From assembly GCF_014490445.1 (NCBI RefSeq), contig NZ_JACTUZ010000002.1:1-64000 (forward strand): DNA of 64,000 nt. Reading direction: 5' to 3'. Origin of the DNA: Pseudoroseomonas ludipueritiae. Lineage in GTDB: Bacteria > Pseudomonadota > Alphaproteobacteria > Acetobacterales > Acetobacteraceae. A program made the position numbers and the translations under genes. Every line of letters starts with the position of its first letter. Positions within the stretch are counted from its first letter, which is position 1. Under the pieces are notes generated by a model, which made no database searches, was not told the origin of the DNA, and was given only the letters and a program-made list of their open reading frames with translations. Shown here one piece after another: positions 1-64,000 of the stretch.

Positions 1-643
1 CGCCGAGCGTCACCACCGCGCGGGCGGCGCCGGCCTGGTGCAGCGCCTCGGCGGCGGCGGCGCGGCGGCCGGTCAGGGATTCTGCCTCCCCGGCATTGGC
101 GACCACCAGGGCGCAGAGCGGCAGCAGCGGCGCCATATCCCATCGTAGCGGCGCGGTGTTCAGCATCACCTGCGCGCCTCGCGCCAGTGCCGCATGCATG
201 GCGGCCTCGGTGGCCGCGAAGGAGAGATTGCCTTGCAGCAGCAGCATGTCCCGGGGGCCGAGTTCCGCAACCGCCTTATCGGCCTCCCGCACCGAAAGCG
301 CATCGGCGGCGGCGCCGAGGGTGAGGATGCAATTCTCGGCATCGCGCGCGACCATCAGCAGGGAGAGATCGGTGGGCGCATCCTGCGGCAGCAGGGAGAG
401 GCCCGCGAAGGGCTCGGCACCCAGGATGGCGCGCAACTCATCCGCCGCCCCATCCTGGCCCACGGGCGCTGCAAAATGCACGGCGGCGCCGGCGCGGGCG
501 GCCACCACCGCCTGGTTCAGCCCCTTGCCGCCGGGCGCACGCGTCTGGCCATCGGCCACCAGCGTTTCCCCCGCCCGCGGCAGATGCGGCACCGGACAAA
601 GCAAGTCGATGCCGGCATTGCCGAGGACGAGGAGGCGGCTCAT
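1..643 (-). CDS. PfkB-family carbohydrate kinase (ribokinase-like), C-terminus cut by window edge
   Basis: The reading frame opens with an ATG that overlaps the stop of the upstream BtpA gene (ATGA) and runs off the left edge. The visible 214 residues carry the PfkB N-terminal glycine signature (APGGKGLNQAVVAARAGA, near residues 38-55) and a VANAGEAESLTG segment near residue 182, typical of ribokinase-like folds. The C-terminal ATP-binding and catalytic GAGD motif lies outside the window. The expected reaction is ATP-dependent phosphorylation of a sugar or nucleoside hydroxyl in the cytosol. It is the last visible gene of a four-gene LacI operon, which suggests it phosphorylates the substrate of that pathway. 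The substrate cannot be read from the sequence. Confidence 0.85.
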   Translation of the reverse strand, partial: MSRLLVLGNAGIDLLCPVPHLPRAGETLVADGQTRAPGGKGLNQAVVAARAGAAVHFAAPVGQDGAADELRAILGAEPFAGLSLLPQDAPTDLSLLMVARDAENCILTLGAAADALSVREADKAVAELGPRDMLLLQGNLSFAATEAAMHAALARGAQVMLNTAPLRWDMAPLLPLCALVVANAGEAESLTGRRAAAAEALHQAGAARAVVTLG

Positions 644-1485
644 GCGCGGGCGCGCTCCACCGCCGCCATGAAGGTCCGCAGCCGCTCGGGGTCCACCGGG
701 TTCCACCAGACGCCATCGCGCTTCAGGTAGCTGGCGACGATCACGGCATCGGCCACCGTCAGGATATCGCCCACATTCTCCGGCGTGACGCCGGAACCCA
801 CGGCCACCGGCAGCGCCGTGCCGCCGGCGATGGTGGAGAGTTCCTCCATGGTCGCGGAATCGCCGGTGCGCTGGCCGGTGGCGATGGCGACATCGGCGTC
901 GAAGAACTCGACATCCCGCGCCAGCTCGGGGATCGAGCGATCAGCGGTGATGGCATGGGCGCCGTGCTTCACATGGACATCGGCGAAGATCTTCACCTCG
1001 CGCGCCTGCAGCCAGGCGCGGTAGCGCGTGGCGGCGGCGGCGGGGCCTTCCACGAAGCCCTCATTGGCCACATAGGCATTGGCCCATTGATTGACACGGA
1101 TAAAGGCGGCGCCAGCGGCCTTCGCGACCGCCAGCGCCTGGATGGCGCCATTGGCCAGCACATTGACGCCCACCGTCAGCCCGCTGGCGCGGCGCACGGC
1201 ATCCGTCATCACCGCCATACCGGCGGCGGTTTCGGGGCCCAGGTGCTCGGGCTTGCTGAAGGGGATGTCGCCATGGTTCTCGACGATCAGGCCATCGACG
1301 CCGCCGGCGCGGTAGCGCTCGGCCTCGGCCACGGCGAAATCGACGATCTCCGTCATCGGCTGCCCCTCATAGCCGGGGGAGCCCGGCAGGGGCAGCGAAT
1401 GGATGACGCCGATCACCGCCTTGCGGCGGCCGAACAGCGCCTCGATGGCATTGGGGCGGGCACGGAAGACGGGTTTGGCGGGCAT
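640..1485 (-). CDS. BtpA/SgcQ family protein (TIM-barrel)
   Basis: The 281-residue protein matches the BtpA/SgcQ family in length and in motifs such as VIGVIHSLPLPGSPGY near the N-terminus, GLIVENHGD in the middle, and DVHVKHG followed by ATGQRTGD in the second half. The family is a predicted (beta/alpha)8 barrel. BtpA itself was linked to photosystem I in cyanobacteria, but proteobacterial members such as SgcQ sit in sugar operons and their reaction is not established. Its start overlaps the upstream stop by one base and its stop overlaps the kinase start. Translation is therefore tightly coupled across the operon, which favours a metabolic role in the same sugar or nucleoside pathway. Confidence 0.85.
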   Translation of the reverse strand: MPAKPVFRARPNAIEALFGRRKAVIGVIHSLPLPGSPGYEGQPMTEIVDFAVAEAERYRAGGVDGLIVENHGDIPFSKPEHLGPETAAGMAVMTDAVRRASGLTVGVNVLANGAIQALAVAKAAGAAFIRVNQWANAYVANEGFVEGPAAAATRYRAWLQAREVKIFADVHVKHGAHAITADRSIPELARDVEFFDADVAIATGQRTGDSATMEELSTIAGGTALPVAVGSGVTPENVGDILTVADAVIVASYLKRDGVWWNPVDPERLRTFMAAVERARA

Positions 1486-2261
1486 CAGGCCTCGCGCCCC
1501 GCCAGCCAGCCCAGCATGTTGCGCCAGAGGGGCGCGTAGCCGGGCCAGTCCACGAAAGGCTGCGGCAGCCAGTGCGGGCCGACATCGGAAGTCCAGGCCA
1601 GGGTGCGGCCCTTGCCATGCACGCCGGTGACCAGCAGCGGGTGGCCGCCCTCACTGGCCGGCAGGCTGGCCAGCACCTCGGCGCCCGGCTTGGCCACCAC
1701 CTCATTGGCGCCGAGCAGCAGCGGCAGCGGCAGCTCCAGGCCCTTGAAGATCGGATGCGCCTCGGCGCCCGGGGCCAGCTCGGCCACGAAGCCTTCCGGC
1801 ACCTCGATGCGGTCGTCATAGGGCAGGCATTCCACCGGCAGCACCTCCTCCACCGGGGTGCGGCGCCAGCGGGCTCGGCCGTCGATGCCCTGGAAGCTGA
1901 AATAGCCGCCGATCATCGCGAGCCCACCGCCATTGGCCGTCCAGTCGCGGATCAGCTTCAGGCGGTTGGGCACCGGGCGGCCATGCAGCCAGACGGAGGG
2001 CGGCAGCAGCAGCGTATTGGCGCCGATGTCGGAGAGCAGGATGACATCGTATTGCGCCAGCCCCTCCAGGGTGAAGGGAAAGCCCTCCGCCGTTTCATGC
2101 GCCGGCATGTAGGTCAGCTCGAAGGGGCTGTCGCGCAGCGCCGCCACCAGGGGCTCGGCGCCCAGGTGGAAGGTGACGCTGCCGAACTGGTCGAAGCCCT
2201 TGTAGTGGGTGGCGGAGGTCGCCCAGCTTTCGCCGACGAGCAGAACCTTCGTCTTGATCAT
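1485..2261 (-). CDS. STM3548-like glutamine amidotransferase-fold protein
   Basis: The 258-residue product starts MIKTKVLLVGESWATSATHY and has the layout of the STM3548-type class I glutamine-amidotransferase-like (ThuA-like) proteins: an N-terminal beta-strand, an ILLSDIGANTLLLPP segment, a GGGLAMIGGYFSFQG turn where a catalytic Cys would sit in true amidotransferases, and a C-terminal GKGRTLAWTSDVGPHW. No Cys is seen in that turn, so amidotransferase activity is doubtful. I chose the ATG whose first bases overlap the stop of lacI (ATGA); the same frame is open further upstream but only as an overlap with lacI. Homologues next to BtpA and PfkB genes are known, but the function is not. Confidence 0.75.
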   Translation of the reverse strand: MIKTKVLLVGESWATSATHYKGFDQFGSVTFHLGAEPLVAALRDSPFELTYMPAHETAEGFPFTLEGLAQYDVILLSDIGANTLLLPPSVWLHGRPVPNRLKLIRDWTANGGGLAMIGGYFSFQGIDGRARWRRTPVEEVLPVECLPYDDRIEVPEGFVAELAPGAEAHPIFKGLELPLPLLLGANEVVAKPGAEVLASLPASEGGHPLLVTGVHGKGRTLAWTSDVGPHWLPQPFVDWPGYAPLWRNMLGWLAGREA

Positions 2262-3328
2262 GCGTGATTGGCTTTCTGTTTTGAGCCTGGGGCCGGATGC
2301 CTGCGGCGGCCGGCCAGTGGCGCGACGGAACACCGCTCCACCAGTTCCACGGGCAGGCGGACCGGCATCCCTGGCGGTTCTCCGCGCAGCCGCGCGCAAA
2401 GCAGGGCGACGCTGCGGCGGCCGAATTCGGCCACCGGCTGGCGGATGGCGGTGATGGGCGGGTTGAAGAGATGCAGCGGCCCGATATCGTCGAAGGCCAC
2501 CAGCGACACGTCGGCAGGCACGGAAAGCCCCGCTTCCTGCACCGCCTCGAGAAACCCCTGCAGCAGCGCGCCGCTGCCGAGAAAGAGCGCGGTGGGCCGG
2601 TCCGGCAGGGCCAGCCATTCCGCCGCGGCGGCATGCCCCTGCTCCGGCATATGCGGCCCGCTGCTGGTCCAGGCGACGCTGGCGCCGGGCACGCCGGCCA
2701 CGGCGGCGCGCAGTCCTTCCAAACGCTCCGCGCTGCTCATCAGCCCCTGCGGGCCGCCGATGAAGCCAAGCCGGCGGTGCCCCGCCGCCAGCAGATGCTC
2801 GCCGGCCAATCGGCCGCCCTGGATGTTGTCGCAGAAGAGCTTTGGGACGCCTGTGCCGTCCACATCCTCATCCAGCAGCACGATGGATTCCAGTGCCGCG
2901 ATGCGCCGCGCCAGCGTGCCGTCATCGCCATGGTTAGTGAGGAAAATCAGGCCATCGACCTGGTGGCTGCGCAGCCGTTCCAGGTAATCCAGTTCGCGGT
3001 CCAGGCGGTTGAGCGTGGCGCAGAGCAGCAGGCCCATGCCTTCCGCCTCGGCGGCGCTTTCCACCGCGGCGGCGAGATGCGCGAAGAAGGGATTGGCGAT
3101 CTCCGGCACCACCAGGCCGATGGTGTTGGAGCGGCCGAGACTGAGGCTGCGGGCCAGCCTGTTCGGCTGGTAGTCCAGCTTGCGCACAGCGGCATCGATG
3201 CGTGCCGCCGTGGCGGGCGGCAGCGTAAGGCCGGCATTCAGGTAGCGCGAGACCGTCGTGACCGAAACCTCGGCCAGGGCGGCGACATCCTTGACCCGCG
3301 CCGGGCGATAAGTGGACTTGCGCAGCAT
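2258..3328 (-). CDS. LacI-family transcriptional regulator
   Basis: This is a 356-residue protein. It has a classic LacI helix-turn-helix at about residues 12-33 (VKDVAALAEVSVTTVSRYLN), a hinge with LDYQPNRLARSL, then a periplasmic-binding-protein-like effector domain beginning SNTIGLVVPEIANPFF. Length and order are normal for the family. It is the first gene of the operon and its stop overlaps the start of the next gene, so it probably autoregulates and controls the amidotransferase-like, BtpA and PfkB genes in response to a sugar. A 14-bp palindrome lies 18 bp upstream of its start. The effector is unknown. Confidence 0.92.
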   Translation of the reverse strand: MLRKSTYRPARVKDVAALAEVSVTTVSRYLNAGLTLPPATAARIDAAVRKLDYQPNRLARSLSLGRSNTIGLVVPEIANPFFAHLAAAVESAAEAEGMGLLLCATLNRLDRELDYLERLRSHQVDGLIFLTNHGDDGTLARRIAALESIVLLDEDVDGTGVPKLFCDNIQGGRLAGEHLLAAGHRRLGFIGGPQGLMSSAERLEGLRAAVAGVPGASVAWTSSGPHMPEQGHAAAAEWLALPDRPTALFLGSGALLQGFLEAVQEAGLSVPADVSLVAFDDIGPLHLFNPPITAIRQPVAEFGRRSVALLCARLRGEPPGMPVRLPVELVERCSVAPLAGRRRHPAPGSKQKANHA

Positions 3329-3345
3329 TCCTGTGAATCGCTTTA

Positions 3346-3388
3346 GTAAACCAGTTTACAAGAATGCGGGTCGGATACGGTCTGTCAA
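3346..3388 (-). promoter_or_regulatory. Putative LacI operator and promoter for the LacI-GATase-BtpA-PfkB operon
   Basis: GTAAACCAGTTTAC at 3346-3359 is a perfect 6+6 palindrome with a CA centre, a common shape for LacI-family operators. On the minus strand a perfect TTGACA occurs at 3388-3383. A weak CATTCT -10 candidate falls 16 bp later and abuts the palindrome. The operator would therefore cover the start of transcription. The binding protein is inferred from adjacency to the LacI gene. Confidence 0.6.
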
Positions 3389-3526
3389 CGTCTTTTGTGA
3401 GACTGTCAGGAAGGAACGGTGCTGCCGGGTGGTGCCATGAGGCGGGAAGTGCCGGTGGCAGAGGGCGCGCTGGCAAAAGGAGCGTGGGGGCCCGGCAGGG
3501 CCCGGGGCATGCCGCGCCTGCGGAAA

Positions 3527-3552
3527 GGCCCGGCGCAACAATGCGCCGGGCC
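3527..3552 (-). terminator. Rho-independent terminator of the metalloprotease gene
   Basis: A perfect 11-bp GC-rich stem (GGCCCGGCGCA paired with TGCGCCGGGCC) with a 4-nt loop starts 8 nt after the stop codon of the metalloprotease gene. It is followed on the minus strand by a short TTT run. Position and structure fit an intrinsic terminator. The rest of the roughly 200-bp gap up to the LacI promoter has no credible gene. Confidence 0.7.
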
Positions 3553-3560
3553 GTGGCAGT

Positions 3561-5732
3561 TCAGGCCAGGACGAGATCCTGGCGCAGCGAGAGGCCGTTG
3601 TCGGCGAGCTCGGCCAGGAGCACCTGAGATTCCTGCGCGTCCAGGAAGCCCTGCACCACCTGGCCACGGCTGCCGCCGCTGTTCAGGAAGCTGTTCCAGA
3701 AGGCCGCACCATCGGCATCGGCGTCGCGGCCAAAGGCATTGTTGTAGAGGCTCAGGATGAAGTCGTTGTTGCTCTGGCTGCCATAGAGCTGCGTGAACTC
3801 AGCGGAATTCACGAAGGCATCGGCATAGGACCTTTCGTTGAAGAGGCCGCTGCCGATGTTCTGGGCATGGAACTGCAGTCCGGCGACATCCCCGGTGCGG
3901 CCCAGGGCCGCCTCGTAGCCCCGCGCGGCCAGCAGCACATTGTAGTTGGCGACCACCAGGCCATTCGCCGCACCGCCGATATCGGCGGACAGCGCCTCGG
4001 CCGCGCCGGCCACTTCGGCCGCCAGCTCACCGCGCGTGGTGCCGGCGGCGAGCGACTGCACGCGGGCGGAGACTTCGCCATCGCCGGCCTCGCGGCCCAG
4101 AACCGAGGAATAAATCTTGCGCACGAAGCCGGCATCGTCGAGGCCGCCCAGCACCGCCGAGCCTTCCGCCGAATTCAGGAAACCTTCGGCCAGCACGGCC
4201 TTGGACATCCCCTGCTCCACCATCGCGGTCCAGCGCGCGGCGCCCAGGCCATCGCCCTCCCGGCCCAGCAGGGCGTTGTAGAGGCGGTCCACCAGCGCGG
4301 CATCGCTGGAGGCGGTGTAGTCGACGCGCGCATCCACCATCTCGGCACGCTCGATGCCGGTGAAGGTGGTCACGTCCGCAGCACTCCAGCCGATGCTGGA
4401 GCGGCCTTCGGCGAGGCCCAGCGAGATCGTCACGTCGCCACGGCCGAGGCCGGAGAAGACCAGCCGGTCGAAGCCCGCGCCGCCATCGACGGTATCCATG
4501 CCGCCGGTCGCGGTGATGGCGTCGTCGCCGCCGCGGCCGAGGATGACGTTGTTGGCGGAGTTGCCCTTCAGCGTGTCGTTGCCGTCGCCGCCGGTGGCAT
4601 TCTCAATGACCACGCCGTTGGCGATGGTATAGCCACCGCCCACGAAGGCCGCGTGGCTCAGCACGCCATAGCCCGTCTCGCTCATGTCGAGCGTGGCGGC
4701 GGTGAGGTCGATGATGACGTTGCGCTTGCCGGCGACGGCATTGCCATCGGCGTCCATCACGTCATAGCGGATCTCGTCGATGCCGCCGGCATCCCAGATG
4801 GATTCCCAGTAGGCCGTGTCGGGCTGGTAGATGATCGATTCCGGAACGCCCGCCTCGTTCGGCTCGCCGCGTACGAAGGGACGCGGGTCGTTCGAATCGG
4901 GGAGGATGTAGACGTTGTTCCCCGTCCGGTAGTTCATGTTGGCGCCATAGAGATACTGGATGGCAGCGATGTCGTAGGCCATCGGCGCCGCAGCGAAGCC
5001 ATGGTCGAGGAAGAAGTCTTCGGCCACCGGGCGCTGGCGCGTCGGCACCAGCTGCACATGGCCCTGCTCGTCGAACTCATAGCCATGGATATAGGACATG
5101 ACCGAGCCGAACATGTGGTTCAGTTCCAACACACCGAGGCTGCGCTGCCGCTCCGCCGAGGTCATGGTGGAATCGATGCCGGGGAAATAGTTGCCCGCGT
5201 ATTCGCCGCTGCCGCCGTCATGCGGATGCTTCAGCCCCAGGCCGTGGCCGACCTCATGGATCATGGTGCGGTAGAAATTGCCGCCCGGCTCCAACTGGTC
5301 CGGAGTCCATTGCCGCACGTTCACGGCCTCGAAATTGTAGGTGCCGAAGGACTGCGCATTGGGATTGGCGCTGGGCAGGTTATGGGAGGCGGAGACGGTG
5401 CCGCCGGCCGTGGCTTGGTCCTGCAGGCGCTCCCGGAAGAGGGCTTCCTCAGCCGTGAAGACCTGCTTGAAGGTTACATTGGCCACATTGGCCCAGCCCT
5501 GCACCGACTTCTGCCAAGCCTGCATCTCGAAGGGGCGCCAGTCGTAGGGCGTGCCGGCACCGGTTGCCGGGTTGGTCGGGCCAGGTAGCTTGTCGAAGTA
5601 GTAATTGATCACGAAGGGGGCGTTATTCGCCGTCCCATCTTCGTTCGGAGCATTGACGTAATGCCGACCGTTATTAATAAACGCGTCGACAAATACATTG
5701 CCGCTTTCGGGCTTTAGCGCAGTGAGAGCCAT
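3561..5732 (-). CDS. Serralysin-like secreted RTX zinc metalloprotease with DUF4214 repeats
   Basis: This 723-residue protein lacks a Sec signal peptide, as expected for a type I secretion substrate. It has the metzincin zinc motif H159-E160-x-x-H163-x-x-G166-x-x-H169 and the Met-turn SVMSY (210-214), which place it in peptidase family M10/serralysin. RTX-type calcium-binding nonapeptides follow at about 381-422 (GGDGNDTLKG and GGMDTVDGG). The last 240 residues hold three or four DUF4214 modules (around 480-540, 540-590, 600-660 and 655-710, with YNALLGREGD and YNNAFGRDADADG). Pairing DUF4214 with a protease is seen in alphaproteobacterial exoproteins. No T1SS genes or dedicated inhibitor are adjacent, so export must rely on a system elsewhere. 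The gene is monocistronic and ends in a clear terminator. Confidence 0.9.
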   Translation of the reverse strand: MALTALKPESGNVFVDAFINNGRHYVNAPNEDGTANNAPFVINYYFDKLPGPTNPATGAGTPYDWRPFEMQAWQKSVQGWANVANVTFKQVFTAEEALFRERLQDQATAGGTVSASHNLPSANPNAQSFGTYNFEAVNVRQWTPDQLEPGGNFYRTMIHEVGHGLGLKHPHDGGSGEYAGNYFPGIDSTMTSAERQRSLGVLELNHMFGSVMSYIHGYEFDEQGHVQLVPTRQRPVAEDFFLDHGFAAAPMAYDIAAIQYLYGANMNYRTGNNVYILPDSNDPRPFVRGEPNEAGVPESIIYQPDTAYWESIWDAGGIDEIRYDVMDADGNAVAGKRNVIIDLTAATLDMSETGYGVLSHAAFVGGGYTIANGVVIENATGGDGNDTLKGNSANNVILGRGGDDAITATGGMDTVDGGAGFDRLVFSGLGRGDVTISLGLAEGRSSIGWSAADVTTFTGIERAEMVDARVDYTASSDAALVDRLYNALLGREGDGLGAARWTAMVEQGMSKAVLAEGFLNSAEGSAVLGGLDDAGFVRKIYSSVLGREAGDGEVSARVQSLAAGTTRGELAAEVAGAAEALSADIGGAANGLVVANYNVLLAARGYEAALGRTGDVAGLQFHAQNIGSGLFNERSYADAFVNSAEFTQLYGSQSNNDFILSLYNNAFGRDADADGAAFWNSFLNSGGSRGQVVQGFLDAQESQVLLAELADNGLSLRQDLVLA

Positions 5733-5772
5733 GATTCCTCCGGACCGGATGATTGGGGGCAGGCCTGCTCTG

Positions 5773-5796
5773 GCGGCGATTTGTAAATATCGCCGC
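5773..5796 (-). promoter_or_regulatory. Perfect 8-8-8 inverted repeat upstream of the metalloprotease gene
   Basis: GCGGCGAT (5773-5780) and ATCGCCGC (5789-5796) form a perfect inverted repeat around the AT-rich loop TTGTAAAT. It ends 40 bp before the protease start codon on the minus strand. The surrounding 5733-5969 gap is much more AT-rich than the genes and must contain the protease promoter. The repeat could be an operator or a 5'-leader hairpin; the sequence does not decide. No other gene is seen in this gap. Confidence 0.4.
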
Positions 5797-5969
5797 GAAT
5801 TACATTCTGACTAAAAAAATTTCATTCGGTCCAGGCTTCCGCGAAAGTTTTTTGTTCCGTTAAAGATACATCACTGAAAGTTTACATACCGGCACAATCT
5901 GCTTCACCCATCCCCGAAGCGCCTGGCCTGGGCTACCCTGGCCTCGTCAGCCAGGAGCCGAACCGCATC

Positions 5970-7841
5970 GTGCAGCCGCTTTCCGACGAGGCTTCACGCC
6001 ACTTCCACGAAGGCGCCAGCCTGCTGCGGCAGGGGCGGCTGGAGGAAGCCGAGCCGCTGTTCCGGGCCGTGATCGCGCGCCATCCCGACCTGCCGGAAGC
6101 CAATGCCACGCTGGGGGCGCTCCTGGGCGCGCTGGGCCGCCTGCGGGAAGCCGAGCCCCATCTGCGCCGCGCCCTGCGCGCGTGCCCCGCTTCGGCGGAT
6201 GCGCATGGCAACCTCGGCAATCTGCTGCGGGACCTGGGGCGCCTGGAGGAAGCGGAAGCCTGCCTGCGCGAGGCCTTGCGCCTGCGGCCGCGATACCCGG
6301 AGGCCCTCAACAACCTCGGCGCCGTGCGGCGCGACCAGGGCGACCATGCCGGAGCCGCGCAGGCCTTCCAGGCCGCGCTGGCGCAAAGGCCCGACTTTCA
6401 CCTCGCGCGCGTCAATCTCGCGCAACTGCTGCTGCAACAGCACCAGCCGGCGGCAGCGGAATGGCACTACCGGCTGCTGCTGCGCACCTTTCCGCGCGAT
6501 GCCACGATCCTGGCCGGGCTGGGCGAAAGCCTGCGCCGTCAGGGCCGCCACCAGGAAGCGGAAGCCCATCTGCGCGAGGCCCTGCGGCTGCGGCCGGATT
6601 CCGGCGCGGCCTGGGTGGAGCTGGGGAATATCCTGCTCGCCACCGCGCGCCCGGCGGAGGCCCTTCCCTGCTTCCGCTCGGCACTGGAGCGCGAGCCACG
6701 GTGGCCGGAAGCATATCTGGGGCTCGGCATCGCCGCGGCGGCCGAAGGGCACTACGCGGAAGCCGAGCAGCATTTCCGGGCGGCGCTGGCGCTGAAGCCC
6801 GGCCTGGCGGCCGCGCATAACTCGCTGGGCGATACGCTGCGCAACCGCAAGGCCTTTGGCGAGGCCGAGGCCAGCCTCCGCCAGGCCCTGCAACTGGCCC
6901 CGGACCTGGCGGAAGCGCAGGTGAACCTGGCCTTCACCCTGCTGCAGACCGGGCGGCAGGCAGAAGGATGGGCGGCCTATGAGCATCGCTGGCAGGCGGC
7001 GCCCTGGGTGCACCAGCCGCAGGACCTGCCGGGGCGGCCCTGGCGGGGCGAGGACCTGGCCGGCCGGAGCATCCTGCTGCAGGCGGAGCAGGGGCTGGGC
7101 GACACGCTGCAATTCGTGCGCTACGCCACGCTGTTTCCGCCGCAGGCCCACGTAGTGCTGCGGGTGCAGGCGCCGCTGGTCCGGCTGCTGCAAGGAATGC
7201 CCGGCATCGCCCGCGTGCAGTCCATGGAGGAGCCGCCGCCGCCCGCGGACTGGCATTCTTCCCTGCTGAGCCTGCCGCACCGCTTCCAGCACCTGGCGGC
7301 ACCGGCGGTGCCCTATCTTTCCGCGGAACCATCCCGTGTCGCCCGCTGGCGGGAGCGGCTGGCGCATCTGCCCGGCGCCAGGATCGGGCTGGCCTGGGCC
7401 GGCAGCCCCGGCATGGCGGCGGATTCGCGCCGCTCCATGCCCCTGCCCCTGCTGGAGCCGCTGGCCGGGCTTGCCGGCCTCAGCTTCGTCTCCTTGCAAC
7501 GGGGCCCGGCGGGCGAGGCGGCCTCCCGCCTGCCCATGGAGCGGCCGGCCATGGAGGGCGATGGCTTCGAGGATACCGCCGCCCTGGTCATGGCGCTGGA
7601 TCTGGTGATCAGCGTCGACACTGCCGTGCTGCATCTGGCCGGCGGGCTGGGCCAGCCGGTCTGGCTGCTGAACCGGCATGACTCCTGCTGGCGCTGGCAA
7701 GAAGGCCGGGACGACAGCCCCTGGTATCCCGGCCTGCGGCTGTTCCGCCAGCCCGCGCCGGGCGACTGGGTCAGTGTCGTGCAGGCGCTGCGCGCCGCGC
7801 TGGCGCGGCGGGAGTGGCAGGCGGCCGCCCGGCCCGCCTGA
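5970..7841 (+). CDS. TPR-repeat protein with C-terminal glycosyltransferase-9-like domain
   Basis: The 623-residue protein begins with about ten tandem 34-residue tetratricopeptide repeats (residues 1 to about 345; recurring units such as GRLEEAEACLREALRLRP). A C-terminal domain follows with GRSILLQAEQGLGDTLQFVRY near 362 and a late LVISVDTAVLHLAGGLGQPV segment, both typical of bacterial TPR proteins with a GT9/GT41-like tail. No signal peptide or membrane segment is seen. The likely role is glycosylation of a protein or envelope component, or scaffolding; the donor is unknown. The start is GTG, with AGGAG 12 nt upstream, a long spacing. It is divergent from the metalloprotease, but no direct link is visible. 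Confidence 0.8.
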   Translation: MQPLSDEASRHFHEGASLLRQGRLEEAEPLFRAVIARHPDLPEANATLGALLGALGRLREAEPHLRRALRACPASADAHGNLGNLLRDLGRLEEAEACLREALRLRPRYPEALNNLGAVRRDQGDHAGAAQAFQAALAQRPDFHLARVNLAQLLLQQHQPAAAEWHYRLLLRTFPRDATILAGLGESLRRQGRHQEAEAHLREALRLRPDSGAAWVELGNILLATARPAEALPCFRSALEREPRWPEAYLGLGIAAAAEGHYAEAEQHFRAALALKPGLAAAHNSLGDTLRNRKAFGEAEASLRQALQLAPDLAEAQVNLAFTLLQTGRQAEGWAAYEHRWQAAPWVHQPQDLPGRPWRGEDLAGRSILLQAEQGLGDTLQFVRYATLFPPQAHVVLRVQAPLVRLLQGMPGIARVQSMEEPPPPADWHSSLLSLPHRFQHLAAPAVPYLSAEPSRVARWRERLAHLPGARIGLAWAGSPGMAADSRRSMPLPLLEPLAGLAGLSFVSLQRGPAGEAASRLPMERPAMEGDGFEDTAALVMALDLVISVDTAVLHLAGGLGQPVWLLNRHDSCWRWQEGRDDSPWYPGLRLFRQPAPGDWVSVVQALRAALARREWQAAARPA

Positions 7842-8261
7842 GCCCTTGCGGGCGAGGCATCGCCCTGGTGGCGCGCCGCCTTTTCCGTCCCAATCTCGCA
7901 ACGAAAACGGCAAGGTTCCCGTAGGCTGCTGGAGCGGCGACGGGCAAGGCCGCAGCCCCATGATGCCGGTGGCATAGCTCTAGAAGGGGCCGACCGGCCC
8001 GGTGCGACCCCGCGCACCGTGCCTTACGCCCGGGTAGGCGGCTTCGTCCTCGAAAGGGTCGGGCGCGCAGCCGGGCTTCGCGTCATGATTTAGGGGCGGC
8101 GGGATGTTGAGCCATTTCTGCTCCATCCTGCAGGCCGGAGCCAGGAGCGCGGCGCGCTTGCTTCATTGCAGCAATGATTGCAATCGCCATCCTGGCTGGT
8201 GCAAGCTGGACCCGCCCGAAGCGGCGGCGCCCATGATCGCCCCGGGCAGGGGAGAAGCGTC
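7842..8261. other. 420-bp intergenic region with hairpins, no gene seen
   Basis: No reading frame here looks coding. Two adjacent GC hairpins lie at 7987-8000 (GGGCC/GGCCC) and 8000-8019 (CGGTGCG/CGCACCG). They could end transcription of the TPR gene, although no T-run follows. The right part should contain the promoter of the sugar ABC operon. Confidence 0.4.
8165..8184 (+). promoter_or_regulatory. Inverted repeat ATTGCA-N8-TGCAAT upstream of the sugar ABC operon
   Basis: ATTGCA (8165-8170) and TGCAAT (8179-8184) form a perfect 6-bp inverted repeat spaced by 8 bp, 77 bp before the start of the ABC binding protein. It is a plausible operator for a sugar-responsive repressor. No regulator gene is adjacent, so this is a position-based guess. 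Confidence 0.3.
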
Positions 8262-9272
8262 ATGGATCAGCAAGACCCACCGCGCGGTGGCCGTCGTGCC
8301 CTCTTGACTGCCGCCGCCGCGGCGCCGCTGCTCGGCGGGTTGAGCGCCAGCGCCCTCGCCGCCGAGATGGGCCGTTCCGAAAAGCCGCTGCGCGCCGCTT
8401 TCTCGAATGCCGGGCTGCAGGCGACATGGTGCGCCCAGGGCAAGGCCGCCGCCGAATACTGGGGCAAGCTGTTCAATGTCGATGTCACCTGGTTCGACGG
8501 GGAGCTGAACGCCACGCGGCAGCGCGGCGCCATCGACAACATGGCCTCGCAGCGCTGGGATTTCGTGGCCATCCAGGCCTTCGGCATCGGCACGCTGACG
8601 GCCCCGGTGCGGCGGATGATCGATGCCGGCATCCCGGTGATCGACATGGACACGCTGATCGCGCCGCTGGACCAGGTGAATGTCCACAGCTTTCTGGCCC
8701 CTGACAACGAGTTCATGGGCGCTTCCGTGACCGAGGCGCTGATGCAGGCCATCGGCGGCGAGGGCACGGTCATCATGACCCAGGGCGCGCTGGGCCATAC
8801 CGGTGCCCAGGGGCGCGCGCGAGGCTTCGATTCCGTGGTCAAGCGCTACCCCAAGGTGGAGGTGCTGGACACCACGCCGGGCGACTGGGACGTGACCAAG
8901 GTGGCCCGCATCTGGGACACGCACCTGACCAAGTATCCCAAGATCAGCGCGGCCTATTTCCACAACGACGACATGGCGTTGGCTGCCTACAATGTCATGC
9001 GCGCCAAGGGCCGCACCGATATCAAGATCGGCGGTTGCGACGCCATGCCGCCGGCCCTCGCGGCCGTGGCGGATGGGCGCATGCATGCCACGGTCCGCAA
9101 CCCCTCCTGCCGCATCCATGGCGGCGCCATCATGGCCGGCGTCGCCGCCGTGGTGGCGGGCGAGAAGACCGGCCCGGAGGGCATCCCGAAGCACGTCATC
9201 ACCGATGGCCCGGTGGTCACCAAGGCCAATGCCGCTGGCATGAGCTGGATGCAGAAGCATTACCTGATCTAG
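8262..9272 (+). CDS. Sugar ABC transporter substrate-binding protein (RbsB/peripla_BP_4 type)
   Basis: The product has 336 residues from the ATG preceded by AGGGGAGAAG; the frame stays open 84 bp upstream but without a credible start. The N-terminus GGRRALLTAAAAAPLLGG followed by ALA-AE near residue 33 looks like a Tat-type signal, so it acts in the periplasm. The mature part has the RbsB-like fold: an early LRAAFSN strand, a FVAIQAFGIGTL segment, IPVIDMDTLI, and AAYFHNDDMALAAYNVM near the C-terminal lobe. It delivers a monosaccharide or polyol to the ATPase and permease encoded next, 13 bp and about 1.5 kb downstream. The ligand is unknown. Confidence 0.88.
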   Translation: MDQQDPPRGGRRALLTAAAAAPLLGGLSASALAAEMGRSEKPLRAAFSNAGLQATWCAQGKAAAEYWGKLFNVDVTWFDGELNATRQRGAIDNMASQRWDFVAIQAFGIGTLTAPVRRMIDAGIPVIDMDTLIAPLDQVNVHSFLAPDNEFMGASVTEALMQAIGGEGTVIMTQGALGHTGAQGRARGFDSVVKRYPKVEVLDTTPGDWDVTKVARIWDTHLTKYPKISAAYFHNDDMALAAYNVMRAKGRTDIKIGGCDAMPPALAAVADGRMHATVRNPSCRIHGGAIMAGVAAVVAGEKTGPEGIPKHVITDGPVVTKANAAGMSWMQKHYLI

Positions 9273-9285
9273 CGGGGCGCGCCGC

Positions 9286-10791
9286 ATGTCCGCCGATCCG
9301 CCGCCGCTGCTGGAGTTGCGCGGCGTTTCCAAGCGTTTCGCCGGTGTCACCGCGCTGGATGGCGTGGATTTCACCCTCGGCCGGGGCGAGATCCATGGCC
9401 TGGTCGGCGAGAATGGCGCCGGCAAGAGCACGCTGATGAAGATCATCGCCGGCGTGCACGGCGATTACGAGGGCGAGATGCGGCTGGACGGCCGCCCCGT
9501 CCGGCTGCGCTCGCCGCGCGACGCGCGCGATGCCGGCATCGGCATGGTGCATCAGGAACTCTCCATCGTGCCGGCGCTCTCGGTGGCCGAGAATGTGCTG
9601 CTGGGCCGGCAGCCGCTGAACCGCCTCGGCATGGTCTCCTGGCGCCGGATGCGGGAGCAGGCGCGGGCGCAACTGCATGAACTCGGCATCGATGTGGACC
9701 CGGCGGCGCCGGCCGGCTCCCTGCCCATCGGCCTGCAGCAGATGATCGAGCTGGCGCGGGTGCTGCTCTCCGGCGCCCGCATCCTGATCCTGGACGAGCC
9801 GACCTCCGCCCTTTCCCCGCCGGAGGTGGAGCGGCTCTTCACGCTGCTGGAGCGGCTGCGGCAATCGGGGCGCAGCGTCATCTTCATCTCGCATTTCCTG
9901 GATGACGTGCTGCGCATCTCCGACAATGTCACGGTCTTTCGCAATGGCCACCGCGTCGGCGCCGCTCCGGCCCGCGAGGTGAGCAAGGGCTGGCTGATCG
10001 AGCGCATGATCGGCGGCGGGCATGAGCGGCTGGAGGCAAGCTATACCGATGCCCGCATGCTGCCCCCCCGCCCCTCCACGCCCGCCGTGCTGGAGGCCGA
10101 GGAACTGGGTGTCGCCGGGCTGTTCGAGGGCGCCTCGCTGCGCGTCCACGCCGGCGAGGTGGTGGGCATCTATGGCTTCATGGGCTCGGGGCAGCTGGAG
10201 CTGGCGCGGGCGCTCTCCGGCAAGCTGCCGCTGGACCATGGCACGGTGCGGGTAGATGGCCGCGCGGCGCGGCTCCGCGGCGGCACGCCGGCGGCCAAGC
10301 GCGCGGGCATCGCCTTTGTGCCGGAAAGCCGCCGCGCCATGCTCTTCGCGCCAGAGCCGGTCTATCGCAACATCAGCATCTCCATCCTGGAGCGCATCAA
10401 CCGCCTGCTGCTGCGCCCGCGCCGGGAGCGTGAGATCGCCGAGGGGCATGTGCGCCGCCTCGGCGTGCGGCCGGGGCGGGTGGATCTGCCGGTGGGGCAG
10501 CTTTCCGGCGGCAACCAGCAGAAGGTTGCCCTGGCGCGCTGGCTGACCCACCTGCCCCGCGTGCTGCTGCTGAGCGAGCCGACGCGCGGGATGGATGTCG
10601 GCGCCAAGGACGACGTGGTGCGCATCGTGCGCGCGCTGCGGGACCAGGGGATCGGCATCGTCGTCGTTTCCTCCGAGCCCGAGACGGTGCTGGCGCTGGC
10701 CGACCGCATCCTGGTCATGCGGCGCGGCCATCTGGCGCAGGAATTCGCCGGAGAGGCCGTGGGCAAGGACCGCCTGCTGGAAGCCGCCTGA
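9286..10791 (+). CDS. Sugar ABC transporter ATP-binding protein (RbsA/MglA type, two NBDs)
   Basis: This 501-residue protein has duplicated nucleotide-binding domains. The first has Walker A GENGAGKST (41-49), a degenerate signature SLPIGLQQMIELARVLL and Walker B ILILDEPTSAL. The second has the altered P-loop YGFMGSGQLELARAL, an intact signature LSGGNQQKVALARWL and VLLLSEPTRGMDVG. One canonical and one degenerate site is the normal RbsA/MglA pattern. It energises carbohydrate import at the inner face of the membrane with the permease encoded 25 bp downstream. Confidence 0.93.
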   Translation: MSADPPPLLELRGVSKRFAGVTALDGVDFTLGRGEIHGLVGENGAGKSTLMKIIAGVHGDYEGEMRLDGRPVRLRSPRDARDAGIGMVHQELSIVPALSVAENVLLGRQPLNRLGMVSWRRMREQARAQLHELGIDVDPAAPAGSLPIGLQQMIELARVLLSGARILILDEPTSALSPPEVERLFTLLERLRQSGRSVIFISHFLDDVLRISDNVTVFRNGHRVGAAPAREVSKGWLIERMIGGGHERLEASYTDARMLPPRPSTPAVLEAEELGVAGLFEGASLRVHAGEVVGIYGFMGSGQLELARALSGKLPLDHGTVRVDGRAARLRGGTPAAKRAGIAFVPESRRAMLFAPEPVYRNISISILERINRLLLRPRREREIAEGHVRRLGVRPGRVDLPVGQLSGGNQQKVALARWLTHLPRVLLLSEPTRGMDVGAKDDVVRIVRALRDQGIGIVVVSSEPETVLALADRILVMRRGHLAQEFAGEAVGKDRLLEAA

Positions 10792-10816
10792 GGCAAGAGT
10801 CCCAAGAGGAAGCCCG

Positions 10817-11845
10817 ATGTCCGCACCGCTGACCGATCCCGCCACGCTGCGCCAGCCGCTCTGGCTCCGCCTCGGCGGGCAGCTCCGCAACCTGGCGCCC
10901 TTTGTCACGCTGATCGCGCTGATCCTGCTCTTCAGCCTGCTCAGCCCTTCCTTCGCGACCCTAGGCAATCTCAGCAACATCCTGCAGCAGGTCTCGATCA
11001 CCGCCATCATCGCGGTGGGGCTGACCTATGTGATCCTTTGCGCCGAGATCGACCTCAGCGTCGCCAGCGTGGCGAATGCCGCCGGTATCCTGCTGGCCTT
11101 CTTCACCCTGCAGGATGCCAGCGTGAACATCGCCAATATCCCGCTGCCGGGGCCGCTGGCCATGCTGCTGGCGCTTGCGGGGGCCATGGCGTTGGGGGCC
11201 GTGACCGCCTTCGGTGTCACCTGGATCGGCATCCCCTCCTTCATCATGACGCTGGCCATGCTGCAGATCGGCAATGGCATCGGCGCGCTGCTGGTGCGCG
11301 GGCAGATCGCCTATAACGTGCCGGACCTGATCGTGGCGCTGGGCAGCGGCTCGATCGGCCCGGTGCCCTGGATCGTGCTGGTGGCGGCGCTGGTGCTGCT
11401 GGTGGGCCACCTGGTGCTGACCTACACGCGCTTCGGCCGCTACGTCTACATGGTGGGCGGCAACCGCGAGGCGGCGGAGCATTCCGGCGTGGCCGTGAAG
11501 GCCGTGGTGGCGGCGGTGATGATGATCTCCGCCCTCTGCTCCGGCATCGCCGGCATGCTCGGCGTCGCTTATTTCGGCAGCGCGCAGCAGAACCAGTTCG
11601 ACAATTACCTGCTGGATGCCATCTCGGCCGTGGTGGTGGGCGGCACCAGCCTCTTCGGCGGCCAGGGAGGCATCGGAAACACCATTGTCGGCGTGCTGGT
11701 GCTGGGTGTGCTGAACAACGGGCTGGACCACATCCGCATGGACAGCTTCCTGAAAATCCTGATCCGTGGGCTGGTGCTGCTGATGGCGCTGGTGATCAAC
11801 GTTTATGCCCAGCGCCTGCGCAGCCAGCGGCGCGGGGTGGGCTGA
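10817..11845 (+). CDS. Sugar ABC transporter permease (RbsC type)
   Basis: The product is 342 residues, starting at the ATG after AAGAGGAAG; an open frame upstream overlaps the ATPase gene and is not used. It is strongly hydrophobic with about nine or ten transmembrane segments, beginning with ALILLFSLLSPSF. It has the conserved early EIDLSVASVANAAG and the later FGGQGGIGNTIVGVLVLGVL loops of the BPD_transp_2/RbsC family. It completes a binding protein-ATPase-permease operon at 8.3-11.8 kb. No catabolic enzyme is linked, so the sugar cannot be named. Confidence 0.92.
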   Translation: MSAPLTDPATLRQPLWLRLGGQLRNLAPFVTLIALILLFSLLSPSFATLGNLSNILQQVSITAIIAVGLTYVILCAEIDLSVASVANAAGILLAFFTLQDASVNIANIPLPGPLAMLLALAGAMALGAVTAFGVTWIGIPSFIMTLAMLQIGNGIGALLVRGQIAYNVPDLIVALGSGSIGPVPWIVLVAALVLLVGHLVLTYTRFGRYVYMVGGNREAAEHSGVAVKAVVAAVMMISALCSGIAGMLGVAYFGSAQQNQFDNYLLDAISAVVVGGTSLFGGQGGIGNTIVGVLVLGVLNNGLDHIRMDSFLKILIRGLVLLMALVINVYAQRLRSQRRGVG

Positions 11846-11884
11846 CGGCGGGGCCCGCCACCGGGCAGGCCCCACCTTCCGGCC

Positions 11885-13453
11885 TTATTGGGCCGGACGC
11901 ACCATCAGGGCGTTGAAGCGCCGCTCGGGGCGCGAGACGACATTCAGGCCCTGCCGCACCGCGAAGTCCCAGGTCGGGTGGAAGAGCGGGATGATGGCCT
12001 GCTCCTCCATCGCGGCCTCGATGGCCTTGTGCTCCGCCTGGCGGCGCTTCCCGGCATCCATCTCGGTCAGCGCGGCCGTCACCAGGGCATCCACCTGCGG
12101 GTTGCTGAAGCGGGTGCGGTTGGCGGCGCCCAGGCCCGCCTGGGCGTCATTGGTGTGGATCACCGCCCGCAGCCCGTCGCTGGCCTGGTTGACGCCATAC
12201 TGGGCGGAGAAGGCGCTGTATTCCTGCCGCGTCGCCGCTGCGAAGAAGACCTGGCCCGGAACGCCCTCCACCGTCACGTTCAGCCCGGCGCGGGTCCACA
12301 TCTGCCCGATGGCCTGGGCGATCTGGCCGTCCTTGGGATAGCGGTCGTTGGTGGCATGCAGCGTCAGGCGGAAGCCGTTCGGGTAGCCGGCCTCCCGCAG
12401 CAGGGCCTTGGCGCGGTCGGGGTCGAAGGCCTCGGGCCGCAGATTGGGGCTGGTGCCCTCGAACTCGCTTGGCAGGAACTGGCTGGCCGGGGTGGCGGAG
12501 CCTTCCATCAGCCGCTCCGTCAGCGCCTCGCGGTTGATGGAGAGGGAAAGGGCGCGGCGGACGCGCTTGTCCATCAGCGGATTGCCGCGCAGGGCCGGCT
12601 GGCCGGGCGCCGCGCTCACGAAGGGGCTCTGCTCGCGCGCCGCATCCAGGGCGATGTATTGCACGACCCCGGCGGTGCCGCTGATGGAGCGGAAGCGGCT
12701 GTCGGAGGCGATGCGCTTCTTGTCCGCCGTGGGGACCAGATCGATCCCGTCCACCTCGCCCGCCAGCAGCGCCGCGACGCGGGAAGCATCGCTCGCTACG
12801 GTGCGGAGTTCCACCTGCTCCCAGGGCTCGCGGCCCTGCCACCAGGCATCGTTGCGGGAGACGGTCATGGAGATCCCGTTCTCCCAGCGCAGGAAGCGGT
12901 AGGGGCCGGTGCCGTTCACCCGCCCGGTGTTGAAATCCGTGGTCGAGGCCCCGGCATCGCGCGCCGAGATGATGAAGACCCGCGCGAGGTCGAAGGGCTG
13001 CGTCGGCGCCGGGGCGCTGGTGATGACGCGGACCGTGTGGTCGTCGACCTTCACCACCTCCTTCACCGAGCGGATGAAGGAGGTGAAGAGCGCGGGGCTG
13101 TTCGGGACATTCGGGACGCGTGCGATGGTGGCCACCACGTCATCCGCCGTGAAGGGCGTGCCGTCATGGAAGCGCACGTCGCGGCGCAGCTTGAATTCCC
13201 AGGTGTGGTTGTCGATCAGGCTCCAGGATTCCGCGAGCGCCGGCTCCAGCTCCAGGCGCTCGTTGATCTGCGCCAGGCCGTCCCAGATCTGCGCATGGGC
13301 GGAGGCGGTGGGAAAGCCGTTGAAGAAATGCGGGTCGAGGGTGGTGAGCTGAAGCTTGGTGGCCAGGGTCAGCTTCTGCGCGGCCACCGGCCCGGCCGCG
13401 AGGGCCAGCGCGATGGTGGCGGCCGCGGCGAGCGGCTTCGTGATGCGGGTCAT
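11885..13453 (-). CDS. ABC transporter substrate-binding protein, family 5 (peptide/nickel type)
   Basis: The product has 522 residues with a Sec signal peptide (ALALAAGPVAAQ, cleavage near residue 26). It has the SBP_bac_5 layout: LTTLDPHFFNGF early, ESWSLIDNHTWEFKLRRDVR and FHDGTPFTADDVVATIARV near 95-130, and a C-terminal PLFHPTWDFAVRQGL. The family binds oligopeptides, nickel chelates, glycosides or opines in the periplasm. No DppB/C/D/F-type partners are in the window, so it is an orphan receptor. It is 47 bp downstream of the CapA-like gene on the same strand and likely cotranscribed with it. Confidence 0.9.
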   Translation of the reverse strand: MTRITKPLAAAATIALALAAGPVAAQKLTLATKLQLTTLDPHFFNGFPTASAHAQIWDGLAQINERLELEPALAESWSLIDNHTWEFKLRRDVRFHDGTPFTADDVVATIARVPNVPNSPALFTSFIRSVKEVVKVDDHTVRVITSAPAPTQPFDLARVFIISARDAGASTTDFNTGRVNGTGPYRFLRWENGISMTVSRNDAWWQGREPWEQVELRTVASDASRVAALLAGEVDGIDLVPTADKKRIASDSRFRSISGTAGVVQYIALDAAREQSPFVSAAPGQPALRGNPLMDKRVRRALSLSINREALTERLMEGSATPASQFLPSEFEGTSPNLRPEAFDPDRAKALLREAGYPNGFRLTLHATNDRYPKDGQIAQAIGQMWTRAGLNVTVEGVPGQVFFAAATRQEYSAFSAQYGVNQASDGLRAVIHTNDAQAGLGAANRTRFSNPQVDALVTAALTEMDAGKRRQAEHKAIEAAMEEQAIIPLFHPTWDFAVRQGLNVVSRPERRFNALMVRPAQ

Positions 13454-13500
13454 GTTTCTCTCCCTATGAAGTTTCCGGGGCCTTTGGTCCCGCTGGCGTT

Positions 13501-14817
13501 TCAGGCGAGGGTGACGCTGGCCTTGTCGCCGGTGATGTCCATGGTGACGCCGAAAGGCGCGGACAGCGCGGCGAAACGGCGCAGGATGCTCTGGCCTTCC
13601 TCGCCCCCGGCCAGGCGGGGGCGGCCGCGCAGATGCCGCGCCTCGCCCAGGCCCAGCGAAACGGGGTGGATCTCAATGCCGGTCAGCCGCCCTTCCGCAT
13701 AGGTGCAGACCGGCATCACCGTTTCCCAGAAGCGGCGGTCGGAGGGGAAGCCCTTGCGGTCGTCATCGGTGCGCTTGCGGTAGACGGCGGCGGGCGTCAG
13801 CGCGGGGTCGGCGCGGAAGCGCTCATAGGAATCCATCGGCAGCCGGGCCACCAGCTCGTTCTGCCCGATGAAATTGCCGAGGCTGTAGAAGATCGGCTTG
13901 CCGCGATGGATCTCCATGCCGCGCAGCAGGTGCGGGCCATGGCCCACCACCATGTCGGCGCCTTCGTCGATCATCTGCCGCGCGAAGGCGACCAGGAATT
14001 CCGCCGGGTCTTCCTTGCTGGCGCCCTGCTCATGCGCATGCACGCTGACCATCACCACATCGGAGACGAGGCGCGCCTCCCGCACCCAGCGGGCGATGGC
14101 GTCGAGGTCCTTGGCCTTGGCCTTGGTCCGCAGGGCCACGCTGTCGGAGGCGCTGAAGACCAGGTCGCCCAGCGCCACGGCATCGGGGTCGTCGAGGGGG
14201 AAGCCGAAGCCAAGCTGGATCTTGCTCTGCCGCTGCTTCTCCAGGCCGAGCTGCTCCACGACCTCTCGCAGGGTCCCGAGCTGCGCGGGCGTCACCTGGT
14301 GCACGGTATCGAAGCGGAGCGGGTTGAGGCCGGGGCGGCCCTGCATCTCGGCGGTCTGGAGCCCCGCTTCCTGGCCCTTGGCGAAGGTGGAGGCGCAGGA
14401 GAGCATCGCGACGGTGCCATGCGGATGTTCGCGATAGACCGGCATCCGCGCCTCGCCCAGGTGCCGGCCGATGCCGGCATGGAGGACGCCGCGCCGGTCC
14501 AGTTCCTCCTGGGCCGCGAGCAGGCCGGAGATGCTGTAGTCCAGGCAATGGTTGGTCGCTGCGGCGAAAAGATCGAAGCCGGCATCGACCAGTTCGTCGA
14601 TCACCCAGGGCGGCGCGGCGAAATGCGAGCCGCCGCTCTCCAGCGCCGGATCGCCGCGATAGCCATTGGGCAGGCATTCGAGATTGGTGAAGGCCACATC
14701 CGCGTCACGCACGAGGTCGAACAGCGGGCGAAGCTCCGCATCCGTCAGCGAGCCGAGGCGCCGCATGAGAATACTGTCGCCCGTCAGGGCGATCCGGAGC
14801 GGCTGTTTCGGCGTCAT
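13501..14817 (-). CDS. CapA-family metallophosphatase-like protein
   Basis: This 438-residue protein belongs to the CapA/PgsA family (calcineurin-like fold). The N-terminus has IALTGDSILMRRLGS and TNLECLP, followed by AATNHCLDYSISG, VMVSVHAHEQG, and the C-terminal MVVGHGPHLLRGMEIHRGKPI and YSLGNFIG metal-site motifs. No signal peptide or transmembrane anchor is visible, unlike capsule-type CapA, so it may be a cytosolic phosphoesterase. A good AGGAG lies 10 nt before the ATG. It leads a two-gene unit with the family 5 binding protein, an odd pairing that hints at processing of an imported peptide or glycoside. Confidence 0.85.
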   Translation of the reverse strand: MTPKQPLRIALTGDSILMRRLGSLTDAELRPLFDLVRDADVAFTNLECLPNGYRGDPALESGGSHFAAPPWVIDELVDAGFDLFAAATNHCLDYSISGLLAAQEELDRRGVLHAGIGRHLGEARMPVYREHPHGTVAMLSCASTFAKGQEAGLQTAEMQGRPGLNPLRFDTVHQVTPAQLGTLREVVEQLGLEKQRQSKIQLGFGFPLDDPDAVALGDLVFSASDSVALRTKAKAKDLDAIARWVREARLVSDVVMVSVHAHEQGASKEDPAEFLVAFARQMIDEGADMVVGHGPHLLRGMEIHRGKPIFYSLGNFIGQNELVARLPMDSYERFRADPALTPAAVYRKRTDDDRKGFPSDRRFWETVMPVCTYAEGRLTGIEIHPVSLGLGEARHLRGRPRLAGGEEGQSILRRFAALSAPFGVTMDITGDKASVTLA

Positions 14818-15180
14818 GAAGTGACTTCTCCTGCTTTCCTGGCCATCGGCCCCATCGGTGAGCCTTGACGATTTATTACGGGATAAATTCCGCTTCGGCC
14901 TAGGGGACTTGAGCTTGGCCGCGGGAATGATTCGCTACCCGCATGACGGGGCCGCGGGTGCCTCGGCTTGCGAAGGCGGAGGCCGGCGCGCCGCTGGCCC
15001 GCGGGTTGCGATCCGCGATGGCGGAGGGAGTGGGAGGGCGGATGGCGGTTCCGCAGGAGGCCACCCGGGGCGGATGGACGGCGCCATGACGGGTAGCCGC
15101 CTGCTGCCTCGGTGGCCTTTTCGCGCCTTTCAGCGTAACCGGCATCGCAGGTGCGCGGGCTTGGCCGCAGGCAGGTGGCG
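14818..15180. other. 363-bp gap between CapA-like and TetR genes, no gene seen
   Basis: Only the promoter side of the CapA-like gene is recognisable. ATTTAT (14871-14876) and ATAAAT (14883-14888) form a perfect inverted repeat with a 6-bp spacer in an otherwise GC-rich stretch, 54 bp upstream of the CapA-like start. It is a candidate operator or -10 region. The rest (14890-15180) has strongly coding-unlike composition in all frames. Confidence 0.4.
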
Positions 15181-15789
15181 TCAGCGCTCCGCCGGCTGCG
15201 GGCCCGGTGCTGCATAGCGCAGCCCATCGATGAAGATATCGGCCGTCCGCAGCACATTCCGCCGCCAGTCCGGCGTATCCTGCATGTAGCACATGCCCAC
15301 CAGGGCCCGCAGGACCTCCTCGGCGCCGATATCGCCGCGCATCTCCCTGGCCGCTACCGCGCGCCGCAGCAGGCGGTCCAGCGCGGCCACCATCTGGTCC
15401 AGCATGCAAGCCGCCAGATTGGAGGAACTCTGCGCCACGATGGCGAGGGCGGCCGACATGCCCTTCTTCACCGCCACAAAGCCGATCAGCGCATGCACCC
15501 AGCGGCGGACCGCCTCCACCGGCGGTGACGCCTCGCCTTCCAGTTGCTCCGCCAGTGCCGCCAGTTGCTGCACTTCACGGCGGTAGATTGCCTCGAACAG
15601 GGCCTCCCGTGTCGGGAAGTGGCGGTAGAGGGTGCCGATGCCGACCTCCGCCTGCCGGGCTACTGCTTCCAGGCTGGCTTCCGCCCCGCCCTGGTTGAAG
15701 ACCTGGGTGGCCGCTTCCAGCAGGCGCTCCCGGTTCCGCTGCGCATCGGCCCGCGGCTTGCGGCCGCTCCTGACGAGTTGATCCGCCAT
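15181..15789 (-). CDS. TetR/AcrR-family transcriptional regulator
   Basis: The protein has 202 residues with an N-terminal TetR helix-turn-helix at about 18-62 (RERLLEAATQVFNQGG, then VGIGTLYRHFPTREALFEA). An all-helical ligand domain ends near IFIDGLRYA. It is divergent from the three-gene molybdenum hydroxylase operon. A perfect 15-bp palindrome lies in the shared intergenic region, so it most likely represses that operon and itself, released by the aldehyde or heterocycle the enzyme oxidises. The ligand is unknown. Confidence 0.9.
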   Translation of the reverse strand: MADQLVRSGRKPRADAQRNRERLLEAATQVFNQGGAEASLEAVARQAEVGIGTLYRHFPTREALFEAIYRREVQQLAALAEQLEGEASPPVEAVRRWVHALIGFVAVKKGMSAALAIVAQSSSNLAACMLDQMVAALDRLLRRAVAAREMRGDIGAEEVLRALVGMCYMQDTPDWRRNVLRTADIFIDGLRYAAPGPQPAER

Positions 15790-15813
15790 GTCTCCCCGAC
15801 TGCCCTGTGCCGC

Positions 15814-15842
15814 TTGCTAAGCGGAGGGACCCTCCGTATAAA
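15814..15842 (+). promoter_or_regulatory. Promoter of the molybdenum hydroxylase operon with embedded TetR operator
   Basis: TTGCTA (15814-15819) and TATAAA (15837-15842) are spaced by exactly 17 bp on the plus strand. The palindrome CGGAGGGACCCTCCG (15822-15836) fills the spacer. Binding of a dimer there would block RNA polymerase. It also lies 33 bp upstream of the divergent TetR start, so autoregulation is likely. The predicted leader to the 2Fe-2S gene is about 135 nt. Confidence 0.7.
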
Positions 15843-15984
15843 TCATCACATAGCGCCGGGCCCTGCGTAAGAACCCCCGCATGGCCTGCCTTATCTGGTC
15901 CGCGCCGAAGCGGCCAGCAACTTCGCAAAGCACCAGACCCCGTTTTCAGACCTGCCCTGCCACCGCCCTTATCAGGAGCGCCGC

Positions 15985-16482
15985 ATGAGTCTGTCCATCT
16001 CGCTGAAGGTGAATGGCGCCCCCCGGCGGATCGCGCTGGATGACCCCCGCGTCACCCTGCTCGACCTGCTGCGCGAGCGCCTGCACCTGACCGGAACCAA
16101 GAAGGGCTGCGACCGCGGCCAATGTGGCGCCTGCACCGTCCTGCTGGACGGGCAGCGCATCAATTCCTGCCTGGCCCTGGCGGCCAGTTGCGACGGCGCC
16201 GCCGTGCAGACCATCGAAGGCCTGGCGGAAGGCCAGGCGCTGCACCCTGTGCAGGCGGCCTTTATCGCCCATGACGCCTTCCAGTGCGGCTATTGCACGT
16301 CAGGGCAGATCATGAGCGCCATCGGCCTGATCCAGGAAGCCCAGGCCGGAGATGACCCTGAGCGGGTGCGGGAGGCGATGAGCGGCAATCTCTGCCGCTG
16401 TGGCGCCTATGCCGGCATCACCGCCGCCGTGCTGGAAGCCCAGGCCCGGCTGGAGAACGAGCAGCGGGATCAAGCCGCATGA
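15985..16482 (+). CDS. 2Fe-2S subunit of a xanthine dehydrogenase-family molybdenum hydroxylase (PaoA/YagT-like)
   Basis: The 165-residue protein carries two [2Fe-2S] clusters. A plant-ferredoxin-type site uses C42, C47, C50 and C62 (GCDRGQCGAC), and the second uses C101, C104, C137 and C139 (CGYC and CRC). It passes electrons from the molybdenum site to FAD. There is no Tat signal, unlike E. coli PaoA, so the complex should stay in the cytosol. AGGAG lies 8 nt before the ATG. Its stop overlaps the next start (ATGA). Confidence 0.93.
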   Translation: MSLSISLKVNGAPRRIALDDPRVTLLDLLRERLHLTGTKKGCDRGQCGACTVLLDGQRINSCLALAASCDGAAVQTIEGLAEGQALHPVQAAFIAHDAFQCGYCTSGQIMSAIGLIQEAQAGDDPERVREAMSGNLCRCGAYAGITAAVLEAQARLENEQRDQAA

Positions 16483-17537
16483 AGCCCTTCGAATATCTCC
16501 GCCCCGGCAGCATCGCCGAGGCCGTGGCCGCTGGCGCCGCGCCGGGGGCCGCCTATCTCGCTGGCGGCACCAATCTGCTGGACCTGATGAAGGGCGGTAT
16601 CAGCCTGCCGGACCGGCTGGTGGATATCACCCGCCTCCCCGGCCTGGACCGCGTGGAACCCAGCGCCGATGGCGGGCTGCGGATCGGCGCCCTGGTGCGC
16701 AACGCCACCCTGGCGCATGATCCTGGCTTCGCCCGCGCCTATCCCGCCGTGGCGGAGGCCCTGCTCTCCGGCGCCTCCGCGCAGTTGCGCAATGCGGCGA
16801 CGGTGGGTGGCAACCTGCTGCAACGCACCCGCTGCGCCTATTTCTATGACCCCGCCAGCGCCTGCAACAAACGCCAGCCCGGCAGCGGCTGCGACGCCCG
16901 GGGTGGCGAGAACCGCCTGCATGCCGTGCTGGGCTGGAGCGAGCATTGCATCGCTACTCATCCCTCCGACTTCTGCGTCGCGCTCGCGGCGCTGGGCGCG
17001 GTGGTGGAGATCGCCGGCCCGGCCGGCACGCGCGAGGTGTTGCTGGAGGATTTCCACCGCCTGCCCGGCGAGACGCCCGAGCGCGAGACGGTGCTGGAGC
17101 CCGGCGAGCTGGTCACCGCGCTGCGGCTGCCGGCCGATGCGGCGGGCTTCGCTGCCCATGCCCGCTACATCAAGCTGCGGGAAAGGACCTCCTACGCCTT
17201 TGCCGTGGTCTCCGCCGCCGCCGCGCTGCGCCTGGAAGGCGGCGTGATCGCCGAGGCGCGGCTGGCGCTGGGTGCCGTGGCGCTGAAGCCCTGGCGGGCG
17301 CATGGCGCGGAGCGGCTGCTGGCGGGCCAGGTGCCGGGACCGGAAGTCTTCCGCCGCGCCGCCGCCCTGGCGCTGGAGGGCGCCACCCCTTCCGGCGACA
17401 ATGGCTTCAAGATCGAGCTGGCCCGGCGCATCGCCTTGCGCGTGCTGCTGCTGGCGGCCTCCGGCACGCCGGAGCGCCTGCCGGCGCTGCCAGCCTCCCC
17501 CTTCTCCCATCCGGCCGGAGTGCCGCTCCATGCCTGA
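16479..17537 (+). CDS. FAD-binding subunit of the molybdenum hydroxylase (PaoB/YagS-like)
   Basis: This 352-residue protein has the FAD_binding_5 motif AGGTNLLDLMKGG (28-40), then NAATVGGNLLQRTRC (105-119), and a CO-dehydrogenase flavoprotein C-terminal domain. Four cysteines (C119, C129, C138 and C157) in the TRCAYFYDPASACNKR to SEHCIATHPSDF insert match the extra [4Fe-4S] cluster of PaoB and 4-hydroxybenzoyl-CoA reductase beta. That places it in the aldehyde oxidoreductase branch rather than classical xanthine dehydrogenase. It overlaps both neighbours and is cotranslated with them. Confidence 0.93.
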   Translation: MKPFEYLRPGSIAEAVAAGAAPGAAYLAGGTNLLDLMKGGISLPDRLVDITRLPGLDRVEPSADGGLRIGALVRNATLAHDPGFARAYPAVAEALLSGASAQLRNAATVGGNLLQRTRCAYFYDPASACNKRQPGSGCDARGGENRLHAVLGWSEHCIATHPSDFCVALAALGAVVEIAGPAGTREVLLEDFHRLPGETPERETVLEPGELVTALRLPADAAGFAAHARYIKLRERTSYAFAVVSAAAALRLEGGVIAEARLALGAVALKPWRAHGAERLLAGQVPGPEVFRRAAALALEGATPSGDNGFKIELARRIALRVLLLAASGTPERLPALPASPFSHPAGVPLHA

Positions 17538-19776
17538 TTCCAATACGGCGCCCCTGCAACGCCGGCACGGCTCCAGCATCGGCCAGCCGCTGACGCGGCA
17601 GGATGGCTTCCTGAAGGTCACGGGCGCGGCGCGCTATGCCGCCGACAACCACCCGCCCGGCCTGCTGCATGCTGTGCTGGCCAGCAGCAAGATCGCGCGC
17701 GGCCGCGTGGCGGGGCTGGATGTCGCGGCGGCCAGGGCGCATCCCGGCGTGGTGGAGGTGATGACGCCCGCCAACCGCCCGCCGCTGGCCACAGACCCGG
17801 ATGAGCGGACCAGCCCCTTCGCCTTCAAGCTGGATGTGCTGCAGAACGACCGCGTCCGCTATGCCGGCCAACCCATTGCCGTGGTGATCGCCGAGACGCT
17901 GGAGGCCGCGACGGAAGGCGCCTGCCTGCTGGCGCCGCGCTACGAGGAAGAGAAGCCGCAGGTCGCCCTTGAGGATGGTGAGCCTTTCACGCCCGCGGTC
18001 GTCGGCCCTGGCTACCCGGCAGAGGAGGAGAAAGGGGATGCCGCCGCCGCGCTGGCCGGTGCCGCCCGGCAGATCGAGACGCGCTACGACACGCCATCCC
18101 AGTTCCATAACGCCATGGAGCCGCATGGCATCGTCGCCCATTGGGAGGGCGACCGGCTGACGCTGGATACGCCCACCCAGGGGCTGGCGATGGCGCAGAT
18201 GCGTGCCGCCGAGCTGCTGGGCATCCCGCCGGAGAATATCCATATCCGCAGCCCCTTCCTCGGCGGTGGCTTCGGCTCCAAGGGCTTGCTGGCGGGGCCG
18301 CAGATGCTGGGCATCCTGGCTGCGCGGCTGGTGGGGCGGCCGGTGAAGCTGGTGCTGCAGCGGCCGCAGATGTATGGCCCGGTCGGCCACCGCGCCGCGA
18401 CGCGGCAGACACTGCGGCTGGGCACCGATGAGAGTGGCGCCTTGCAGGCGATCGACCATCACGTGCTGACCCATTCCAGCCGCTTCGACGATTTCTTCGA
18501 GCCCGCCGCGGCCGTGTCGCACACGCTCTATGCCAGCCCCGCCATCCGCACGCGGCATGAGGCGGTGCGGCTGGATGTCGGCACGCCGATGTTCATGCGT
18601 GCGCCCGGCGAGGCCAGCGGCAGCATCGCACTGGAAAGCGCGATCGACGAGATGGCCTGGGCCTGCGGCATGGACCCGCTGGCCTTCCGGCTGAAGAACT
18701 ATGCTGAGGTGGAGCCGATCTCGGGCAAGCCCTTCTCCTCCAAGGCGCTGCGGGAATGCTATGCGCAGGGGGCGGAGCGCTTCGGCTGGGCCTCCCGCCC
18801 GCTGGCGCCGCGGCAGATGCGGGACGAGGCCGGCCTCCTAGTGGGCTGGGGTGTCGGCACCGCCACCTTCCCGGCGCTGATGTTCCAGGCGCAGGCGCGC
18901 GCCGTGCTGCGGCAGGATGGCAGCGGCCTGATGGAGACGGGCGCGCATGACATGGGCCAGGGTGCCTGGACGGCCCTGGCGCAGATCGCCGCCGATGGGG
19001 TCGGCCTGCCGCTGGAGCGGGTGGAATTCCGCGCGGGTGACTCCCGCCTGCCGGATGCCGGCATCGCCGGCGGTTCCGGCCATACCGCCACGGCGGGCAT
19101 GGCCATCCATGGCGCCGGCGCTGACGTGGTCGCGAAGCTGGCGGCGCTGGCGACGGGAGACGAGCGCTCGCCCCTCTTCGGCGCCGACAATGCCGGGGTG
19201 GTGGCGCGTGATGGGAGGCTGCACCGGCGGGACGACGAAAGCCGTAGCGAGAGCTACCAGGACATCCTGCAACGCGCCGGCCTTGCCGAGATCGAAGGGC
19301 GCGGCAACAGCGCCTCCGACCCCGCGGCACAGGCAACCTATGCCATGCATGCGCATGGCGCCGCCTTCGCCGAGGTGAAGGTGGACCCGGAACTCGGGCA
19401 GGTGCGGGTGACGCGGCTGGTGGGCGCCTTCGCCGCCGGGACCATCATCAATCCGCGCATGGTGCAGAGCCAGTACTATGGCGGGATGATCTGGGGGCTG
19501 TCCTTTGCCCTGCTGGAGGGTGCGGCTCTGGACCATCGCAGCGGCCGCGTCATGAATGGCGACCTGGCGGAGTACCATGTGCCGGTGAATGCCGATGTGC
19601 CCTCGGTCGAGGCCATCCTGGTCGCGGAGCGCGACCCGCATGTCAATGCGCTCGGCATCAAGGGCGTGGGGGAGATCGGCATCACCGGCTCGGCCGGGGC
19701 CATCGCCAATGCGGTCTGGCATGCCACCGGCAAGCGGGTGCGGCGCTTCCCGGTGAGCCTCGACCAGTTGTTGTGA
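17530..19776 (+). CDS. Molybdopterin-binding catalytic subunit of the molybdenum hydroxylase (PaoC/YagR-like)
   Basis: The product is 748 residues from the ATG that overlaps the previous stop by 8 bp; the frame is open further upstream but only inside the FAD gene. It has the aldehyde oxidase a/b-hammerhead domain (GQPLTRQDGFLKVTGAARYA, from about 16) and the Mo-cofactor region with SPFLGGGFGSKG and FMRAPGEASG. Near the C-terminus is the catalytic glutamate E715 in GVGEIGITGSAGAIANA. Oxidation of an aldehyde or N-heterocycle is expected. No XdhC/CoxI-type maturation gene is in the window. The 3' end converges on the quiC1-like gene with 9 bp between. Confidence 0.93.
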   Translation: MPDSNTAPLQRRHGSSIGQPLTRQDGFLKVTGAARYAADNHPPGLLHAVLASSKIARGRVAGLDVAAARAHPGVVEVMTPANRPPLATDPDERTSPFAFKLDVLQNDRVRYAGQPIAVVIAETLEAATEGACLLAPRYEEEKPQVALEDGEPFTPAVVGPGYPAEEEKGDAAAALAGAARQIETRYDTPSQFHNAMEPHGIVAHWEGDRLTLDTPTQGLAMAQMRAAELLGIPPENIHIRSPFLGGGFGSKGLLAGPQMLGILAARLVGRPVKLVLQRPQMYGPVGHRAATRQTLRLGTDESGALQAIDHHVLTHSSRFDDFFEPAAAVSHTLYASPAIRTRHEAVRLDVGTPMFMRAPGEASGSIALESAIDEMAWACGMDPLAFRLKNYAEVEPISGKPFSSKALRECYAQGAERFGWASRPLAPRQMRDEAGLLVGWGVGTATFPALMFQAQARAVLRQDGSGLMETGAHDMGQGAWTALAQIAADGVGLPLERVEFRAGDSRLPDAGIAGGSGHTATAGMAIHGAGADVVAKLAALATGDERSPLFGADNAGVVARDGRLHRRDDESRSESYQDILQRAGLAEIEGRGNSASDPAAQATYAMHAHGAAFAEVKVDPELGQVRVTRLVGAFAAGTIINPRMVQSQYYGGMIWGLSFALLEGAALDHRSGRVMNGDLAEYHVPVNADVPSVEAILVAERDPHVNALGIKGVGEIGITGSAGAIANAVWHATGKRVRRFPVSLDQLL

Positions 19777-19777
19777 C

Positions 19778-19804
19778 GGCGGCGCTTAGCGCGCCTGCGC
19801 CGCC
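19778..19804. terminator. Hairpin between convergent molybdenum hydroxylase and quiC1-like genes
   Basis: GGCGGCGC (19778-19785) pairs perfectly with GCGCCGCC (19797-19804) across an 11-nt loop, exactly where the two convergent genes end. It overlaps the last codons of the quiC1-like gene. No T-run is present, so it may only slow polymerase. Confidence 0.35.
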
Positions 19805-21627
19805 ATCCGCACCGCAGCATTGGCGGCGCCGAAGCCGGTGGCGCCGCGCCGCTCGATGATCTCGAAGAAGAAGCGGCTCTCGAAAGCACGCGAATAGACG
19901 TGGAAGAGTTCGCCGCCGGCATCGCGGTCATAGAGCACGTCGTGCCGGCGGAGTTCTTCCAGCAGCGCCTCCTCCAGGCCCCAGCGGGCGGCGAGGTCGT
20001 CGTAATAATTGGGCGGGATCGGCAGGGTGCCGAATCCGCCTTCCCGCAGCCGGCGCACCGCGTCGAAGATATCCGTGGTCTCGAAGGCGATGTGGTGCAC
20101 GCCCGCGCCGGCGAAGGCGGTGAGGAAGCGGCCGGTGGTGGTGTTGCGGCTTTCGGAGATGTTCAGCGGCAGCCGCAACGCCCCATCGGCGCTGACCATG
20201 GCGCGGCTGCGGATCAGCCCCTGCGGATCGGCGATCTCCAGGATCGGCTGCGGCTCCAGCCCGAAGACGGCGCGCCAGAAGAGCACGAAGCTGTCCATGC
20301 TGCCGGTGGGCAGGGCATGGGCGACATGGTCCACCCGGGTCAGCGGCCCTTCCGCGCCATGCGGCAGCGGCAGGAAGTCGTCTTCCCAGGAGGTCGCGGC
20401 CTCGGCCTCGTCGATCAGCAGCACCAGCGTGCCGTCGGAGGCGCGGATGCCGGCCAGGGGCCATTCATCCGGCCGCCGCCGCTCCTGCCATTCGGAACAG
20501 AAGAGCGCGCGGGCGCGTTCCAGCGCGCGGGCGGCATCGTCCACCCGCACCGCCATGGCACAGACGGAAGGGCCGTGAAGTTGGAAATGCTCGGCGGCGG
20601 CGCTGTCCTGCTCGCTGTTCAGCACCAGGCTGACATCGCCTTGGCGGTAGAGCAGCACATCCTTGCTGCGATGCTGCCCTTCCAGGCGGAAGCCCAGGGT
20701 CTCCAGGAAGGCGGCCAGCTTGGCCCGCGCCGTCGGGTCCACGGCGAATTCGAGGAAGGCGAAGCCGCTGCTGCGCGGCGGCGCCGGCAACTCCAGCACG
20801 CCAGCCTGCGCCTCCGCCAGCGCCAGGGACCGCAGCCCGTCGCGCGCGTTCAACCGCGCCGGCGCCGAGCGGAACTCGTCGTTGAAGACTTCGAGCGAAA
20901 TGGGGCCGCGATAGCCGGAGCGCACCACGGCGCCGAGGAAGCCGCCGACATCCAGCTCGCCCTGGCCAGGGAAGTTGCGGAAGTGCCGGCTCCAGGAGAG
21001 CACATCCATGCTCAGGCGCGGCGCATCCGCCAGTTGCACGAAGAAGAGCTTTTCTGCCGGGATATCGGCGATGCCGGCGGGGTCGTCACCAATGGACAGG
21101 GTGTGGAAACTGTCCACGATCAGGCCGAGTGAATCATGCCCGGCTTCCCGCACGATCTTCCAGGCATGGCCCCAGCGGCGCACATGGCGTCCCCAGGCCA
21201 GGGCCTCGTAGCCGACGCGCAGGCCCCGGCGTGCCGCGCGCTCGGCCATTTCCGCCAGGTCGGCGGCGGCGCGGGCGTCGTCGTCGATCGCGGCTTCCTG
21301 CACATTGCTGCAAACCAGCACGAGATCGGTGCCCAGCGCCTGCATCACGTCGAACTTGCGCTCGGCACGGTCCATGTTGCGGGCGCGCTGCGGCTCCGGC
21401 ATGGCCTCGAAGTCGCGGAAGGGCTGGAAGAGCGTGATGGCGAGGCCGAGCCCTTCCGCCACGCGGCGCACATCGGCGGGGGAGCCGTCGAAGGTCAGCA
21501 GGTCGTTCTCGAAGATCTCGACCCCGTCGAAGCCGGCCGCCGCGGCGGCTTCCAGCTTGTCCAGCAATGTGCCGCTGAGGCAGACCGTGGCGATGGAGCG
21601 GGGGAAGCGGCGCGCGGCATGGGGCAT
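19786..21627 (-). CDS. quiC1: QuiC1-like 3-dehydroshikimate dehydratase (sugar-isomerase-like plus HPPD-like fusion)
   Basis: This 613-residue two-domain protein converts 3-dehydroshikimate to protocatechuate in quinate/shikimate catabolism. Residues 1 to about 270 form a xylose-isomerase-like TIM barrel with metal ligands in GFDGVEIFENDLLTF, the IVDSFHTLSIG segment and ISLEVFNDEF. Residues about 285-600 form a VOC/4-hydroxyphenylpyruvate-dioxygenase-like half with RVDHVAHAL, GVHHIAFETTDIFD and RFFFEIIERRG. This architecture is the QuiC1 family. I chose the ATG 14 bp after the shikimate dehydrogenase stop, behind GGCGGAAC; the frame stays open further into aroE. The two genes form one operon, divergent from a Bug receptor. 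Confidence 0.88.
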   Translation of the reverse strand: MPHAARRFPRSIATVCLSGTLLDKLEAAAAAGFDGVEIFENDLLTFDGSPADVRRVAEGLGLAITLFQPFRDFEAMPEPQRARNMDRAERKFDVMQALGTDLVLVCSNVQEAAIDDDARAAADLAEMAERAARRGLRVGYEALAWGRHVRRWGHAWKIVREAGHDSLGLIVDSFHTLSIGDDPAGIADIPAEKLFFVQLADAPRLSMDVLSWSRHFRNFPGQGELDVGGFLGAVVRSGYRGPISLEVFNDEFRSAPARLNARDGLRSLALAEAQAGVLELPAPPRSSGFAFLEFAVDPTARAKLAAFLETLGFRLEGQHRSKDVLLYRQGDVSLVLNSEQDSAAAEHFQLHGPSVCAMAVRVDDAARALERARALFCSEWQERRRPDEWPLAGIRASDGTLVLLIDEAEAATSWEDDFLPLPHGAEGPLTRVDHVAHALPTGSMDSFVLFWRAVFGLEPQPILEIADPQGLIRSRAMVSADGALRLPLNISESRNTTTGRFLTAFAGAGVHHIAFETTDIFDAVRRLREGGFGTLPIPPNYYDDLAARWGLEEALLEELRRHDVLYDRDAGGELFHVYSRAFESRFFFEIIERRGATGFGAANAAVRMAAQAR

Positions 21628-21641
21628 CGGGACGGTTCCGC

Positions 21642-22535
21642 CTATCGGTCGAAGGAAAGAAAGGTTTCGGTCATGCGCGCCGCGTCCGGCTCGCGGCCGG
21701 TGAAGTGGCGGAAGGCATCGGCGGCCTGGAAGACCGCCATGCCGCCGCCATGCGCGGTGCGGCAGCCCAGGGCGCGGGCGGCGCGCAGCAGCGGCGTCTC
21801 CAGCGGGAAATAGACGATCTCCGCCACCCAAAGGGCCGGGTGCAGCCATTCGGCCGGCAGCGGCAGGCCGGGATGCTCGGCGGTGCCGGTGGGGGTGGCA
21901 TGGATCAGCCCGTCGGCCGCCGCGAGGGCGGCCTTCAGTTCGCCGCCCGCCCGGGCGCGGCCGGGGCCGAAATGCGCGACCAGACTGGCCGCCAGGGCCT
22001 CCGCCCGCGCGGGGTCCTGGTCGAAGAGATGCAATTGCCCGGCACCCAGCCGCAGCGCCGCATGCGCTACGGCCGCGCCCGCCCCACCGGCGCCAAGCTG
22101 CACCGCGCGGCCCAGCGGCACCCCCGGCAATTGCCGCCGGAAGCTTTCGGCGAAGCCGGAGGCATCGGTGTTATGGCCGATCCGCCGCCCTTCCCGCAGC
22201 ACCACGGTATTCACCGCGCCCAGTTCCCGTGCTTCCTCCGAGAGTTCATGCAGATGCGGGATCACCGCCTGCTTGCAGGGATAGGTGATGTTGAGGCCGT
22301 TGAAGCCCATCCGCTCGGCGGCCGTCAGCAGCTCCGGCAAGGCATCCGGCCCCAGGTGCAGCTGGTCGAGGTCGATCAGCCGGTAGAGTGTGTTGAAGCC
22401 CTGCGCGGTGCCCTCAGCCTCATGCATCGCGGGCGTGCGGGAGAGCTGGATGCCGGCGCCGATCAGCCCCAGCAGCAGCTGGGGGCGGGCGACGCGGGTC
22501 GTGACAGAGGTGGGCTGGAGGCTGCTGGCTGACAC
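21642..22535 (-). CDS. aroE: Shikimate/quinate dehydrogenase-like (AroE family)
   Basis: The 297-residue protein has an N-terminal substrate domain starting LLGLIGAGIQLSRTPAMHE and the catalytic lysine segment GLNITYPCKQAVIPHL. It also has GHNTDASGFAESF, a Rossmann motif QLGAGGAGAAVAHAAL and the C-terminal GGGMAVFQAADAF. It is an AroE/YdiB paralogue. Because it is cotranscribed with a 3-dehydroshikimate dehydratase, it most likely runs in the catabolic direction, oxidising shikimate or quinate. The start is GTG with no strong Shine-Dalgarno, so the first 15-20 residues are uncertain. Confidence 0.88.
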   Translation of the reverse strand: MSASSLQPTSVTTRVARPQLLLGLIGAGIQLSRTPAMHEAEGTAQGFNTLYRLIDLDQLHLGPDALPELLTAAERMGFNGLNITYPCKQAVIPHLHELSEEARELGAVNTVVLREGRRIGHNTDASGFAESFRRQLPGVPLGRAVQLGAGGAGAAVAHAALRLGAGQLHLFDQDPARAEALAASLVAHFGPGRARAGGELKAALAAADGLIHATPTGTAEHPGLPLPAEWLHPALWVAEIVYFPLETPLLRAARALGCRTAHGGGMAVFQAADAFRHFTGREPDAARMTETFLSFDR

Positions 22536-22581
22536 GATCGTGGGTCCGGAATTTCTGGCTTGCCAAATTCATGAACTAACT

Positions 22582-22591
22582 AGTACGTACT
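22582..22591. promoter_or_regulatory. Perfect palindrome AGTACGTACT in the aroE/Bug divergent promoter
   Basis: AGTACGTACT is self-complementary over 10 bp. Two further flanking positions also pair (C22580/G22593 and A22579/T22594), and an ACT repeat precedes it (AACTAACTAGTACGTACT). This resembles TetR-family operators. It lies between the divergent shikimate dehydrogenase and Bug genes; a TetR gene follows the Bug gene. The remaining 22536-22665 region has no gene. Confidence 0.5.
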
Positions 22592-22665
22592 CGTCAACGC
22601 GATTGAAGCATCGCGGCGCGATGCGGACTCAACGCCGCATCCGGGAGAAAACAAGGAACGTTCCG

Positions 22666-23661
22666 ATGAATCGACGTCAGCTTGGCGGTGCCGCCCTGGC
22701 CGCCCTTGCCGCCTCCACGGGTCTGGTGCCGCGCGGCGCGGCGCGGGCGCAGGGGGCCGGCAGCTATCCTGACCGCCCCGTGACCATCGTCGTCTCCTGG
22801 GCCCCCGGCGGCTCCACCGATTTCGTGGGCCGCCTGCTGGCGCAGCAGATGTCTAAGGAACTCGGCCAGCAGGTGGTGGTGGAGAACCGCGCCGGCGCCT
22901 CCGGCACCATCGGCCATCTTTATGTCGCCCGCGCGCGGCCGGATGGCTACACGCTGCTGATGGGCGTCAACAGCACCTACGCCATGGCGACGCATCTCTT
23001 CCCGCAGAAGGGCTATGACGACGCCAAGAGCTTCACGCCGATCGGCCGCATCGCCGAGACGCCGATCTTCCTTTGCGTCCGCCCGCAGCTTGGCATCAAG
23101 ACGGTGCAGGAGCTGATCGCCCGCGCCAAGGCGGAGCCGGGCAAGCTGAGCTATGCCTCCTCCGGCGCCGGCTCCTCCGCCCATCTGGCCACCGAGCTTT
23201 TCCTGAAGATGGCGGACATCAATGTGATGAACGTCACCTACCGCGGCGGCGCGCCGGCCGTGCAGGCGCTGCTGGCCGGCGATGTGCAGATGGCCTTTGT
23301 GGATGCCGTGACGGCGCTGCCGCTGATCCAGTCCAAGGAGGCGCTGGCCATCGGCGTCAGCAGCCTGCAGCGCAATCCGCTGGTGCCGGAGATCCCGACC
23401 ATCGCGGAATCCGGCCTGCCGGGCTTCGAGTGTTCCTCGCAATTCGCGCTGCTGGCCCCGGCCGGCACGCCGGAGCCCATCGTGCGCAAGCTGCACGCCG
23501 CCCTGACCGCCGCGATGAAGGATGAAGGGGTGCTGGGCCGCCTGCGCCAGGCCTCCAACTTCCCGACCCCCAGCGCGCCCGAGGACTTCCCCGCCTATCT
23601 GGAGGCCGAGAGTGCCAAGTGGGGTGAAGTCATCCGCACCCGCGGCATCACCGCGGAGTAG
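22666..23661 (+). CDS. Bug-family (TctC-like) tripartite transporter substrate-binding receptor
   Basis: The product has 331 residues from the ATG after ACAAGGAACG; an open upstream extension reads through the promoter. The N-terminal signal MNRRQLGGAALAALAAS with ARAQ near residue 30 looks Tat-like. The mature part has Bug hallmarks: YPDRPVTIVVSWAPGGSTDF, VVENRAGASGTIG, GKLSYASSGAGSSAHLA and PEIPTIAESGLPGFE. It captures a carboxylate in the periplasm, perhaps an aromatic or alicyclic acid such as quinate, given its divergence from the shikimate genes. No TctA/TctB membrane genes are adjacent. Confidence 0.92.
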   Translation: MNRRQLGGAALAALAASTGLVPRGAARAQGAGSYPDRPVTIVVSWAPGGSTDFVGRLLAQQMSKELGQQVVVENRAGASGTIGHLYVARARPDGYTLLMGVNSTYAMATHLFPQKGYDDAKSFTPIGRIAETPIFLCVRPQLGIKTVQELIARAKAEPGKLSYASSGAGSSAHLATELFLKMADINVMNVTYRGGAPAVQALLAGDVQMAFVDAVTALPLIQSKEALAIGVSSLQRNPLVPEIPTIAESGLPGFECSSQFALLAPAGTPEPIVRKLHAALTAAMKDEGVLGRLRQASNFPTPSAPEDFPAYLEAESAKWGEVIRTRGITAE

Positions 23662-23665
23662 GAGG

Positions 23666-24403
23666 ATGGCGCCGGCGCGACAGCCCGCGCCGCCGGTGGT
23701 ATCCTGTGGCTTCGTGCCCGCTGCAGGATACCCCCAGTTGCCGCCGAACCAGGACACCGCGCCCCCTCCCCCACGGTCCCGCAAGCTGGATGCGGAGCGG
23801 ACGCGGCAGGAGATCCTGAGGGTGGCGCGGGAGGAATTCGCCGAGCACGGGCTCAGCGGCGCCCGCGTGGACGCCATCGCGGCGCGCACGCAGACCTCCA
23901 AGCGGATGATCTACTACTACTTCGGCAGCAAGGAGGGCTTGTACCTGGAGGTGCTGGGCCAGGCCTATGCCGGCATCCGGGCGCTGGAGCGGGAGCTGGA
24001 CCTGCAATCCCTCTCGCCACTGGACGCGATCCGGCGCATCGCCGAATTCACCCTCGACTACCATGACGAGCACCCGGATTTCGTCCGCCTCGTCAGCATC
24101 GAGAACATCCACCACGGCCGCTACATCGCGCAGTCCGAGATCATCCGGAACCTCAACAGCACGGTGATCGAGGTGCTGGAGGCCATCCTGCGGCGCGGGG
24201 AGCGGGAAGGGCTGTTCAAGCCGGGCATCGACCCGGTGGATGTGCATCTGATGATGAGCGCGGTGAGCTTCTACCGCGTCTCCAACCGCCACACCTTTGG
24301 CCGCCTCTTCGGGCGCGACCTGGAGGATGCCGGGCTCAAGCGCCGCCACAAGCAGATGCTGGGGGATGCGGTGCTGGGCTATGTGCTGCGCGAGGCGGGC
24401 TGA
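23666..24403 (+). CDS. TetR-family transcriptional regulator
   Basis: The product is 245 residues from the ATG placed 4 bp after the Bug stop. Its GGAG sits too close to that ATG, and downstream GTG starts are possible, so the first 30 residues are uncertain. The helix-turn-helix is RQEILRVAREEFAEHGLSG to KRMIYYYFGSKEGLYLEVL (about 40-88). The C-terminal domain includes DYHDEHPDFVRLVSIENIHH, close to TetR_C regulators of aromatic pathways. It is cotranscribed with the Bug gene and likely acts at the AGTACGTACT palindrome to control the divergent shikimate genes. Confidence 0.88.
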   Translation: MAPARQPAPPVVSCGFVPAAGYPQLPPNQDTAPPPPRSRKLDAERTRQEILRVAREEFAEHGLSGARVDAIAARTQTSKRMIYYYFGSKEGLYLEVLGQAYAGIRALERELDLQSLSPLDAIRRIAEFTLDYHDEHPDFVRLVSIENIHHGRYIAQSEIIRNLNSTVIEVLEAILRRGEREGLFKPGIDPVDVHLMMSAVSFYRVSNRHTFGRLFGRDLEDAGLKRRHKQMLGDAVLGYVLREAG

Positions 24404-24412
24404 GCCCGCGCG

Positions 24413-25150
24413 TCAGACAACCCGGCCCAGCGCCCGCGCCGCTTCCAGCACGGGCGCGATGAAGGCTTCCCGGTAGCGGCTGCCGGGCATGGTCAGCGTC
24501 ACGGCGGCGGCCAGGGTGCCATCGGCGCGGAAGACGGGGGCGGAGATGCCGGCCACTTCCGCGAGCCTGTCCCCCACCGCCGCGTGGTAGCCGCGGTGGC
24601 GGATCTCCGCGAGCAATTCCTGCTCCTCCGGCGCCAGTGGCAGGAAGGGTTCGGAAAAGGCCAGCAGCACCCGCCCACCGGTGCCGCTGCGCAGCGGCAG
24701 CACGTCGCCGGCCCGGATGTGGTCGCGGATGGGGTGCGGCGAATCCACCCGGTAGAGGCAGATCCGCACCGCCTCCGCGCCGCTGCCCTTCAGCACATGG
24801 TAGGCAGCGCTTTCCCCGGTGCGCCGGACCAGCTCCTCCAGCACCGGCAGCACCACGCGCTCCAGCCGGAAGGAAGCGGCATAGGCGGCCTGGAGCCGGC
24901 TGAAGGCGGGCCCGAGGCAATAGACGCCATCCGGCAGGCGCTGCACGAATTGCGCGTGTTCCAGCGAGGCCAGGAGCCGCAGCGCGGTGCTCTTGTAGAG
25001 GCCGGTGCGCGAGGCCAGCTCGGCCAGCCCCTGCTGCGGCCGCTCCGGCGTGAAGGCACAGAGGAGGCTGAGCGCGCGGTCCACCGCGGCAGTGCCGCCG
25101 GGGGCGGCATTGGCTTCGGCCTGGGAAGGGTGCTGCGATTTCCTCGGCAT
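24413..25150 (-). CDS. IclR-family transcriptional regulator
   Basis: This is a 245-residue protein. It has an N-terminal winged helix-turn-helix (AVDRALSLLCAFTPE to YKSTALRLLASLEHAQFVQR, about 22-70) and an IclR effector domain ending with AAVTLTMPGSRY. Length is typical. It lies 21 bp downstream of the CoA transferase gene on the same strand. It probably controls that gene through an IclR-like operator upstream of it. Confidence 0.9.
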   Translation of the reverse strand: MPRKSQHPSQAEANAAPGGTAAVDRALSLLCAFTPERPQQGLAELASRTGLYKSTALRLLASLEHAQFVQRLPDGVYCLGPAFSRLQAAYAASFRLERVVLPVLEELVRRTGESAAYHVLKGSGAEAVRICLYRVDSPHPIRDHIRAGDVLPLRSGTGGRVLLAFSEPFLPLAPEEQELLAEIRHRGYHAAVGDRLAEVAGISAPVFRADGTLAAAVTLTMPGSRYREAFIAPVLEAARALGRVV

Positions 25151-25171
25151 GGCGGGGGAAGCCGGTGGCGC

Positions 25172-26377
25172 CTAGACCACCCCGTCCCGGCGCATCCGTG
25201 CGATCTCGGCCGCGTCATAGCCCAGCCGGGACAGCCAGCGGTCGGTATCGGCCGAGAGTTGCGGCGCCGGCGCCCGGGGGGCCGGGTTGCCATCGCCGAA
25301 GCGGAAGCCGGCGCGGGTGACGCGCTGCGCGCCCTCCTCCGTCTGGAATTCTGTCACGAAGCCACGGTCCCGCAACTGCGGCTGTTGCATCACCTCCGGC
25401 ACGCTCAGCACGCGCCCGGCGGGCACGCCGGCGGCGACCAGCAGCGCTTCCCATTCCGCCGCGCCACGGGCGGCCAGGGCGGCCTCCACCGCCTCGGTCA
25501 GGGCCGCGCGGTTCACCTTGCGCGCCTGGCGGGCGGCGAAGCGCGGGTCGGTGACCAGATCCTCCCGCCCGATCAGGCGGCACAGGGCGGCATATTGCCT
25601 GTCCTCATTGGCGGCGATGTTCAGCAGGCCGTCGCCGGTGCGGAAGGTGCCGGAAGGCGCCGCGGTGAAGTTGTCATTGCCCATAGGCACCGGATCGACA
25701 CCGGCATTCAGGTGGTTCGAGACCACCCAGCCCATGCTGGCCAGGGTCGCCTCCAGCATCGAGACATCCAGATACCGGCCCTGCCCCGTGGCACGCGCGC
25801 CGAAGAGCGCCGAGGCCAGCGCGAAGGCGGCGGTCAGCCCGCCGGTCGTGTCGCTGACGGGATAGCCGACGCGCAGCGGCGCGGAATGCGCATCGCCGGT
25901 GACGCTCATCACCCCTGCGATGCCCTGGACGATCTGGTCATAGGCCGGGCGCCCCGCCATCGGCCCATCGGCACCGAAGCCGGAGATGGCGCAATAGACC
26001 AGCGAGGGCCGCCATTCCGACAGCACGGTCCAGCCCAGGCCCAGGCGGTCCATGACGCCAGGGCGGAAATTCTCCACCACCGCATCGGCGGTGCCGACAA
26101 GGCGCCGGAAGGCTTCCTTGCCCTCGGGGTGCTTCAGGTCGAGCGTCACCGACTGCTTGCCGGCATTCACCGCGACAAAGGAGGCCCCCATGCCGCGCGC
26201 GGCGGCCTCCGGGTCGGCGCCCAGGCGGCGCGCCAGGTCGCCCCGGCCGGGCTGCTCGATCTTCACCACTTCCGCGCCCATCAGGGCGAGCAGGTAGGTG
26301 CAGAAAGGGCCGGCCAGCACATTGGTCAGGTCCAGCACACGGATGCCGGACAGTGGCAGGACGGTGGCTTCGGTCAT
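25172..26377 (-). CDS. Class III CoA transferase (CaiB/BaiF family)
   Basis: The 401-residue protein has SGIRVLDLTNVLAGPFCTYL at the N-terminus, [29 protein letters not shown] and the catalytic aspartate in GRPAYDQIVQGIAGVMS. These are hallmarks of family III CoA transferases, which move CoA between carboxylic acids. I chose the ATG that has AGGGA 9 nt upstream; the frame extends upstream to 26446 without a good ribosome site. It is paired with an IclR regulator. The acid it activates cannot be inferred. Confidence 0.88.
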   Translation of the reverse strand: MTEATVLPLSGIRVLDLTNVLAGPFCTYLLALMGAEVVKIEQPGRGDLARRLGADPEAAARGMGASFVAVNAGKQSVTLDLKHPEGKEAFRRLVGTADAVVENFRPGVMDRLGLGWTVLSEWRPSLVYCAISGFGADGPMAGRPAYDQIVQGIAGVMSVTGDAHSAPLRVGYPVSDTTGGLTAAFALASALFGARATGQGRYLDVSMLEATLASMGWVVSNHLNAGVDPVPMGNDNFTAAPSGTFRTGDGLLNIAANEDRQYAALCRLIGREDLVTDPRFAARQARKVNRAALTEAVEAALAARGAAEWEALLVAAGVPAGRVLSVPEVMQQPQLRDRGFVTEFQTEEGAQRVTRAGFRFGDGNPAPRAPAPQLSADTDRWLSRLGYDAAEIARMRRDGVV

Positions 26378-26413
26378 CGCTTCGGTCCCTGCACTAGGCA
26401 TGGTGGGTGGAGG

Positions 26414-26436
26414 TGTACTGTTCCATTGTACAGAAC
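26414..26436 (-). promoter_or_regulatory. Nested inverted repeats, putative IclR operator for the CoA transferase gene
   Basis: Two nested inverted repeats share this site: TGTAC (26414-26418) with GTACA (26428-26432), and GTTC (26420-26423) with GAAC (26433-26436). It lies 37 bp upstream of the CoA transferase start. IclR regulators often bind such short paired half-sites. The remaining 26437-26669 gap after the alpha-glucosidase gene shows no gene. Confidence 0.45.
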
Positions 26437-26669
26437 GCCGTTGCATCCATGAGAACCGGGGGCGTCACAGAGGTCAAGCAGGGCAGCGATGAGGCTGCTT
26501 CGGCGGCATCCGCCGGCGCAGCGATCTTGTCGGTGGCTGGGCACCAGCGCCCGGCGTGGCGGAAACCGGGCCTGACGTTCCCTCCCCTGCGCCTCGGCCT
26601 TCAGGAAAGCCTCAGCCCTGCGTCAAGGAGGCATCCGTGCCCTCGGCCGGTGCGGTCGAGCGATCCCGT

Positions 26670-28379
26670 TCAGCCCCCGGAGGGCTGGCTCAGGCGGCAG
26701 ATCATCGCTCCGCAGGGCCCGAGCTGGATGCGGCCGAAGCCATCCTCCAGCCGCGCCGCATGGCTCCAGAGCGGCTCCAGCGTCTCGCCCGCCGGCCTGC
26801 CGAGTTCCTGCGGCACCGCGCTGAGGTTGAAGACGCAGAGCAGCGCCTCTCCATCGAGCAGGCGCCGGAAGCACACCAGCGGCGTGGGCGTTCCGACATG
26901 CTCCAACATGCCATGCACCAGGGCGGGATGGTTCTGCCGGAACCGGAGGAAATCCTTCCATGCGTTCAGGGTCGAGCCCGGCTCCCGCGCCTGGGCCTCG
27001 ACCGCCAGGGCGCGGTGCGTTTCCGGCAGCGGCAGCCAGGGCTGCGCCTCGGAGAAGCCGAGATGCGGGCCATGCTGCCGCCAGGGCATGGGGGTGCGGC
27101 TGCCGTCGCGGCCCTTGTAGTCCGGCCAGAAGGCAATGCCGAACGGGTCGCGCAGGTCCTCCTGGCGCAGCTCCGCTTCCGGCAGGCCAAGCTCCTCGCC
27201 CTGGTAGATGCAGATGCTGCCACGGAGGCTCAGCAGCAGGGCCATCAGCAGGCGCAGGAATTCCGGGCGGGGCTGGCCCGGCTCTTCCCCGGCGGGGCTC
27301 CAGCGGGAGGCTACCCGCTCCACGTCATGATTGCTGAAGGACCAGCAGGGCCAGCCCTCCTGATGCTCCGTCATCCAATGGAGGGTCGAGGCCACCGTCT
27401 CGTGGCTCAGGTTGCCCTTCATGAAGCGCAGGGTATAGGCCATGTCCAGCATGCCCTCGCCGGTATAGCGCCGCAGCCGGTCGAAGGCGCCGTCCTGGCT
27501 GGAGATCTCGGCCAGGGTCGTCACGCCGGGATATTCGTCCTGCAGGCCGCGGATGCTGCGGATGACCTCCAGCGTGTGCGGGTGCAGCAGGTCGTGCTGG
27601 TGCAACTGCATGCCGAAGGGCTTGGCGGGGATGGGCTGGCCCGCCTGATGGACGCTGGGATTGTTCCGTAGTTCCGGGTCATGGCACATCCAGTCCACGG
27701 CATCGAGGCGGAAGCCATCCACGCCACGGTCCAGCCAGAAGCGGCCGGCTTCCAGCAGCGCCTCCACCACCGCGGGGTTGTGCAGGTTGAAGGCAGGCTG
27801 GCTGCTGAGGAAATGGTGCAGGTAATATTGGCGGCGGCGGGGCTCCCAGCTCCAGGCTGGGCCGCCGAAGACTGAAAGCCAGTTGGTCGGCGCCGTGCCA
27901 TCCGCCGCGGGGTCGGCCCAGACATACCAGTCGGCCCTGGGGTTGTGGCGGGAGGCGCGGCTTTCCAGGAACCAGGGGTGCTGGTTGCTGGAATGCGACC
28001 AGACCTGATCCATCAGCACCTTCAGCCCGAGCTGATGCGCCCGGGCCAGGACGCGATCGAAATCCTCCAGCGTGCCGAAGAGCGGATCGACATCGCGATA
28101 ATCGGACACGTCGTAGCCATAGTCTTCCTGCGGCGAGCGCTGGAAGGGCGAGATCCAGATGGCATCGACGCCCAGGCCGGCGATGTAGTCCAACTTCGCG
28201 AGCAGGCCGGGCAGGTCGCCGATGCCATCGCCATTCCCGTCGGCGAAGCTGCGCGGGTAGACCTGATAAATCACCGCCCCGCGCCACCACTCAGTGGAAA
28301 GTCCGGGCCGGGACAGGAGCTGGCCGCTCTGCAGCAGGCGGAATTCAGGCGTATCGAAGCCAACAGCGACGTTGTTCAA
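26670..28379 (-). CDS. GH13 alpha-glucosidase (oligo-1,6-glucosidase/AglA type)
   Basis: This cytosolic glycoside hydrolase family 13 enzyme has about 569 residues and cleaves alpha-glucosides such as sucrose, maltose or isomaltose. Family regions are all present: IYQVYPRSFADGNGDGIGDL (38-56), DQVWSHSS (124-131), the nucleophile D226 in DGFRLDAVDW, the acid/base E291 in TTLAEISSQDG, and D352 in FSNHDVERV. No signal peptide is seen. No ATG exists; I chose TTG at 28379 with GAGGA 8 nt upstream, and another TTG at 28406 is possible. It stands alone, with no sugar transporter or LacI gene beside it. Confidence 0.88.
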   Translation of the reverse strand: MNNVAVGFDTPEFRLLQSGQLLSRPGLSTEWWRGAVIYQVYPRSFADGNGDGIGDLPGLLAKLDYIAGLGVDAIWISPFQRSPQEDYGYDVSDYRDVDPLFGTLEDFDRVLARAHQLGLKVLMDQVWSHSSNQHPWFLESRASRHNPRADWYVWADPAADGTAPTNWLSVFGGPAWSWEPRRRQYYLHHFLSSQPAFNLHNPAVVEALLEAGRFWLDRGVDGFRLDAVDWMCHDPELRNNPSVHQAGQPIPAKPFGMQLHQHDLLHPHTLEVIRSIRGLQDEYPGVTTLAEISSQDGAFDRLRRYTGEGMLDMAYTLRFMKGNLSHETVASTLHWMTEHQEGWPCWSFSNHDVERVASRWSPAGEEPGQPRPEFLRLLMALLLSLRGSICIYQGEELGLPEAELRQEDLRDPFGIAFWPDYKGRDGSRTPMPWRQHGPHLGFSEAQPWLPLPETHRALAVEAQAREPGSTLNAWKDFLRFRQNHPALVHGMLEHVGTPTPLVCFRRLLDGEALLCVFNLSAVPQELGRPAGETLEPLWSHAARLEDGFGRIQLGPCGAMICRLSQPSGG

Positions 28380-28710
28380 CAGACAGTTCCTCGACCCCTG
28401 CCCCAAGGGTCAATGGCGGCCTGCTCCGGGGCAGCCGGGCTGATTTACGGACCCGGGCACACACGGGTCAACCAAATTCTCACAGTTTCGTGATCGATAG
28501 GAAGGTAGCCTTCCAGAGCTTTGCTGGAGGCCAGATCATGATGAGCCGGAGCTTCGACGTGCATCGCAGGCGAGAGAAAAGCGCCCCCAGGCGCTGATGC
28601 CGAACCCAGCGGCCAGACAAAGCCATCCGCCACTATCTGCTATTGCAGATCTTCCCAGGCCGCAGGACCTCGCCTAGCCTGCCAGGCACAATAAACGGGA
28701 GAAACGCGCC
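28380..28710. other. 331-bp divergent intergenic region (alpha-glucosidase / Bug)
   Basis: No credible gene is present. ACCCG-N8-CGGGT at 28451-28468 is a weak inverted repeat on the alpha-glucosidase side. TCCAG/CTGGA at about 28512-28528 is a weak hairpin on the Bug side. Promoters for both neighbours must lie here, but I cannot place convincing boxes. Confidence 0.35.
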
Positions 28711-29664
28711 ATGCTGCGCCTCGCGGCCCTGCTCTTCTGCGGGCTGATCAGCGTTGCCCAGGCCCAGTTGCCTGACCGGCCGGTCCGCATCGTCCTGCCA
28801 TCGCCGCCCGGTGGCACGGCCGATATCGTCGCCCGCCTGCTGGCGGAGACCGCCGCGCCGCATCTGGCCAAGGGCGTGGTGGTGGACAACAAGCCCGGCG
28901 CCAATGGCAATATCGCCCTGGCCGAGGCCGCGCGCGGGGCGCCCGATGGCAGCACCCTCTTTCTCTGCGCCTTCGGCCCCTGTGGCGCCAATCCCTCGCT
29001 CTATCCGCAGCAGGGCTTCGACCTGAAGAAGGACTTCGCCGGGCTGATCCTGGTGGGATCGGTGCAGAATGTCATGACCGTGCGGCCCGGCCTGCCGGCG
29101 GCGACGCTGCAGGATGTGCTGGCGCTGGTAAAGGCGCGCCCGGGGGCGATCAGCTTCGCCTCCTCCGGCGTCGGCGCCTCCAACCACCTGGGGCCGGAGA
29201 TGCTGCGCAGCCGCTTCGGGCTGGACTGGGTGCATGTGCCCTATCGCGGCTCCGGACCTGCCACCACGGACCTGATCGCGGGCAATGTGGATGTCTTCTT
29301 CGACAATGTCCCTTCCATCCTGCCACATCTGCGCAGCGGCGCCGTGCGGCCCATCGCCGTGCTCTCGGCACAGCGCGCGCCAGAGCTGCCGGAGGTGCCG
29401 ACCTTCGCCGAGGCGGGCGTGCCGGGCGTGGTGATCGAAAGCTGGTTCGGCCTGATCGCGCCGGCGCAGGTTCCCTCGGGCACCCTGGCCGATCTCAACG
29501 CCGCCTTCGGCAAGGCGCTGGCCGACCCGGCCCTGCGCCGCCGCTTCACCGAACTGGGCGTGGCGCCGCTCGGCGGCAGCGCGCAACAGGCCACCGACCA
29601 CATGCATGCGGAGATCGCTCGCTGGGCCGAGGTGATCCGCCAGAACGGCATCCGCGCGGAGTGA
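28711..29664 (+). CDS. Bug-family tripartite transporter substrate-binding receptor
   Basis: The 317-residue protein has a Sec signal peptide (LRLAALLFCGLISVAQAQ, cut near residue 19). It then shows Bug motifs: LPDRPVRIVLPSPPGGTADI, GAISFASSGVGASNHLGPEM, VPYRGSGPATTDLIAGNVDV and LPEVPTFAEAGVPG. It is 5 bp upstream of an enolase-superfamily acid-sugar dehydratase-like gene. Its ligand is therefore probably an aldonic or uronic acid rather than an aromatic acid. GGGAGA lies upstream of the ATG. Confidence 0.92.
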   Translation: MLRLAALLFCGLISVAQAQLPDRPVRIVLPSPPGGTADIVARLLAETAAPHLAKGVVVDNKPGANGNIALAEAARGAPDGSTLFLCAFGPCGANPSLYPQQGFDLKKDFAGLILVGSVQNVMTVRPGLPAATLQDVLALVKARPGAISFASSGVGASNHLGPEMLRSRFGLDWVHVPYRGSGPATTDLIAGNVDVFFDNVPSILPHLRSGAVRPIAVLSAQRAPELPEVPTFAEAGVPGVVIESWFGLIAPAQVPSGTLADLNAAFGKALADPALRRRFTELGVAPLGGSAQQATDHMHAEIARWAEVIRQNGIRAE

Positions 29665-29669
29665 CAAGC

Positions 29670-30872
29670 ATGAGCCGCATCACCAAGCTTCGCACCATCC
29701 GGCTGCCGGAGCGCCCCAACCTGATCTGGGTGGAAATCGAGACCGAGGACGGGCTGACCGGCCTGGGCGAGGCCTTCCGCGGTGCCCAGGCGGTCGAGGC
29801 CGTGCTGCACGAGCAGGTGGCGCCCTGGCTGCTGGGCCGCGACGCGCGGCGGATCGAGCAGGTCTCGCGCCACCTGCTGACGCCTTATGTCGGCTTCGGC
29901 GCCTCGGGGGCCGAGACGCGGGCGGCGGCGGCAGTGGATATCGCGCTCTGGGACCTCGCCGGGCAGCGCCACGGCATTCCGCTGCACGAGGCGCTGGGGG
30001 GCGCCAGCCGCGATGCCATCCGCGTCTACAACACCTGCGCCGGCTATGACTACAACAGCCGTGGCGCCCAGCGCGTCATCGGCGCCGGGGACGCCCTGGC
30101 CGGCCCCTATGACGACCAGGTGGCTTTCAACCGCGATGCCGGCGTGCTGGCCGAATCCCTCCTCTCGGAGGGCTATTGCGCCATGAAAATCTGGCCCTTC
30201 GACCCCTTCGCCGCCGCTACGCAGGGGCAGTCGATCGGGCTGGAGGAACTGAAGAAAGGCCTTGAGCCCTTCGAGAAGGTTCGCAAGGCGGTGGGCGGCC
30301 GCATCGAGATCATGTGCGAGATGCATTCCATGTGGTCCGCCCCCGCCGCCGAGCGCATCTGCCAGGCGCTGGAGCCCTTCGGCATCTACTGGGCCGAGGA
30401 CCCCATCGGGAAGATGGACGACATCAAGGCGCTGGCCGAGCTGCGCCGCCGCACCCGCGTGCCGATCTGCGCCAGCGAGACGCTTGGCGGTAAGCGCGCC
30501 TTCCGCGACCTGCTGGCGGCTGAAGCGACGGATATCGTGATGCTAGACCTGTCCTGGTGCGGCGGGCTGACCGAGGCGCGCAAGATCGCCGCCCTGGCCG
30601 AGGCCCATGCCAAGCCGCTGGCGCCGCATGACTGCACCGGCCCCGTCGCGCTCTGGGCCGGGCTGCACCTGGCGTTGCACGCGCCCACGGCGATCTTCCA
30701 GGAAGTGGTGCGGGCAGCGATCAGCACCTGGTACCGCGACCTCGTCACCGACCTGCCGGCCTTGCGCCAGGGCATGATCGCGGCCCCGGAGGCCCCCGGC
30801 CTCGGCACGCGGCTGGCGCCGGGGCTGAAGGACCGCCCTGGCACCATCGTCCGGGAAGCGGTCGCGACCTAG
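29670..30872 (+). CDS. Enolase-superfamily dehydratase (mandelate racemase/muconate lactonizing type)
   Basis: The product is 400 residues from the ATG preceded by GGAG, just after the Bug stop. The catalytic barrel shows K173 in AMKIWPFD, metal ligands E217 (EMH, with H219 two residues on), E243 (WAEDPI) and E270 (CASETLGG), and H320 in LAPHDCTGPV. The acid-x-His pattern at the first ligand resembles the D-galactonate/D-mannonate dehydratase subgroup, which removes water from sugar acids. With the Bug receptor it forms a compact acid-sugar uptake and dehydration pair. The exact substrate is not determined. Confidence 0.85.
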   Translation: MSRITKLRTIRLPERPNLIWVEIETEDGLTGLGEAFRGAQAVEAVLHEQVAPWLLGRDARRIEQVSRHLLTPYVGFGASGAETRAAAAVDIALWDLAGQRHGIPLHEALGGASRDAIRVYNTCAGYDYNSRGAQRVIGAGDALAGPYDDQVAFNRDAGVLAESLLSEGYCAMKIWPFDPFAAATQGQSIGLEELKKGLEPFEKVRKAVGGRIEIMCEMHSMWSAPAAERICQALEPFGIYWAEDPIGKMDDIKALAELRRRTRVPICASETLGGKRAFRDLLAAEATDIVMLDLSWCGGLTEARKIAALAEAHAKPLAPHDCTGPVALWAGLHLALHAPTAIFQEVVRAAISTWYRDLVTDLPALRQGMIAAPEAPGLGTRLAPGLKDRPGTIVREAVAT

Positions 30873-30880
30873 CCGAACTG

Positions 30881-30905
30881 GCCGTGGCCCTGCCGGGGCC
30901 ACGGC
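30881..30905. terminator. Hairpin between convergent dehydratase and ScfR-type genes
   Basis: GCCGTGGCC (30881-30889) pairs perfectly with GGCCACGGC (30897-30905) across 7 nt, in the 36-bp gap between two convergent stops. It can serve both strands; no clear T-run is present. Confidence 0.5.
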
Positions 30906-30908
30906 GCT

Positions 30909-32321
30909 TCAAGATCGCGGGTCGGCCTGCCGCGGGCCGGAGAAGGTCCAGGGCGCCATGCGTTCCTCATGCGGGTCCAGGGCCAGCCGGTGCTCCAGCG
31001 GCGGAAAGGCGCGGCTGCGGCAATCGGCGCGGTCGCAAAGGCGGCAGGACAGGCCGATGCCGACGCGGCAGGCCTGCAGATCCATCCCATCCGCATAAAC
31101 CACCTCCGCCGCATGCGAGATATCGCAGCCCAGCGTGACGACATGCCGGGGCGGCGGCTCCCCCCAGCGCATCGCGGGGCCGGTGACCGTGCGGGCGAAG
31201 CAAAGAAAGCTGGCGCCATCGGGCAGTTCCGCGATCTGGACCTGGAGCTGCTCCGGGCTGGCGAAGGTGATATGCGGCAGCCAGCGCGGGCAGGAACCGC
31301 CAAAGCGCGCGAAGGGAAAGCCGGCCGCCGAGAAGCGCTTGTCCACGTTCCCCGCCGGGTCCGTGCGCAGGAAAAAGAAGGGCAGCCCCCGCGTCCCTTC
31401 CCGTTGCAAGGTGCAAAGGCGGTGCGCCACCTGCTCGAAACCCTGGCCGAAACGGGCGCGGAGGCGGTCGATGTCGTGGCGGACCTCCCGGGCGGCAGCG
31501 AGGAAAGGCGCATAGGGCATCAGCAGCGCCGCGGCGCCGTAGTTCAGCAAACCGATACGGATCAATGCGGCGGCCTCGGGTGACGATGGCGCGGCGGGGG
31601 CCATCACCTCCTCCACCACGCCCCGTGCTTCCAGCAGCATGAGCTGGAAGGCCATCTGGAAGCCACGGCTGCCGCGCGGCAGGGATTCCGATAGTTCCAG
31701 CAGCCGGGCCGCCGGATCGAAGCGCCGCAGGCTGCCCTCCAGCGGCCCCACCCGCACCACCAGGCCATGCCGCTGTCGCAGTCGCTGGGCGATGGCATGG
31801 TTCAGTTCCGCCGGCGTGGCGGCCAGCCCGGCGCCGATCTCTTCGGCCACGGCCTCCAGCGCCGGGAAATGATTGGCGCGGTCCTGGAAGAAGTCGCGCG
31901 CTTCCTCGGCCGGCAGTTGCAGGCGGCGGCCGCTCGGCAGCGCCAGCCCGCTGGCATCCTCGCGCGCCACCCGCCAGGCGCGGTAGAGGGCGAGAACGGC
32001 TCGCGAAGCATTGGGCGCGCTGCCGGCCATGGCCTGCAACTCCGCCTCCGGCACCGCTTCGAGCCCCAGCACCGGATCGGTCATCACCTCCCGCAGGGCG
32101 GCTTCGAGCTGCCGCTCGGACTGGCCCGAAAGCGCCGCGAGATCCACCTGCAGGATGGCCGTCAGCTTCAACAGCAGGGAGGCCGTGACACCGCGCTGAT
32201 CGGCCTCGATCAGGTTCAGGTAGCTGGCGGAGATGCCGAGGCGCTGCGCCAGCGCCTGCTGGGTCATTCCCTTGTCCTGCCGAAACCGGCGGATGGTGCG
32301 GCCAATCAGCGGGCGGGACAT
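30909..32321 (-). CDS. ScfR/RamB-type short-chain fatty acyl transcriptional regulator
   Basis: This 470-residue protein starts with an XRE helix-turn-helix (IGRTIRRFRQDKGMTQQALA to ISASYLNLIEADQRG, about 6-42). An ImmA/IrrE-like domain follows (about 155-230), then a DUF2083-type C-terminal domain containing FFFLRTDPAGNVDKRFSAAG and a Cys cluster (SCRLCDRADC). This is the layout of RamB, PrpR and ScfR, which sense acyl-CoA status and control the glyoxylate shunt or propionate use. Divergence from isocitrate lyase fits exactly. It probably controls aceA through the palindrome between them. Confidence 0.9.
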   Translation of the reverse strand: MSRPLIGRTIRRFRQDKGMTQQALAQRLGISASYLNLIEADQRGVTASLLLKLTAILQVDLAALSGQSERQLEAALREVMTDPVLGLEAVPEAELQAMAGSAPNASRAVLALYRAWRVAREDASGLALPSGRRLQLPAEEARDFFQDRANHFPALEAVAEEIGAGLAATPAELNHAIAQRLRQRHGLVVRVGPLEGSLRRFDPAARLLELSESLPRGSRGFQMAFQLMLLEARGVVEEVMAPAAPSSPEAAALIRIGLLNYGAAALLMPYAPFLAAAREVRHDIDRLRARFGQGFEQVAHRLCTLQREGTRGLPFFFLRTDPAGNVDKRFSAAGFPFARFGGSCPRWLPHITFASPEQLQVQIAELPDGASFLCFARTVTGPAMRWGEPPPRHVVTLGCDISHAAEVVYADGMDLQACRVGIGLSCRLCDRADCRSRAFPPLEHRLALDPHEERMAPWTFSGPRQADPRS

Positions 32322-32367
32322 TTACAAGCTTCACACATCGGCGGCCTCCGCTGTCAAAGAATGCACA

Positions 32368-32379
32368 TCATTGCAATGA
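32368..32379. promoter_or_regulatory. 12-bp perfect palindrome in the ScfR-type/aceA intergenic region
   Basis: TCATTGCAATGA is perfectly self-complementary over 12 bp. It lies 47 bp from the regulator start and 77 bp from the aceA start. The TTGCAA core resembles the TTTGCAAA-type sites described for RamB. Assignment to this regulator is by proximity. Confidence 0.5.
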
Positions 32380-32455
32380 CTTAGGCAGAATGAGCCGTGC
32401 AGAACGCGGGTGCAATGTGAATATTTGACTCGTGGAAACGCCAAAGGAGAGTCCC

Positions 32456-33787
32456 ATGCGCCCTGCCCCCACCCCGACCATGCTGCCTGACGGGATCGCC
32501 GCCGGGCCGGGCCCCGAGCGTTTCGCCGGCATCCGGCGCGACTATGCGCCCGAGGACGTGGAGCGCCTCGCCGGGTCCTTCCGCGTGAAGCATACCCTGG
32601 CCGAGATGGGCGCCCGCCGGCTCTGGCACCTGCTGCAGACCGAACCCTATGTGAATACGCTGGGCGCGCTGACCGGCAATCAGGCGCTGCAACAGGTCAA
32701 GGCGGGGCTGAAGGCCATCTATCTCTCCGGCTGGCAGGTGGCGGCGGATGCCAATTCCGCCGGGCAGATGTATCCGGACCAGTCGCTCTACCCGGTTGAT
32801 TCGGTGCCCAGGGTCATCACCCGCATCAATGCCGCGCTGCGCCGCGCCGACCAGATCGCGCATCTGGAGAATGCCGGTGACACCACGCATTGGATGGCGC
32901 CGATCATTGCGGATGCCGAAGCCGGTTTCGGCGGCCCGCTGAATGCCTATGAGCTGATGCGCGCCATGATCGAGGCCGGTGCCGCCGGCGTGCATTTCGA
33001 GGACCAGCTCGCCAGCGAGAAGAAATGCGGCCATCTCGGCGGCAAGGTCCTGGTGCCGATCTCGCAGCATATCCGCACGCTGAATGCCGCGCGACTGGCC
33101 GCCGATGTGGAAGGTGTCTCCACCCTCCTGCTCTGCCGCACCGATGCCGAAAGCGCGCAACTGCTGACCAGCGACGTGGACGAACGCGACCATCCCTTCA
33201 TCAGCGGCGAGCGCACGCCCGAGGGCTTCTTCCGCATCAAGCCCGGTGTCGGCAAGCCATATGCCATCGCGCGCGGGCTGGCTTACGCGCCCTATGCCGA
33301 CCTGCTGTGGTGGGAAACCTCCGATCCTGACCTGGATGACGCCCGCGCCTTCGCGGAAGCGATCCACAAGGAATTTCCGGGCAAGATGCTGGCCTACAAC
33401 TGCTCGCCCTCCTTCAACTGGAAGCGGAAGATGGGCGAGGAAGCCGCGGCGAAGTTCCAGCGTGAGATCGGCGCCATGGGCTACAAGTTCCAGTTCATCA
33501 CCCTGGCTGGCTTCCACAGCCTGAACCATTCCATGTTCCAGCTCGCGCGCGGCTACAAGGAACGCGGCATGGCGGCTTATTCCGAACTGCAACAAGCCGA
33601 ATTCGCCGCCGAGGCCGAGGGCTACACCGCCACACGGCACCAGCGAGAAGTGGGCGTCAGCTATTTCGACGCGGTGGCCACCACCGCCTCCGGCGGCCGC
33701 TCCAGCACCACTGCCATGGCCCATAGCACCGAAACAGCGCAGTTCCACGACACCCCTGCCGCGCCCGAGATGGCGCCGGCGAAGTAA
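32456..33787 (+). CDS. aceA: Isocitrate lyase
   Basis: The 443-residue enzyme splits isocitrate into glyoxylate and succinate, the first step of the glyoxylate shunt. The active-site signature KKCGH is at 189-193, with C191 as catalytic residue. Substrate and metal regions such as [21 protein letters not shown] and [10 protein letters not shown] are intact. I chose the ATG behind AGGAGA rather than the in-frame GTG 24 bp upstream. No malate synthase is in the window. It is followed 11 bp later by a 52-residue ORF and controlled by the divergent ScfR-type gene. Confidence 0.96.
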
Positions 33788-33798
33788 GGAGAGCAGCC

Positions 33799-33957
33799 AT
33801 GTCCGAAGAGAATTTCGACGACGGCCTGGTGCACAACCACGTCTGGGCGCAGGAGCCTGCCATGATGCCGACAGGCTGCTTGCCCGTGGCCCAGGCAGCC
33901 AGCGTGCCCACCCCCAGCACCGTGCTGCATGACGACCGCATGGAGCAGCAGGGCTGA
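33799..33957 (+). CDS. Small hypothetical protein (52 aa) downstream of aceA
   Basis: This short ORF starts MSEENFDDGLVHNHVWAQEP and ends TVLHDDRMEQQG. A good AAGGAG lies 8 nt before its ATG, and it sits 11 bp after the aceA stop and just before a strong hairpin. It therefore has the signals of a real second gene of the aceA transcript. It is acidic and His/Met-containing, with one Cys, no membrane segment and no recognised family. Confidence 0.6.
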   Translation: MSEENFDDGLVHNHVWAQEPAMMPTGCLPVAQAASVPTPSTVLHDDRMEQQG

Positions 33958-33965
33958 GGACGGCC

Positions 33966-34000
33966 TGATGCCGCGGGGCCAGACCGGCGCCGCGGCATCA
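33966..34000. terminator. Terminator hairpin after the aceA transcript
   Basis: An 11-bp perfect stem (TGATGCCGCGG with CCGCGGCATCA) with a 13-nt loop begins 8 nt after the stop of the 52-residue ORF. It is followed by ATTCCTGTT. It lies between convergent genes and could also stop the IclR gene on the other strand. Confidence 0.65.
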
Positions 34001-34023
34001 TTCCTGTTGATGGCAAAAACCGC

Positions 34024-34818
34024 CTAAAGGCCCTGAAGCCGCTGAGACAGATCGGCGGCCTCCTTCCGCAATGCGGTGCCGACCTCCGTCAGCCCCTGGC
34101 GGCGAAGCTGCTCGCTGACACCAACAAGAACGATGGAATGCGAGACGCGGCCGCGCAGCATCACCGGCGCCGCGACCACCGTCACCCCCGCGATATAGCG
34201 CCCTTCATCCACGGCATAGCCACTCTGCCGTGTTGCCTCGATATCGGCGCGCCACTGCTCCAGGGAAGGCGGATCTTCCCAGCGCAGCATGTGGAAGCGC
34301 CGCTCCATCTCCGGCCAGGGATGGCCACCGAAGGCCGCGATGCAGCGGCCGGTGGCGCTGATCAGCGCGGGGTAGCGGCTTCCCACATCCACCTGCAGGC
34401 GCAGCGCCTGGCTGGGCCGGGCCAGGGCGAGGACCACGATATGGTCCAGCCGCGCGGCCTCCACGCCGATGGCCGTGGTGCCGTATTCCGCCGCCAGCCG
34501 GTCCAGCACGGGCTGCGCGAGATTGCTGAAGGGGTCGTTCCGCAGCATCCCACGCGCCAGGGCGACAACGCCGCTGGCCAGCGCGTAGCGCTTGGTGGCG
34601 GGGTCCACCATCAGCATCTCCTCCGCCACCAGGGCCCGCAGGATATGCAGGCAGGTACTGGGCACGATTCCCAGCGCCCGCGCGATGGCCTGCACACCCA
34701 GCGGCGTCTCGCTCCGCGACAGCATGCGCAGGATGGCCACGGCCCGGGTGACGGCGGGCACGGCCCGGATGGCATCCGGCCGGGATGATTCGGAGGGCGG
34801 AACTGCGGGGGCCTTCAT
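34024..34818 (-). CDS. IclR-family transcriptional regulator
   Basis: This is a 264-residue protein. It has a winged helix-turn-helix (AVTRAVAILRMLSRSETP to VPSTCLHILRALVAEEMLMV, about 22-68) and an IclR effector domain with GRCIAAFGGHPWPEMERRF and a C-terminal VLVGVSEQL. I prefer the ATG at 34818 over the TTG 15 bp upstream, because the ATG is directly abutted by the putative operator. It is divergent from the acyl-CoA ligase that opens a long catabolic run, which it likely regulates. Confidence 0.9.
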   Translation of the reverse strand: MKAPAVPPSESSRPDAIRAVPAVTRAVAILRMLSRSETPLGVQAIARALGIVPSTCLHILRALVAEEMLMVDPATKRYALASGVVALARGMLRNDPFSNLAQPVLDRLAAEYGTTAIGVEAARLDHIVVLALARPSQALRLQVDVGSRYPALISATGRCIAAFGGHPWPEMERRFHMLRWEDPPSLEQWRADIEATRQSGYAVDEGRYIAGVTVVAAPVMLRGRVSHSIVLVGVSEQLRRQGLTEVGTALRKEAADLSQRLQGL

Positions 34819-34854
34819 GTTGTCTCTATACAACGCATGAATCTATTTGACAAC
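34819..34854. promoter_or_regulatory. Putative IclR operator with repeated ACAAC half-sites
   Basis: GTTGT (34819-34823) and ACAAC (34830-34834) form a perfect inverted repeat with a 6-bp spacer that directly abuts the iclR start codon. A second ACAAC at 34850-34854 lies exactly 20 bp on, two helical turns. It overlaps a plus-strand TTGACA (34847-34852). This layout would let one regulator act on both divergent promoters. Confidence 0.5.
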
Positions 34855-34912
34855 ACGTGAGTGGGCGCGCCTGAATGCCCCAACGGCCAGAGAGCCGAGG
34901 GAGACACGTCCG

Positions 34913-36472
34913 ATGACACGGCTCGCCGATAGCTGTGACTACGCCTTCGCGCAGGCCCATTACACGCCGCAGCGGCTGTGGGATTTCTTTGATGGTGACC
35001 GCACGCGCTTCAACATCGCCCATGAATGCATAGACCGGCACGCGGCGGACCCGCGGCGCCTGGCGGTGCGCGTGGCGCATGCCGATGGCCGCGACGAGTT
35101 CATCACCTTCCGCGCCATCGCCGAGGCATCCTCCCGCATCGCGCATTGGCTGCGGGCGCGGGGCGTCCGGCCCGGGGACCGGGTGGCGGTGATGCTGGAC
35201 CCTTCCCTGCCCTTCTATGCCGCCATGTTCGGCGCCATGAAATGCGGCGCCATCGCGGTGCCGCTGTTTACCCTCTTCGGCCCGGATGGCGTGCGGCTGC
35301 GGGTCGCCGACTGCTCCCCCCGCGTGCTGCTGACCAATGCCGAGAAGGCGCCGGCCGCCGCCGGCATCGAAGGCACCGAGACAGTGATTGCCGATGCCGG
35401 CTTCATGGAGGCGCTGGTAGCCTTCCCCACGGCCTATGAGCCTGACACCGGGGCGGATGACCTGGCGTTGTTCCAGTATACCTCGGGCACCACGCGGGAA
35501 TTGCCGGCGGCGGTGAAGCACACGCATCGCTCGGTGGTGGTGCTGATGCTGGCGGCCCTCTATGGCACGGGCATCCGGCCGGGCGACGAGTTCTTCTGCC
35601 CCTCCTCCCCCGCCTGGGGGCACGGGCTGGCGCATGGCACCCTGGCGCCGTTGGCGATGGGCGTCACCACCGGCACCTATGCTGGCCGCTTCGACCCCGT
35701 GCGGCTGATGCAGGCGTTGCAGGATTACGGCATCACCAATCTCTCGGCCGCCTCCACCCACTATCGCATGATGCGCACCAGCGGTGCCGCCAGCCGCTTC
35801 CGCTTCGCCATCCGCAAGCTCTCCTATACCGGCGAGCCGATCGATGCCGAGACGCTGCGCTTCATCGACGAGACCTTCGGCGTGCCGGCCTGCAGCATGT
35901 ACGGCACCACCGAGGTTGGCGTGGCCCTGGTGAACTACCCAGGCGCCAGCGACTTCACGGTCAAGCCCGGCTCGCTGGGCAAGGCGGTGCCGGGGCTGGA
36001 GGTGCAGGTGCAGCGGCCGGATGGCAGCCCCGCCGCGCCCGGCGAGATCGGCGAGATCCGCCTGCTGCGCCGGGGCGAATGGGTGCCCACCAAGGATCTC
36101 GGGCGCATCGACGAGGAAGGCTATTTCTACCATGCCGGCCGCGCCGACGATGTCATCATCTCCGCCGGCTGGACCATGAGCGCGGTGGAGATCGAGGATG
36201 TGCTGATGCAGCACCCCGATGTCCGAGAGGCCGCCGCCATCGGCGTGCCGGACCCGGTGCGCGGCCAGGTGGTGAAGGCCTTCGTGGTCAGCCCGCGCCA
36301 GGGCGACGAGGATTTCGCGCGGGAGTTGCAGGATTTCACCCGCGCCCGCCTCAGCCAGCACGAATATCCGCGCCAGGTCGCCTTCACGGCGGAACTGCCG
36401 AAGACCCCCGCGGGCAAGATCAATCGCAAGGCCATCCGCGACGCCGAAGCCGCGCGCCGCGTGACCGCCTGA
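34913..36472 (+). CDS. AMP-forming acyl/aryl-CoA ligase
   Basis: This 519-residue ANL-superfamily enzyme starts at the ATG behind GAGGGAG; an open frame upstream lacks a ribosome site. The P-loop is YTSGTTRELPAAVKHTH (a variant with ELPAAVKH instead of PKxVxH). SMYGTTEVGVALVNYPG is the acceptor loop, then TKDLGRIDEEGYFYHAGRAD and the terminal catalytic lysine in KTPAGKINRKA. It activates a carboxylic acid to its CoA thioester. Similarity is to the benzoate/medium-chain ligase branch, so an aromatic or branched acid is possible. It opens the operon-like run ending at 45.4 kb. Confidence 0.88.
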   Translation: MTRLADSCDYAFAQAHYTPQRLWDFFDGDRTRFNIAHECIDRHAADPRRLAVRVAHADGRDEFITFRAIAEASSRIAHWLRARGVRPGDRVAVMLDPSLPFYAAMFGAMKCGAIAVPLFTLFGPDGVRLRVADCSPRVLLTNAEKAPAAAGIEGTETVIADAGFMEALVAFPTAYEPDTGADDLALFQYTSGTTRELPAAVKHTHRSVVVLMLAALYGTGIRPGDEFFCPSSPAWGHGLAHGTLAPLAMGVTTGTYAGRFDPVRLMQALQDYGITNLSAASTHYRMMRTSGAASRFRFAIRKLSYTGEPIDAETLRFIDETFGVPACSMYGTTEVGVALVNYPGASDFTVKPGSLGKAVPGLEVQVQRPDGSPAAPGEIGEIRLLRRGEWVPTKDLGRIDEEGYFYHAGRADDVIISAGWTMSAVEIEDVLMQHPDVREAAAIGVPDPVRGQVVKAFVVSPRQGDEDFARELQDFTRARLSQHEYPRQVAFTAELPKTPAGKINRKAIRDAEAARRVTA

Positions 36473-36499
36473 ACAGCAAAGACCTAGAGAGGAACACGC

Positions 36500-37657
36500 A
36501 TGTCCGCCTCAGTGCTGGAGCAGCCGGGAACCCGGCTCTTCCCCAAGATCACCCAGCAGGCGCTCGACGATCTGCGCGCCCGCATCGGCAAGCCCATCGA
36601 GAACACCGTCGAGCCCTGGAACCATGAGGCGACGCGGGACAATATCCGCCACTACGCCCATGGCATCGGCGACGACAACCCGCTGTGGTGCGACCCGGAC
36701 TATGCCGGGCGGAGCAGCCAGGGCGGCATCGTCGCTTTGCCGAGCTTCCTCTTCACCACCAGCCGCATCATCTCCGGCTATGTGGGCGGATTGCCGGGCG
36801 TGCATGCCATGTGGTCTGGTGCCGACTGGCGCTGGCACCGCTGGGTGCGCCGCAACGAGACCATTCGCACCGAGGCGCATCTCGCCGATCTCGTGGAGCA
36901 TGAGACCGGCTTCGCCGGCCGCGCCATCCGCCAGGTCTATCATGTCGATTTCTACGGCGATGGTGGCGACAAGGTGGCCGAGGCCGAGAGCTGGTGCTTC
37001 CGCACTGACCGCGACGCCGCGCGCGAGCAGGGCACCAAGTACCGCGAGGTGAAGAACAAGCCGCCCCGCGTCTATACCGAGGAAGAGTTGCAGCGCGTCT
37101 ACAAGCTCTATGAGGCCGAGGAAGTGCGCGGCGCCACGCCCCGCTACTGGGAAGACGTGCAGGTTGGCGAAGCCCTGCCGACCATGGCCAAGGGCCCGAT
37201 GACCGTCACCGGCTTCGTTGCCTTCGCCCAGGGCTGGGGCGGGCTTTACATCCGCGCCAACAAGCTGGCCTGGCGGCAGATCCGCAACCATCCCGGCCTG
37301 GGCATCAAGAACCGCTTCGGCATCCCCGATTGCCCCGAGCGTGTGCATTGGGAGCCGGAGATGGCGCTGATGGTCGGCGCGCCCGGCGCCTATGACTACG
37401 GGCCGGAGCGCTGTTCCTGGCTGACCCATCAGATGACCAACTGGATGGGCGATGATGGTTTCCTGGTGCGCGCTACCAGCAAGCTGCGCCGCCACAACCC
37501 GGAAGGCGACCTGCTCTTCATCGATGGCAAGGTGACCGGCAAGCGCCAGGAAGGCGGCCGCCATCTCGTGGATATCGAGCAGCAGGCCGTCAACCAGGAT
37601 GGCGAGCTGTCGGTACTGGGCACCGGCACCGTGGCCCTGCCGAGCCGCGGCGCCTGA
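36500..37657 (+). CDS. MaoC-like acyl-CoA hydratase/dehydratase (double hot dog)
   Basis: This 385-residue protein has an N-terminal FAS1-type dehydratase hot-dog region (NIRHYAHGIGDDNPLWCDPD, about 47-66, holding the usual hydratase Asp/His pair region). A second half includes YWEDVQVGEALPTMAKGPMT and MTVTGFVAFAQGWGG. It probably hydrates an enoyl-CoA formed from the acid activated by the upstream ligase. AGAGAGGAA precedes the ATG. It is 27 bp downstream of the ligase and clearly cotranscribed. Confidence 0.82.
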   Translation: MSASVLEQPGTRLFPKITQQALDDLRARIGKPIENTVEPWNHEATRDNIRHYAHGIGDDNPLWCDPDYAGRSSQGGIVALPSFLFTTSRIISGYVGGLPGVHAMWSGADWRWHRWVRRNETIRTEAHLADLVEHETGFAGRAIRQVYHVDFYGDGGDKVAEAESWCFRTDRDAAREQGTKYREVKNKPPRVYTEEELQRVYKLYEAEEVRGATPRYWEDVQVGEALPTMAKGPMTVTGFVAFAQGWGGLYIRANKLAWRQIRNHPGLGIKNRFGIPDCPERVHWEPEMALMVGAPGAYDYGPERCSWLTHQMTNWMGDDGFLVRATSKLRRHNPEGDLLFIDGKVTGKRQEGGRHLVDIEQQAVNQDGELSVLGTGTVALPSRGA

Positions 37658-37694
37658 CCTGGCGGCGCCCCGGCGCGGGGCGCAAGCCATGACC

Positions 37695-37722
37695 GGCCGG
37701 GGGCGGCACACCGCCCCCGGCC
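37695..37722 (+). terminator. Strong intergenic hairpin without T-run
   Basis: GGCCGGGGGCGG (37695-37706) pairs perfectly with CCGCCCCCGGCC (37711-37722) around a CACA loop, in the 111-bp gap between the MaoC-like and Bug genes. Without a T-run it may act as an mRNA-stabilising or partial terminator element that lets the Bug gene be expressed differently. Confidence 0.5.
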
Positions 37723-37768
37723 TCGCGACCGTCCAAGAACCAGAAGAAAACACAGGGAAGGACACGTC

Positions 37769-38740
37769 ATGCGCAGGAGGACCATGCTTGCTGGCCCGCT
37801 GGCACTTTTGGCGGGAGCGAGTGTCATCACGCGCGCGGCCAGCGCGCAGAATTTCCCCAGCCGCCCCGTGAAGATCATCGTGCCCTATGCCGCCGGCCAG
37901 GGCTCCGATCTCTTCGCCCGGCGCTTCGCCGAATATTTCCAGAAGCATCTCGGCCAGCCCTTCGTGGTCGAGAACCGCGCCGGTGCGGGGGGCAATATCG
38001 GCACGGCCGCCGCGGCGCGGATGGAGCCGGATGGCTATTCGCTGCTGTGGGGCACCAATGGCACCCATGCGGGCAATGAGTTCATGTATGCCTCGCTGGG
38101 CTTCGATCCGGTCAAGGATTTCGAGCCCGTCGCCGGCGTGCTGCGCTTCGGCATGGTGCTCAACACCAACAGGAACAGCCGCTACAACAGCGTGGCCGAG
38201 CTGGTCGCCGCCGCGAAGCAGCGGCCGGGGCAGGTCTCGGTGGGCTGCCCCAGCACCACGGCCCGCGTGCTGGTGCAGATGATCCGCGAGAAGGCGGGCG
38301 TGGACCTGCTGGCGGTGCCCTATAATGGCAGCGGGCAGGCGCTGACGGGCCTGCTGCGCAACGACGTGCAGGCCTCGATCGACACCATCACCGCCGCCCT
38401 TGGCCCAATCCGCCAGGGGCAGGTGAGCGCCATCGCCATTTCCACCGACAGGCGCTCGGAGTCCCTGCCGGAGGTGCCGACGCTCAAGGAAGCCGGCGTG
38501 GATGTGACGCTGGAGGCCTGGAATGCGCTCTATGGCCCGCGCAACACGCCGGCCCCGGTGGTGCAGGTGCTGAACCGCGCCGTCAACGCGGCCCTGGGCG
38601 ATGAGGTGGTCCGGGCCGGGATGGTGCAGGACGGTGCCGATCCGCTGGGCGGGACGCCCGCCGACCTCGCGGCGCTGATGCGGCGCGACCGGGCCATCTG
38701 GGAGCCCATTGTGCGAGACCTGGGGCTGACCGCGCAGTAG
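37769..38740 (+). CDS. Bug-family tripartite transporter substrate-binding receptor
   Basis: The 323-residue protein has a twin-arginine-like leader (MRRRTMLAGPLALLAGA, cleavage near ASAQ at about 26). It continues with FPSRPVKIIVPYAAGQGSDL, VVENRAGAGGNIGTAAAARM, VPYNGSGQALTGLLRNDVQA and LPEVPTLKEAGVDV. It is a periplasmic carboxylate receptor embedded between acyl-CoA genes. It probably imports the acid that the ligase or CoA transferase activates. No membrane partners are nearby. Confidence 0.92.
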   Translation: MRRRTMLAGPLALLAGASVITRAASAQNFPSRPVKIIVPYAAGQGSDLFARRFAEYFQKHLGQPFVVENRAGAGGNIGTAAAARMEPDGYSLLWGTNGTHAGNEFMYASLGFDPVKDFEPVAGVLRFGMVLNTNRNSRYNSVAELVAAAKQRPGQVSVGCPSTTARVLVQMIREKAGVDLLAVPYNGSGQALTGLLRNDVQASIDTITAALGPIRQGQVSAIAISTDRRSESLPEVPTLKEAGVDVTLEAWNALYGPRNTPAPVVQVLNRAVNAALGDEVVRAGMVQDGADPLGGTPADLAALMRRDRAIWEPIVRDLGLTAQ

Positions 38741-38763
38741 CCTGAGGCCGGGAGGACGCCGCC

Positions 38764-40020
38764 ATGGATCAAGTGATGCAGCAATCGCCCACTCCGGCGC
38801 CGGAGGCCGGCGCCTGGAAGGGGCCGCTGGCCGGCTTGCGGGTGCTGGACCTGACGCGGGTGCTGGCCGGCCCCCTGGCCACGCAGTTCCTGGCCGATCT
38901 GGGAGCCGAGGTGCTGAAGCTGGAGGCGCCGGAACGTGGCGACGAGACCCGTGGCTTCGCCCCCTTCCTGGAGGGGGAGAGCCATTATTTCCTGGCGCTG
39001 AACCGCGGCAAGCGCAGCATGGTGGTGGATCTGCGCGAGCCCGAGGGGGCGGAGATCCTGCGCGGGCTGGTGGCCGGTGCTGACGTGCTGATCGAGAACT
39101 TCCGCCCCGGCGTGATGCAGCGCCTTGGCCTGGGCGCCGAGGCGCTGATGGCGATCAACCCCCGGCTGATCTATTGCGCCATCAGCGGCTTCGGGCTCAC
39201 GGGGCCGCTGGCCGGCGCGCCCTCCTTCGACATCGTGACCCAGGCCATGACCGGGGTCATGAGCGTCAATGGCGCGATGGGCGGCCCGCCGGTGAAGCTC
39301 GGGCTGCCGATCGGCGACATGTCCGGCGGCATCTTCGGCGCCCTCGGCATCCTCTCCGCCCTGCATGAGCGTTCGGTGACAGGGCGCGGGCGGCTGGTGG
39401 ATGCCAGCCTTTATGACGGCACCATGTCGCTGCTGGGCTATCTGTCGCAGCTCGCCTTCATCACGGGCCAGGACCCGCAGCCGATGGGCTCGGCGCATCC
39501 CAGCGTGGTGCCCTATGATTCCTTCCCCGCCGCGGATGGTTCCATTGTCATCGCCTGCCTCGCGGATCATTTCTGGCCGCGCCTCTGCGCGGCGCTGGAC
39601 TGCCCCGACCTCGGCGCCGACCCTGGCCTCGCCACCATGGCCCAGCGGCGGGAAAGACGGGGGGAGATCGAGCCCCGCATCGCCGCCATCACCCGCAGCC
39701 GCAGCGTCGCGGAATGGCGGCGCATCCTGGAGGCGCATGACATCCCGCATGCCCCGGTGCTGGGCGTGCGGGAGGCGCTGGCCCATCCGCATGCCCAGGC
39801 ACGGGAGATGGTGGTGGAGGTGCGGCATGAGCGCCTGGGCCCGGTTCAGGTGCTGGGGCGGCCCATCAAGTTCCCCGGCAGCGCCCAGGTGCCGCTGGAA
39901 GCGCCACCGGTGCTCGGCCAGCACACGGCCGAGATCCTGCGGCGCGAATTGCATTATTCCGACGAGAAGATCCGGGAGCTTGGCGAGCGGGGCGTCATCG
40001 ACAGGGGCGCGAAGCGATGA
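38764..40020 (+). CDS. Class III CoA transferase (CaiB/BaiF family)
   Basis: This 418-residue protein has [54 protein letters not shown] and the catalytic aspartate in [17 protein letters not shown]. It transfers CoA between an acyl-CoA and a free acid. In this operon it is a second, ATP-saving way to activate a substrate, or it links the ligase product to the carboxylase substrate. It lies 23 bp after the Bug gene. Confidence 0.9.
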
Positions 40021-40087
40021 TCCCATATGGCCGCGCCCGGCACGGGAAAGCGAGAAAGGCTTGGTGGGTCATGGCGGAGAAGATTTG

Positions 40088-41695
40088 ATGGCGGTGCTGC
40101 AAACGGCCCTGGATGCCCGCTCGCCGGAGGCCGCGCGGAATGCGGCCGAGATGCGCCTGCTGGTCGATGACCTGCGCGCCCAGGCCGAGACGGTCCGCCT
40201 CGGCGGTGGCCAGGCCTCGCGGGAACGGCATGTCGGGCGCGGCAAGCTGCTGCCGCGCGACCGCATCCGGGCGCTGATCGACCCTGTCTCTCCCTTCCTG
40301 GAAGTCGGGCAGTTGGCCGCGCATGGGATGTACGGGGGCGAGGTTCCCTCGGCGGGCATCATCACCGGCATCGGCCGCGTCTCGGGGCGGGAATGCATGA
40401 TCGTGGCGAATGATGCCACGGTGAAGGGCGGCACCTATTTCCCGCTGACGGTGAAGAAGCATCTGCGCGCGCAGGAGATCGCCGAGCAGAACCGCCTGCC
40501 CTGCATCTATCTCGTGGATTCCGGCGGCGCCAATCTGCCGAACCAGGATGAGGTCTTTCCCGACCGGGACCACTTTGGCCGCATCTTCTTCAACCAGGCC
40601 AATCTATCCGCCAAGGGCATACCCCAGGTCGCGGTGGTGATGGGCAGTTGCACCGCCGGCGGCGCCTATGTGCCGGCCATGTGCGACGAGAGCATCATTG
40701 TCCGCAACCAGGGCACCATCTTCCTGGCCGGCCCGCCGCTGGTGAAGGCCGCGACGGGCGAGATTGTCTCCGCTGAGGAACTGGGCGGCGCCGATGTGCA
40801 TAGCCGCATCTCCGGCGTCACCGACCACTTCGCGGAGAACGACGCCCATGCCCTTGGCATCGCCCGCCGGGTGGTGGCCAGCCTGAACGGTGTGAAGCAG
40901 CCGCCCCTGGCGCTCCGCCAGCCCGTGCCGCCGCTCTACGACGCGGAGGATCTTTACGCGGTGGTGCCTGCCAACCCGCGCACGCCCTATGACGTGCGGG
41001 AGGTGATCGCGCGCCTGGTGGATGGCAGCGAGTTCGATGAATTCAAGCGCCTCTACGGCCCCACCCTGGTTTGCGGCTTCGCGCATATCTGGGGCTACCC
41101 GGTCGGCATCGTCGCCAATAACGGTATCCTCTTCTCGGAATCAGCGCAGAAGGGCGCGCATTTCATCGAGCTTTGCGCCCAGCGCGGCATTCCGCTGGTC
41201 TTCCTGCAGAACATCACCGGCTTCATGGTCGGCAAGAAGTACGAGGCGGGCGGCATCGCCAAGGATGGCGCCAAGATGGTCACGGCCGTCGCCACGGCCG
41301 CCGTGCCGAAGTTCACCGTCATCATCGGCGGCAGCTTCGGTGCCGGCAACTACGGCATGTGCGGCCGCGCCTATTCCCCGCGCTTCCTCTGGATGTGGCC
41401 CAATGCCCGCATCGGCGTGATGGGCGGGGAGCAGGCGGCCTCGGTGCTGGCCACCGTGCGGCGCGATGGCATCGAGGGCCGTGGCGGCACCTGGCCGGCG
41501 GAGGAGGAGGAAGCCTTCAAGGTGCCGATCCGGGAGCAGCATGAACGGCAGGGCCATCCCTATTATTCCAGCGCCAGGCTCTGGGATGACGGCGTGATCG
41601 ACCCGGCGGATACGCGGCGCGTGCTTGCGCTCGGCCTCTCCGCCAGCCTGAACGCACCCATTCCGGAGACACGCTTCGGCGTGTTCCGGATGTGA
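40088..41695 (+). CDS. Acyl-CoA carboxylase beta subunit (methylcrotonyl/geranyl-CoA type)
   Basis: The product is 535 residues from the ATG at 40088; the same frame is open far upstream but only as an overlap with the CoA transferase. It has the carboxyltransferase fold with [53 protein letters not shown] and [20 protein letters not shown], matching LiuB/MccB. The [12 protein letters not shown] motif near the end is typical. It forms a complex with the biotin subunit encoded at 42509. Methylcrotonyl-CoA is the best guess from the linked HMG-CoA lyase; geranyl-CoA cannot be excluded. Confidence 0.9.
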
Positions 41696-41705
41696 GGGCA
41701 GGCCG

Positions 41706-42497
41706 ATGAGCAGCAATGTCTTGGAGACGGTGGACGCGCGCGGCATCGCCACGCTCACCCTGAACCGGCCTGACAGCCACAATGCCTTCGATGACAGCCT
41801 GATCGCGGAACTGACCGCCGCCCTGCACCGGCTGGGCAGGAATGGCGCGGTGCGGGCCGTGGTGCTGGCCAGCAACGGCCGTTCCTTCTCGGCAGGAGCC
41901 GATCTCGGCTGGATGCGGCGGATGGCCGGCCATTCCTTTGAGGACAATCTCGCCGACGCGGCGGGACTGGCCGGCCTGCTGCACACGCTGGACCGGCTGC
42001 CGAAGCCGACCATCGCCCTGGTGCAGGGCGCCGCTTATGGCGGCGGCGTCGGGCTCGTGGCCTGCTGCGACATCGCCCTGGCCGCTGCGGGCGCCAGCTT
42101 CTGCCTCAGCGAGGTGAAGCTCGGGCTCACCCCCCCCGCCATCAGTCCCTATGTGGTCAATGCCATCGGGCCACGCTGGGCCCGCCGGCTCTTCCAGACC
42201 GCAGAGGTCTTCGACGCGCCGCGTGCGCGGGAGATCGGGCTGGTGCATGAGGTAATGCCGGCGGAAGGGCTCACGGCGCGGGGCGAGGAAATCATCCAGG
42301 CCCTGCTGCAGGGCGCCCCGGGCGCCCAGGCCGATGCCAAGGACCTGGTCTTCCTTTGCGAAGGGCGGCCGGTGGATGCGGCGCTTTCCGCCGAGACAGG
42401 GCGGCGCATCGCGCAGCGGCGCGCCTCCACCGAGGGGCAGGAAGGGATCGGCGCCTTTCTCGACAAGCGCGCGCCCGCGTGGCGGCACCAGGGCTGA
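41706..42497 (+). CDS. Enoyl-CoA hydratase/isomerase family (methylglutaconyl-CoA hydratase-like)
   Basis: The 263-residue crotonase-fold protein has LTLNRPDSHNAFDDSLI, SNGRSFSAGADLGWMRRM (oxyanion-hole region) and VQGAAYGGGVGLVACCDIAL. The LiuC-like order between carboxylase subunits points to hydration of 3-methylglutaconyl-CoA to HMG-CoA. It lies 10 bp after the beta subunit and 11 bp before the alpha subunit, so the genes are one operon. Confidence 0.88.
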   Translation: MSSNVLETVDARGIATLTLNRPDSHNAFDDSLIAELTAALHRLGRNGAVRAVVLASNGRSFSAGADLGWMRRMAGHSFEDNLADAAGLAGLLHTLDRLPKPTIALVQGAAYGGGVGLVACCDIALAAAGASFCLSEVKLGLTPPAISPYVVNAIGPRWARRLFQTAEVFDAPRAREIGLVHEVMPAEGLTARGEEIIQALLQGAPGAQADAKDLVFLCEGRPVDAALSAETGRRIAQRRASTEGQEGIGAFLDKRAPAWRHQG

Positions 42498-42508
42498 GGG
42501 AGAGCAGG

Positions 42509-44527
42509 ATGTTCCGCAAGATCCTGGTGGCCAATCGGGGCGAGATCGCCTGCCGTGTGATCAGCACGGCCAGGCGTCTCGGCATCGCCACGGTGGCCGT
42601 CTATTCCGAGGCCGATGCCGGCGCGCGCCACACAAGGCTGGCCGACGAAGCCTGGCCCATCGGCCCGGCCCCCGCGCGCCAGAGCTATCTGGTGGGCGAG
42701 CGCATCCTGGAGGTCGCCCGCCGCGCCGGCGCGGAGGCCATCCATCCCGGCTATGGCTTCCTTTCGGAGAATGCCGAGTTCGCGGCGGCCTGCGCGGCGG
42801 CGGGCATCGTGTTCATCGGCCCGCCGGCCTCGGCCATCCGCGCCATGGGCTCCAAGGCGGAATCCAAGGCGCTGATGGAACGCTCCGGCGTGCCGCTGGT
42901 GCCGGGCTACCACGGCGAGGCGCAGGACCTGCCGCTGCTGACGGCGGAGGCGGCGCGGATCGGCTATCCCGTGCTGATCAAGGCTTCGGCCGGGGGCGGC
43001 GGCAAGGGCATGCGCGTGGTCGGCGGGCCGGAGGAGATCGAGGCGGCGATCGAGGGCGCGAAGCGCGAGGCGCTCGCCTCCTTCGGCGACGACCGCGTGC
43101 TGATCGAAAAGTATCTGACCAAGCCACGGCATATCGAGATCCAGGTCTTCGCCGACGGCTTCGGCAAAACCGTCTCGCTGTTCGAGCGCGATTGCTCCAT
43201 CCAGCGGCGGCACCAGAAGGTGATCGAGGAAGCGCCCGCCCCCGGCATGGACCCCGCGCGGCGCCAGGCCATGGGCGAGGCCGCCGTCGCCGCCGCGCGG
43301 GCCGTGGGCTATGTCGGCGCCGGCACGGTGGAATTCATCGCGGAAGGCGATGCCTTCTACTTCATGGAAATGAACACCCGCCTGCAGGTCGAGCATCCCG
43401 TGACGGAGATGGTCACGGGGCTGGATCTGGTGGAATGGCAGCTCCGCGTCGCCGCCGGCGAGCCCCTGCCGGTGCCGGAGGAACAGCTCGCCCTCCACGG
43501 CCATGCCATCGAGGCGCGCGTCTATGCCGAGGACCCGGCGCGCGACTTCATGCCCGCCGTGGGCACCCTGGTCCATCTGCGCCAGCCGCGGGAGGCGCCG
43601 GGTTATGTGCGGGTGGATACCGGCGTCCGCCAGGGCGACACCATCACGCCGAACTACGACCCCATGATCGCCAAGCTGGTCGTCTGGGGTGAGGACCGCG
43701 CCGCCGCCGTGCGGCGCCTCGCCGCCGCCCTGGCGGAATACGAGGTGGTCGGGCCACAGACCAATCTCGACCTGCTGCGCGCCATCGCCGGCCACCCGGC
43801 CTTCGCGGCGGCGGAACTGGATACCGGCTTCATTGCCCGCCATGCCGGGAGCCTCATGGGGGGCAGCCCGGCGGAAGCCGAGGCAGCGGTCGCCTGGGCC
43901 GCGGCGGCCCTGTCGACGCTGCGGGAACAGCAGGAGCAGGCGGCGGCACAGGCGCGGGAGACAGGCGACCGCTGGTCCCCCTGGGCCCAGGCCGATGCCT
44001 GGCGCATGAATGGCGAAGGCTACCAGGACCTGCGCTTCCGCCATGGCGAGGGTGAGCCGGTCACCATCCGCGCTTTCCCGCTGGGCGAAGGCCGCTTCCG
44101 GCTCGACCTGCCCGGCGGCCTTGTGGAAGGGGAGCTGGCGGAGGATGAGGCCGGCCCGCTCCTGCTGCTGGATGGCGTCTCCCGCCGCCTGCGGCTGGTG
44201 CGGCGGGGGGATGAGCTGACGGTGGTGCTGGCTGGGCGCAACCACCTGCTGCATCGCAGCGACCCGCTGGCGCCGCCCCGGACGGAAACGGCGGGCCATG
44301 ACCGCGTCCGGGCGCCGGTGCCCGGCCGAGTCAGCCGCGTGCTGGTACGCCCCGGCGAAGTGGTGGCCAAGAACGCGCCGCTGGTGGTCATCGAGGCCAT
44401 GAAGATGGAACTGACGCTACGGGCCCCGATGGATGGGCGTGTCGAGAGCGTGCCCCACCAGGCCGAGGAGATGGTCGAGGAAGGCACGGAGCTCGTCACC
44501 TTCGAGATGGAGGCCGCCACGCCATGA
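42509..44527 (+). CDS. Acyl-CoA carboxylase biotin/alpha subunit (methylcrotonyl-CoA type)
   Basis: The 672-residue protein starts at the ATG behind AGAGCAGG. It comprises a biotin carboxylase (FRKILVANRGEIACRVI at 2-18; ATP-grasp loop KASAGGGGKGMRVVGG; MEMNTRLQVEHPVTEM) and a C-terminal biotinyl domain with the biotinylated lysine K632 in EAMKMEL. The BC-linker-BCCP arrangement is that of LiuD/MccA and PccA. It carboxylates biotin with bicarbonate and ATP and hands it to the beta subunit encoded upstream. Its stop overlaps the HMG-CoA lyase start (ATGA). Confidence 0.92.
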   Translation: MFRKILVANRGEIACRVISTARRLGIATVAVYSEADAGARHTRLADEAWPIGPAPARQSYLVGERILEVARRAGAEAIHPGYGFLSENAEFAAACAAAGIVFIGPPASAIRAMGSKAESKALMERSGVPLVPGYHGEAQDLPLLTAEAARIGYPVLIKASAGGGGKGMRVVGGPEEIEAAIEGAKREALASFGDDRVLIEKYLTKPRHIEIQVFADGFGKTVSLFERDCSIQRRHQKVIEEAPAPGMDPARRQAMGEAAVAAARAVGYVGAGTVEFIAEGDAFYFMEMNTRLQVEHPVTEMVTGLDLVEWQLRVAAGEPLPVPEEQLALHGHAIEARVYAEDPARDFMPAVGTLVHLRQPREAPGYVRVDTGVRQGDTITPNYDPMIAKLVVWGEDRAAAVRRLAAALAEYEVVGPQTNLDLLRAIAGHPAFAAAELDTGFIARHAGSLMGGSPAEAEAAVAWAAAALSTLREQQEQAAAQARETGDRWSPWAQADAWRMNGEGYQDLRFRHGEGEPVTIRAFPLGEGRFRLDLPGGLVEGELAEDEAGPLLLLDGVSRRLRLVRRGDELTVVLAGRNHLLHRSDPLAPPRTETAGHDRVRAPVPGRVSRVLVRPGEVVAKNAPLVVIEAMKMELTLRAPMDGRVESVPHQAEEMVEEGTELVTFEMEAATP

Positions 44528-45435
44528 GCTATCCGGCACGGGTGCGCGTGGTCGAGGTCGGGCCGCGCGACGGCTTGCAGAACGAGAAGGCGGTCATTCT
44601 GCTCGCCGCCAAGGCGGCGCTGGTGGAGCGGCTGGTGGCGGCCGGGCTGACCACGGTCGAGGCCGGCAGCTTCGTCTCGCCCAAATGGGTGCCGCAGATG
44701 GCGGATACGGCGGAACTGCTCGCCATGCTGCCGGCGCGGGAAGGCATCAGCTATCCCGTGCTGGTGCCGAACCTGCGAGGGCTGGAACAGGCCATGGCCA
44801 CCGGCCGGGTGGCGGAGATCGCGGTCTTCGGCGCCGCCTCGGAGAGCTTCTCGCAGCGGAACATCAATTGCTCCATCGACGAAAGCCTGCGGCGCTTCGC
44901 GCCGGGGGTGGAGAAGGCACTTGCACATGGCCTGCGGGTGCGCGGCTATGTCTCCTGCGTGCTGGGCTGCCCTTATGAGGGCGAGGTGGATGCCGCCGCG
45001 GTGACGCGGGTGGCGGCGGCCCTGGCGGGCATGGGCTGCTACGAGATCTCGCTCGGCGACACCATCGGCACGGGCACGCCGCTGAAGGCCCGCCGGATGG
45101 TGGAGATGGTTGCCGCGGAAGTGCCAGTCGAGCGGCTGGCGCTGCACTTCCATGACACCTATGGGCAGGCCCTGGCGAATATCCTGTCTTGCCTCGAACG
45201 CGGCGTCTCCGTGGTCGATAGCGCGGTGGCCGGCCTGGGCGGCTGCCCTTATGCGCAAGGCGCCACGGGCAATGTGGCGACGGAGGACGTGGTCTACATG
45301 CTGCATGGCATGGGCATCGAGACAGGGCTGGACCTCGACCGGCTCTGCGAGGCCGGGGCCATGATCTCCTCCGCCCTGGGACGCGAGACGGCCTCCCGGG
45401 TCGCCCGGGCGCGCGGTGCCATGGGAGCCCGGTGA
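44524..45435 (+). CDS. Hydroxymethylglutaryl-CoA lyase
   Basis: This 303-residue HMGL-like TIM barrel splits HMG-CoA to acetoacetate and acetyl-CoA. It begins VRVVEVGPRDGLQNEKAVI and has CVLGCPYEGEVDAAAV. The metal histidines are in LALHFHDTYGQALANI. The catalytic cysteine loop GLGGCPYAQGATGNVATEDV is intact. It ends the leucine/isoprenoid-type set, which strongly suggests the upstream carboxylase and hydratase produce HMG-CoA. No isovaleryl-CoA or citronellyl-CoA dehydrogenase gene is present in the run. Confidence 0.94.
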   Translation: MSYPARVRVVEVGPRDGLQNEKAVILLAAKAALVERLVAAGLTTVEAGSFVSPKWVPQMADTAELLAMLPAREGISYPVLVPNLRGLEQAMATGRVAEIAVFGAASESFSQRNINCSIDESLRRFAPGVEKALAHGLRVRGYVSCVLGCPYEGEVDAAAVTRVAAALAGMGCYEISLGDTIGTGTPLKARRMVEMVAAEVPVERLALHFHDTYGQALANILSCLERGVSVVDSAVAGLGGCPYAQGATGNVATEDVVYMLHGMGIETGLDLDRLCEAGAMISSALGRETASRVARARGAMGAR

Positions 45436-45521
45436 CGGGCTGCGGCGGCTTCACCACATCGCGGCTCACGTGACGTCCGGCCAGGGCTATAGTGCCTGAA
45501 CCAGGGCAGCAGAGGGCCATG

Positions 45522-46418
45522 ATGCTCAGATCCATCGATGCCGGTGTGCTGAATGTCGCATTCGAGGAGCATGGGAAGCCGGATGGATGGCCCGTGCTGC
45601 TGTTGCACGGCTTCCCCTATGACGTGCGGGCCTATGATGCGGTGACGCCGATCCTGGCCTCGGCCGGCGCCCGGGTCATCGTGCCCTGGCTGCGCGGCTA
45701 TGGGCCCACGCGCTTCCTCTCGCCGGAGACGCCACGCTCCGGCGAGCAGGCGGCGCTGGGCCAGGACCTGCTCAATCTGCTGGATGCGCTCCAGATCCGC
45801 TCCGCCCTGCTGGCGGGGTATGACTGGGGCGGGCGGGCGGCCTGCGTCGTTTCCGCGTTATGGCCGGAGCGCGTACAGGGGCTGGTCTCGCAGAACAGCT
45901 ACAATATCCAGGACATCGCCCGGTCCGGCCAGCCGCAGGAGCCGGAGAACGAGATGCGCCTCTGGTACCAGTATTACTTCCATTCCGAACGCGGCCGAAG
46001 CGGACTGGCGGAAAACCGGCGCGAGTTCTGCCGCCTGTTGTGGCGCCTCTGGTCGCCCAAATGGCGCTTCGACGATGCCACTTTCGACAGAACGGCCGAA
46101 AGCTTCGACAATCCCGACTTTGTGGAGGTTGTCATCCACTCCTATCGGCACCGCTTCGGGCTGGTGGCGGGGGACCCGGCGCTGGCGCCGGTCGAGCGCC
46201 AACTGGCCGCGCAGCCGCCCATCACCGTGCCCACCGTCACGCTTGATGGGGATGCGGATGGCGTGCTCGCCCTGGGCGGCACCGCGAAGCACGCGCCGCG
46301 CTTCACCGGGCCCCATGAGCACCGGGTGCTGCGGGACGGCGGACACAACCTGCCGCAGGAAATGCCCGAGGCCTTCGCGGCGGCGATCCTGGACCTGCGG
46401 AGCCGGCTGGCGGCGTGA
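45522..46418 (+). CDS. Alpha/beta hydrolase with Asp nucleophile (epoxide hydrolase/dehalogenase-like)
   Basis: This is a 298-residue alpha/beta-hydrolase. The oxyanion region is LLHGFPYDVRAYD. The nucleophile elbow is GYDWGG with Asp101 instead of Ser, and the catalytic His is in DGGHNLPQEMP. An Asp nucleophile with this elbow is the mark of epoxide hydrolases and haloalkane/haloacetate dehalogenases, not esterases. Two ATGs are adjacent; the second has the better spacing to AGAGG. It stands alone on the plus strand after HMG-CoA lyase, convergent with an MFS gene. Confidence 0.85.
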   Translation: MLRSIDAGVLNVAFEEHGKPDGWPVLLLHGFPYDVRAYDAVTPILASAGARVIVPWLRGYGPTRFLSPETPRSGEQAALGQDLLNLLDALQIRSALLAGYDWGGRAACVVSALWPERVQGLVSQNSYNIQDIARSGQPQEPENEMRLWYQYYFHSERGRSGLAENRREFCRLLWRLWSPKWRFDDATFDRTAESFDNPDFVEVVIHSYRHRFGLVAGDPALAPVERQLAAQPPITVPTVTLDGDADGVLALGGTAKHAPRFTGPHEHRVLRDGGHNLPQEMPEAFAAAILDLRSRLAA

Positions 46419-46424
46419 GGCGCG

Positions 46425-47684
46425 CTATGCCTCCGGGGCCTTCCTCGGGGCGGCAAGCGGCTCCGGCGTGGCGAAAGCCGGCGGCGCCAACGCCCCGGCG
46501 CCGCGCGGCGCCGTGTCGATGGGAAAGTGCAGCGCGGCGGCGATGAGGCCCACCAGGGCGGTGGCCAGCCAGACGGCGCCGTAGGAGCCGGTGAGATCGA
46601 AGACGATGCCGCCCGACCAGGACCCGAGAAAGGAGCCGATCTGGTGGCTGAGGAAGCACAGGCCGAAGAGCGTGCCGAGATGCCGCGTGCCGAAGAGCTT
46701 CGCCACCAGCCCGCTGGTCAGCGGCACGGTGCCCAGCCACATCAGCCCCATGGCGGCCGAGAAGGCGAAGAGAACCGGTCCCGTCTTCGGCGCCAGGAAG
46801 AAGGCCAGGATCACGGCGCTGCGCAGCAGGTAGAGCCAGCCCAGCGCCCATTGCTGGGGAAAGCGCCCGCCCAGCCAGCCGCAGAGCGCGCTGCCGATCA
46901 TGTTGAACAGCCCGATCAGCGCCAGCGCCGAGGCGCCCGCGGCGGCCGGCATGCCGCAGAGCAGCAGATAGGCGGGAAGATGCGTGGCGATGAAGGCGAG
47001 CTGGAAGCCGCAGGCGAAGAAGCCCAGCGTCAGCAGGCAATAGCCACGGTGGGCGAAGGCCTGCTCCAGCGCCTGCCCCAGCGGCATGGGCGGCTCGGCC
47101 AGCGCGCCGGGGTCGGGCCTGTGGCGCAGCAGCAGCCCCAGCGGCGCGGCGGCCAGCAGGCAGCCGGCCAGGACCAGCAGGGAGGCCGCCATGCCGGCAT
47201 GCTGCGACACCCCCTGCGCCAGCGGCACGCAAAGCGCCTGGCCCAGTGAGCCGCCGGCGCTGGCCAGCCCCATGGCCATGCTGCGCTGGGCCGCGGGCAC
47301 GGCGCGCCCCAGCGCCGCCATCACCACGCCGAAGCTGGCGCAACTCATGCCCAGCCCCACCAGCACGCCCATGCCGATGACCAGCGCGGCGGCCGAGGCT
47401 GAAAGCGCGACCAGCATCAGGCCGCCCGCGTAGAGAAGCGCTCCCGCCATCACCACCGGCGCCGGCCCGAAGCGGTCGGAGGCGGCGCCGGCGAAGGGCT
47501 GGGCGATGCCCCAAACCAGGTTGTGCAGCGCGATGGCGAAGGCAATCAGGCCCAGGGAATGCCCATAGGTGCTCGCCAGCGGGTCGAGATAAAGGCCGAA
47601 GCTCTGCCGCGCGCCCATGGCCACACTCATGATGGCGCCGCCGGCCAGGATGACGGGCATCGCGCGCCCGCTACGCCAGGTCAT
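46425..47684 (-). CDS. MFS transporter
   Basis: This 419-residue inner-membrane protein has about 12 hydrophobic segments. It has motifs such as ARQSFGLYLDPLASTYG, the loop 2-3 region GAASDRFGPAPVVM (DRxG type) and SHQIGSFLGSWSGGIVFDL in the second half. These resemble oxalate/formate-type or monocarboxylate MFS porters. Its start overlaps the stop of the MocR gene (ATGA), so its expression and substrate are tied to that regulator. Confidence 0.88.
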   Translation of the reverse strand: MTWRSGRAMPVILAGGAIMSVAMGARQSFGLYLDPLASTYGHSLGLIAFAIALHNLVWGIAQPFAGAASDRFGPAPVVMAGALLYAGGLMLVALSASAAALVIGMGVLVGLGMSCASFGVVMAALGRAVPAAQRSMAMGLASAGGSLGQALCVPLAQGVSQHAGMAASLLVLAGCLLAAAPLGLLLRHRPDPGALAEPPMPLGQALEQAFAHRGYCLLTLGFFACGFQLAFIATHLPAYLLLCGMPAAAGASALALIGLFNMIGSALCGWLGGRFPQQWALGWLYLLRSAVILAFFLAPKTGPVLFAFSAAMGLMWLGTVPLTSGLVAKLFGTRHLGTLFGLCFLSHQIGSFLGSWSGGIVFDLTGSYGAVWLATALVGLIAAALHFPIDTAPRGAGALAPPAFATPEPLAAPRKAPEA

Positions 47685-49150
47685 GCCCCGTCTTCCTTCA
47701 GCAGCAGGCCCAGCAGTTCCGCGATGCGCGGGTCCGTGCTGTGCCCGATGTTGAAGCGGAAATGCCGGCTGGGCTGCCGGCCAGGCCGGAACAGCGTGCC
47801 GCCCGCCAGGACCAGCCCATGGTCCCGCGCGGCGAGAACAAGGTCCTCCCGCGCCCCCGGCGGCGCCTCGGCCCAGAGGAACATCCCTTCCTCCCCGCCC
47901 GCCACGGTGAAGCCGAGCACGCGCAGCCGCCCCGCCACCAGGCCGCGCGCGGCGGAAAGCCGCGCCCGCAGCGTCTCCAGGTGCCGGCGGTACTGGCCGG
48001 AGCAGAGCATCTCCAGCACCAGTTGCTCCTCCACGCCCGAGCCGGTCAGGGCGGTGGTGACCTTGGTGCGCAGCAGCGCCTGCAGGCGCTCCGCCGAGGC
48101 CGCCAGGAAGCCGACCCGCGTGCCCTGGCCGATCAGCTTGGTGAAGCTGCCGACATGGATGACGGAGGCGCCGCCGTCGAGCTGCATCAGCCGCACCGGC
48201 TCCCCGCCATGCAGGTCGCCATGCGCGTCATCCTCCACCAGCAGCAGGTTGTGGCGCTCGGCGATGCGGAGCAGGCGGTGGAGATTGGCGGCGGAAGCGG
48301 TCCAGCCCGTCGGGTTGTGCAGCACGGGCTGCAGGAAGAAGGCCTTGGGCGCCTCCCCGCGGCAGGCCCGCTCCAGCGCCTCCAGGCAGGGCCCGTCCGG
48401 CCGCCGCTCCACCGGCACCAGATGCAGCCCGCGCTGCTCCAGCATGGGGAAGAGCATGAAATAGCCAGGGTCCTCCACCAGCACCGTGTCCCCGGGCGAG
48501 AGAAAGGTCTGCGCCACCAGTTGCAGCGCCTGGGTGCCGCCCGCCGTCATCAGCACGCCGTCCGGCGGCACGCTGATGCCGCGCATCGCCAGGCGCTGGC
48601 AGACATGCTCGCGCACCGCCGCACCGCCCTGCGGCGGCGCCACGCGCCGCAGATGCGCCGGCAGGCCCCGGTGGAAGCGGGACAACACACCGCCCTGCCA
48701 GGCGCTTTCCGTCCAGGCTTCCGGCAGGACGCCGCCGCCGGGGCAGAGCACATCCTCCCGCGCTTCCAGCATGGCCAGGGCGATGCCCTCGGCCGCCGTG
48801 GGGTCGGGCCTGGGGAGCGGCGGCGCCGGCGGCAGCTCCGCCGGGCGGATGGCGTAGACGCCGGAGCCGGAGCGGGACACGGCGAGGCCCATGGCCGCGA
48901 GCCGCGCATAGGCCTCCACCACGCTGTGCACGCCGATGCCGGCGCGGCCAGCCAGGGCGCGGATGGAGGGAAGCCTGGTGCCATGCGGCAGCGTGCCGGC
49001 GCGGATCAGCTCCGCCAGCCGGCTGGCGATCTGGTCGGCGAGCGGCACCGGGGCCTGGCGGTCGATCTCCACGGAAAGGCGCGCATGCCCGCCCAGGACA
49101 AGCCGGAGGTCCGGCCGGCCGGGCGCGGCGGGAACGGGACTCTGGGCCAT
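47681..49150 (-). CDS. MocR-type regulator (GntR winged helix plus aminotransferase domain)
   Basis: This 489-residue protein has an N-terminal GntR helix-turn-helix (PLADQIASRLAELIRAGT to AGIGVHSVVEAYARLAAMG, about 36-90). It is fused to a fold-type I PLP aminotransferase-like domain with the PLP lysine in SFTKLIGQGTRVGF. I chose the ATG at 49150; the frame is open upstream through the promoter. MocR proteins sense amino-acid-like or vitamin B6 ligands. It is divergent from a LysE exporter and overlaps an MFS gene. A perfect long inverted repeat lies in the divergent gap. Confidence 0.92.
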   Translation of the reverse strand: MAQSPVPAAPGRPDLRLVLGGHARLSVEIDRQAPVPLADQIASRLAELIRAGTLPHGTRLPSIRALAGRAGIGVHSVVEAYARLAAMGLAVSRSGSGVYAIRPAELPPAPPLPRPDPTAAEGIALAMLEAREDVLCPGGGVLPEAWTESAWQGGVLSRFHRGLPAHLRRVAPPQGGAAVREHVCQRLAMRGISVPPDGVLMTAGGTQALQLVAQTFLSPGDTVLVEDPGYFMLFPMLEQRGLHLVPVERRPDGPCLEALERACRGEAPKAFFLQPVLHNPTGWTASAANLHRLLRIAERHNLLLVEDDAHGDLHGGEPVRLMQLDGGASVIHVGSFTKLIGQGTRVGFLAASAERLQALLRTKVTTALTGSGVEEQLVLEMLCSGQYRRHLETLRARLSAARGLVAGRLRVLGFTVAGGEEGMFLWAEAPPGAREDLVLAARDHGLVLAGGTLFRPGRQPSRHFRFNIGHSTDPRIAELLGLLLKEDGA

Positions 49151-49237
49151 GGCGGCGCCTCCCCTGGATCGCGTGCCGCCGGAGCATCGGCTGCCGGAGG
49201 GGTGGGCGGCAAGGCCATGCATGACTGGCGCGCCCAT

Positions 49238-49268
49238 GAACTGTGCCGGCCAAACAACGGCACAGTTC
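49238..49268. promoter_or_regulatory. Perfect 11-9-11 inverted repeat, putative MocR operator
   Basis: GAACTGTGCCG (49238-49248) and CGGCACAGTTC (49258-49268) are perfect inverted repeats across 9 bp. They lie 88 bp from the MocR start and 70 bp from the LysE start. MocR regulators of exporter genes commonly bind paired ACTGTGCC/ACTGTACC-type boxes, so this is a strong operator candidate. No other gene is seen in 49151-49337. Confidence 0.7.
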
Positions 49269-49337
49269 GAGGGCGGCGTGGCTGGCGTGCCCGCATGGCG
49301 AGGGCGGAGGATAGGCGCCGGTTCCGGAGGATCGGCC

Positions 49338-49928
49338 ATGGACGGCATCTGGCCGCTGCTGCTTTTCGCGGCGATCTCCACCGCCACGCCTGGCAGCGCC
49401 ACGGTGATGGCGGTGGCTTCCGGCGCGCGCTTCGGCTTCGCCCCCTCCCTGCCGCTGGTGGCGGGGCTGGCCCTTGGCCTCGGCGCCATGGCTGCTGCGG
49501 CGGCGGGCGGCCTGGGCGCGGTGCTGCTGCTGCTGCCCTCGGCCCAGGTCGCGTTGCGGGTCGCGGGCACGGCCTATCTGCTCTGGCTGGCCTGGCGCAT
49601 CGCGCGCAGCGGCCCGCCGCGCCAGGGAGGGGCGGCAGCGCCCGGCGGGCTGGTGCTGGGCCTGCTCTTCACCTGCCAGAACCCCAAGGCCTGGGCAGTG
49701 ACCCTGGGCGCGGCGGCCTCCTTCTCCGGCCTGGCCACGAGCCCCCTGGGGCTGGCGCTGCTGCTCGGCGGCACCTTCACCGGCTTCGCGCTGCTGGCCC
49801 TTTCCGCCTGGTGCGCCGCCGGCGGCGCCATGGGGCGGCGGCTGCGGACGGAGCGGCAATGGGCCCTGGCGAATGGCCTGCTCGGTGCCCTGCTGGCGGC
49901 AACGGTGGTGCCGATCTGGTGGTCGTGA
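49338..49928 (+). CDS. LysE/RhtB-family exporter
   Basis: This 196-residue protein starts at the ATG preceded by GGAGG. It has about six membrane segments, opening WPLLLFAAISTATPGSATVM with the family's TPGP-like region (TPGS), then QVALRVAGTAYLLWLAWR and CQNPKAWAVTLGAA. LysE/RhtB proteins export amino acids or related metabolites. A longer in-frame start overlaps the regulatory inverted repeat and is less likely. Divergence from MocR implies induction by the exported metabolite. Confidence 0.88.
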   Translation: MDGIWPLLLFAAISTATPGSATVMAVASGARFGFAPSLPLVAGLALGLGAMAAAAAGGLGAVLLLLPSAQVALRVAGTAYLLWLAWRIARSGPPRQGGAAAPGGLVLGLLFTCQNPKAWAVTLGAAASFSGLATSPLGLALLLGGTFTGFALLALSAWCAAGGAMGRRLRTERQWALANGLLGALLAATVVPIWWS

Positions 49929-50021
49929 GCGCCGGCCGCTGCCCATCCCGGGCTTTCATCGCGGCCCGGATCGGGCATCCTGCGGTGCCGTCAATGCTGG
50001 AGCCATGAGCGGAGGCCGCCC

Positions 50022-50768
50022 TTGCCCGCATCGCGTCTTGTCATTGTCACCGGCGGCAGCCGCGGCATCGGCGCCGCCATCGCGCGCTGCCTGGCGCGGG
50101 AAGGCTTCCGCATCGCCATCGGCTGCCGGCAGGTGGAGGAAGCCGCGCCGCTGCTCACCGCCATCGCGCGGGAGGGCGGCGAGGCGCTGGCCCTGCCGCT
50201 GGACGTGACACGGGAGGAGATGGTGGCCACCTTCTTCGCCACGGCGGAGCAGCGCCTGGGGCCGCTGCATGCACTGGTGAACAATGCCGGCATCACCGGC
50301 CCTCTCGGCGCCTTCCGCGACCTGGACCCCGGCTGGATGCGCCGTGTGACCGAGGTGAACCTGATCGGCACCATGCTCTGCGCCCAGGCGGCCCTGCGCT
50401 GCTTCGATGCGGCGGAGGGCGAGGGCCGCTCCATCGTCAATATCTCCTCCGTCGCGGCGCAGAGCGGCAGCCCGGGCGAATACGTGCATTACGCCGCCAG
50501 CAAGGCTGCGGTGGAGGCTTTGACCATCGGGCTGGCGCGGGAGGTGGCGGCGCAGGGCATCCGCGTGAATGCCGTGGCGCCGGGCACGGTGCAGACCGGC
50601 ATCCATGCCCTGGCTGGCGATCCCGGCCGCCCAGCCCGTATCGCGCCCCGTGTGCCGATGGGCCGCGTGGGTGAGCCGGAGGAGATCGCCGAGGCGGTCG
50701 CCTGGCTCCTCTCCGGCGCCGCCTCCTATGCCACCGGAACGGTGCTGCGCGTGACGGGCGGGTTGTGA
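50022..50768 (+). CDS. SDR-family oxidoreductase
   Basis: This 248-residue short-chain dehydrogenase has the cofactor motif TGGSRGIGAAIARCLA (10-25), NNAGITGPLG, and the catalytic Tyr/Lys in YVHYAASKAAVEAL, with SSVAAQSG holding the catalytic Ser. It is closest to 3-oxoacyl-ACP reductase/glucose dehydrogenase-like SDRs. The start is TTG with GGAGG 6 nt upstream; the ATG at 50005 is out of frame. A cupin gene follows 26 bp downstream. Confidence 0.9.
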   Translation: MPASRLVIVTGGSRGIGAAIARCLAREGFRIAIGCRQVEEAAPLLTAIAREGGEALALPLDVTREEMVATFFATAEQRLGPLHALVNNAGITGPLGAFRDLDPGWMRRVTEVNLIGTMLCAQAALRCFDAAEGEGRSIVNISSVAAQSGSPGEYVHYAASKAAVEALTIGLAREVAAQGIRVNAVAPGTVQTGIHALAGDPGRPARIAPRVPMGRVGEPEEIAEAVAWLLSGAASYATGTVLRVTGGL

Positions 50769-50794
50769 GCAGCATGGCCAGCAAGGAGAGCGCC

Positions 50795-51265
50795 ATGGAC
50801 CATCCTGTCTTCCTGTCCGCCGCCGCGGCCGCGCCGCGCGGTAGGCCTTCCAACTACCCACCCGTTTTCGCGGCACGTATGGAAGGGCGCATCAAGCGCG
50901 TGCTGGGCGATGCCTTTGGCCTGCGCAACTTCGGCGTGAACCTGACGGAACTGCGGCCCGGCGCCTGCTCCGCGCTGCACCACGCCCATAGCCGGCAGGA
51001 CGAGTTCATCTTCGTGCTGGAGGGCGAGCCCGTGCTGGTCACCGGCGACGGCGTGGAAAGCCTGTTGCGCCCGGGCGACTGCGCCGGCTTCCCGGCCGGC
51101 GGCGCGGCGCACCACCTGGAGAACCGCACGGATAAGCCGGTGCGATACCTGGAGATCGGCGACCGCACGGAGGGAGACACCGTGACCTACCCCGCCGACG
51201 ACCTGATGGCCCTGCGAGAGGATGGCGCCTGGCGCTTCTGCCACAAGGACGGGATGCCTTGGTAA
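50795..51265 (+). CDS. Cupin-domain protein
   Basis: This 156-residue single-domain cupin starts at the ATG behind AAGGAG; an in-frame GTG overlaps the SDR stop. The first metal motif includes ALHHAHSRQDEFIFVLEGE (His and Glu ligands) and the second LLRPGDCAGFPAGGAAHHLEN. The family includes sugar isomerases, dioxygenases and binding proteins; none can be assigned. It is flanked by SDR and alpha/beta hydrolase genes in one apparent operon. Confidence 0.85.
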   Translation: MDHPVFLSAAAAAPRGRPSNYPPVFAARMEGRIKRVLGDAFGLRNFGVNLTELRPGACSALHHAHSRQDEFIFVLEGEPVLVTGDGVESLLRPGDCAGFPAGGAAHHLENRTDKPVRYLEIGDRTEGDTVTYPADDLMALREDGAWRFCHKDGMPW

Positions 51266-52170
51266 GCGCCGCGACCGTGGAGCAGGCCGTCCTGATCGCC
51301 TGCGCGGATGGTGTGCGGCTGGGCGGCCATGTCTGGCCCGCGCGGGGCGTGCCACGCGGCGCGGTGGTGGTGAATGCCGCCACGGGGGTGCTGGCGCGCT
51401 ACTACCACCGCTATGCCCGCTTCCTGGCCGCTCATGGCTTCGAGGTGCTGACCTACGACTACCGTGGCATCGGCGCTTCCCGGCCCGCCAGACTGCGGGG
51501 CTGCGGCTATCGCTGGCACCAATGGGGCACGCTGGATTGCGACGCAGCGCTGCGCTTCATGCGGCAGCACCGGCCGGGCCTGCCGCTGCATCTGGTGGGC
51601 CACAGCATCGGCGGCTTCCTGCCGGGCTTCGCGGCCAGCGCGGGGGCCATCGGCCGCATCCTCACCGTGGGCGCGCAATATGCCTATTGGCGCGATTACC
51701 GCGCCGCCGAGCGGGCCGGCCTTTTCCTGAAGTGGCACCTGGCCATGCCGCTGATGACGGCGCTCTGCGGCTACTTCCCCGGCCGCCGTCTCGGCTGGCT
51801 GGAGGACCTTCCGGCCGGGGTGGCGCATGAATGGAGCTTCCGCCGCGCGCGCATGGAACTCAGCCTGCCGCCGCAGCAGCGCCAGCCGGTTCTGGCCCGC
51901 TTCGCGGCGGTCAAGGCACCGGTTCTGGCCGTCATTGTCGCGGATGACCCGCTGGGCACGGCGCCGGCCATCCGCCGTGGCCTGGGCTATTACCGCAACG
52001 CGCCGCGGCAGGAGGTGGTGATCGCCCCGGCGGATCTTGGCGTGGCCGGGATCGGGCATTTCGGCCTCTTCCACGCGCGCTTCGAAGGCAGCTTCTGGGT
52101 GGATAGCCTGGCCTGGCTGGCGGAGGGGACCAATCCCTGGGCAGGCCATCGGGCTGACTCGGCGGCCTGA
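51259..52170 (+). CDS. Alpha/beta hydrolase (serine type)
   Basis: The product is about 303 residues with a TTG start overlapping the cupin stop by 7 bp; GTG at 51277 is an alternative. It has the oxyanion region VVVNAATGVLARYYHRYARF, TYDYRGIGAS and the nucleophile elbow GHSIGGFLPGF (Ser nucleophile). A late GIGHFGLFH supplies the likely histidine. It belongs to a group of uncharacterised hydrolases related to serine aminopeptidases. Substrate unknown. Confidence 0.8.
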   Translation: MVSAATVEQAVLIACADGVRLGGHVWPARGVPRGAVVVNAATGVLARYYHRYARFLAAHGFEVLTYDYRGIGASRPARLRGCGYRWHQWGTLDCDAALRFMRQHRPGLPLHLVGHSIGGFLPGFAASAGAIGRILTVGAQYAYWRDYRAAERAGLFLKWHLAMPLMTALCGYFPGRRLGWLEDLPAGVAHEWSFRRARMELSLPPQQRQPVLARFAAVKAPVLAVIVADDPLGTAPAIRRGLGYYRNAPRQEVVIAPADLGVAGIGHFGLFHARFEGSFWVDSLAWLAEGTNPWAGHRADSAA

Positions 52171-52230
52171 TTGCCCCCAGGTAGCAGGCAGGAGGATGCG
52201 GGCCAGGCTGCCGCAGCCTCCGCCAGAACG

Positions 52231-53214
52231 TCAGTCCATCCGGGCGCCGCTGGCGCGCACGGCGGCCGACCATTTCTCCCGCTCCGCCGCGACGAAGCCT
52301 GCGAAATCGCCGGGGGATTCGAGCGGCACCACCTCTGCGCCGCGTTGGCGCAGCCGGTCGACAGTCCCTTCTTCCCTCATGCCCTTCCGGAAGGCGGCAT
52401 TGACCGCCGCCACCACCGGCGCGGGCGTGCCGGCCGGTGCGAAGATGCCGTCCCAGGCCGCGACCTCGAAGCCGGGCAGCACGGAGGCGACGGTGGGAAG
52501 GTCCGGGTGCGTGGGCAGCCGCTCACGGCTTGTCACCGCCAGGGCCCGCACGGCGCCGCCCTGCAGCAGCGGCGCGGCGGCGGGGATCAGGTCGATCGCC
52601 ATATCCACGCGCCCGGCGGCAAGGTCGGTCATCGCCGCCGCATTGCCACGATAGGGGATATGGACCAGCTCCACCCCCGCCGCGCCCCGGAACATCTCCG
52701 AGGCGATATGCCCCGTGGTGCCATTGCCGGCGGAAGCATAGGTGAGCTTGCCGGGCTGCGCCTTCAGCAACCGGATCAGCTCCGGCACCGTCTCCACCGG
52801 CAGGTCCTTGCGCACCACCACCACCAGGGCGATGCGGGACAGGGCCGCGACCGGGATGAAGTCGGCATCGGGGCGGAAAGGCAGCTTCGGATAGAGCGCC
52901 TCGTTGATCGCATGGGTGCCGTTGGTGCCGTAGAGCAGGGTGTAGCCATCGGGCACCGCGCGGGCGACGGCCTCGGCGCCGATATTGCCGCCCGCGCCCA
53001 CCCGGTTCTCCACCACCAGCGGCTGGCTCAGATGCGCCTGCGCCGCCTGGGCGGAAAGCCGGCCCAGCGTGTCACCCCCGCCGCCGGCGGCGAAGGGCAC
53101 GACGAGCCGGATCGGCCGGTCAGGCCAGCCCTGCGCCCGCGCGGTGCCGGAGGTGGCGGCCAGCGCCGCCGCCGCCGCCAACAGGCTCCGCCGCTTGGTT
53201 GTTATGTTCTTCAT
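52231..53214 (-). CDS. Bug-family tripartite transporter substrate-binding receptor
   Basis: The 327-residue protein has a signal region (KRRSLLAAAAALAATSGTARAQ, cut near 28) followed by WPDRPIRLVVPFAAGGGGDT, VVENRVGAGGNIGAEAVARA, KLTYASAGNGTTGHIASEMF and DLPTVASVLPGFEVA. It is the last gene of the minus-strand aromatic operon, 24 bp after the M29/NicX-like gene. It should capture the operon's substrate or a co-substrate. It is one of two Bug genes in the same operon, which is unusual. Confidence 0.92.
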   Translation of the reverse strand: MKNITTKRRSLLAAAAALAATSGTARAQGWPDRPIRLVVPFAAGGGGDTLGRLSAQAAQAHLSQPLVVENRVGAGGNIGAEAVARAVPDGYTLLYGTNGTHAINEALYPKLPFRPDADFIPVAALSRIALVVVVRKDLPVETVPELIRLLKAQPGKLTYASAGNGTTGHIASEMFRGAAGVELVHIPYRGNAAAMTDLAAGRVDMAIDLIPAAAPLLQGGAVRALAVTSRERLPTHPDLPTVASVLPGFEVAAWDGIFAPAGTPAPVVAAVNAAFRKGMREEGTVDRLRQRGAEVVPLESPGDFAGFVAAEREKWSAAVRASGARMD

Positions 53215-53238
53215 GGACGCCCCTCCCCTCGCGGCGCG

Positions 53239-54426
53239 TCAGACCGGATAGGCTTCGAGCAGCTCGACCGGATCGCCATAGGTCTCGGCCAGGGCGCGGA
53301 CCTTGGGGTCGCGCAGGGACATCAGGTAGCCATCCTCCACCAGCGTGCGGTTGCCGGCCACCACGGTGCTGTCGAAGGTGACGAGGTCCATGTGGATATG
53401 CGGCTCCTCCCAGTTCGGCATCACCCGGCGCAGATATTCCGAGGGCTGCAGCGCATTGATGCCGAAATGCAGCGCGCCGGGGGAATTCGGGCCGGCGGGG
53501 TAGATGTCGAAGCGCGGCGCCTTGGGGTTGTGGCCGCAGCCCACCTCTTCCAGCGTGCCGCCGATCAGGTAGTCGCGCATCACCTGCGCTTCCCAGCTGT
53601 CGCCATGCACGGCCTTCACCACGTCCTGCTCGAACTCGACGCCGACAGGCTCCTTGAACGGCTCGTCGAAACCCACGGCCCATTGTGGCCAGATGGTGCC
53701 GGTGACGCCGATCTTTTCCTCGGGCTGCAGGCCGACCATGCTGGGCTCGAAGAGATTGGGGCCATGCGTCGGCAGGTAATGGACGTAGCAGCCATCCTCA
53801 TCCGCCACATTGTGGCCGCGCCAGCGGTTGTGGCGGCGCAGGTGCTGCAGCATCTTCTCGCTGAAGGGCACGCGGAAATCGGTGCCGCGCGGGTCGGTGA
53901 CGCGCAGCGTGAAGTCGCCGGCCTCGGGGAACATGCGGCCGGTGGCGCGGATGATCTCGCCCAGCAGTTCCACCGGGAACTGCGCCTGCGGCGTGTGCAG
54001 CAGGTCCAGGTCGCGGAAGAAGGTGATCTTGACCCAGCGCTGCCCCTTGTTGCGCCGCAGCCCGATGCAATAGGGGTCCAGCACCGAGGCGAACCAGGTG
54101 GAGACCACGAAGGTCGCGCGCTCCAGCAGCGGCTTGGCTTCCTCGGGCACCGTGACGTAGCGCGTGGAATCGCCCATGTAGGAGATGAAGGTGGCACCGC
54201 GCCCGCGCGCCAGCCCCTGCACCGCCTGCACCACGCGCGGGTCGATCAGCGGGTCGGTCAGCATCACCACATGGTCGCCAGGGCGGATCGCCATGACGCG
54301 GCAGAAATTGTCCACGCCCTTCATGTAGTCGGCGGTGCTCGCCGGCTTGTGCTCCACCTTCCGCGGCAGGCCGCGGCGGGTGGAGGAGGCCATGATGTCC
54401 GGAACCTGGTTGAGGAAGCCTTTCAT
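53239..54426 (-). CDS. M29 aminopeptidase-like / NicX-like metal-dependent enzyme
   Basis: This 395-residue protein belongs to the thermophilic aminopeptidase (M29, AmpS) superfamily. That superfamily also includes NicX, the 2,5-dihydroxypyridine 5,6-dioxygenase of nicotinate breakdown. Candidate metal residues are E294 in LEEVGCGHNPKA and H345/D347 in PHIHMDLVTFDST, the H-x-D placement seen in both M29 and NicX. It lies between 4,5-dihydroxyphthalate decarboxylase-like and Bug genes in an aromatic operon. A ring-opening or other catabolic role is more likely than peptide hydrolysis. The sequence alone does not separate the two. Confidence 0.75.
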   Translation of the reverse strand: MKGFLNQVPDIMASSTRRGLPRKVEHKPASTADYMKGVDNFCRVMAIRPGDHVVMLTDPLIDPRVVQAVQGLARGRGATFISYMGDSTRYVTVPEEAKPLLERATFVVSTWFASVLDPYCIGLRRNKGQRWVKITFFRDLDLLHTPQAQFPVELLGEIIRATGRMFPEAGDFTLRVTDPRGTDFRVPFSEKMLQHLRRHNRWRGHNVADEDGCYVHYLPTHGPNLFEPSMVGLQPEEKIGVTGTIWPQWAVGFDEPFKEPVGVEFEQDVVKAVHGDSWEAQVMRDYLIGGTLEEVGCGHNPKAPRFDIYPAGPNSPGALHFGINALQPSEYLRRVMPNWEEPHIHMDLVTFDSTVVAGNRTLVEDGYLMSLRDPKVRALAETYGDPVELLEAYPV

Positions 54427-54449
54427 GGTCGTTTCCCTTTTTTCTTATC

Positions 54450-55439
54450 TCAGAGCTTGAAGGTTTCCAGCGAGGCCGGGTGGAACAGTTCCTCCGGCGC
54501 CAGCTTCCGCGAGGAAAGCCCCTGCTGGTGATGCGCCGTCAGGAAGGCCTCCAGCACATGCCGGTTCCCTTCCAGACCATAGGACCAGAAGTCGTGGCCC
54601 ATGAGCTGCCGCGCATGCTGCAACCGCTCCTCGACGAAGGGCAGCGTCACCTTGGTGGCGGCAGTGTTGGAGAGCTTCGCCATCGCGACCTCCTTGGCTT
54701 CCTCGAAAGCCTTGACGAGCGCGCCGGGCAGGTAGCGATGCTTCTCCACCACATCCTTGCGCACGCCCAGGATATGCATGATCGGGAACATGCGGTGCTT
54801 GCCGTACCATTCGGAGGCAGCGGCGACCGGGTCAGGCCAGAGCCGCCCGACCTGCGGATGCCCGCGGTCGAAGCAGGAGGGCGCGCGCGGGCCGACCACG
54901 GCATCGATCGTGCCATCCGCCAGGGCGGAGGAGAGCGTGGCGCCGGGCGGCAGGCTTTCCAGCCGCACATCGGGCGGCAGCTTCAGCGTGATCTTCTCCT
55001 CCCGCGACGGGTCCTCGTAGCCACCCCGCACCCAGGTCACGTCGGAGGGATGGACGCCGTATTCCTCCAGGATCATCCGGACCCAGACATTGGCGGTGAG
55101 CTGGTATTCCGGCAGGCCGATGCGCCGCCCCTTCAGATCCTCCGGCCGTGCGATGCCGCGATCGGTGCGGATGTAGACGGAGGTGTGGCGGAAGGCGCGG
55201 GAGGGGAAGACCGGGATGCCGACGTAGGGGCAGTCCCCGTTGGCCGTCTTGACCGTGAAGGAGGAAAGCGACAGCTCGCAGATATCGAAATCCGCATACT
55301 TGAAGGCGCGGAAGAAGATCTCCTCCGGGTCCAGGATCGAGAAGACCGGGTCGACGCCATCGATGCGCACGGTGCCATCCACCAGCGGGCGGATGCGGTC
55401 GTAATCGCCGATGGCGAGGGACAAGGGCAGAAGGGACAA
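54450..55439 (-). CDS. 4,5-dihydroxyphthalate decarboxylase-like (Pht5 family)
   Basis: The 329-residue protein has the periplasmic-binding-like fold of Pht5 with no signal peptide. It starts LSLAIGDYDRIRPLVDG, then has FDICELSLSSFTVKTANGD, GRRIGLPEYQLTANVWVRM, and YGKHRMFPIMHILGVRKDVV. Pht5 decarboxylates 4,5-dihydroxyphthalate to protocatechuate. The start is TTG with AGGAG 9 nt upstream. It lies 11 bp after the small DUF1508-like gene and 23 bp before the M29/NicX-like gene, in one operon with phthalate-type reductase and dehydrogenase genes. Confidence 0.82.
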   Translation of the reverse strand: MSLLPLSLAIGDYDRIRPLVDGTVRIDGVDPVFSILDPEEIFFRAFKYADFDICELSLSSFTVKTANGDCPYVGIPVFPSRAFRHTSVYIRTDRGIARPEDLKGRRIGLPEYQLTANVWVRMILEEYGVHPSDVTWVRGGYEDPSREEKITLKLPPDVRLESLPPGATLSSALADGTIDAVVGPRAPSCFDRGHPQVGRLWPDPVAAASEWYGKHRMFPIMHILGVRKDVVEKHRYLPGALVKAFEEAKEVAMAKLSNTAATKVTLPFVEERLQHARQLMGHDFWSYGLEGNRHVLEAFLTAHHQQGLSSRKLAPEELFHPASLETFKL

Positions 55440-55451
55440 GATACGCGGCTC

Positions 55452-55640
55452 CTAGCTGTTGCGGGCGCTGCTGGCGGCGGCTGCCAGAATTGCCACCAGG
55501 TCATTCTCGGCCGCCGCGGCGGATTGGTAGCGCGGCTGTGTTGTCACATATGGAGCCGGGGCGTCATGCGGATTGTAGATCTCCAGGAAGTAGCGGCCGG
55601 AGCGCTCGTCCCGTACAGGCTCGATGCGGATCAGGGGCAT
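55452..55640 (-). CDS. Small protein (62 aa), weakly DUF1508/YegP-like
   Basis: The 62-residue ORF begins MPLIRIEPVRDERSGRYFLE. It lies with 11-13 bp gaps between the Bug and decarboxylase genes, so it is part of the operon. RYQSAAAAENDLVAIL resembles the repeat unit of YegP/UPF0339 proteins (aromatic strand, Tyr, Ser/Lys, Ala-Ala-Glu-Asn). It has no membrane segment or cysteine. The similarity is by eye and the role is unknown. A regulatory or chaperone-like function is only a guess. Confidence 0.6.
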   Translation of the reverse strand: MPLIRIEPVRDERSGRYFLEIYNPHDAPAPYVTTQPRYQSAAAAENDLVAILAAAASSARNS

Positions 55641-55652
55641 GGTTGAACTTCC

Positions 55653-56636
55653 TTATTCGGGACGGATGCCGGCGGCCTTGGCGATTTCGCCATTCCGCGC
55701 CTGTTCTTTCTCCGTGAGGCGCGCGAAGTCCCCGCTGCTTTCCAGGATGGGCGTGCAGCCGAGGGCCGCGAGGCGTTGCACGACCTCGTCGTCGCGCAGT
55801 GCTTTCGCCGTGGCATCATGCACCGCCGCCACCTTCTCCGCCGGCAGGCCGCGCGGGCCCCAGATGCCGGTCCAGCCCTCGAAGACCATATCGGGGTAGC
55901 CCAGCTCCACCATGGTCGGCGCCTCAGGCAGCAGCGGCACGCGCTCTGTGGCGGTGACCGCGAAGGCCTTGAGCTGCCCGCCCTCGATCAGCGGCTGCAC
56001 GGCGCCGAGCGGCGCGAACATGAGGCTGACGGCGCCCGAGACCAGGTCGTTCACCGCCGGGCCGGAGCCGCGATACGCGACGATGGTGAATTCCGCGCCG
56101 AGCTTCTGCCCCAGGGCGGCGGCCCCGAGCTGGCCGACGGAGCCGAGGGTGGAACCGGCGAAGCTGAAGCGGTTGGGGTCCTGCTTCACCGCCGCCAGCA
56201 GCGCCTTCGCATCCGGCTGCCGGATATGGTTGGCGCCGCCCACCAGCACATAGGGAATGCGGACGGTGCGGGCGATGGGGGTGAAATCCGCCAGGGCATC
56301 GAAGGGCACGCCGCGCTGCACGAATTTCAGAACGAGATGCACCTCGTTCGAATAAAGCAGGTTTAGCCCGTCCGGCGCCGAGCGCGCTACTTCCTGCGCC
56401 CCGATCGCGCCATTGGCGCCGGAGCGGTTCTCGATCACCCAGGTCTGGCCCAGCCCTTCCGCGATGCGGCTGGACAGCAGGCGCGCGGTGACATCGGTGG
56501 TGCCACCGGGCGCATAGGGCACGATCAGCCGCGCGACGCTCCGCCCGCCCTGGGCCTGGGCCGCGGCAGGCAGCCCCAGCGCCGCTGCGGCGGCGAGGCG
56601 GAGCGCGTCACGACGCTTCCAGGTTCCGATGGCCAT
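55653..56636 (-). CDS. Bug-family tripartite transporter substrate-binding receptor
   Basis: The 327-residue protein has a twin-arginine-like leader (TWKRRDALRLAAAAALG, cut near AQAQ at 29). Bug motifs follow: RLIVPYAPGGTTDVTARLL, VIENRSGANGAIGAQEVA, FSFAGSTLGSVGQLGAAAL and LPEAPTMVELGYPDMV. Its start lies 29 bp inside the end of the Gfo/Idh/MocA gene, so translation is coupled. In phthalate degraders a similar receptor or permease imports the diacid; this one is the likely uptake receptor of the pathway. Confidence 0.92.
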   Translation of the reverse strand: MAIGTWKRRDALRLAAAAALGLPAAAQAQGGRSVARLIVPYAPGGTTDVTARLLSSRIAEGLGQTWVIENRSGANGAIGAQEVARSAPDGLNLLYSNEVHLVLKFVQRGVPFDALADFTPIARTVRIPYVLVGGANHIRQPDAKALLAAVKQDPNRFSFAGSTLGSVGQLGAAALGQKLGAEFTIVAYRGSGPAVNDLVSGAVSLMFAPLGAVQPLIEGGQLKAFAVTATERVPLLPEAPTMVELGYPDMVFEGWTGIWGPRGLPAEKVAAVHDATAKALRDDEVVQRLAALGCTPILESSGDFARLTEKEQARNGEIAKAAGIRPE

Positions 56637-57855
56637 AGCTTTCCTCCCAGTGTGTCATGGCCGTGTGTGCCGGCCCTTGATGCTTCAGCGTCACGTCCCG
56701 CCCGCTTCGGGCGGATTCCAGCAATGCGAGGCAGATCTCGGCCGTCGCCAGGCCCCATTCGCCGCTGTGCAGCGGGGGCAGGCCATGCATCACGGCGGCA
56801 TGAAGCTCATCGATGACCTCGGCGCGCGGGATCTCCGGCGGGGGCAGCGGCTCGAAGCGGCGCTCGTCGTCGCCATAGACCAGCACGCCCCGGGCGGTGG
56901 GCCGCAGGTCGGCCCTCTCGCAGGAGGCGATGACCAGGCCGAAATGGTTATAGGCCGGTGGCGGCGGCGCCTGGCGGGCCTCGGCGGCGCCGCTGCCCCG
57001 GCCATAGGCCCGCTGTTCCTTCAGCGCCGCTTCCTCCGCCGGGGAGGCCATGCGGCGCAGGGCCGCGCGGGCGGTGCCATAGGCGGCAGGGTCGCGGGGC
57101 ATGCCCATCTCCCCTGTCCAGTCCTGCAACTCGTCGGTGTCGAAATGGCCATGGCCGTTGTAGGTCAGCGTGGCGGAAAGGCCCTCGCCGAAATCCAGCA
57201 GCGCGTTATAGGCACCCTCCGTGCCCCGCGCCGGGTCCCAGACCGAGGCCGTGGCGCGGATGGCGCGGGCCGGGCGGCCGGCCAGCAGGCGCACCACCTC
57301 CACCTGATGCGGCGCCTGGGAGAAGATGGCGCCGCCGCCCTGCGCCGTGTCCAGTTCCTCCGGGCGGCGGGGGCGGTAGAGGTAGTCGGTGAAGTTCAGC
57401 GCCGTCACCATGCGCACCGCGCCGAATGCGCCCGAGCGGATCATGGCGCGCGTGCGGAGGTAAGGCGCGTCAAAGGAATGGCTATGGCCGACGATCAGGT
57501 GCACGCCGGCCTGCCGTGCGGCCTCCACCATGGCCAGGCAATCCGCGAGTGCGAGCGCCATGGGCTTTTCCACCAGCACATGCTTTCCGGCACCGGCGGC
57601 GAGGCGCACATGCTCGACATGGAACTGGTGCGGCGAGGCAACATAGACCGCGTCCAGGCCGGGATGGGCGCAGAGCGCCTCCACCGTCTCGTAGCCGCGG
57701 GCCTCGAAATCCGCTTCGAAGCGCGCGCGCGCCTCGGGCCTGGGATCGGCGGCGGCCACCATGCGGATGCGCGGGTCCCGCGCCAGGGTGGGCAGCATCA
57801 GCATGAAGGCCCGCCCCAGGCCCGCCACGCCCAGCCGGATCGGCGCTTCCGCCAC
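56608..57855 (-). CDS. Gfo/Idh/MocA oxidoreductase, Pht4-like cis-dihydrodiol dehydrogenase
   Basis: The 415-residue protein starts with GTG, 2 bp after the reductase stop. It has the Rossmann motif LGVAGLGRAFMLMLPTLA, VEKPMALALADCLAMVEAA (with the conserved EKP), VGHSHSFDAPYLRTRAMI and NFTDYLYRPRRPEELDTA. Length and motifs fit Pht4, which oxidises the cis-4,5-dihydrodiol of phthalate to 4,5-dihydroxyphthalate with NAD+. Position between the reductase and decarboxylase genes supports the same step here. Confidence 0.85.
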   Translation of the reverse strand: MAEAPIRLGVAGLGRAFMLMLPTLARDPRIRMVAAADPRPEARARFEADFEARGYETVEALCAHPGLDAVYVASPHQFHVEHVRLAAGAGKHVLVEKPMALALADCLAMVEAARQAGVHLIVGHSHSFDAPYLRTRAMIRSGAFGAVRMVTALNFTDYLYRPRRPEELDTAQGGGAIFSQAPHQVEVVRLLAGRPARAIRATASVWDPARGTEGAYNALLDFGEGLSATLTYNGHGHFDTDELQDWTGEMGMPRDPAAYGTARAALRRMASPAEEAALKEQRAYGRGSGAAEARQAPPPPAYNHFGLVIASCERADLRPTARGVLVYGDDERRFEPLPPPEIPRAEVIDELHAAVMHGLPPLHSGEWGLATAEICLALLESARSGRDVTLKHQGPAHTAMTHWEESYGHRNLEAS

Positions 57856-57857
57856 GC

Positions 57858-58838
57858 TCAGAGGTCCAGCACCAGCGTATCGGACCTGGCGCGGGAGACG
57901 CAGATCATCAGCGCCGATTTCCGCTCCGCCGGCGTCAGCACCAGGTCGCGGTGGTCCACCTCGCCGGACAGGTAGCGGGTGCGGCAGGTGCCGCAGGTGC
58001 CGCTTTCGCAGGAGGACGGCAGCTTGCGGCCATGGGCGCGCAGCACCTCCAGGATGGTGGTGCCCACCGGCACCTCTAGCGGCGCGCCATCCGGGCCGAG
58101 CTTCACGGAGAAAGGCTTGTCATCGGCACGCGGGCGGACGAGGTCCGAGCCGAAATCCTCGAAATGCACGGCCTCTTCCGGCCAATGGCCGGTCATGTCG
58201 CGCACCGCATCCATCAGCGGGCGCGGGCCGCAGCAATAGATGTGAGCGCCGGTCGGTTCCTCGAAGACCGGCCAGAGGTCATAGGCCTTTTCCGGGTCGC
58301 CCTCGTCGTGGTGCAGCACCACGGCATTCGTGCCGGCGAATTCCGGGGCGGCGATCTCGGCTCGGAAGGCGGTGCCGCCGGCGGCGCGGGTGAGATAGAA
58401 GAGGCGGAAGGGCTTGCCGCCCTCGGCCTGCAGGTAGCGGATCATGGCCAGGATGGGCGTGATGCCGATGCCGCCGGCGACGAAGATGTATTCCGGCGCG
58501 CGCAGGTCCAGCTCGAAGAGATTGCGCGGGGCCGAGACATCGAGGCTGCCGCCCACCTGGGTACCGTCGATCAGGCCGGTGGAGCCGCCCCTGCCGCCTT
58601 CCTCCCGCTTCACGGCGATGACGTAGCGGTCCCGCTCATGCGGGTCGTTGCAAAGGGAATAATTGCGCATGGCCCCGGAGGGCACGCGGACCGAGAGATG
58701 CGCGCCCGGCGTGAAGGGCGGCAGGTCCGCCCCCTGCGGGTGGCGCAGTTCGAAGAGCTGGATGCCATCGGCGGCGGGCTCGGCCCGGGCCACGCGCAGG
58801 GTCATCAGCTCCGCATCCGCTTCCGGTGCGTGGAGCAT
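57858..58838 (-). CDS. Phthalate dioxygenase reductase-type (PDR/VanB) flavo-iron-sulfur protein
   Basis: This 326-residue electron-transfer protein for a Rieske oxygenase has an FMN/flavin domain (LSVRVPSGAMRNYSLCND, with RxYS), an NAD domain (FVAGGIGITPILAMI and CCGPRPLMDAV) and a C-terminal [2Fe-2S] domain with C277, C282, C285 and C313 (SCESGTCGTC). The FMN-NAD-Fe2S order is the class IA phthalate dioxygenase reductase arrangement. It is the first gene of the minus-strand operon and is divergent from the Rieske oxygenase it should serve. Confidence 0.92.
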   Translation of the reverse strand: MLHAPEADAELMTLRVARAEPAADGIQLFELRHPQGADLPPFTPGAHLSVRVPSGAMRNYSLCNDPHERDRYVIAVKREEGGRGGSTGLIDGTQVGGSLDVSAPRNLFELDLRAPEYIFVAGGIGITPILAMIRYLQAEGGKPFRLFYLTRAAGGTAFRAEIAAPEFAGTNAVVLHHDEGDPEKAYDLWPVFEEPTGAHIYCCGPRPLMDAVRDMTGHWPEEAVHFEDFGSDLVRPRADDKPFSVKLGPDGAPLEVPVGTTILEVLRAHGRKLPSSCESGTCGTCRTRYLSGEVDHRDLVLTPAERKSALMICVSRARSDTLVLDL

Positions 58839-58886
58839 GGAACAGGTTTCCTCAGACGGTCTTCCGATTGCCGCCTGCGGTTATAG

Positions 58887-58902
58887 TTAGATACCTAAGT
58901 TT
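58887..58902. promoter_or_regulatory. Operator-like repeat copy 1 (TTAGATACCTAA core)
   Basis: TTAG-ATAC-CTAA is a 4-4-4 inverted repeat 49 bp upstream of the reductase start, directly upstream of a minus-strand TATAAC -10 candidate (58885-58880). With four more bases it matches copy 2 at 14 of 16 positions. It is the likely binding site of the MarR regulator encoded at 60518. Confidence 0.6.
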
Positions 58903-58952
58903 ATAAGCGCAAGGGCTTTGTGACGCTGGGCTGGTTCAACAGCATTATTTGC

Positions 58953-58971
58953 GATAATGAGAGGCATTCTC
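58953..58971. promoter_or_regulatory. Fur-box-like palindrome in the aromatic divergent promoter
   Basis: The 19 bp here match the classical Fur box (GATAATGATAATCATTATC) at 15 of 19 positions. AATGAGA (58956-58962) and TCTCATT (58968-58974) form a perfect 7-bp inverted repeat around 5 bp. It lies midway between the two operator copies. Iron control would make sense for Rieske enzymes, but this is inferred from sequence match only. Confidence 0.45.
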
Positions 58972-59037
58972 ATTGGTTTTAAAGTTACCTCTGGCTAAAA
59001 CATAAACCTCTTGACGAGAATGCCGCCGCTAAGAACA

Positions 59038-59053
59038 TTAGAGACCTAAGCTT
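59038..59053. promoter_or_regulatory. Operator-like repeat copy 2 (TTAGAGACCTAA core)
   Basis: TTAG-AGAC-CTAA repeats copy 1 in the same orientation 151 bp away, 59 bp upstream of the Rieske gene. It overlaps the -10 region of a plausible plus-strand promoter (TTGACG at 59011-59016 with AACATT 17 bp later). Binding here would repress the oxygenase gene. Confidence 0.6.
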
Positions 59054-59108
59054 TCTGCCGGTGCCATGACCATCCCAGCACCCGGCCCATGGGAAGGACG
59101 CGCCAAGC

Positions 59109-60446
59109 ATGCTGACCGCCGAGGAGAACGAAACCCTGTGCCGCGTGGAGGGCGATGCCCCCATGGGCCAGCTGATGCGCCGCCACTGGGTGCCCGCCCT
59201 GCTGTCCGAGCAACTGGCCGAGCCCGATGGCAAGCCGGTGCGCCTGACCTTGTTCGGCGAGAAGCTGGTCGCCTTCCGCGACAGCGAAGGGCGGCTGGGC
59301 GTGCTGGGCGAGATGTGCCCGCACCGCAAGGCGTCCCTCGCCTTCGGGCGCAACGAGAACTGCGGGCTGCGCTGCCTGTATCATGGCTGGAAGTTCGACG
59401 TGGAAGGCAATGTCGTGGACATGCCTTCCGAGCCCAAGGAAAGCGGCTTCGCCGAGCGGGTGAAGCACAAGTCCTATCCGGCGCGGGAAGCCGGCGGCTT
59501 CGTCTGGGTCTATATGGGCCCCGCCGATGCCATGCCGGAATTCGAGCCGCCGCCCTGGGCGCCGACGCCGGAAGCGCAGGCCGCCATCGTGCGCATCCAG
59601 CTGCCCTGCAACTGGGCGCAGATCATGGAAGGGCAGATCGACAGCGCCCATTCCTCCTCCCTGCATTCCTCCGACATGCGCCCCGCCCGCGGGGAAGCGA
59701 CGGCGCTGGACACGCACTGGGTGCGGCCTTCCACGGACAAGAACCCGCGCATCCAGGTGCAGGTCACGAATTACGGCATGCGCTATGCCGCCATCCGCCG
59801 CCCCATCATGAACGCGGCGACGCAGGATTATGTGCGGATCACCACCTTCGTCGCGCCCTTCACGGCGCTGATCCCGCCCAATTCCACCTACAACGTCGCC
59901 AGCGTCATCGTGCCGCGCGACGACACCAGCAGCTATTTCCACTTTATCGCCTGGCACGAGAGCCGGGAGGCCATCAGCACCGCCGCCTGGCGCAAGTTCT
60001 GCGTGGCGGAGGTGGGCGTCGATGTCGACGAGGACTTCCGCCCCATGAAGCGGCATGCCTCCAACGACTACCTGCAGGACCGCGCGCTGATGAAGACGGG
60101 GAATTCCTTCACCGGCATCCCCGGCATTCCCAACCAGGACATCGCCATGTGGGAGTCCATGGGCCCGATCGCGGACCGCACCTCCGAACGGCTGGGCGCC
60201 AGCGACATCGCGGTGATCCAGTTCCGCCGCATCATGCTGGATGCCGTGGCGCGCCATAGCGCCGGCGCCGCCCCCATCGGGCTGGAGGCGCCGCACCTGC
60301 CGCAGGCCAAGCTGCGCTCCTACCAGGGCGTGGTGCCGAAGACGGAGAACTGGCGCACCCTCGGCGCGTCCGAGGAGGAAGTGGCCTATCTCAGCGGCAT
60401 GGAGGAGGAGGAAGACGAGAAGGCCATGGCCCAGGCCGCTCTCTGA
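59109..60446 (+). CDS. Rieske aromatic oxygenase, phthalate 4,5-dioxygenase oxygenase-type (Pht3-like)
   Basis: The 445-residue protein has a Rieske [2Fe-2S] site with C70-P-H72 and C89-x-x-H92 (CPHRKASLAFGRNENCGLRC, YHGWK). The mononuclear iron site is around D178, H181 and H186 (EGQIDSAHSSSLHSSDM), the form seen in phthalate dioxygenases and related mono-component oxygenases. It uses electrons from the reductase encoded divergently to hydroxylate an aromatic diacid. It is the only gene before a strong hairpin. The substrate may differ from phthalate, as the neighbouring M29/NicX-like gene suggests. Confidence 0.9.
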   Translation: MLTAEENETLCRVEGDAPMGQLMRRHWVPALLSEQLAEPDGKPVRLTLFGEKLVAFRDSEGRLGVLGEMCPHRKASLAFGRNENCGLRCLYHGWKFDVEGNVVDMPSEPKESGFAERVKHKSYPAREAGGFVWVYMGPADAMPEFEPPPWAPTPEAQAAIVRIQLPCNWAQIMEGQIDSAHSSSLHSSDMRPARGEATALDTHWVRPSTDKNPRIQVQVTNYGMRYAAIRRPIMNAATQDYVRITTFVAPFTALIPPNSTYNVASVIVPRDDTSSYFHFIAWHESREAISTAAWRKFCVAEVGVDVDEDFRPMKRHASNDYLQDRALMKTGNSFTGIPGIPNQDIAMWESMGPIADRTSERLGASDIAVIQFRRIMLDAVARHSAGAAPIGLEAPHLPQAKLRSYQGVVPKTENWRTLGASEEEVAYLSGMEEEEDEKAMAQAAL

Positions 60447-60473
60447 GCGCGGGGCCGGTGGCGCCCCTCACCG

Positions 60474-60496
60474 CCCGGCCGGATACCGGCCGGGCC
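60474..60496 (+). terminator. Terminator/attenuator hairpin after the Rieske gene
   Basis: GCCCGGCCGG (60474-60483) pairs perfectly with CCGGCCGGGC (60487-60496) around an ATA loop. CCGTTT follows. It lies 27 nt after the Rieske stop and only 21 bp before the marR start. Confidence 0.6.
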
Positions 60497-60517
60497 CGTT
60501 TCGGTGTAACCTGCGCC

Positions 60518-60976
60518 ATGCCAACCACGCAGGATACCACCCTGACGGATTCCCTCCCCTTCGATCAGAGCGTCGGCTTCCTGGTGCGGGACCTGAACCG
60601 CGCGATCCAGCGGCACCTGCAGGCCAGGCTGCAGGAATATGACGTGGCGCTCGGCGCCTGGTACTTCCTGCGCGTGCTGTGGGAGGAGGACGGCCTGACG
60701 CAGCGCGACCTCGCGCGCCGGGTCGGCATGATGGAGCCCACCGCCGTGGCCGCCCTGCGCGGCATGGAGACCCAGGGCTGGATCCGCCGGGTGCGGTCCG
60801 AGACGGATAAGCGCAAGGTCTTCCTGTTTCTCACCCAGGCGGGCCACGAGCTGCGGGAGCGGCTGGTGCCCGAGGCGCATGCCGTCAATCTGGCGGCCGT
60901 CGGGAACATGACCGAGGACGAGGCGCGGATGTTCCGCGCCCTCCTCCGGCGGGCCAGGGCCAACTTTCCATCCTGA
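60518..60976 (+). CDS. MarR-family transcriptional regulator
   Basis: The product has 152 residues, from the ATG preceded by no strong Shine-Dalgarno; the frame extends upstream through the hairpin. The winged helix-turn-helix is typical: LTQRDLARRVGMMEPTAVAALRGMETQGWIRR followed by the wing with SETDKRKVFLFLT. MarR proteins often repress aromatic catabolic operons and are released by the aromatic acid or its CoA ester. It follows the Rieske gene, and the paired TTAGANACCTAA sites are its likely targets. Confidence 0.9.
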   Translation: MPTTQDTTLTDSLPFDQSVGFLVRDLNRAIQRHLQARLQEYDVALGAWYFLRVLWEEDGLTQRDLARRVGMMEPTAVAALRGMETQGWIRRVRSETDKRKVFLFLTQAGHELRERLVPEAHAVNLAAVGNMTEDEARMFRALLRRARANFPS

Positions 60977-60984
60977 GCCCTTGC

Positions 60985-61015
60985 CGCGGGCAGCCCGCGC
61001 AGGGGCTTGCCCCTG
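60985..61015. terminator. Tandem hairpins between convergent marR and 2OG oxygenase genes
   Basis: CGCGGG-CAG-CCCGCG (60985-60999) and CAGGGGC-TT-GCCCCTG (61000-61015) are two adjacent perfect hairpins in the 88-bp gap after marR. They probably end the marR message and may also act on the opposing gene. Confidence 0.5.
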
Positions 61016-61064
61016 GCGCCTCGCCATGCCGCCCGAGGCCGGGCGGCTGCGGAGGGCCTGCCGC

Positions 61065-62093
61065 TTAGCCCAGGAGATCGGCGTGGTAGCGCCGCGCCAC
61101 GTCGGGATGCGAGCGCAGGCGGCCCTTCAGGTAGTTCGCGCCCACATTGCGGAAGAGCGGGTTCTCCGGGTCGCTGGCGGGGCCCTGTGCCTCGGCGGCC
61201 AGGGCCGGCGGCAGCGCCAGCAGCGGCACCTCGGCATCCAGCCGCGCGCCCAGGAAAAAAGCGATGGAAGACCGGTCACGCCCCGAAGGGGGGCTGACCA
61301 CGCGGTGCACGGTGGCCTTCAAGTAGCCGTTGGAGGCCAGTTCCAGCAACTCCCCGATATTCACCACGAAGGTGCCGGGCAGCGGCACGGCATCCACCCA
61401 GCCTTCCGCCGTTTCCGCCTGCAACCCGCCGGCATCGTCCTGCAGCACGAAGGTCAGCAGCCCACTGTCCTTGTGCGCGCCCACACCCTGGTCCGCATCC
61501 TCCGTCACGCGGCCGGGATAGCGGATGATCTTCATGGTCTGGTTGGGAGAGCCGGCATAGATCTCCTCCAGCGCCTCCGGGTCGCCCACCAGCGCCTCGG
61601 CGAAGGCACGCACAAGGCGGATGGCGACCTCCGTCAGCCGCGCCTGCCATTCCAGCAGCGTGGGCCGCAGTTCCGGCAGCGCCTCGTCTGGCCAGAGATT
61701 GGGGCCCTGCAGCCGCGCCCAGGGCGGCGTATCGGGGCCGATCGGCAGGGCCTCGCGCTCGGCATGCACGTCGAACTGCTCGCGCCAGTCGGGCTTGCCC
61801 CGCGTCAGTTCCAGCCCGGCGCGGTTGTAGCCGCGGAAATGCGGGGAATGGATCATCTGCACCCTCAGCTTCTCCGCCTCCGGCAGGGCGAAGAAGCGGC
61901 GGGAGACATCGCGCACCCGCGCCTCCAGCCCGGCCGGCACGCCGTGACCGGCGAGGTAGAAGAAGCCGACCTCACGGGCGGCCTGACGCAGTTCCTCCAG
62001 GAAGGCGGCGCGGTCTTCCGGCGCGCCGTCGAGACGGCTGATGTCGAGCAGCGGCAGGCAGGCCCTGGCGGCAAGGTCGATGCTGGCGGACAT
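61065..62093 (-). CDS. 2-oxoglutarate/Fe(II) oxygenase, isopenicillin N synthase family
   Basis: This 342-residue protein has the N-terminal DIOX_N region (LPLLDISRLDGAPEDRAAF to VGFFYLAGHGVPAGLEARV). The iron-binding H-x-D lies in GVGAHKDSGLLTFVL, the distal His in LKATVHRVVSPPSG, and the oxoglutarate-binding R-x-S in RDRSSIAFFLG. It oxidises an unknown substrate, probably in amino-acid or sulfur metabolism, given the MetY gene 42 bp upstream. It is cytosolic. Confidence 0.88.
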   Translation of the reverse strand: MSASIDLAARACLPLLDISRLDGAPEDRAAFLEELRQAAREVGFFYLAGHGVPAGLEARVRDVSRRFFALPEAEKLRVQMIHSPHFRGYNRAGLELTRGKPDWREQFDVHAEREALPIGPDTPPWARLQGPNLWPDEALPELRPTLLEWQARLTEVAIRLVRAFAEALVGDPEALEEIYAGSPNQTMKIIRYPGRVTEDADQGVGAHKDSGLLTFVLQDDAGGLQAETAEGWVDAVPLPGTFVVNIGELLELASNGYLKATVHRVVSPPSGRDRSSIAFFLGARLDAEVPLLALPPALAAEAQGPASDPENPLFRNVGANYLKGRLRSHPDVARRYHADLLG

Positions 62094-62135
62094 GGTGCTG
62101 GGTTCCTCTCTGGAATCAGGTGAAGGCCGGGCCGC

Positions 62136-63449
62136 TCAGGCCGCCGCGGCGAGGCCGCCGACCGCAGCCAGGCCGCGTGCCAGGTCGGCCAGGATGTCGT
62201 CCGGATGCTCCAGCCCGATCGACAGCCGCACATAGCCGGGCGTCACGCCTGTCTGGGCCTGTTCGGCGGGCGAGAGCTGGCTATGCGTGGTGCTGGCCGG
62301 ATGGATGGCGAGGCTGCGCGCGTCGCCGATATTGGCGACGTGGTAGAGCAGCCGCAGCGCATCGATGAAGCGCTGCCCGGCCTCCCGCCCGCCCGCCAGC
62401 TCCAGGCCTACCAGCCCGCCGAAGCCGCCGGCGAGGTAGCGCCTGGCGCGCTCCCGCGCCTCACCGGCCTGCAGGGAAGGATGGATCACCCGCGCCACGC
62501 CGGGCTGGCGGCTCAGCCAGGCGGCGACGGTCGCGGCCGTCTCGCTATGGCGCCGGATGCGCAGCGGCAGGGTCTCGATCCCCTGCAGGATCTGGAAGGC
62601 ATTGAAGGGCGAGAGCGGCGCGCCCAGGTCCCGCTGCACGGAGGAGCGCACGGCGGCGATATAGGGCGCCACGCCCAGCTTCGGCGCCGCCTCCGTCCAG
62701 ACGGCGCCGTGGTAGCTCGGGTCCGGCTCGTTCAGGGCGGGCTGCCGCGCGGGCACGGCGGTCCAGTCGAAACGGCCGCTGTCGATCACCGCGCCGGCGA
62801 TGCTGGTGCCATGGCCGCCCAGATACTTGGTGGCGGAATACACCACGATGGCCGCGCCATGCTCGAAGGGCCGCGCCAGCAGCGGCGCCGCCGTGTTGTC
62901 CAGGATCAGCGGGATGCCGAGGGGCCGCCCGATGGCCGCCACCTCGGCGATGGGGAAGGCCACCAGCTTCGGGTTGGGCAGCGTCTCGCCATAATAGGCG
63001 CGGGTACGGTCATCGGTGGCGCGGCGGAAATTGTCAGGGTCGGCGGGATCGACGAAGCGGACCTCGATGCCCTGGCGCTTCAGCGTATTGCTGAAAAGAT
63101 TCCAGGTGCCGCCGTAAAGGTCGGTGGAGGAGACGATATTGTCCCCCGCCCGCGCCAGGGCCAGCACCGCGAAGGCCGAGGCCGCCTGGCCCGAACCCAG
63201 CGCCAGCGCGCCCGCCCCGCCTTCCAGCGCGGCCAGGCGCTGTTCCAGCACATCCACCGTGGGATTGCCGGTGCGGGAATAGATGAAGCCCAGTTGCTCC
63301 AGCGCGAAGAGGCTGCGCGCCTGCTCGCTGCTTTCGAACCGGAAGGAGGTGGTCTGGTAGATCGGCACGGCGACCGCGCCATGAGTCGGGTCGGCACGCC
63401 AGCCGGCATGCAGGGCCAGGGTTTCCGGGTGCAGGCTTTCGTCGGACAT
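62136..63449 (-). CDS. metY: O-acetylhomoserine sulfhydrylase-like Cys/Met metabolism PLP enzyme
   Basis: The 437-residue protein starts at the ATG behind GAGGAA; the frame is open upstream but without a start signal. It has PLP-enzyme motifs AVPIYQTTSFRFESSEQ, YSRTGNPTVDVLEQRLAALE, VSSTDLYGGTWNLFSNTL and the PLP lysine in VVYSATKYLGGHGTSIAG. Length over 420 with the large lid region fits MetY/O-acetylhomoserine aminocarboxypropyltransferase, which makes homocysteine from sulfide. It is followed by a 2OG oxygenase gene and preceded by sulfonate/taurine-type ABC sequences. Confidence 0.9.
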   Translation of the reverse strand: MSDESLHPETLALHAGWRADPTHGAVAVPIYQTTSFRFESSEQARSLFALEQLGFIYSRTGNPTVDVLEQRLAALEGGAGALALGSGQAASAFAVLALARAGDNIVSSTDLYGGTWNLFSNTLKRQGIEVRFVDPADPDNFRRATDDRTRAYYGETLPNPKLVAFPIAEVAAIGRPLGIPLILDNTAAPLLARPFEHGAAIVVYSATKYLGGHGTSIAGAVIDSGRFDWTAVPARQPALNEPDPSYHGAVWTEAAPKLGVAPYIAAVRSSVQRDLGAPLSPFNAFQILQGIETLPLRIRRHSETAATVAAWLSRQPGVARVIHPSLQAGEARERARRYLAGGFGGLVGLELAGGREAGQRFIDALRLLYHVANIGDARSLAIHPASTTHSQLSPAEQAQTGVTPGYVRLSIGLEHPDDILADLARGLAAVGGLAAAA

Positions 63450-63490
63450 GTCAGCGATTCCTCGCGAGGGATTCAGGTGATGGAGGGGCA

Positions 63491-63519
63491 GGCGGGGCGG
63501 CGGCCGACATCGCCCCGCC
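63491..63519 (-). promoter_or_regulatory. GC hairpin in the leader of the metY-like gene
   Basis: GGCGGGGCG (63491-63499) pairs perfectly with CGCCCCGCC (63511-63519) across 11 nt, 42 nt upstream of the metY-like start. It could terminate the ABC transcript or control metY. I looked for conserved SAM-II or SAM-I riboswitch cores and saw none. Confidence 0.4.
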
Positions 63520-63550
63520 ATCACGCCGCGCAGGGGCCGGGACAGAGGCG

Positions 63551-63679
63551 TCACGGCGCCTTCACCGAGACCAGGGAAAGGAGGCGCTCCGGCACCGGGG
63601 ACGCGACGAGGCCGAGCTGCCGGACAGCCAGCAGCACGAGGCCCAGCGCCAGCACGACCCGGAGCGCCAGCCCCCTCAA
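63551..63679 (-). CDS. Putative small membrane protein (42 aa) coupled to the ABC ATPase gene
   Basis: A 42-codon frame starts with a TTG that overlaps the ATPase stop (TTGA) and reads [20 protein letters not shown] before a polar tail ending SLVSVKAP. One hydrophobic segment (about residues 4-24) would span the membrane. The overlap and lack of internal stops favour a real coupled gene, but no strong Shine-Dalgarno exists and no family is recognised. Confidence 0.4.
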
Positions 63680-64000
63680 TCCGCGAGCCCGAGCAGGCCC
63701 AGCGCCTGGCGGCGCAGGGCCACCAGATGCGGGTCGTCCCGGTGGCGCGGGTAAGGCCGGTCCACCACCAGCTCGGCCGTGATGCGTGCCGGGCGCGGCG
63801 AGAAGACAATGACGCGCTGCGCCAGGATCAGCGCTTCCTCCACGTCATGCGTCACCAGCAGCGCCGTCAGGCCGGAGCGCTGCCACAGCCGCACCAGTTC
63901 CGCCTGCATGGAGAGGCGGGTCAGGCTGTCCAGCTTGCCCAGCGGCTCATCCAGCAGCAGCAGGCGCGGGTCGTTCACCAGCGCCCGGGCCAGCGCCACG
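63676..64000 (-). CDS. ABC transporter ATP-binding protein (TauB/SsuB type), N-terminus beyond window
   Basis: Only the last 107 residues are visible. They begin within the signature helix ([19 protein letters not shown], holding Walker B and the catalytic Glu) and include [34 protein letters not shown] and the RPARI tail. The wording of the C-terminal half matches nitrate/sulfonate/taurine importers (NrtD/SsuB/TauB). The 5' part and permease partners lie outside the right edge. Confidence 0.88.

Follow-up and report, generated by a model that had tools for sequence, protein, structure and literature searches.

A phthalate gene cluster of Pseudoroseomonas ludipueritiae with an added gene for a NicX/M29-fold protein

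Phthalate, an aromatic acid, is familiar mainly through plasticisers. In the 64,000-nucleotide stretch of DNA analysed here (the window), genes for its degradation are accompanied by a gene for a 395-aa protein of the NicX/M29 fold (the M29-type gene). The favoured explanation, with a probability of about 0.5, is a MarR-controlled phthalate operon carrying an added two-gene cassette, whose enzyme acts upstream of phthalate. Comparison of sequences and models demonstrates the gene content of the locus, the fold of the protein, the co-occurrence of its gene with phthalate genes, its accessory nature, and a palindrome common to both.

Phthalate (benzene-1,2-dicarboxylate) would undergo 4,5-dihydroxylation, rearomatisation, and decarboxylation to protocatechuate, whose ring would be opened by the host PcaGH. 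The cassette, comprising the NicX/M29-fold enzyme and the receptor Bug2, would be an addition at the distal end of the reductase operon. Bug2 would import a compound X, and the enzyme, whose NicX-like scaffold would hold one metal by E294, H345, D347, and probably H320, would convert X to phthalate through hydrolysis or opening of a benzene-fused ring. The phthalate formed from X would then be handled by the phthalate regulon. In this way a conserved family acquires a probable place in metabolism, within the phthalate regulon, together with a handful of candidate substrates. If the enzyme does make phthalate, it points to a natural phthalate source for soil and water bacteria.

Gene layout and core phthalate enzymes

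The phthalate locus consists of two divergent units, with all named genes at the coordinates in Table 1. The minus-strand unit runs from 58838 down to 52231 in the order PDR, Gfo/Idh/MocA, Bug1, 62-aa protein, Pht5, M29-type, and Bug2, and the plus-strand unit (59109–60976) contains the Rieske and MarR genes. A single long operon is rejected by this split; the original prediction of one operon holds for the M29-type gene, which shares its unit with the reductase gene, and fails for the divergent Rieske gene. The other gene assignments of that prediction are confirmed: the Rieske, PDR, Gfo/Idh/MocA, and Pht5 proteins were all matched to PDB sequences by phmmer, and the two Bug receptors and the small protein correspond to two TctC matches and a protein of 62 aa. 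An alpha/beta-hydrolase gene at 51259–52170 was excluded from the system, as it adjoins the cluster only in L007 and has a 34% partial match in L015.

Table 1. Features of the phthalate locus (window coordinates)
Feature	Position	Strand	Evidence
Bug2, TctC-type periplasmic receptor	52231..53214	-	Pfam TctC 2.8e-70; pairs with M29-like gene
395-aa NicX/M29-fold protein, undescribed family, presumed metalloenzyme	53239..54426	-	AlphaFold2 pLDDT 85.6; nearest fold NicX 7cn3/7cup
4,5-dihydroxyphthalate decarboxylase (Pht5-like)	54450..55439	-	phmmer 9jp7 E 4.9e-126
62-aa conserved protein of phthalate clusters	55452..55640	-	present in 14/66 loci searched
Bug1, TctC-type periplasmic receptor, core operon	55653..56636	-	Pfam TctC 2e-50; retained in same-genus L080
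Phthalate 4,5-dihydrodiol dehydrogenase (Gfo/Idh/MocA)	56608..57855	-	phmmer 7wzd E 1.2e-141
Phthalate dioxygenase reductase	57858..58838	-	phmmer 2pia E 1e-112
Candidate operator 1, TTAGATACCTAA, reductase side	58887..58898	.	TTAGN4CTAA unchanged in 8 aligned promoters
CTTGAC, likely -35 of dioxygenase promoter	59010..59015	+	unchanged in 8 aligned promoters
Candidate operator 2, TTAGAGACCTAA, dioxygenase side	59038..59049	.	same promoter alignment and shuffle test as operator 1
Predicted phthalate 4,5-dioxygenase, oxygenase component	59109..60446	+	LigXa_C 1.7e-151, Rieske 1e-19, 7fjl 9.1e-177 (phmmer E)
MarR-family regulator, presumed reader of TTAGN4CTAA	60458..60976	+	Pfam MarR 4.3e-12

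The Rieske protein matches 7fjl, whose record is titled 'Rieske (2Fe-2S) domain protein' and which we take to be the Comamonas testosteroni KF1 phthalate dioxygenase. According to the accessible part of PMC12445078, phthalate is held in the KF1 protein by S182, R207, and R244, and in the phmmer alignment to 7fjl this set is kept in the window dioxygenase as S182, R206, and R243. The Rieske and LigXa_C domains together with these Ser/Arg/Arg residues predict a phthalate 4,5-dioxygenase. The dehydrogenase matches 7wzd ('4,5-dihydroxyphthalate dehydrogenase') and the reductase 2pia ('phthalate dioxygenase reductase'). The decarboxylase is similar over its full length (residues 2–328 of 329) to the solved 9jp7 ('4,5-dihydroxyphthalate decarboxylase') and is assigned to Pht5.

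The oxygenase, reductase, Gfo/Idh/MocA dehydrogenase, Pht5, and Bug receptors are common to the window cluster and the pht/oph phthalate 4,5-dioxygenase pathway of Proteobacteria. Unlike that pathway, the window cluster also encodes a NicX/M29-fold enzyme and a receptor belonging to it, and the shared palindrome TTAGN4CTAA and the 62-aa protein are described here. A literature search returned nothing linking phthalate with leucyl aminopeptidase and nothing on Roseomonas with phthalate degradation.

Family and active site of the NicX/M29-fold protein

The 395-aa protein belongs to a conserved family outside any Pfam or NCBIfam model, as no family of either collection matched it. A profile of the family was unproductive against PDB sequences, and recovered only the window's own member from 398 genomes of the phylum. 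The original prediction of a NicX-like protein, for which structural modelling was recommended, agrees with the AlphaFold2 model, whose nearest fold among the matches listed is NicX (7cn3/7cup). The predicted H345-x-D347 motif is also present and, like H216, H221, and H320, is identical in 44 of 44 aligned family members, the window's included.

In NicX, a 2,5-dihydroxypyridine 5,6-dioxygenase, Fe(II) is bound by H265, S302, H318, and D320, and the substrate is contacted by H105, E177, and H189 (PMC7910607). The window family has in common with NicX the fold, the H318/D320 positions (H345 and D347), the H189 position (H216), and an ADE-x-G motif. In contrast, H265 aligns with E294 and H105 with L116, while E177 aligns with G204 or L197 depending on the alignment. 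S302 corresponds to R334 (Arg/Lys in the family) in both alignment programs or to H320 by eye, and never to Ser. Neither the Fe(II) ligand set nor the substrate-contact set of NicX is complete in the 395-aa protein, and the invariant R201, W202, and H221 set the family further apart from NicX. A metal would be bound by E294, H345, and D347, with H320, placed by eye, as a probable fourth ligand; the placement of S302 at R334 by both programs counts against H320.

Distribution of the M29-type gene and of the promoter palindrome

Of 48 loci with the M29-type gene, 31 have a Bug gene on the same strand at a distance of no more than 300 bp; two of the 48 repeat another record (L073 the L020 genome, L074 the L024 genome) and stand outside the tree, site, and residue counts. 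A GntR gene accompanies the M29-type gene in 10 loci. Alignment A1, a selection of 22 members, the tree, and the residue counts leave out L025, whose M29-type gene has an in-frame stop, and the partial L039 and L042; L027, also partial, entered the tree and residue counts only. Many matches belong to closely related strains or species, and these counts therefore exceed the number of independent events.

The neighbourhood comparison advised in the original prediction associates the M29-type gene with phthalate genes, and finds it missing from the same-genus copy of the operon (L080), where Bug1 is retained. In the family sample, 6 of 10 genomes with the dioxygenase also lack the gene, as do five clusters from betaproteobacteria (L092–L096) that encode all four enzymes and whose genomes likewise had no match. 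Against the favoured explanation, 6 of the 37 genomes with the M29-type gene have no dioxygenase orthologue of at least 56%; four of them (L028, L029, L030, L038) form one deep clade with other neighbours and no palindrome site. Pht5 orthologues often occur without the other phthalate enzymes in the stretch of DNA compared at their locus (for example L081, L083, L086, L088, and L091), which makes Pht5 a loose marker. Two of the loci with the 62-aa protein (L080, L089) have no M29-type gene in the stretch. This small protein had no Pfam match at E 10, and its model is beta-beta-alpha with pLDDT 94.4; the best fold match had E 1.3, far above the limit of 0.001.

The palindrome TTAGN4CTAA occurs twice in the 64 kb and in none of 100 shuffles. 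The MarR protein is its presumed reader, and a MarR homologue is present in 14 of the 19 loci having the dioxygenase in the stretch compared; L016, L018, L019, and L021 have sites with no MarR homologue seen in their stretch. A site of 10 bits is missing from 19 of 38 units with an M29-type gene (L014, L024, L025, L028–L033, L035, L037, L038, L040, L042, L069–L072, L076), which counts against the favoured explanation. This count left out L007–L012 and the window, where the gene is inside the reductase operon, L027 and L039, where it is at a contig edge, and L073 and L074. Site background is higher in low-GC loci, with 7 further sites of at least 10 bits in L040 (45% GC) and 3 in L043. The AATGAGA inverted repeat at 58956–58974 was rejected as an operator because it is not conserved. 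The palindrome provides a simple handle on further phthalate-regulon genes.

Possible roles of the M29-type enzyme

Co-regulation would also be expected for an enzyme on a pathway intermediate, and this counts against a reaction upstream of phthalate. It is possible, though doubtful, that the M29-type enzyme works inside or beside the pathway by opening 4,5-dihydroxyphthalate or protocatechuate, or by clearing a dead-end product of the dioxygenase. The shared palindrome and the NicX-type scaffold speak for such a role, as does L040, which has M29-type, dioxygenase, reductase, and dehydrogenase genes with no Pht5 homologue within 21 kb. On the other hand, the host has PcaH, PcaG, PcaDC, PobA, and 3-oxoadipate:acetyl-CoA acetyltransferase, all above curated cut-offs, so the route from phthalate to protocatechuate and onward is covered without the M29-type enzyme. 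Protocatechuate cleavage was rejected as its missing role since PcaHG is already present. Intradiol-dioxygenase family members occur in 11 of 11 genomes tested; LigB was found in 4 of 11 genomes searched and not in G000, G001, G002, and G019 among them. Moreover, the gene is dispensed with in the dioxygenase-bearing genomes and betaproteobacterial clusters described above, and comes with a receptor of its own, joined in 10 loci by the GntR gene.

The favoured reading of an enzyme that yields phthalate has a bolder and unlikely form, in which the family is a third catalytic NicX/M29 branch, a single-metal enzyme that releases phthalate from a natural compound such as an isoquinolinone by opening the heterocycle or quinone ring fused to its benzene. 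Isoquinolinone breakdown runs through phthalate and 4,5-dihydroxyphthalate. If this form is true, old phthalate operons would have had a natural purpose predating plasticisers. Alternatively, if the enzyme makes phthalate, it may be a hydrolase of phthalate esters or amides that depends on a metal and differs from the esterases listed in the accessible part of a 2026 review (PMC13040137).

An ordinary M29 metallopeptidase or amidase, present by chance or clipping a general amide, is a distinctly improbable identity. The two-metal ligands of M29 are presumably E250, E316, H345, H378, and D380. E316 and H378-x-D380 have counterparts in the 395-aa protein, where E294, H345, and D347 fall at positions of M29 metal ligands; H320 is a candidate two residues off the M29 H345. 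However, the Glu of the other metal, E250, probably aligns with Gly222, which is invariant (44 of 44 members). This placement takes the second Glu of PTEE as the ligand, in keeping with a spacing of 66 residues; otherwise E250 aligns with His221. Unlike the M29 aminopeptidases (AmpT, AmpS, PepS), the family has no PF02073 match at E 1 in any of 22 members, and hhalign against a single M29 peptidase, a weak template, was not significant. Since the host also encodes a true M29 peptidase elsewhere in its genome, a true M29 peptidase was rejected as the identity of this protein; the association with phthalate genes argues in the same direction. As far as the sequence shows, the two-metal peptidase site named in the original prediction as fatal to its pathway is not supported either. 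Less probable still is a protein that is no catalyst and serves in binding or as a chaperone on an inactive NicX/M29 scaffold, given the five residues identical in all members (H216, H221, H320, H345, D347).

Least probable of all is the pathway originally predicted, in which the cluster would serve the breakdown of a pyridine dicarboxylate, quinolinate for example, with opening of the N-heterocycle by the M29/NicX-like enzyme: the NicX fold and the retained H318/D320 and H189 positions suit it, but NicX H265, S302, E177, and H105 are lost, the dioxygenase keeps its phthalate-type carboxylate residues, no deformylase, maleamate amidase, or other amide-processing family was found among ten scanned proteins of the region, and the M29-type gene is accessory, being missing from the same-genus operon copy. 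The protocatechuate route in the host also tells against it, and supplies the normal downstream half of the phthalate-only induction that had been given as grounds for abandoning the prediction. By analogy, quinolinate may still be a side substrate of the cluster, since a Rhodococcus phthalate 3,4-dioxygenase is reported in the accessible part of PMC13040137 to be relatively active on quinolinate.

Phthalate core and layout of the locus

Judged by sequence, the 395-aa M29/NicX-like protein of the window represents an undescribed, probably metal-dependent enzyme family that is tied to the phthalate regulon. The window is part of contig C112 of a 5.35-Mb host genome in 394 contigs; its closest named relative, judged by this locus, is Pseudoroseomonas wenyumeiae, with an M29-like protein 99% identical. 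The phthalate genes are arranged as two divergent units, one per strand.

Features of the phthalate locus in the window
Feature	Coordinates	Strand
Bug2 receptor	52231-53214	minus
395-aa M29/NicX-like protein	53239-54426	minus
Decarboxylase (Pht5-like)	54450-55439	minus
62-aa protein	55452-55640	minus
Bug1 receptor	55653-56636	minus
Dehydrogenase (Gfo/Idh/MocA)	56608-57855	minus
Phthalate dioxygenase reductase	57858-58838	minus
Rieske oxygenase	59109-60446	plus
MarR	60458-60976	plus

The phthalate-type enzyme set of the original prediction is borne out by the gene content. Since the Rieske oxygenase (7fjl, E 9.1e-177), reductase (2pia, E 1e-112), dehydrogenase (7wzd, E 1.2e-141), and decarboxylase (9jp7, E 4.9e-126) all strongly match solved relatives, the core is, by homology, a phthalate 4,5-dioxygenase pathway. 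A paper on isophthalate dioxygenase (PMC12445078) assigns S182, R207, and R244 of the Comamonas testosteroni KF1 phthalate dioxygenase a role in contacting or stabilising phthalate, and the same three residues are found in the window Rieske protein when aligned to 7fjl. Host contig C375 carries pobA, pcaDC, pcaH, pcaG, and 3-oxoadipate:acetyl-CoA acetyltransferase, each above its NCBIfam cut-off, with a transporter-like gene (judged by eye) in between. The host genome gave no LigB-type match.

Past the MarR gene, on the opposite strand, lie a 2OG-Fe(II) oxygenase-family gene (61065-62093) and what appears by eye to be a PLP enzyme of Cys/Met metabolism (62136-63809). A second Pht5-like gene of the host, 44% identical, is found on a different contig (L099, G000:C223:72000-91000).

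Active site of the M29/NicX-like protein

According to PMC7910607, the Fe(II) ligands of NicX are H265, S302, H318, and D320, and the substrate contacts are H105, E177, and H189. The proposed resemblance to NicX holds, with H345-x-D347 placed on H318-x-D320 and H216 on H189 by both hhalign and MAFFT. Both programs also align E294 with H265, the E177 column holds G204 (hhalign) or L197 (MAFFT), and the H105 column holds L116. At S302 both give R334, which is Arg or Lys across the family. By eye, and against both programs, H320 would be the preferred counterpart of S302, because in the model residues 319-324 form the strand that directly precedes the H-x-D one, and because a [hydrophobic]-X-[hydrophobic]-G-X-[N/D] motif is held in common.

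M29 peptidases have Glu at the H265 place and a His that lies two residues off the H320 column; the Glu taken as the ligand of their other metal aligns with Gly222. H216, H221, H320, H345, D347, R201, and W202 are identical in 44 of 44 family members. The E294 column of MAFFT has Glu in just 22 of the 44 due to a one-residue indel, and a Glu 2-4 residues before GC occurs as a pattern in 43. Alignment and conservation of the NicX/M29 ligand positions thus suggest that the family probably binds a single metal with its own ligand set. The family falls outside M29 by the Pfam criterion, and a true M29 peptidase is present at another place in the host genome. NicX identity was rejected, as the defining Fe ligands and substrate contacts are not all retained. 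The pathway first proposed, in which a pyridine dicarboxylate such as quinolinate undergoes NicX-type ring opening, finds no support: H265, S302, E177, and H105 of NicX are replaced, and the phthalate-binding S/R/R residues are kept.

Occurrence and regulation of the M29-type gene

The M29-type gene is an accessory of phthalate metabolism. At locus L080, of the same genus, the operon recurs with 68-88% identity per gene (MarR, Rieske, reductase, dehydrogenase, Bug1, small protein, and decarboxylase), but neither an M29-like gene nor Bug2 follows the decarboxylase, and the genome (G007) has zero matches to the M29-like protein. The full-length gene occurs in 3 of 17 genomes sampled from the genus, and a fourth has a 33-residue piece. 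Among 200 genomes of the window's family, five have the M29-type gene and ten the dioxygenase orthologue, with four having both; a Pht5 (4,5-dihydroxyphthalate decarboxylase) orthologue of at least 62% identity is found in 17, including all five carriers. Among 299 genomes from the family to which Variovorax genome G063 belongs, ten have the M29-type gene and 18 a Pht5 orthologue of at least 55%; six have both, at most 14 kb apart. In a seventh (G404), dioxygenase, reductase, and dehydrogenase adjoin the M29-type gene and Pht5 reaches only 45%. Fisher tests of co-occurrence give p = 1.6e-5, 2.4e-6, and 3.6e-6, uncorrected for kinship. Pht5 is a loose marker of the pathway, because several orthologues have no other phthalate enzymes in their stretch.

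A dioxygenase orthologue of at least 56% lies in the stretch at 19 of 37 M29-type loci (counting L043, where a 96-residue piece at the stretch edge is full length in the genome-wide search) and elsewhere in the genome for 12 of the other 18. It is absent from six of the 37 genomes (L024, L037, L028, L029, L030, and L038), the last four being one deep clade of the M29-type tree. The trait of an adjacent dioxygenase needs nine changes on this tree (at least seven by well-supported branches) vs 15.4 with shuffled labels, and therefore the linkage is one gained or lost several times. The deep clade, which has neither dioxygenase orthologue nor palindrome site, has an M20-type gene alongside and, in some members, class II aldolase and cupin genes as well (L028 7746-13406, L038 9974-16011); its enzyme may have a different substrate. 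In L025 (3131-4315), on a 5.5-kb metagenome contig, one in-frame stop interrupts the M29-type reading frame, either an error or a pseudogene.

In an alignment of eight relatives, the palindrome TTAGN4CTAA is invariant at two places in the divergent promoter, and CTTGAC is invariant ahead of the second. These are the only two copies in the 64-kb window (zero in 100 shuffles), and the palindrome occurs in 31 of 97 loci, alpha- and betaproteobacterial. A weight matrix, for which exact sites from phthalate promoters served as the training set (none upstream of a tested unit), was scanned over 38 loci with the start of the M29-containing unit placed by eye. A site of at least 10 bits lies within 200 bp upstream of this unit in 19, and 17 of these units are without a Rieske or reductase gene (exceptions L026 and L034). 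The control scan, on 13 loci, gave 4 sites in 189,433 positions; four of these loci make up the deep clade and belong to the 38 as well. The low-GC background is higher, with seven further sites in L040 and three in L043. In five Falsiroseomonas-type loci (L017, L020, L022, L023, and L041) and L068, stretches with no phthalate genes, the best site of the entire stretch starts 44-56 bp before the M29-type gene. In L043, with phthalate genes a few kb away, it precedes an ABC-transporter unit leading to the M29-type gene. The M29-type gene probably belongs to the phthalate regulon, as these predicted sites suggest.

The 62-aa protein belongs to the phthalate core and not to the cassette of M29-type gene and Bug2. 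Of 66 loci searched it occurs in 14, all carrying a Roseomonas-kind phthalate cluster; L080 and L089, stretches without the M29-type gene, are among them (the L089 genome has one elsewhere). Its model is of high confidence (pLDDT 94.4), and a fold search gave no match at E < 0.001; as a guess, it could be a small protein that partners the pathway enzymes.

Proposed role and gene neighbours

The enzyme is an addition that comes with a receptor, and in some loci a regulator gene, of its own; linked to the phthalate genes yet dispensable for them, it would fit an upstream feeder that takes in a substrate X and gives out phthalate. The reaction could equally be the hydrolysis of an ester or amide of phthalate or the opening of a benzene-fused ring. 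Known phthalate monoesterases mostly fall in an ESTHER class, according to PMC13040137. The open-access literature searched, including PMC13040137, PMC7910607, PMC7356986, and PMC12445078, yielded no description of the M29-type family or the palindrome.

A Bug receptor adjoins the M29-type gene on the same strand in 31 of 48 loci, and some of the others have ABC-transporter genes in that place. A GntR/FCD-type gene is in the stretch at ten loci, all betaproteobacterial or of the Variovorax family sample; paired TGCATGCA copies 51-85 bp apart lie beside the M29-type unit in nine of these and in L068. Such a regulator could be a reporter for the substrate of the enzyme itself. L031 shows the gene with its paired TGCATGCA sites (8206-8898 and 8922-8980), with a Pfam basis for L031 only; L032, L043, L069, L070, L071, L076, L077, and L078 similarly combine a GntR/FCD-type gene and a site pair with the M29-type unit.

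In L072 (3648-9551), genes for an SDR, a TPP-dependent enzyme, a Bug receptor, and, by eye, an alcohol dehydrogenase-like protein come after the M29-type gene, a hint of an upper pathway with several steps. AtuA and DUF4387 accompany the M29-type gene in L014 (249-1957), and an enolase-superfamily protein and ABC transporter in L071 (4194-9181); an enolase-like gene of L014 (8230-9312) is similar by eye to that of L071. A quinolinate phosphoribosyltransferase gene lies within the phthalate cluster of L076 (15155-16015), an arrangement with a precedent in ophE of Burkholderia cepacia, which relieves phthalate/quinolinate competition.
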